Positions 1 to 16,218 of a DNA stretch of 16,218 nt are shown here, piece by piece. Each line of letters starts with the position of its first letter. Position 1 is the first letter of the stretch. The notes below the pieces were generated by a model. The model worked only from the letters and a program-made list of their open reading frames with translations, was not told the DNA's origin and did no database searches. The DNA comes from Clostridia bacterium (GTDB lineage: Bacteria > UBA6262 > WVXT01 > JAUXBS01): contig JAUXDE010000028.1 of NCBI GenBank assembly GCA_030618495.1, positions 1 through 16,218 of the forward strand, given 5' to 3'. A program made the translations under genes and the position numbers.

Positions 1-251
1 TACTGGACCCTTCCACTGGGTATCCCGCGGATTCAGAATGTATCAGCGTTACCATTATTTCGGGCGACCCGGTTGCTGCGGACGCCCTTGCCACAGCCGT
101 GTTTGCCCTGGGGGTAAAGAAGGGAATGGAATTGGCTGAAAGGCTGTCGGAGACAGAGTCCGGGACAGGGGTTATCATGGTTTGTGAGATAGATGGGGAA
201 ATTGAGATAAAGCAGAGTAAGAATATTGCCGGAAAGTATGAATACAAATAG
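1..251 (+). CDS. apbE: FAD:protein FMN transferase (ApbE family), C-terminal fragment
   Basis: This is the last ~82 codons of a gene that begins before the window; the reading frame starts at base 3 and ends at TAG 249-251. ApbE enzymes attach FMN covalently to Ser/Thr of exported flavoproteins such as the Rnf/Nqr subunits. The translation starts LDPSTGYPA, matching the family's D-P-x-T-G-x-P motif. It continues with a short strand and then ADALATAVFALG, where Asp (81-83) and Thr (93-95) occupy the D-x3-T positions that bind magnesium in this family. The fragment ends in a hydrophilic KYEYK tail. The N-terminus, and any lipoprotein signal, cannot be seen. It is separated from the downstream operon by 446 bp and a new promoter, so it is probably not part of the same transcript. 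The family call is fairly secure; the target flavoprotein is unknown. Confidence 0.88.
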   Translation, partial: LDPSTGYPADSECISVTIISGDPVAADALATAVFALGVKKGMELAERLSETESGTGVIMVCEIDGEIEIKQSKNIAGKYEYK

Positions 252-645
252 AGCGCCGGGATTTATACGGATAAAGACTCCTCAGAAACAATTGCCCCCG
301 GGTAATTTGAGTGTATCAATATGCTTGATATAACAAGCGTGGATTTGTATATATAGGGATTTGTAGTGAATTAATCTTATCATCGCTATCAGATATATTT
401 CTATAATTGTCACTTCGTAAATATCTTATTAAAAAATATAATAGACCCAGTCTCATATTGTTCCCTCCTGCTCAACACCTTATTGATAGTTCTTAGATCA
501 TATTGATAAATCTGTTTTATCCTTCTTTTTATCGTCGATTACGGCAGTTTATATAACAAAATGTAGCGTATGCCCGGCAGGTTTTCTTGATATGATGGGA
601 TAAATGATAGCAGGAAGTAAAACATCGGATAACGAGATAATTTAC
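252..645. other. Gene-free AT-rich intergenic region
   Basis: I see no open frame with a ribosome binding site on either strand and no RNA gene here. A weak inverted repeat (TATCAA at 314-319, TTGATA at 325-330, 5-base loop) lies downstream of apbE, but no T-run follows it, so I do not call it a terminator. The region is rich in A/T tracts towards the operon promoter at 646. A 17-base element at 624-640, just upstream of the -35 box, recurs with two changes at 15654-15670. Confidence 0.6.
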
Positions 646-674
646 TTGACAAGCAGTATACTATATAGTATATT
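646..674 (+). promoter_or_regulatory. Sigma70-type promoter of the uronate operon
   Basis: TTGACA (646-651) is followed after exactly 17 bases by TATATT (669-674), which is one mismatch from TATAAT. Transcription would begin near 681, about 17 bases before the ATG of dctP at 698. This gives a very short leader carrying GAGG at 687-690. It is the only strong promoter-like sequence I see ahead of twelve tightly spaced co-directional genes. The spacer and -10 box are overlaid by a perfect palindrome (see next entry), so the promoter is probably repressible. Confidence 0.75.
657..672. promoter_or_regulatory. 16-bp palindromic operator candidate overlapping the promoter
   Basis: TATACTATATAGTATA is a perfect 16-bp palindrome. 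The outer pair A655/T674 also matches, with a single G/T mismatch between. It fills the spacer and covers the first bases of the -10 box, which is classic repressor geometry. The ROK-type regulator encoded at the end of the operon (13033-14259) is the only DNA-binding protein in the window and therefore the first candidate to bind it. A GntR-type protein encoded elsewhere is the main alternative, because short TATAC-rich palindromes also suit that family. The assignment to a specific regulator is inference. Confidence 0.6.
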
Positions 675-697
675 AATGTAAAGTGCGAGGAAAAGGA

Positions 698-1675
698 ATG
701 ATTAGAGTTTTCAGGCTTTTTATAATATTGTCATTCTTAGCGGTTCTTTCGGGTTGTGCGGCTAAGGGGGATACTGTGGTCCTTAAACTGGCTCATGGCC
801 TTGATATAACCCATCCGGTTCATAAGGCCATGATATTCATGGCTGAAAGGGCAAAGGAGAAGTCCGCGGGTAAAATCAGGATAGATATTTACCCCAGTGA
901 ACAGCTGGGGTCCGAAAGGGAACTCATAGAGCAGGTTCAGATTGGCTGTATAGATATGACCAAGACATCAACCGCTCCTCTTGAAAGTTTCATACCTTCA
1001 ATGGGTGTATTCAGTGTGCCCTATATTTTCAGGGATCATGACCACAGGTGGAAGGTTTTGCTGAATCCCATTGGAAAGAAAATACTGAACAGCGGTGAAA
1101 AGGTGGGACTCAGAGGATTGTGTTATTATGATGCCGGCAGCAGGAGTTTTTATACGAAGGACAAGCCGGTAAACAGCCCTGCGGATCTCAAAGGCATGAA
1201 GATAAGGGTTATGAAGAGCAAGACTTCAATGGAAATGGTAAAGGAACTCGGCGCGTCCCCTACCCCTATTTCGTGGGGCGAGCTTTATACTTCTCTTCAG
1301 CAGGGGGTGGTTGACGGGGCCGAGAACAATCCTCCCAGTTTTTACACTTCCAGGCACTATGAGGTGTGCAGGTACTACTGCCTTGATGAACACACTGCAA
1401 TACCGGATATACTCCTTATAAGCTATGTTGTCTGGAAGGGGCTTCCTGAAAATGTCAGGAAGATATTACAGGAGTCAGCCGACGAATCGATGATGTTCCA
1501 GAGGAAATTATGGAAGGAGAAAACCGCTGAATCGATGAAGGTTGTAGAGGAAGCGGGCGTTGAGGTAATATACCCGGACAAGGAATTTTTCAGGAGCAAA
1601 GTCCGTAACATGCATGAGAGGTACAGGGGAACGGAGATAGGGAATATACTGGAAGAAATAAAGGCGGTTAATTAA
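698..1675 (+). CDS. dctP: TRAP transporter solute-binding lipoprotein, DctP family (hexuronate-type candidate)
   Basis: This is the extracytoplasmic substrate-binding subunit of a tripartite ATP-independent periplasmic (TRAP) carrier. I choose ATG 698 (325 aa) over GTG 683 because GAGG at 687-690 sits 7 bases upstream, while the GTG would lie almost at the predicted transcription start. The protein begins with a lipoprotein signal ending in LSGC, so Cys20 would be lipidated. Family marks include LAHG near the start of the mature part, SEQLGSERELIEQVQIG, and KGMKIRVMKSK with Arg170 at the position of the conserved arginine that grips the substrate carboxylate. GVVDGAENNPPSF is typical of DctP proteins, including members that bind uronates and other sugar acids. 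It is followed immediately by dctQ and dctM. Uronate specificity is inferred from the operon, not from the binding site itself. Confidence 0.92.
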   Translation: MIRVFRLFIILSFLAVLSGCAAKGDTVVLKLAHGLDITHPVHKAMIFMAERAKEKSAGKIRIDIYPSEQLGSERELIEQVQIGCIDMTKTSTAPLESFIPSMGVFSVPYIFRDHDHRWKVLLNPIGKKILNSGEKVGLRGLCYYDAGSRSFYTKDKPVNSPADLKGMKIRVMKSKTSMEMVKELGASPTPISWGELYTSLQQGVVDGAENNPPSFYTSRHYEVCRYYCLDEHTAIPDILLISYVVWKGLPENVRKILQESADESMMFQRKLWKEKTAESMKVVEEAGVEVIYPDKEFFRSKVRNMHERYRGTEIGNILEEIKAVN

Positions 1676-1682
1676 TAAAATT

Positions 1683-2195
1683 ATGAATGCGTACGTAAAA
1701 ATAAAAGAAACTTTTGTTAAAGTCCTGGAAACAGTGGTTATTACCGTAATGGCCGTTCTGGTTATTGATGTTGTATGGCAGGTCTTTACAAGGTTCGTGT
1801 TGAGGAATCCCAGTTCGTGGACGGAGGAGCTTGCGACGATGCTGCTTATATGGGTATCGTTGCTCGGTGCCAGTGTTGCGCTGATAAGGAAGGGGCACCT
1901 TGGGGTGGATTATTTTGTAAATAAACTCAAATCAGGGCCGAGGAGTATTGTTGATATATTTATCTATGCCATGGTGGGGTTCTTTTCTGCGAGCGTGATG
2001 ATTGCGGGAGGGATAAGGCTGGTATGGCTGACACTTCTTACCAACCAGCTATCACCCGCGATGGGTATCAGGATGGGTTACGTTTATCTGGCGTTACCGT
2101 TAAGCGGTTTCTTTATGCTGGTTTTTTCCATAGAGTCCATACTGGGGGGAATAAAGAGGATAAAGGAAATTAAAGAGGTTGAAGGTAAGCAGTAG
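1683..2195 (+). CDS. dctQ: TRAP transporter small permease subunit, DctQ family
   Basis: 170 aa with four predicted membrane segments (about residues 15-35, 50-66, 85-110 and 125-148). It carries the family's conserved stretch RNPSSWTEELATMLLIWVSL, in which the W-T-E-E box ends the first extracytoplasmic loop, followed by GASVALIRKGHLGVD. DctQ is the small membrane subunit that scaffolds the DctM transport channel. The ATG lies 7 bases after the dctP stop codon, with no good Shine-Dalgarno sequence directly ahead, so translation is probably coupled to dctP. Length and order (P-Q-M) are normal for a TRAP system. Confidence 0.92.
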   Translation: MNAYVKIKETFVKVLETVVITVMAVLVIDVVWQVFTRFVLRNPSSWTEELATMLLIWVSLLGASVALIRKGHLGVDYFVNKLKSGPRSIVDIFIYAMVGFFSASVMIAGGIRLVWLTLLTNQLSPAMGIRMGYVYLALPLSGFFMLVFSIESILGGIKRIKEIKEVEGKQ

Positions 2196-2210
2196 AAAAA
2201 GGATGCTGTT

Positions 2211-3509
2211 ATGAGTATTCAGGTTATTATTCTTGTCGTTACCTTTGTTGTGTTGTTGGTTCTGAATGTGCCCATAGCGTTCAGTATAGGGCTGGCAACA
2301 TTTTTTACAATCCTTTCCGTCGGAACTATCCCCACATTCACTATTATTGCCCAGAGGATGGCTACGGGTATTGACAGTTTTGCCCTGCTTGCCATTCCGT
2401 TCTTTATTCTGTCCGGGATACTTATGGGCAGGGGGGGAATTGCCAGGAGGCTTATAAATTTTGCGGGAGCGCTGGTGGGCAGGTTCACGGGAGGGCTTGC
2501 CTACGTTAATGTCCTTACATGCATGATGTTCGGGGCAATCTCGGGTTCGTCTGTTGCTGCTGTTTCATCGGTTGGTGGATTCATGATACCGGAAATGAAG
2601 AAGAAGGGTTATGACAATAACTTTAATGTTGCGGTCAGTACGACAGCTGCAACCACGGGATTGCTTATTCCCCCGAGTAATATAATGATAATATACGCGC
2701 TTGCCTCGGGAGGGGTTTCCGTGGCGGCAATGTTCATGGCAGGATTCCTTCCCGGTATAATTTTCGGTCTGTTCCTTATCCTGGTAAGCGGGATTATTTC
2801 AATAAAAAGGAATTACGGTTCAGGTGAAAAGAGCGGGCTGAAAAAAATAATCAGGACTTTCCTGGAAGCCATACCGGGGATAATGCTCATTTTTATAGTC
2901 CTTGGCGGGATACTCGGTGGTATCTTTACGGCAACCGAGGCGGCGGCTATAGCGGTGGTCTATTCCTTTATATTAGCCGTTTTCTTCTACAGGGAGGTAA
3001 AGTTCAGTGATTTGCCCGAGATACTGCTTCAGAGCGGTATTACTACGGCAATAGTAATGATGCTTATAGGCACTTCCGCTGCCATGTCCTGGATACTGGC
3101 TTATGAGAATATACCGCAGAACATGAGTGCGGCCCTGATTGCCCTGTCCGACAACAAATATGTAATATTGCTTATCATAAACTTCATCCTGCTGTTCGTG
3201 GGGACTTTCATGGATATGACGCCGGCTGTCCTGATATTTACCCCGATATTTCTGCCGGTGGTGCAGCAGCTGGGGATGCATCCCGTTCATTTCGGTATTA
3301 TAATGATTGCCAACCTGTGCATAGGCCTGTGTACGCCACCTGTTGGAACCTGCCTGTTCGTTGGCTGCGGTGTGGGGAAGACCACTATTGCAAAGGTAAC
3401 AAAACCGCTCATCCCGTTCTTCATAGCCATGATTGCGGCTTTAATGCTGATAACGTATATTCCGTCATTATCGATGTTTATACCTAAAATGCTCGGATTG
3501 ATTAAGTAA
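2211..3509 (+). CDS. dctM: TRAP transporter large permease subunit, DctM family
   Basis: 432 aa, hydrophobic throughout with about 11-12 membrane segments; this is the ion-coupled (Na+ or H+) transport channel of the TRAP system. Recognisable signatures are the N-terminal VPIAFSIGLA and DSFALLAIPFFILSGILM. The central GAISGSSVAAVSSVGGFMIPEMKKKGYD is the hallmark of DctM. Near the C-terminus come FMDMTPAVLIFTPIFLPV and CIGLCTPPVGTCLFVG. AAAGGA-type ribosome binding sequence lies at 2197-2202. Together with dctP and dctQ it makes a complete importer that would bring an acidic sugar into the cytoplasm for the downstream enzymes. Nothing is truncated. Confidence 0.95.
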   Translation: MSIQVIILVVTFVVLLVLNVPIAFSIGLATFFTILSVGTIPTFTIIAQRMATGIDSFALLAIPFFILSGILMGRGGIARRLINFAGALVGRFTGGLAYVNVLTCMMFGAISGSSVAAVSSVGGFMIPEMKKKGYDNNFNVAVSTTAATTGLLIPPSNIMIIYALASGGVSVAAMFMAGFLPGIIFGLFLILVSGIISIKRNYGSGEKSGLKKIIRTFLEAIPGIMLIFIVLGGILGGIFTATEAAAIAVVYSFILAVFFYREVKFSDLPEILLQSGITTAIVMMLIGTSAAMSWILAYENIPQNMSAALIALSDNKYVILLIINFILLFVGTFMDMTPAVLIFTPIFLPVVQQLGMHPVHFGIIMIANLCIGLCTPPVGTCLFVGCGVGKTTIAKVTKPLIPFFIAMIAALMLITYIPSLSMFIPKMLGLIK

Positions 3510-3534
3510 ATAAAGTCAAGGAAGGCAGGCTAAT

Positions 3535-4326
3535 ATGAACCTGAAAATCAATTATGAAAAAAAAGATGGTTTTACCCCGATCGTTGACGGAGGAAACGGT
3601 ATTATAAGGAATATAACGCTGGGGATAGTGTCATTGAAGAAAGACGGCGTTTACAAGGGATTATTCTCTGCCTCGGAAACAGGCCTTGTTATACTCAGTG
3701 GGAAGTGCGATGTGAAAGCGGGCGAGGAAGTCTTTGCCGGTATAGGTGAAAGAGAAAACGTTTTTGCAGGCAGGGCATACGCGGTTTACGTGTCTCCCGG
3801 AATGGGATTCGAAATCAAGGCGGTAACGGACTGCGAGATTGCGGTCTGCGGAGCCCCTGCGGAAAAGAAGGGCAAGATACGGCTGATAACTCCCGGTGAA
3901 AACAAGCAGAAGACCGTGGGTAAGGGGAACTGGCAGAGGGATGTTTACAATATCATTGATGATTCGGTTGATGCGGATAAACTGTTAATAGGTGAAACTA
4001 TAAATCCTCCGGGCAATTGGTCGAGCGCCCCGCCCCACAGGCACGAGGAGGACAACCTGCCCGAGGAATCCAAACTCGATGAAGTGTACTTCTACAAGTT
4101 TAATCCCGATAAGGGCTTTGGCATACAGAAGGTTTATACCGACGATAATTCGATAGACGAGACCTATACTATTAAAAACAACGATACAGTTATAATTCCC
4201 AGGGGGTATCATCCGGTTGTCGCGGGTCCCGGTTATGAACTGTACTACCTGTGGATACTTGCCGGTGATAAAAGGGTCATGAAGGTAAAGGACGACCCTG
4301 TACATGCGTGGCTGAAGAATACATAA
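3535..4326 (+). CDS. IolB/KduI-family cupin isomerase, candidate hexuronate (glucuronate to fructuronate) isomerase
   Basis: 263 aa, bicupin of the KduI/IolB family. IolB isomerises 5-deoxy-glucuronate in inositol breakdown. KduI acts on 5-keto-4-deoxyuronate and has been linked to interconversion of ordinary hexuronates. The C-terminal cupin carries PPGNWSSAPPHRHEEDNLPE and LDEVYFYKFNP, which are IolB hallmarks. By eye the metal ligands of the family are present: His168, His170, Glu183 and His226 (in IPRGYHPVVAGPGYELYYL). No other iol genes are nearby. The next gene is a UxuB-like reductase and a TRAP importer lies upstream, so I infer that it supplies D-fructuronate in place of UxaC, which is absent. 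Genuine 5-deoxyglucuronate isomerase activity remains possible. The start ATG has a purine-rich AAGGAAGG-like sequence upstream. Confidence 0.8.
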   Translation: MNLKINYEKKDGFTPIVDGGNGIIRNITLGIVSLKKDGVYKGLFSASETGLVILSGKCDVKAGEEVFAGIGERENVFAGRAYAVYVSPGMGFEIKAVTDCEIAVCGAPAEKKGKIRLITPGENKQKTVGKGNWQRDVYNIIDDSVDADKLLIGETINPPGNWSSAPPHRHEEDNLPEESKLDEVYFYKFNPDKGFGIQKVYTDDNSIDETYTIKNNDTVIIPRGYHPVVAGPGYELYYLWILAGDKRVMKVKDDPVHAWLKNT

Positions 4327-4337
4327 GGAGGGGACGA

Positions 4338-5171
4338 ATGGGTAAAAACTTAGATATATTCAGCTTGAAGGGCAGGACGGCGGTTATTACAGGCGGCGGC
4401 GGAGTCCTGGGCGGAGCTATAGCCAGTGGGCTTGGAATTGCCGGGGCGGCTATTGCCGTATGCGATATAATCATGGAGAAGGCAGAAGAGGCGGCAGAGG
4501 GTTTAAAGGCTGACGGCGTGAACGTAAAACCCTATAAGATGGATGTGCTGAACAGGGAATCGATACAAAAGTGCTGTGATGGTATTTATTCCGATTTTAA
4601 GCATGTGGATATACTGGTAAACGGGGCGGGCGGTAATATGAAGGATGCCACCACGTCAAAGGAATTGAGTTTCTTTGACCTGCCGCTTGAAGGCCTGGAA
4701 AAAGTTATTGGGCTGAACCTTTTCGGGGGGGCGATACTCCCAAGCCAGGTATTCGGCAGGAAGATGGTTGAAAAAGAAGAAGGCGGTTCCATAATAAATA
4801 TTTCGTCCATGAATGCTTTCAGGCCGCTTACCCGTATCCCGGGTTATTCGGCGGCGAAAGCCGCGGTAAACAATTTTACCCAGTGGCTTTCGGTGCATAT
4901 GGCGCAGGAATATAATAAAAAATTAAGGGTAAACGCAATCGCTCCCGGTTTTTTTATGACGGAACAAAACCGTTATCTACTTACGGAAAAGGAGACAGGC
5001 AAACTGACTTCCCGGGGTGAGACTATTATCAAGCATACACCAATGGGTGAATTCGGCAATCCTGACGACCTCGTGGGGGCTGTCGTATGGCTTGCCTCGG
5101 ATGCTTCAAGGTTCGTAACAGGCACCGTAGTAAAAGTAGACGGCGGGTTTTCCGCTTTTTCCGGTGTGTAG
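4338..5171 (+). CDS. SDR-family D-mannonate oxidoreductase (fructuronate reductase, UxuB-like)
   Basis: 277 aa, classical short-chain dehydrogenase. I choose ATG 4338 (MGKNLDIFSLKGR) because AAGGAGGGG at 4325-4333 precedes it; an upstream GTG at 4308 lies inside the previous gene and would swallow this site. The Rossmann motif TGGGGVLG is at about residues 18-25 and NAGG appears as the variant VNGAGGN. The catalytic triad is Ser157 (ISSMNAF), Tyr170 and Lys174 (YSAAK). The ending FVTGTVVKVDGGFSAFSGV, and the middle SSMNAFRPLTRIPGYSAAKAA, match the SDR subgroup annotated as D-mannonate oxidoreductase in Thermotoga- and Bacillus-type uronate clusters. It would reduce D-fructuronate to D-mannonate with NAD(P)H. 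The usual next enzyme, mannonate dehydratase, is missing from this locus, which makes the fate of mannonate the interesting question. Confidence 0.82.
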   Translation: MGKNLDIFSLKGRTAVITGGGGVLGGAIASGLGIAGAAIAVCDIIMEKAEEAAEGLKADGVNVKPYKMDVLNRESIQKCCDGIYSDFKHVDILVNGAGGNMKDATTSKELSFFDLPLEGLEKVIGLNLFGGAILPSQVFGRKMVEKEEGGSIINISSMNAFRPLTRIPGYSAAKAAVNNFTQWLSVHMAQEYNKKLRVNAIAPGFFMTEQNRYLLTEKETGKLTSRGETIIKHTPMGEFGNPDDLVGAVVWLASDASRFVTGTVVKVDGGFSAFSGV

Positions 5172-5214
5172 GTTAGATTTTCCCTAATAAAAAAGAAAAG
5201 GAGATCAGATTAAA

Positions 5215-6630
5215 ATGGCATTGAATAACATTGGGTTGATAGGCTTGGCGGTAATGGGAGAGAACCTGGTACTCAACATGGAGAGCAAGGGATTCTCGGT
5301 TGCGGTATTTAACCGCACGGTGGAGAAGGTTGATAAGTTTATTAATGGCGGCGCAAAAGGAAAAAACATAAAAGGGACTCATTCGGTTGAGGAGTTGTGC
5401 TCATCGCTTGAAAAACCCAGGAAAGTCATGCTCATGGTCAAGGCGGGCGATGCGGTTGACAAATTTATTGAAAAATTATTACCCTGCCTTGAAAAGGGAG
5501 ATATAATTATTGACGGGGGGAATTCTAATTTTCAAGATACTATCCGAAGGACAAAGTATGTTGAGGATAAGGGATTGCTTTATATCGGGACGGGGGTATC
5601 CGGCGGCGAGGAGGGAGCTCTTAAGGGGCCTCCCATCATGCCGGGGGGGTCCGGGGCGGCATGGGAGCATGTGAAGCCCATATTCCAGAAGATTGCCGCA
5701 AAGGTTAAAGACGGTTCTCCCTGCTGTGAATGGGTCGGCAATAACGGCGCGGGCCATTTCGTGAAAATGGTGCATAACGGTATAGAGTACGGGGACATGC
5801 AGTTTATATGCGAAGCGTATTACCTCATGAAGAACGCCCTTGGGCTTTCCTATGAAGAGCTTCATAAGACATTTGATAAATGGAACAAGGGAGACCTTGA
5901 TTCATACCTGATTGATATTACTACTGATATACTCGGTAAGAAGGATAAGGAAACCGGCAAGCCCATTGTTGAGATAATCCTGGACAGGGCAGGCCAGAAG
6001 GGCACGGGGAAGTGGACTTCCCAGAATGCCCTTGACCTGGGAGTGCCCGCGCCCACGATTGCCGAGGCGGTTTTTGCCAGGTGCATGTCCGCAATCAAGG
6101 ATGAACGGGTAATAGCTTCAAAAGCATTCACTGGACCCGTAGAAAAATACGATGGTGACAGGGAGAAGTTCATTGAAGCGATACACGATGCGCTCTATGC
6201 CTCGAAGATGTGTTCGTACGCCCAGGGGTATGCCCTGATGAAGGCGGCAGCAACGGAGTTCAAATGGAACCTCAAGTTCGGGGAGATTGCGCTGATGTGG
6301 CGCAACGGCTGTATTATAAGGGCAAAGTTCCTGGGACGCATAAAGGAAGCGTTTGACAGGAACCCGGGGCTTGATAACCTGCTGCTCGACCCATTCTTCA
6401 AGGATATTATCATGAAGTCGCAGGATAACTGGAGGAAGGTGGTTTCCACTTCGGTTAATCTCGGTATTCCCTTAACTGCCATTGGCTCGGCGCTTTCGTA
6501 TTTTGACAGTTACCGCAGCGCGCAGCTTCCTGCCAACCTCCTGCAGGCGCAGAGGGATTACTTCGGCGCCCACACTTACGAAAGAGTTGATAAGGAAGGC
6601 AATTATCATACCGAATGGCTGAAGGTGTAG
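5215..6630 (+). CDS. gnd: 6-phosphogluconate dehydrogenase, decarboxylating
   Basis: 471 aa, full length for the long (NADP-type) Gnd class. It oxidises and decarboxylates 6-phosphogluconate to ribulose-5-phosphate in the cytoplasm. The dinucleotide fold opens with IGLIGLAVMGENLVLNM, and NRTVEKVD after strand 2 fits NADP preference. IDGGNSNFQDT, GVSGGEEGAL and the active-site stretch GAGHFVKMVHNGIEYGDMQ are all present, with Lys184, His187, Asn188 and Glu191 at the catalytic positions. A small departure is ALKGPPIMPGG where most members have ARYGPSLMPGG. The C-terminal part (GGCIIR-like WRNGCIIRAKFL, SYFDSYR, LPANLLQAQRDYFGAHTYER) is standard. A gnd inside a hexuronate operon is unusual, because hexuronates normally leave via KDG. 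It implies that 6-phosphogluconate is made in this pathway. Confidence 0.95.
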   Translation: MALNNIGLIGLAVMGENLVLNMESKGFSVAVFNRTVEKVDKFINGGAKGKNIKGTHSVEELCSSLEKPRKVMLMVKAGDAVDKFIEKLLPCLEKGDIIIDGGNSNFQDTIRRTKYVEDKGLLYIGTGVSGGEEGALKGPPIMPGGSGAAWEHVKPIFQKIAAKVKDGSPCCEWVGNNGAGHFVKMVHNGIEYGDMQFICEAYYLMKNALGLSYEELHKTFDKWNKGDLDSYLIDITTDILGKKDKETGKPIVEIILDRAGQKGTGKWTSQNALDLGVPAPTIAEAVFARCMSAIKDERVIASKAFTGPVEKYDGDREKFIEAIHDALYASKMCSYAQGYALMKAAATEFKWNLKFGEIALMWRNGCIIRAKFLGRIKEAFDRNPGLDNLLLDPFFKDIIMKSQDNWRKVVSTSVNLGIPLTAIGSALSYFDSYRSAQLPANLLQAQRDYFGAHTYERVDKEGNYHTEWLKV

Positions 6631-6651
6631 AATTAAAAAGGAGGAGGACAG

Positions 6652-7539
6652 ATGCCGGATTATTCACAGGACAGGTTAAAGGACTTTAAACCAACAAAGG
6701 ATTTTTTCATAGGCATAGACTCGGACGGCTGCGCGTTTCCTACGATGGAACTGAAGCACAAGGAGTGTTTCATTCCCAATATAATAAACGAGTGGGACCT
6801 GCAGGCGATTTCAAAGTATGCGCGTGAGGCCGCGGAGTGGGTAAACCTGTATTCAAAATACAGGGGTGTAAACAGGTTCCCTGCGCTGCTCAAGGTGTTT
6901 GAACTTCTTGAGGACAGGCCCGAGGTTAAAAGGTCAAAAGTGAAATTACCTGACGTTACTTCATTGAAGAAGTTCGTGGATTCCGGGGTTCCCCTCGGCA
7001 ATCCTTCGTTAAAGAAAGCGGTTGAGGAAACAGGATATCCCATCTTAAAAAAGGCGCTCAAGTGGAGCATGGCGGTAAATGCCTCGGTGGCGGCAATGGT
7101 GAGGGGTGCCTACCCGTTCCCGTTCGTCAAGGAGGGGCTTGAGCTGATTTCAAAGAAAGCGGATGTTATCGTGGTATCGGCGACGCCGTGCGAGGCGCTG
7201 GAGAAGGAATGGGAGGAACATGACCTGTCGAAGTACGTTGCCATTATAGCGGGACAGGAAATGGGTAATAAGACTGAACACTTAAAGCTCGCCAGCGGGG
7301 GCAAGTACCCTGAAGGGCACGTGCTTATGGTGGGGGACGCCCCGGGAGACATGAAGGCTGCCAGGGCAAACAAGGCGCTCTTCTTCCCCATAAATCCCGG
7401 GCAGGAGGAATCCTCGTGGGAACTGGGGGCAAAAGAGGGATTCAATAAGTTCCTTGACGGTGCTTATGCCGGCGACTACGAAAAATCTTTAATTAAAATA
7501 TTTGATGAAATCCTGACTGATAACCCTCCGTGGGTATAG
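6652..7539 (+). CDS. HAD-superfamily hydrolase, probable sugar-phosphate phosphatase
   Basis: 295 aa. The four HAD motifs are visible: FIGIDSDGC (nucleophile Asp23, acid Asp25); VVSATP (Ser176); Lys207 in EMGNKTEH; and MVGDAPGDMKAA (Asp229, Asp233). A large, mostly helical cap of about 120 residues lies between motifs I and II (WDLQAISKYAREAAEW to ALKWSMAVNASVAAM), which is C1-type placement. HAD enzymes of this layout remove phosphate from small metabolites. I do not recognise a substrate. It sits between gnd and the phosphofructokinase gene, 21 bases after gnd, with AGGAGGA as ribosome binding sequence. It could clear a phosphorylated by-product that inhibits those enzymes, or hydrolyse a pathway phosphate ester; both ideas are inference. 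It is not a fragment: motif order and length are complete. Confidence 0.78.
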   Translation: MPDYSQDRLKDFKPTKDFFIGIDSDGCAFPTMELKHKECFIPNIINEWDLQAISKYAREAAEWVNLYSKYRGVNRFPALLKVFELLEDRPEVKRSKVKLPDVTSLKKFVDSGVPLGNPSLKKAVEETGYPILKKALKWSMAVNASVAAMVRGAYPFPFVKEGLELISKKADVIVVSATPCEALEKEWEEHDLSKYVAIIAGQEMGNKTEHLKLASGGKYPEGHVLMVGDAPGDMKAARANKALFFPINPGQEESSWELGAKEGFNKFLDGAYAGDYEKSLIKIFDEILTDNPPWV

Positions 7540-7575
7540 GATTATGACTATAAAAAACTCTTAAGGAGATGATAA

Positions 7576-8862
7576 ATGAGTAATAGGAATGTTATTATCG
7601 CGCAATCCGGGGGGCCTTCCCCGGTTATAAATAATTCTCTCAGGGGTGTTATAGAGGGCTGCAGGAGTTATCCCGATAAGTTCGGGACCATATATGCGGG
7701 CTTTCACGGTATTGAAGGGATACTGAAAGAGGAACTGCTTGACCTGTCAGCTCAGGATGAGCAGGAAATTAAACTTCTCGCAACTACTCCCGCGGCAGGT
7801 TCAATAGGGACATGCAGATATAAGTTAAAGGAAAAGCAGAAGGAGGATTTTAACAGGGTCATAGAAGTACTGAAGGCGCACGATGTGGGGTATTTCTTCT
7901 ATATCGGCGGCAACGATTCAATGGATACTGCCAACAAGGTAAGCATCCTTGCCGGGGAGAAGGGGCTTGACCTCATAGCAACCGGGGTGCCCAAGACTAT
8001 AGACAACGATGTGGGTGATTCCGAATTCAGGTTAATAGACCATACGCCGGGTTACGGCAGTGTGGCAAGGTACTGGGCCTGTAACGTCCAGAATGCGAAC
8101 GAGGAAAACGCGGGTTCCTGTCCTGCCGACCCGGTACTGGTGCTCCAGGCAATGGGCAGGAAGATAGGGTTTATCCCGGCTGCCGCGAGGCTTGCCGACC
8201 TTAACAGGGAGATACCCCTGCAGATATATATGGCTGAATCCGGGCTTGGCATGCAGGAACTGGCTGACAATGTGAATGATGAACTGAAGAAGAGCGGCAG
8301 GGTCATAGTGGTTATCAGCGAGGGGTTTCCTGTCGGGGATATCGGTGAGGTAAAAGACTCTTTTGGCCATACCAAGTTCAGTTCAAGCAAAACAAGCGTG
8401 GAGCAGGCCGTTGTTAACTACCTGAATGAAGCCGGGTTAAATGCGCGTGGCGCAGCCAGGGGTAACGTGCCCGGGACCGGTCAGAGGGATACCATGGTTT
8501 ACGCGTCGACGGTTGACCTTGATGAGGCTTATGAAGTGGGTAAAAAGGCGGCTCAGGTGGCGGTGGAAGACGGGAACGGCTACATGTCAACTATTCTCAG
8601 GGAGCCCGGGGATATATATAAAGTGAAGTATGACAGGGTTGGGCTTGATAAGGTCGCAAACTCGGAGAGGAAGTTCCCGGAATCGTGGATTGCAAAGAAC
8701 AGGATAGACGTTACGGATGAATTCATCAAATACGTAAAACCCCTTATAGGGGAGGAATGGGTAAAGGTCCCCCTTGAAGGCGGGGTTCAGCGTTTCACAA
8801 GGTTCAAAAAGGTATTTGCCGATAAGAAATGCAAGCCCTACGTACCCGAAACCTATAGATGA
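7576..8862 (+). CDS. pfp: Diphosphate-dependent phosphofructokinase (PFK family A), possible sedoheptulose-7-phosphate kinase
   Basis: 428 aa, PfkA superfamily. The N-terminus has AQSGGPSPVINN. Where E. coli ATP-PfkA has GGDGS this protein has GGNDS, with Asp114 at the position of Gly104. Where ATP enzymes have PGTIDND it has PKTIDND, with Lys140 at the Gly124 position. Both changes are the accepted marks of PPi rather than ATP use. Asp143 is the expected catalytic base. LQAMGRKIGFIPAAARLA and the ISEGFP region contribute the sugar-phosphate site. A consensus AAGGAG is at 7562-7567. PPi-PFKs commonly accept sedoheptulose-7-phosphate as well as fructose-6-phosphate. Next to gnd this suggests a job in returning pentose phosphates to glycolysis through sedoheptulose-1,7-bisphosphate, which is inferred from context. 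Confidence 0.88.
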   Translation: MSNRNVIIAQSGGPSPVINNSLRGVIEGCRSYPDKFGTIYAGFHGIEGILKEELLDLSAQDEQEIKLLATTPAAGSIGTCRYKLKEKQKEDFNRVIEVLKAHDVGYFFYIGGNDSMDTANKVSILAGEKGLDLIATGVPKTIDNDVGDSEFRLIDHTPGYGSVARYWACNVQNANEENAGSCPADPVLVLQAMGRKIGFIPAAARLADLNREIPLQIYMAESGLGMQELADNVNDELKKSGRVIVVISEGFPVGDIGEVKDSFGHTKFSSSKTSVEQAVVNYLNEAGLNARGAARGNVPGTGQRDTMVYASTVDLDEAYEVGKKAAQVAVEDGNGYMSTILREPGDIYKVKYDRVGLDKVANSERKFPESWIAKNRIDVTDEFIKYVKPLIGEEWVKVPLEGGVQRFTRFKKVFADKKCKPYVPETYR

Positions 8863-8877
8863 TAATGGGAAAAAGAT

Positions 8878-10143
8878 ATGGTAAAAGGCAGGGGAAGTGA
8901 AAAAGGATACCTTTCTGATGAAGAGGCCTGCGGTGTAATCCGTGAGGCGCTTTCCGGGATGGAACTCCGGGGGAAAAAGGTTTTGGCTATAATACCCGAC
9001 CATACAAGGTCAGGTCCGACCGGGTTCTTTTTCAGGCAGTTCTGTGAGCAGGCCGGGGATAAGGCCCGGAAGCTTGATTTCCTGGTAGCCCTTGGTACGC
9101 ATCCGGTGATGACGGAAGAGAAAATACTGGAATACCTCGGCATTTCAGCGGACGAAAAAAGGGGAAAATACGGGAAATTCAATATCTTCAATCACAGGTG
9201 GGATTTGCCGGAGACCTTTAAAACCATAGGGAAGATGTCAAAAGAAGATATAAGGGATATAACCAATGGGCTGTTCGAGGAGGAAGTCCCGGTAACCATC
9301 AATAAGATGCTTTTTGAGTATGACCTTATCATGATTTACGGGCCCGTCTTCCCTCATGAGGTTGTGGGGTTTTCAGGGGGGGACAAGTACCTGTTCCCGG
9401 GGGTTTCAGGGCGTGAGGTTATAAACTTCTTCCACTGGCTTGGCGCGGTTATAACCAATATAGAAATAAACGGCAGGAAGTCAACCCGGACCAGGGAGGT
9501 AATAGAAAGGGCTGCATCATTTGTGGATGTGCCCAGGTTTTACTTTTGTTCCGTAGTTGCTGACGGCAGGCTTAAGGGATTATTCGCAGGCGATTCAAAA
9601 GAGGCCTGGTCAGCCGCCGCGGACCTGTCCGCTAAGGTAAATATGGTTTATAAGGGCAGGACTTATAAAAAAGTTCTTGGGATAGCCCCGGAAATGTATG
9701 ATGACTTATGGACCGCCGGCAAGGTGATGTATAAACTCGAGCCTGTTGTTGAAGATAACGGGGAACTTATTATTTATGCGCCGCATATAAAGGAAGTTTC
9801 CGGCACTCACGGCAAAGACCTCGATAAGATAGGTTATCATGTAAGGGATTACTTCTATAAAAGGATGAAGGAATTCAGGGATGTCCCGGGAGGTGTTATG
9901 GCGCATTCCACTCACGTAAAGGGACTGGGTACGTACATTGACGGTGAAGAGGCGCCAAGGATAAAAGTTATCCTTGCGACGGGAATCCCCGAAGAGAAGT
10001 GCAGGAAGATAAACCTTGGATATATGAATCCTGAAGAAATCGATATAAGCAAATGGGAAGGGCGTGAAGATGAAGGAATCCTTGTGGTTCATCACGCCGG
10101 TGAGGTATTGCATAAGCCTGGAGGCAATATAAATGAACAGTGA
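8878..10143 (+). CDS. LarA-family nickel-pincer hydroxyacid racemase/epimerase, candidate D-gluconate 2-epimerase
   Basis: 421 aa, LarA/DUF2088 family. The lactate racemase LarA carries a nickel pincer nucleotide attached to a lysine and moves hydride at the C2 of 2-hydroxyacids. The key residues align with correct spacing. PDHTRSGP holds Arg44. His75 lies in LVALGTHPVM. His160, Lys170 and His186 lie in PHEVVGFSGGDKYLFPG and the following FFHW. These correspond to H108, H174, K184 and H200 of Lactobacillus LarA: the H-to-K gap is 10 and the K-to-H gap is 16 in both. The cofactor-making larB, larC and larE are not in the window. D-gluconate 2-epimerase is a reported activity in this family. 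Lying after a D-mannonate-forming reductase and gnd, it most likely interconverts D-mannonate and D-gluconate (inference). Other 2-hydroxyacid substrates are not excluded. Confidence 0.85.
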   Translation: MVKGRGSEKGYLSDEEACGVIREALSGMELRGKKVLAIIPDHTRSGPTGFFFRQFCEQAGDKARKLDFLVALGTHPVMTEEKILEYLGISADEKRGKYGKFNIFNHRWDLPETFKTIGKMSKEDIRDITNGLFEEEVPVTINKMLFEYDLIMIYGPVFPHEVVGFSGGDKYLFPGVSGREVINFFHWLGAVITNIEINGRKSTRTREVIERAASFVDVPRFYFCSVVADGRLKGLFAGDSKEAWSAAADLSAKVNMVYKGRTYKKVLGIAPEMYDDLWTAGKVMYKLEPVVEDNGELIIYAPHIKEVSGTHGKDLDKIGYHVRDYFYKRMKEFRDVPGGVMAHSTHVKGLGTYIDGEEAPRIKVILATGIPEEKCRKINLGYMNPEEIDISKWEGREDEGILVVHHAGEVLHKPGGNINEQ

Positions 10144-10498
10144 AGAACTGAGACATGAACAGGAAGCAGAGGAGCTAAAAAGGGAAATCGATGAGTTTCT
10201 CAAGGAGAAGGAGCGCGTTAGGGCAATCGTGGGCAGGATAGGCGGAGTGCCCACCTTCACGAAGAAGCTGTATAATATACTGTTCATCGTTTTCGTGCTT
10301 ATATGCCTTGTAATTTCACTTGTAAGCGGGGGAATGATGAGGTTGTTGATGATAGAACTGGCCATTGCAGCCTTGTCCCTTAAGTTCATCTACCTGATAG
10401 TCAACCAGGCGCGCATGAACCATTTTCAATTGTGGATGATGACTTCCATAGAATGGCGCATTAACGAAATAATAAAAATGATAAAAAATAAGGATTAA
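10133..10498 (+). CDS. Small coiled-coil/two-pass membrane protein of unknown function
   Basis: 121 aa; I do not recognise a family. Residues 1-35 are almost all charged (EELRHEQEAEELKREIDEF) and should form a cytoplasmic helix or coiled coil. Residues ~46-66 (LYNILFIVFVLICLVISLV) and ~69-90 (MRLLMIELAIAALSLKFIY) form two membrane segments separated by the short turn SGGM. The tail (MMTSIEWRINEIIKMIKNKD) is amphipathic and basic. The start ATG lies within the end of the LarA-family gene (11-base overlap), with GGAGG at 10120-10124, so the two are translationally coupled. That coupling argues for a real gene and a linked role, such as membrane tethering of a pathway enzyme or help with the transporter, but the sequence itself shows no function. 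Confidence 0.72.
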   Translation: MNSEELRHEQEAEELKREIDEFLKEKERVRAIVGRIGGVPTFTKKLYNILFIVFVLICLVISLVSGGMMRLLMIELAIAALSLKFIYLIVNQARMNHFQLWMMTSIEWRINEIIKMIKNKD

Positions 10499-10529
10499 AA
10501 TATTTTACCCGGTTTCTCACTCTTCGTTC

Positions 10530-10567
10530 CTTGACGCTGAAGCAAAATACTTCCAGCATATGTCAAG
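10530..10567 (+). promoter_or_regulatory. Intercistronic stem-loop ahead of the GH2 gene
   Basis: The 104-base gap before the GH2 start contains an imperfect hairpin. CTTGAC (10530-10535) pairs with GTCAAG (10562-10567), GCTG (10536-10539) with CAGC (10554-10557), and AAG (10540-10542) with CTT (10550-10552). A 7-base loop and two unpaired stretches complete it. No T-run follows, so it is not a standard terminator. It could be an mRNA processing or stability element setting the level of the exported enzyme apart from the cytoplasmic ones. I found no convincing promoter in this gap. Confidence 0.3.
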
Positions 10568-10602
10568 ATATGTTAGAAGCACCACACTATGAGGTACTGA
10601 AT

Positions 10603-13017
10603 ATGATTAAAGGAAACAGATTGAGGGTTATGTTGTTGGTTTTTGCGGTATTGAGTCTGACCGCTTCATCTCAGGCTGATTATTACAGGGTTGAATCGGA
10701 TATCAATGAGGGCTGGAGGTTTATCAGGCAGGATGTATCCGGCGCTGAAGAGCCTTCATATGATGATTTATTATGGGATGAAGTGAACATCCCGCACACG
10801 TACAATACCGATGACGTTTTCAAGGGGCCGGACATGTACAGGGGTATTGGCTGGTACAGGAAGAAGTTTACAGTGGACAGAAGATTCAGCGCAAGGAAGG
10901 TTTTTATAAAGTTCGAAGGAGTCAGCCTGACAGCAGAGGTTTGGGTCAATGGTAATCGTCTGGGCAGGCACATCGGGGGGTATACTGGTTTTGAATTCGA
11001 TATAACCAGATATGTTAACTTCGGGGCCGGGAACCTGCTTGCGGTAAAGGTTGATAATTCGAATAACAGGGACTTGCCACCGTATAATTATACGGATTTC
11101 CAGCCTTTCCCGGTTTCCGCGGATTATGCGATTTACGGCGGGATTTACCGTGATGTATATATCGTGAAAACGGGGAAGGCGCATATTGATAATGTGTTCG
11201 TTTTTACCCCTGAAGTATCGGAATCGAGCGCTGAAGTATGTATTAATACCGAAGTAAGGAACTATTACAGTACGGATAAGAAATGTACGTTGATAACGAA
11301 AATAGTTGATGCTAACGGAGACATCGTGAAAAGTATGGAGTCAGTATATAATATTAAACCGGATTCAGTTTACAGGTTTGAGCAGAAGAGTGATCCGATT
11401 GACAGTCCAAATCTATGGTCACCGGGGAATCCCTATTTATATAAGGTAAAATCGACTATTAAGCTTGATGGTAAGGTTATGGACTCGATTGAGAGCCCCC
11501 TGGGGGTAAGGTGGTTCGAATGGCAGGAGTATGATAACCTCAAACTAAACGGGAAGGAAGTCTTTATCAGGGGGATAAACAGGCATCAGGATATCAAGAG
11601 TTACGGGTATGCGGTACCCAATGAACTGCATGTAAGGGACTTTGAAATGATAAAATCTGCGGGTTTCAACCTGGTAAGGCTCGCTCATTACCCCCAGGAC
11701 CCGGCAGTGCTCAATGCCTGTGACAGGCTGGGACTGCTCGTGTGGGAGGAGATACCTGTGACCAACTGTATCTCCAGTACACCGGCTTACCTTGAAAGCG
11801 CAAAATCCCAGATGAGGGAGATGATAAGAGGGCACCGCAACCACCCGTGCGTCCTGGTATGGAGCCTGGGTAATGAATCAGACCAGAAGCTTGATGACGG
11901 TTCGTCAGAAGAGTATACAAATATGTTCTTTAAAGAAGTAAACAAGGTTGCTCACGAGGAGGACCCCACCAGGAAGACCATAAGCTGTAACCAGCATATC
12001 GAGTCCAACCAGCATATCCCCGATGTCTATTCGCCCCAGTACTGGATGGGCTGGTACGGAGCCTTTATGGAGGATTATGGTCCGGCCCTTGACGAAAAGC
12101 ATCGCAAGGATCCCTATTTTATAACAGGTGAATACGGCGCCGCAAGTTCCATTGACAGGCATATCGAAAGGCCGATACCCGGGGACTGGACCCAGGAATA
12201 CCAGTGCCTGATTCATGAAGCCTACGTAAGGCAGGGGGAGGAACGGTCTGACTGGTACATAGGCCACTGCTTATGGGTTGCGTTCGATTTTGCCTCGCCA
12301 AGGCTTGACAGGGGGACAAATGCCATACCCTTTATGAACCAGAAGGGGGTATGGACCTTTGACAGGAAACCCAAGGATCTTTATTATTTCTACAGGAGTT
12401 ATTATAAGGACGGTAGGGAAGACCCGATGGTTTATATAGTATCCCATACCTGGCCTGACAGGTGGAAGAAGCCGGCCAGGAAGAATGTATGGGTATACAG
12501 CAACTGCGATGAGGTTGAGCTGTTCAACGGTTACGGTTCTGTTTCCCTGGGGGTAAGGAAGAGGAAGCCAAAACAGACCAGGTTCGAATGGAAGAAGGCT
12601 AAGGTTGCCTATAATGTACTATACGCTGAGGCAAGGAACGACGGTGTTGTAGTGGCAATGGACACAATTAAGTTAAACAACCTTCTGGAACCTCCCGGAA
12701 GCGGCCCGGTGAAAACCGTTGAACTGAGCTGCAGCGTGAAGAGCATACCCGCCGATAATAAGAGCAAGTCGGTGATTACAGCCGTCTTAAAGGACGAAAG
12801 GGGGCTTATAATAAAGGATTCAAAGGAAACTGTTACCTTCACTATGGGGGGAGAGGGGAAGCTGTCCGGGCCTAACCCGGCAAAGCTGTGTAAGGGCACT
12901 GCCAGGATAACCATTATAGCTCCATCAGCATCTTTAAACCCGAGGATAAAAATTACCGGCACATCCGGTAACGGAGTTTTGGGGGAAGTGGACATCTTTA
13001 TCAGGCATGTCCAGTAA
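10603..13017 (+). CDS. Exported glycoside hydrolase family 2 enzyme, candidate beta-glucuronidase (or beta-galactosidase-like)
   Basis: 804 aa from ATG 10603, chosen because GAGG at 10591-10594 precedes it and because it places a type I signal peptide at the very N-terminus, with likely cleavage after SSQA (residue ~25). Earlier in-frame TTG/ATG starts would bury the signal. Domain order is: jelly-roll sugar-binding domain (INEGWRF, VNIPHTYN, GVSLTAEVWVNG, GGYTGFEFDITRYV); an Ig-like domain; then a TIM barrel (FIRGINRHQD, FNLVRLAHYPQDP, LLVWEEIPV). The acid/base is Glu425 in VWSLGNES and the nucleophile Glu510 in FITGEYGA. The barrel ends with MNQKGVWTFDRKPKDLYYFYRS, whose Asn579-x-Lys581 resembles the carboxylate-reading N-x-K of beta-glucuronidases. 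C-terminal Ig-like domains follow (KTVELSCSVKSIPADNKSK). The uronate operon supports glucuronidase activity, but GH2 specificity cannot be fixed by eye. Confidence 0.85.
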   Translation: MIKGNRLRVMLLVFAVLSLTASSQADYYRVESDINEGWRFIRQDVSGAEEPSYDDLLWDEVNIPHTYNTDDVFKGPDMYRGIGWYRKKFTVDRRFSARKVFIKFEGVSLTAEVWVNGNRLGRHIGGYTGFEFDITRYVNFGAGNLLAVKVDNSNNRDLPPYNYTDFQPFPVSADYAIYGGIYRDVYIVKTGKAHIDNVFVFTPEVSESSAEVCINTEVRNYYSTDKKCTLITKIVDANGDIVKSMESVYNIKPDSVYRFEQKSDPIDSPNLWSPGNPYLYKVKSTIKLDGKVMDSIESPLGVRWFEWQEYDNLKLNGKEVFIRGINRHQDIKSYGYAVPNELHVRDFEMIKSAGFNLVRLAHYPQDPAVLNACDRLGLLVWEEIPVTNCISSTPAYLESAKSQMREMIRGHRNHPCVLVWSLGNESDQKLDDGSSEEYTNMFFKEVNKVAHEEDPTRKTISCNQHIESNQHIPDVYSPQYWMGWYGAFMEDYGPALDEKHRKDPYFITGEYGAASSIDRHIERPIPGDWTQEYQCLIHEAYVRQGEERSDWYIGHCLWVAFDFASPRLDRGTNAIPFMNQKGVWTFDRKPKDLYYFYRSYYKDGREDPMVYIVSHTWPDRWKKPARKNVWVYSNCDEVELFNGYGSVSLGVRKRKPKQTRFEWKKAKVAYNVLYAEARNDGVVVAMDTIKLNNLLEPPGSGPVKTVELSCSVKSIPADNKSKSVITAVLKDERGLIIKDSKETVTFTMGGEGKLSGPNPAKLCKGTARITIIAPSASLNPRIKITGTSGNGVLGEVDIFIRHVQ

Positions 13018-13032
13018 AAAGGGAGAAAGATA

Positions 13033-14259
13033 ATGGCCATCAAATCAAAGGCGGATTTAACCTACATCAGGGAAATTAACAAGGCTGAGATTCTTAAGGT
13101 AATCCGGGAGAACGAACAGGCTTCACGCAGTAAGATATTCAAGATAACCGGGCTTGGCTGGGCAACGGTTACGAAGTTCGTAGGTGAACTGATTAAAGAA
13201 GGCCTTGTGATGGAAGTGGGCAAGGAGGGGAACTTCAGGGGCAGGAAGACTGTACTGCTGGAAGTCAATCCCAAGGCCGGGTATTTTATAGGAGTTGACC
13301 TCGGGATAAATAATATAACGGTTGCCGTTACCGATTTTGAGGGCAGGATAATAACCAGGCTGAAGAACCGGACCAGGAGGGAAATAGGCCCCCGGGAGAT
13401 ATTCAGGAAGACGGTTAAATATATAAAGGATACAATCGATAGTTCCGGGATAGACGTTTCAAGGATAAAAGGCATAGGGGTGGCAATCCCGGGAATTATA
13501 GACTTTAGAAACGGGGTTGTTGTGGAAGCTCCTAACCTGAAGGGATGGAAGAACGTGCCCATCAGGGAATGGTTTGAAAAGAAGTTCCAGTTTCCGGTGT
13601 TCATAGACAGGAACGCCAGGGCAATGCTGATTGCGGAGCGCTGGTTCGGCGCCGCAAGGGGAGTGGATAACCTTATATATATCAACCTTGGTATGGGTGT
13701 CAGCGCCGCCTTTATTTTTAACGGGCAAATATTCAGAGGCGAGAGCGGCAGTGTAGGGGAGTTCGGGCACACTTTCATTGCGGAATCTGACGTTGTCTGC
13801 GCGTGCGGCAGGAAGGGGTGTGTTGAAACGTTTGTTTCAGGCCCGGCAATCGTAAGGCAGGCCGTTGAATCGTTAAATGATGCTGCTGATTCTGAAATAC
13901 TGAAACTTGCGGGTAATAAGGAGGATATAACCGCGGAAACAGTATTCCTGGCAGCCAGGAAGGGAGATGCTAAGGCTCTTGAGGTTTTCAGGAATACCGG
14001 GAAGCACCTCGGTGTAGCGATTGGAAACATGGTAAACCTCCTCAATCCGGATATGGTGATTGTGGGCGGAGGGGTTGCCAGGGCCGGAGGATTGCTCCTC
14101 GATAACGCGAAGGAATCACTTGATAAACGGGCCATGGAAGTACCCAGGAAGGCCGTTAAGATACTTACAACGCAGTTATCCGAAGATGGAGGTGTTATAG
14201 GAGCCGCGGGGCTGGTCTTCCATGAATTATATGAACCTCCAACGATAGAAAAGCAGTAG
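13033..14259 (+). CDS. ROK-family transcriptional repressor (XylR/NagC type)
   Basis: 408 aa. An N-terminal winged helix-turn-helix (about residues 15-75: AEILKVIRENEQASRSKIFKITG... TVTKFVGELIKEGLV) precedes a ROK sugar-binding domain starting at FIGVDLGINNITVAV. The zinc site CACGRKGCVE and the GEFGH sugar-binding motif (E-x-G-H) are intact. The kinase motif ENDANAAA is altered to DRNARAM, so the catalytic Asp of ROK kinases is Asn194 here. This argues that the protein senses a sugar or sugar acid but does not phosphorylate it. It is encoded within the operon with GGGAG at 13021-13025 and is the obvious candidate to bind the palindrome at 657-672. The inducer is probably an uronate or aldonate (inference). 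Confidence 0.88.
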   Translation: MAIKSKADLTYIREINKAEILKVIRENEQASRSKIFKITGLGWATVTKFVGELIKEGLVMEVGKEGNFRGRKTVLLEVNPKAGYFIGVDLGINNITVAVTDFEGRIITRLKNRTRREIGPREIFRKTVKYIKDTIDSSGIDVSRIKGIGVAIPGIIDFRNGVVVEAPNLKGWKNVPIREWFEKKFQFPVFIDRNARAMLIAERWFGAARGVDNLIYINLGMGVSAAFIFNGQIFRGESGSVGEFGHTFIAESDVVCACGRKGCVETFVSGPAIVRQAVESLNDAADSEILKLAGNKEDITAETVFLAARKGDAKALEVFRNTGKHLGVAIGNMVNLLNPDMVIVGGGVARAGGLLLDNAKESLDKRAMEVPRKAVKILTTQLSEDGGVIGAAGLVFHELYEPPTIEKQ

Positions 14260-14272
14260 TAGGGAGGAACCA

Positions 14273-15373
14273 ATGAACGATGAGCTAAAAATAAAGAACC
14301 GGCACATCCGGGATTTTCTTAAAGAGAATAAACTGGACGGCATACTGCTTTCAAGGATACCGAACTTCGCCTGGGTTACGGGGGGCAGGGATAACGGGTT
14401 GAAGTCAAACACGGAAAAAGGTGTTGCTGCATTGTTTATTACCAGGAATGATAAATACCTCATTACAGGGAATAACGAAGCAAACCGCTTCAGGGAGCTT
14501 GAAAAAGTGGAGGACCTGGGTTATAAAATCCTTAGTTTCAACTGGTGGACACCCGAGGGGAGCAATAAAATAATAGAAGGACTGGCAAAAGGCGGGAGGA
14601 TTGCCTCCGATATACCGTGGAAGGGCACGGAAGCGCTGAACCATCGTTTTTACGAACTGCAGTCCACCCTGGTTGAGGAGGAAGTTAAGAGGTATAAAAA
14701 ACTCGGTAAGGATGCAGGCAGGATAATCGGAAGTGTATGCAAATGTATTAAGAAGGGGTACAGTGAGTATAAGATTTCAGCAATGATTCATAACGCCTTC
14801 ATAGAAGAGGGGATTAACGTTGTGGTTAAACTGATTGCCGCGGATAAAAGGGTATTCAGGTACAGGCATCCAATTCCTTCGGTTAATAAACTGAAGAAAT
14901 ATGTAATAGTATCAATCTGCGCGCAGAAACAGGGCCTTATAGTCTCATTAACCAGGTCGGTGCATTTCGGCAAACTGCCGCAGGATATTGCAGGAAGGTA
15001 CAGCACTGTTTTAAAAGCCGAAGCCGCGTTGATATTGAATTCAAAACCAGGCAGCAGGTTAGGGGATGTCCTGAAAAAGGCTACTGATATATACAGGGAA
15101 GACGGGTACGGTGAGGAATGGAAACTGCATCATATGGGAGGCCCTACCGGGTACGAGACCAGGAATTACCTGGCAACTCCTGCGAGCAGTAAAAAGTTAT
15201 TGTTAAACCAGGCTGTTGCCTGGAATCCCACCATTACGGGGGCAAAGGCTGAGGATACTATCATTATATTGAGAAACGGCCCGGTGGTTATAACTGATAC
15301 TGCTGACTGGCCCATGACCAGTATTAAGTCCGGGAATAAAACCATTAAAAGGCCGTCTATTCTTATTAAATGA
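14273..15373 (+). CDS. M24 (creatinase/aminopeptidase P fold) protein with a degenerate metal site
   Basis: 366 aa. The N-terminal creatinase-like domain (residues 1-~130: LKENKLDGILLSRIPNFAWVTG, GVAALFITRNDKYLITGNN) is followed by a pita-bread domain. Against the usual five ligands (D, D, H, E, E), the two Asp positions are Ser214 and Ser225 (in GLIVSLTR). His286/His287 lie in LHHMGGPTG. The first Glu is Asn318 (WNPT in place of EPG), and only Glu327 (AEDTIII) is kept. A dinuclear metallopeptidase is therefore unlikely. Creatinase itself is a metal-free hydrolase on this fold, so a metal-independent hydrolase or a binding protein is possible. It is the last gene of the operon, 13 bases after the ROK gene, with GGGAGGA as ribosome binding site. 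Its role in sugar acid use is unknown. Confidence 0.82.
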   Translation: MNDELKIKNRHIRDFLKENKLDGILLSRIPNFAWVTGGRDNGLKSNTEKGVAALFITRNDKYLITGNNEANRFRELEKVEDLGYKILSFNWWTPEGSNKIIEGLAKGGRIASDIPWKGTEALNHRFYELQSTLVEEEVKRYKKLGKDAGRIIGSVCKCIKKGYSEYKISAMIHNAFIEEGINVVVKLIAADKRVFRYRHPIPSVNKLKKYVIVSICAQKQGLIVSLTRSVHFGKLPQDIAGRYSTVLKAEAALILNSKPGSRLGDVLKKATDIYREDGYGEEWKLHHMGGPTGYETRNYLATPASSKKLLLNQAVAWNPTITGAKAEDTIIILRNGPVVITDTADWPMTSIKSGNKTIKRPSILIK

Positions 15374-15461
15374 ACTTATTAGGATAGAATAATGGAAAAA
15401 ATACTGTTTCAACATATCGTGTAATTTGATAAATATGTAATTATAATAAATAATCTTCCGC

Positions 15462-15490
15462 TTGACATTTCAGTTAAATTATTGTATAAT
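15462..15490 (+). promoter_or_regulatory. Consensus sigma70 promoter (TTGACA-17-TATAAT)
   Basis: TTGACA at 15462-15467 and TATAAT at 15485-15490 are both perfect consensus, with exactly 17 bases between. Transcription would start near 15497. No long gene follows for about 390 bases, so the product would be a small RNA, a very short peptide, or a long leader for the DUF2341 gene. Confidence 0.75.
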
Positions 15491-15510
15491 ATTAGAGAAG
15501 GTTATAGCGA

Positions 15511-15576
15511 ATGAACGTGGGTTGCCCATATAGAAAGAATGGGTATAAAATTTTTAAATACGCCACCAATTTTTAA
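15511..15576 (+). CDS. Possible 21-residue peptide ORF or leader behind a consensus promoter
   Basis: ATG 15511 opens a 21-codon frame (MNVGCPYRKNGYKIFKYATN plus Phe, then TAA 15574-15576). GAAGG at 15497-15501 lies 9 bases upstream. However, the predicted transcript starts at about the same place, so the ribosome site would sit at its extreme 5' end. The same DNA can fold: GTGG 15517-15520 with CCAC 15563-15566, and TGCCCAT 15523-15529 with ATGGGTA 15539-15545 (one G-T pair). It may therefore be a small RNA instead. It is weak as a gene. Confidence 0.2.
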   Translation: MNVGCPYRKNGYKIFKYATNF

Positions 15577-15595
15577 GTTCTATAGTGTAACCGGG

Positions 15596-15626
15596 TTGAC
15601 AATGTATTCTGACAAGGTTATATAAT
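15596..15626 (+). promoter_or_regulatory. Second promoter-like sequence
   Basis: TTGACA at 15596-15601 is followed by TATATA at 15619-15624 (17-base gap) or TATAAT at 15621-15626 (19-base gap). It reads towards the DUF2341 gene at 15887. A 9-T run begins 9 bases after it, which would lie at the start of any transcript. This is weaker than the promoter at 15462. Confidence 0.45.
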
Positions 15627-15718
15627 GATAGTTCTTTTTTTTTAGGACAATATATCGGACAACGAAATAAAAGTTATCTATAAATAATAAACAGGCCTTT
15701 ATCCCGATTTCCAGAAAA

Positions 15719-15738
15719 CCACGGGTGTAAACCCGTGG
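15719..15738. repeat. 8-bp perfect inverted repeat, REP-like or IS200/IS605-end-like hairpin
   Basis: CCACGGGT (15719-15726) and ACCCGTGG (15731-15738) form a perfect 8-bp GC-rich stem with a 4-base GTAA loop, in otherwise AT-rich DNA. It is followed by GGCTCC and not by a T-run, so it is unlikely to be an intrinsic terminator. Hairpins of this kind resemble REP palindromes and the subterminal hairpins recognised by IS200/IS605-type Y1 transposases. No transposase is present in the window. Only one copy is seen here, so the repeat class is a guess. Confidence 0.45.
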
Positions 15739-15781
15739 GGCTCCATATCTGTAGCTTATGATTTTATTACAATAATTTTGC

Positions 15782-15810
15782 TTGTTTTGATACAAAATGG
15801 GTGGTATACT
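15782..15810 (+). promoter_or_regulatory. Extended -10 promoter of the DUF2341 gene
   Basis: TATACT (15805-15810) is preceded by TGG (15802-15804), giving the TGn extended -10 form. A weak -35 (TTGTTT, 15782-15787) is 17 bases upstream. The predicted start near 15817 leaves a ~70-base leader before ATG 15887. Confidence 0.5.
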
Positions 15811-15828
15811 TTGTAACAGAGGTAATGA

Positions 15829-15875
15829 GGCATGAAAAATCTCTTTTTCATAGCCTAAAAGATAAGTACTTTAGG
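15829..15875 (+). promoter_or_regulatory. Leader with two overlapping hairpins before the DUF2341 gene
   Basis: Hairpin A: GGC plus ATGAAAAA (15829-15839) pairs with TTTTTCAT (15844-15851) and, after one bulged A, GCC (15853-15855), around a 4-base loop. Hairpin B: CCTAAA (15854-15859) pairs with TTTAGG (15870-15875), directly before the ribosome site AAAGGA (15877-15882). CC at 15854-15855 is needed by both, so the two folds exclude each other. This layout could control translation. No known riboswitch class is recognised. Confidence 0.35.
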
Positions 15876-15886
15876 TAAAGGAATAA

Positions 15887-16218
15887 ATGAAAATAATAAA
15901 ATTAATAATAATCTCATGTTTGATATATTTTATTGGAACTAATATATGTTTGTCATGGCAAGTGTGGTCCAATGACGGCGGTGGAACCTGGGATTGCAGG
16001 AAAGAAATAACAATAACGAATTCCGGAGGGCAGTTAAATGATTATCAGGTGTTCATAACAACAACAGAAATAGATACGGCTACGTTGATAGGTGAAGGTA
16101 AACTGCAGTCCGATTATGAAGATATAAGGTTCGCAGATGCAAATGATTTGGAGCTTAAATACTGGATTAAACCAGATACGTCATCCGCTTCCGGATTCTG
16201 GGTAAAGGTATCAACGGT
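15887..16218 (+). CDS. Exported DUF2341-domain protein, N-terminal part (runs off the window)
   Basis: 110 codons are visible from ATG 15887, with AAAGGA at 15877-15882. A signal peptide covers about the first 23 residues (MKIIKLIIISCLIYFIGTNI and on to LSW). The mature part reads W-D-C-R-K-E-I-T-I-T-N-S-G-G-Q-L-N-D-Y-Q-V, then YEDIRFADANDLELKYWI and FWVKVST. This is the pattern of the DUF2341 beta-sandwich domain, found in large secreted or surface multi-domain proteins. The full size and other domains are cut off. It has its own promoter and AT-richer DNA, and is probably unrelated to the uronate operon, although a surface carbohydrate-binding role would be compatible. The frame stays open to the last base. 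Confidence 0.82.
   Translation, partial: MKIIKLIIISCLIYFIGTNICLSWQVWSNDGGGTWDCRKEITITNSGGQLNDYQVFITTTEIDTATLIGEGKLQSDYEDIRFADANDLELKYWIKPDTSSASGFWVKVST

Follow-up and report, generated by a model that had tools for sequence, protein, structure and literature searches.

A probable KDG-independent glucuronate operon with a LarA-family enzyme and no recognised gluconokinase in a Clostridia bacterium

The window, i.e. the whole stretch of 16,218 nucleotides analysed, corresponds to an entire 16.2-kb contig from a 1.69 Mb genome, 98.1% complete, and carries an operon which probably serves glucuronate catabolism by a route bypassing KDG and ending in the pentose phosphate pathway. In the proposed pathway, an exported GH2 enzyme would release glucuronate, a TRAP importer would take it in, an IolB-type protein would convert it to fructuronate and an SDR would reduce the latter to D-mannonate. 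A nickel-pincer LarA homologue would then epimerise D-mannonate at C2 to D-gluconate; a kinase, not a recognised gluconokinase, would form 6-phosphogluconate, to be decarboxylated by Gnd to Ru5P with a gain of NADPH. For the epimerase step GntE2 provides a biochemical precedent; the other assignments are predicted from the families of the proteins and from their conserved neighbourhood. The sequence of conversions from uronate through mannonate and gluconate to Ru5P had been put forward in an initial annotation of this DNA, and is now well supported: NPN genes are present in the genome, and there is no G6PDH to feed Gnd. The same annotation had not remarked on the lack of a gluconokinase gene from the operon, the true gap and a more interesting point.

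Thirteen intact genes form one run on the + strand, between positions 698 and 15373; they include, as initially described, co-directional genes for GH2, TRAP, isomerase, SDR, LarA, Gnd and PPi-PFK. That gene list was incomplete, as it omitted a HAD protein (6652-7539), a 121-aa ORF (10133-10498), a ROK protein (13033-14259) and an M24 protein (14273-15373). Intergenic gaps range from -11 to 43 nt, with the exception of about 100 nt upstream of the GH2 gene. A sigma-70-like promoter, TTGACA-17-TATATT, was found on the + strand at 646-674 as a consensus match only, 31 such matches being present versus 26.7 expected from shuffles. A perfect 16-bp palindrome (657-672) overlaps its -10 element directly upstream of dctP, and the predicted site is likely to act as both promoter and operator of the operon. 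Both ends of the contig interrupt a gene: the C-terminal end of an ApbE-family protein lies upstream of the operon, at 1-251, and a perfect TTGACA-17-TATAAT, followed by the truncated start of a DUF2341 protein, is located at 15462-16216.

The TRAP transporter is encoded by the first genes of the run, for the solute-binding lipoprotein DctP (698-1675; PF03480), the small permease DctQ (1683-2195; PF04290) and the large permease DctM (2211-3509; PF06808, TIGR00786). The closest PDB relatives of DctP, 4x8r and 4n8y, are reported as glucuronate- and galacturonate-bound (PMC11668362), and its own ligand is likely, by this relationship, to be a hexuronate. The following gene (3535-4326) had been called IolB/KduI-like. 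The first part of the name stands, as the product matches TIGR04378 with 272.8 bits (cut-off 205) and contains HxH and YHP motifs; the second does not, the KduI model scoring 24.7 bits only. Genes for IolC, IolD and IolE, the rest of the myo-inositol pathway, were not found within the window, and we infer that the IolB-type protein is a glucuronate to fructuronate isomerase, in place of UxaC. The SDR (4338-5171), to which the reduction of fructuronate to D-mannonate is assigned, matches NF006132, 'D-mannonate oxidoreductase', with 356 bits (cut-off 281) and has the catalytic motif YSAAK. For the exported GH2 protein (10603-13017), a putative beta-glucuronidase, the best model is 'beta-glucuronidase LacZ4', with a score below cut-off; the catalytic Glu pair (SLGNES, TGEYGA) is present, together with the NxK motif in the form NQK (MNQKG). 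This motif is taken here as pointing to glucuronate, and the protein is, from its sequence, a probable beta-glucuronidase. Since the window has no UxaE and its GH2 carries the NxK motif, glucuronate fits better than galacturonate.

The LarA-family NPN enzyme (8878-10143) finds its best model in NF052594, 'putative hexonate epimerase', with 179 bits versus a cut-off of 500; because of this score it is termed GntE-like, its membership being unproven. Its sole full-length PDB relative is 4nar, whose table label is 'putative uronate isomerase' and which we take to be the structure of T. maritima GntE2, a protein about 30% identical to that of the window. The cofactor and catalytic residues of the reference LarA (D72, R75, H108, H174, K184, H200 and K298; PMC7583248) have their counterparts in D41, R44, H75, H160, K170, H186 and K282, all present and invariant across 7 orthologues. 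The EV/S loop and the alpha-11 W carried by groups 18-20 of the LarA superfamily (PMC7583248) are also matched, by PHEVVGFSGG and FHW. As LarA requires the nickel-pincer nucleotide, larB, larC and larE were sought in the genome; they are present, in one larE-larB-larC-nikR cluster on contig C169. Epimerisation between D-mannonate and D-gluconate was described in vitro for GntE2 in 2020 (PMC7583248), and the window protein is proposed as a candidate D-mannonate/D-gluconate 2-epimerase. Substrates vary among LarA groups and the KM of C. glutamicum GntE1 for mannonate is poor, 120 mM (PMC7583248), so that another hexonate could be the substrate. It is nevertheless improbable that the enzyme uses a different hexonate, or an aldarate, and that Gnd has a separate role: LarA recurs tightly with Gnd, a mannonate-type SDR and UxaE/UxaC, and the lack of G6PDH in the genome was counted against a separate role of Gnd.

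Gnd itself (5215-6630) is a 6-phosphogluconate dehydrogenase matching TIGR00873 with 750 bits. HMM searches revealed no G6PDH in the window's genome, nor in 6 of 7 other genomes searched, and because of this absence Gnd is here, most simply, probably fed by gluconate. UxuA, UxaC and KDPG aldolase were not found in the genome by HMM searches, each with working positive controls, these three being the enzymes of the KDG route that the searches covered. The lack of uxuA, uxaC and kdgA, initially noted for the run, is hence borne out genome-wide, and a complete uxaC-uxuA-kdgK-kdgA set, which would have spoken for the conventional route, does not occur, UxaC, UxuA and KDPG aldolase being absent. 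Counted in favour of the proposed pathway were the absences of UxuA, UxaC, KDPG aldolase and G6PDH, the larE-larB-larC-nikR cluster, the LarA residues, the SDR score, the DctP relatives and the LarA neighbours; counted against it were the LarA score below the NCBIfam cut-off, the low identity to GntE2 and the failure to find a gluconokinase.

A scan of GTDB genomes detected at least 586 LarA relatives in many phyla. A separate list of relatives includes only one genome of the host's genus and four of its order. Orthologues with 50-60% identity adjoin gnd, SDR, PFK and HAD genes in other families. Among the best-scoring 80 of these at least 586 loci, gnd and a PRK08277-like SDR were each found in 47, HAD in 37, PFK in 29 and UxaE in 21, counts which are limited by the many contigs ending near larA and, for the SDR, by variants other than PRK08277-like in further loci. 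The conservation of the SDR-LarA pair with gnd, initially suggested as a check, was observed. In the same 80 loci, UxaC, a label read from the sequence of that ORF family and not from an HMM search, is a neighbour in about 12, and TRAP genes resembling those of the window are present in 3; PF16257 (UxaE) was matched in two loci. UxaE and UxaC as neighbours make a hexuronate the likely substrate of the cluster. The whole defines a recurrent cluster composed of LarA, Gnd and SDR, with or without UxaE/UxaC, joined by a special PFK and by a HAD protein of no assigned class, and usually lacking a gluconokinase; its return in many phyla makes the arrangement of the window more than a chance one. A larA-uxaC pair at L088 is followed, after a few kb, by larE-, larB- and larC-like genes (L088:13864-16810).

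The PPi-PFK-type protein of the operon (7576-8862; NF010675, 383 bits, cut-off 273) belongs to a clade linked to the cluster, and is the third PFK of the genome, the two others being encoded elsewhere. It contains GGND and PKTIDND, and its predicted model matches 3k2q/3hno with a Z of 46.8. At the position of E. coli H249, in the H/Y-x-Q-R site for the phosphate of F6P, the window protein has Thr instead of Tyr; the residue is Thr in 32 of 33 cluster PFKs, whereas 15 of the 16 other PPi-PFKs compared have Tyr. The loss of R162 was also evaluated as a sign of altered substrate and rejected, as Arg is missing there in other PPi-PFKs too. No gluconokinase gene, either FGGY or GntK, is contained in the window, and P-loop GntK was above cut-off in none of the 8 genomes searched, the window's included. 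The only full FGGY protein of this genome, XylB-like and encoded on contig C157 next to rplU-rpmA, scores 274 as xylulokinase versus 170 as gluconokinase.

Two explanations of this gap are about as likely as each other. The cluster PFK may be a PPi-dependent gluconate kinase replacing GntK, a serious possibility which we hold somewhat below even. The absence of GntK, the presence of two further PFKs and the substitution of Tyr by Thr are in line with it, and so is the distribution of the clade: counting relatives at 53% identity or more, in a set not chosen for PFK, it occurs in 6 of 8 genomes with LarA and in none of 32 without. A gluconokinase-like FGGY gene adjoins larA in 5 genomes, all devoid of the cluster PFK; a PfkB kinase does so in 5, of which 3 lack the PFK, but two (G043, G073) carry both. 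FGGY proteins were classified in part, in those cluster-PFK genomes where they are few, and proved to be kinases of glycerol, xylulose or pentulose, with no gluconokinase among them; FGGY is altogether missing from one further genome having the cluster PFK (G063). A second link to uronates is found in G085, where a PFK of the cluster type adjoins UxaC (L219:495-3317) on a contig separate from that of larA. Against this, in most cluster-PFK genomes there are several FGGY or PfkB kinases of no assigned class, the R243/R252-type arginines are retained in the cluster PFKs, and the test within loci, over all loci, gave a p of 0.15. The panel was, moreover, partly picked by locus content, which inflates Fisher values over 48 genomes and makes the set not chosen for PFK preferable, and tree-based independent pairs of FGGY versus PFK are too few.

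Alternatively, with a probability not far from even, the PFK would act on S7P/F6P, leading Ru5P to glycolysis without transaldolase, and gluconate would be phosphorylated by a kinase encoded elsewhere, such as the FGGY protein of contig C157. PPi-PFKs of this superfamily accept S7P, and transketolase is found in some clusters, its genes lying within the LarA-Gnd-PFK cluster at L025, L031 and L112. However, LarA genomes with an FGGY kinase would make Ru5P too, yet lack this PFK; the Tyr of the F6P site is replaced in cluster PFKs; and the C157 protein is nearer to xylulokinases and sits by ribosomal protein genes. Because of locus selection, of the few FGGY cases and of the unclassified kinases, the gluconate-kinase reading is held at a tentative to possible level. 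In its full form, that the cluster-linked clade is a PPi-dependent gluconate 6-kinase which stands in for gluconokinase without being its orthologue, and which acts jointly with the conserved HAD protein in a nickel-dependent uronate to pentose phosphate pathway of many uncultured phyla, it is advanced as a tentative proposal. Thermogutta terrifontis, a cultured planctomycete, is reported to be without gluconokinase and to have a PPi-PFK, THTE_2629, and an SDR, THTE_2632 (PMC5673643); their tags are three apart, and they possibly belong to a cluster like that of the window.

The HAD protein, phosphatase-like and of an unnamed family, is encoded between gnd and pfk and is conserved in such clusters. 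Its motif residues D23, D25, S176, D229 and D233 are invariant in 30 orthologues. A sequence search against solved structures yielded no relative, and a fold search with the predicted model (pLDDT 96) gave only weak matches to general or sugar-phosphate phosphatases, with TM by query length below 0.5. As a guess, it might clear dead-end phosphates, e.g. 6-phosphomannonate. The ROK-family protein, NagC/Mlc-like, appears to be a repressor, with PF00480, a winged HTH and the motifs CACGRKGC and IDRNARA; it was considered as the missing kinase, which is unlikely, since replacement of the catalytic Asp by Asn makes it probably not a kinase. Closely 3' of its gene, the M24/creatinase-fold protein (PF00557, PF01321) has no evident part in uronate use. 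The 121-aa ORF, containing hydrophobic stretches, overlaps the end of larA and matches no family.

If the proposed pathway is correct, many uncultured lineages would burn uronic acids by way of a nickel-dependent epimerase and of pentose phosphates, without Entner-Doudoroff-type cleavage, and where a genome lacks G6PDH, Gnd would allow uronates to supply NADPH. If the PFK phosphorylates gluconate, a gluconate kinase would be hidden within the phosphofructokinase family, and caution would be needed in annotating such PFK genes as glycolytic.

Comparison with known systems revealed that the view, initially expressed, that no operon with such a set had been described is wrong, and GntE2 was already known to epimerise D-mannonate (PMC7583248). 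In T. maritima, the UxaR-regulated aldH-pelB-gnd-uxaRED-gntEK operon is read as leading from galacturonate to gluconate and the pentose phosphate pathway (PMC3750489, citing Rodionova et al. 2012). Both systems combine an SDR from hexuronate to mannonate, a LarA-family GntE, Gnd and entry into the pentose phosphate pathway. T. maritima has in addition GntK, UxaE and a co-regulated kdgAK-uxuBA route (PMC3750489), whereas SDR, LarA and Gnd stand together in the window in an operon without gluconokinase, UxuA or KDPG aldolase, with IolB and TRAP instead and with HAD and the special PFK added. GntE1, GntE2 and the window LarA, the latter known here from its sequence, share NPN-binding and catalytic residues, the EV loop and the W signature (PMC7583248, PMC11770544). 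In Lactobacillus suebicus, the pathway from galacturonate to 6-phosphogluconate likewise leads mannonate to the pentose side, but there phosphorylation of mannonate comes before the epimerisation, which acts on 6-phosphomannonate (PMC6978723). With the UxuAB/KdgK/KdgA isomerase pathway the route shares the first steps, up to D-mannonate; there, dehydration to KDG and cleavage of KDPG follow, whereas the window's genome has neither UxuA nor KDPG aldolase. The route from uronate to gluconate is therefore already known in kind, and the variant described here is distinguished by the lack of a recognised gluconokinase, by its special PFK and by its HAD protein.
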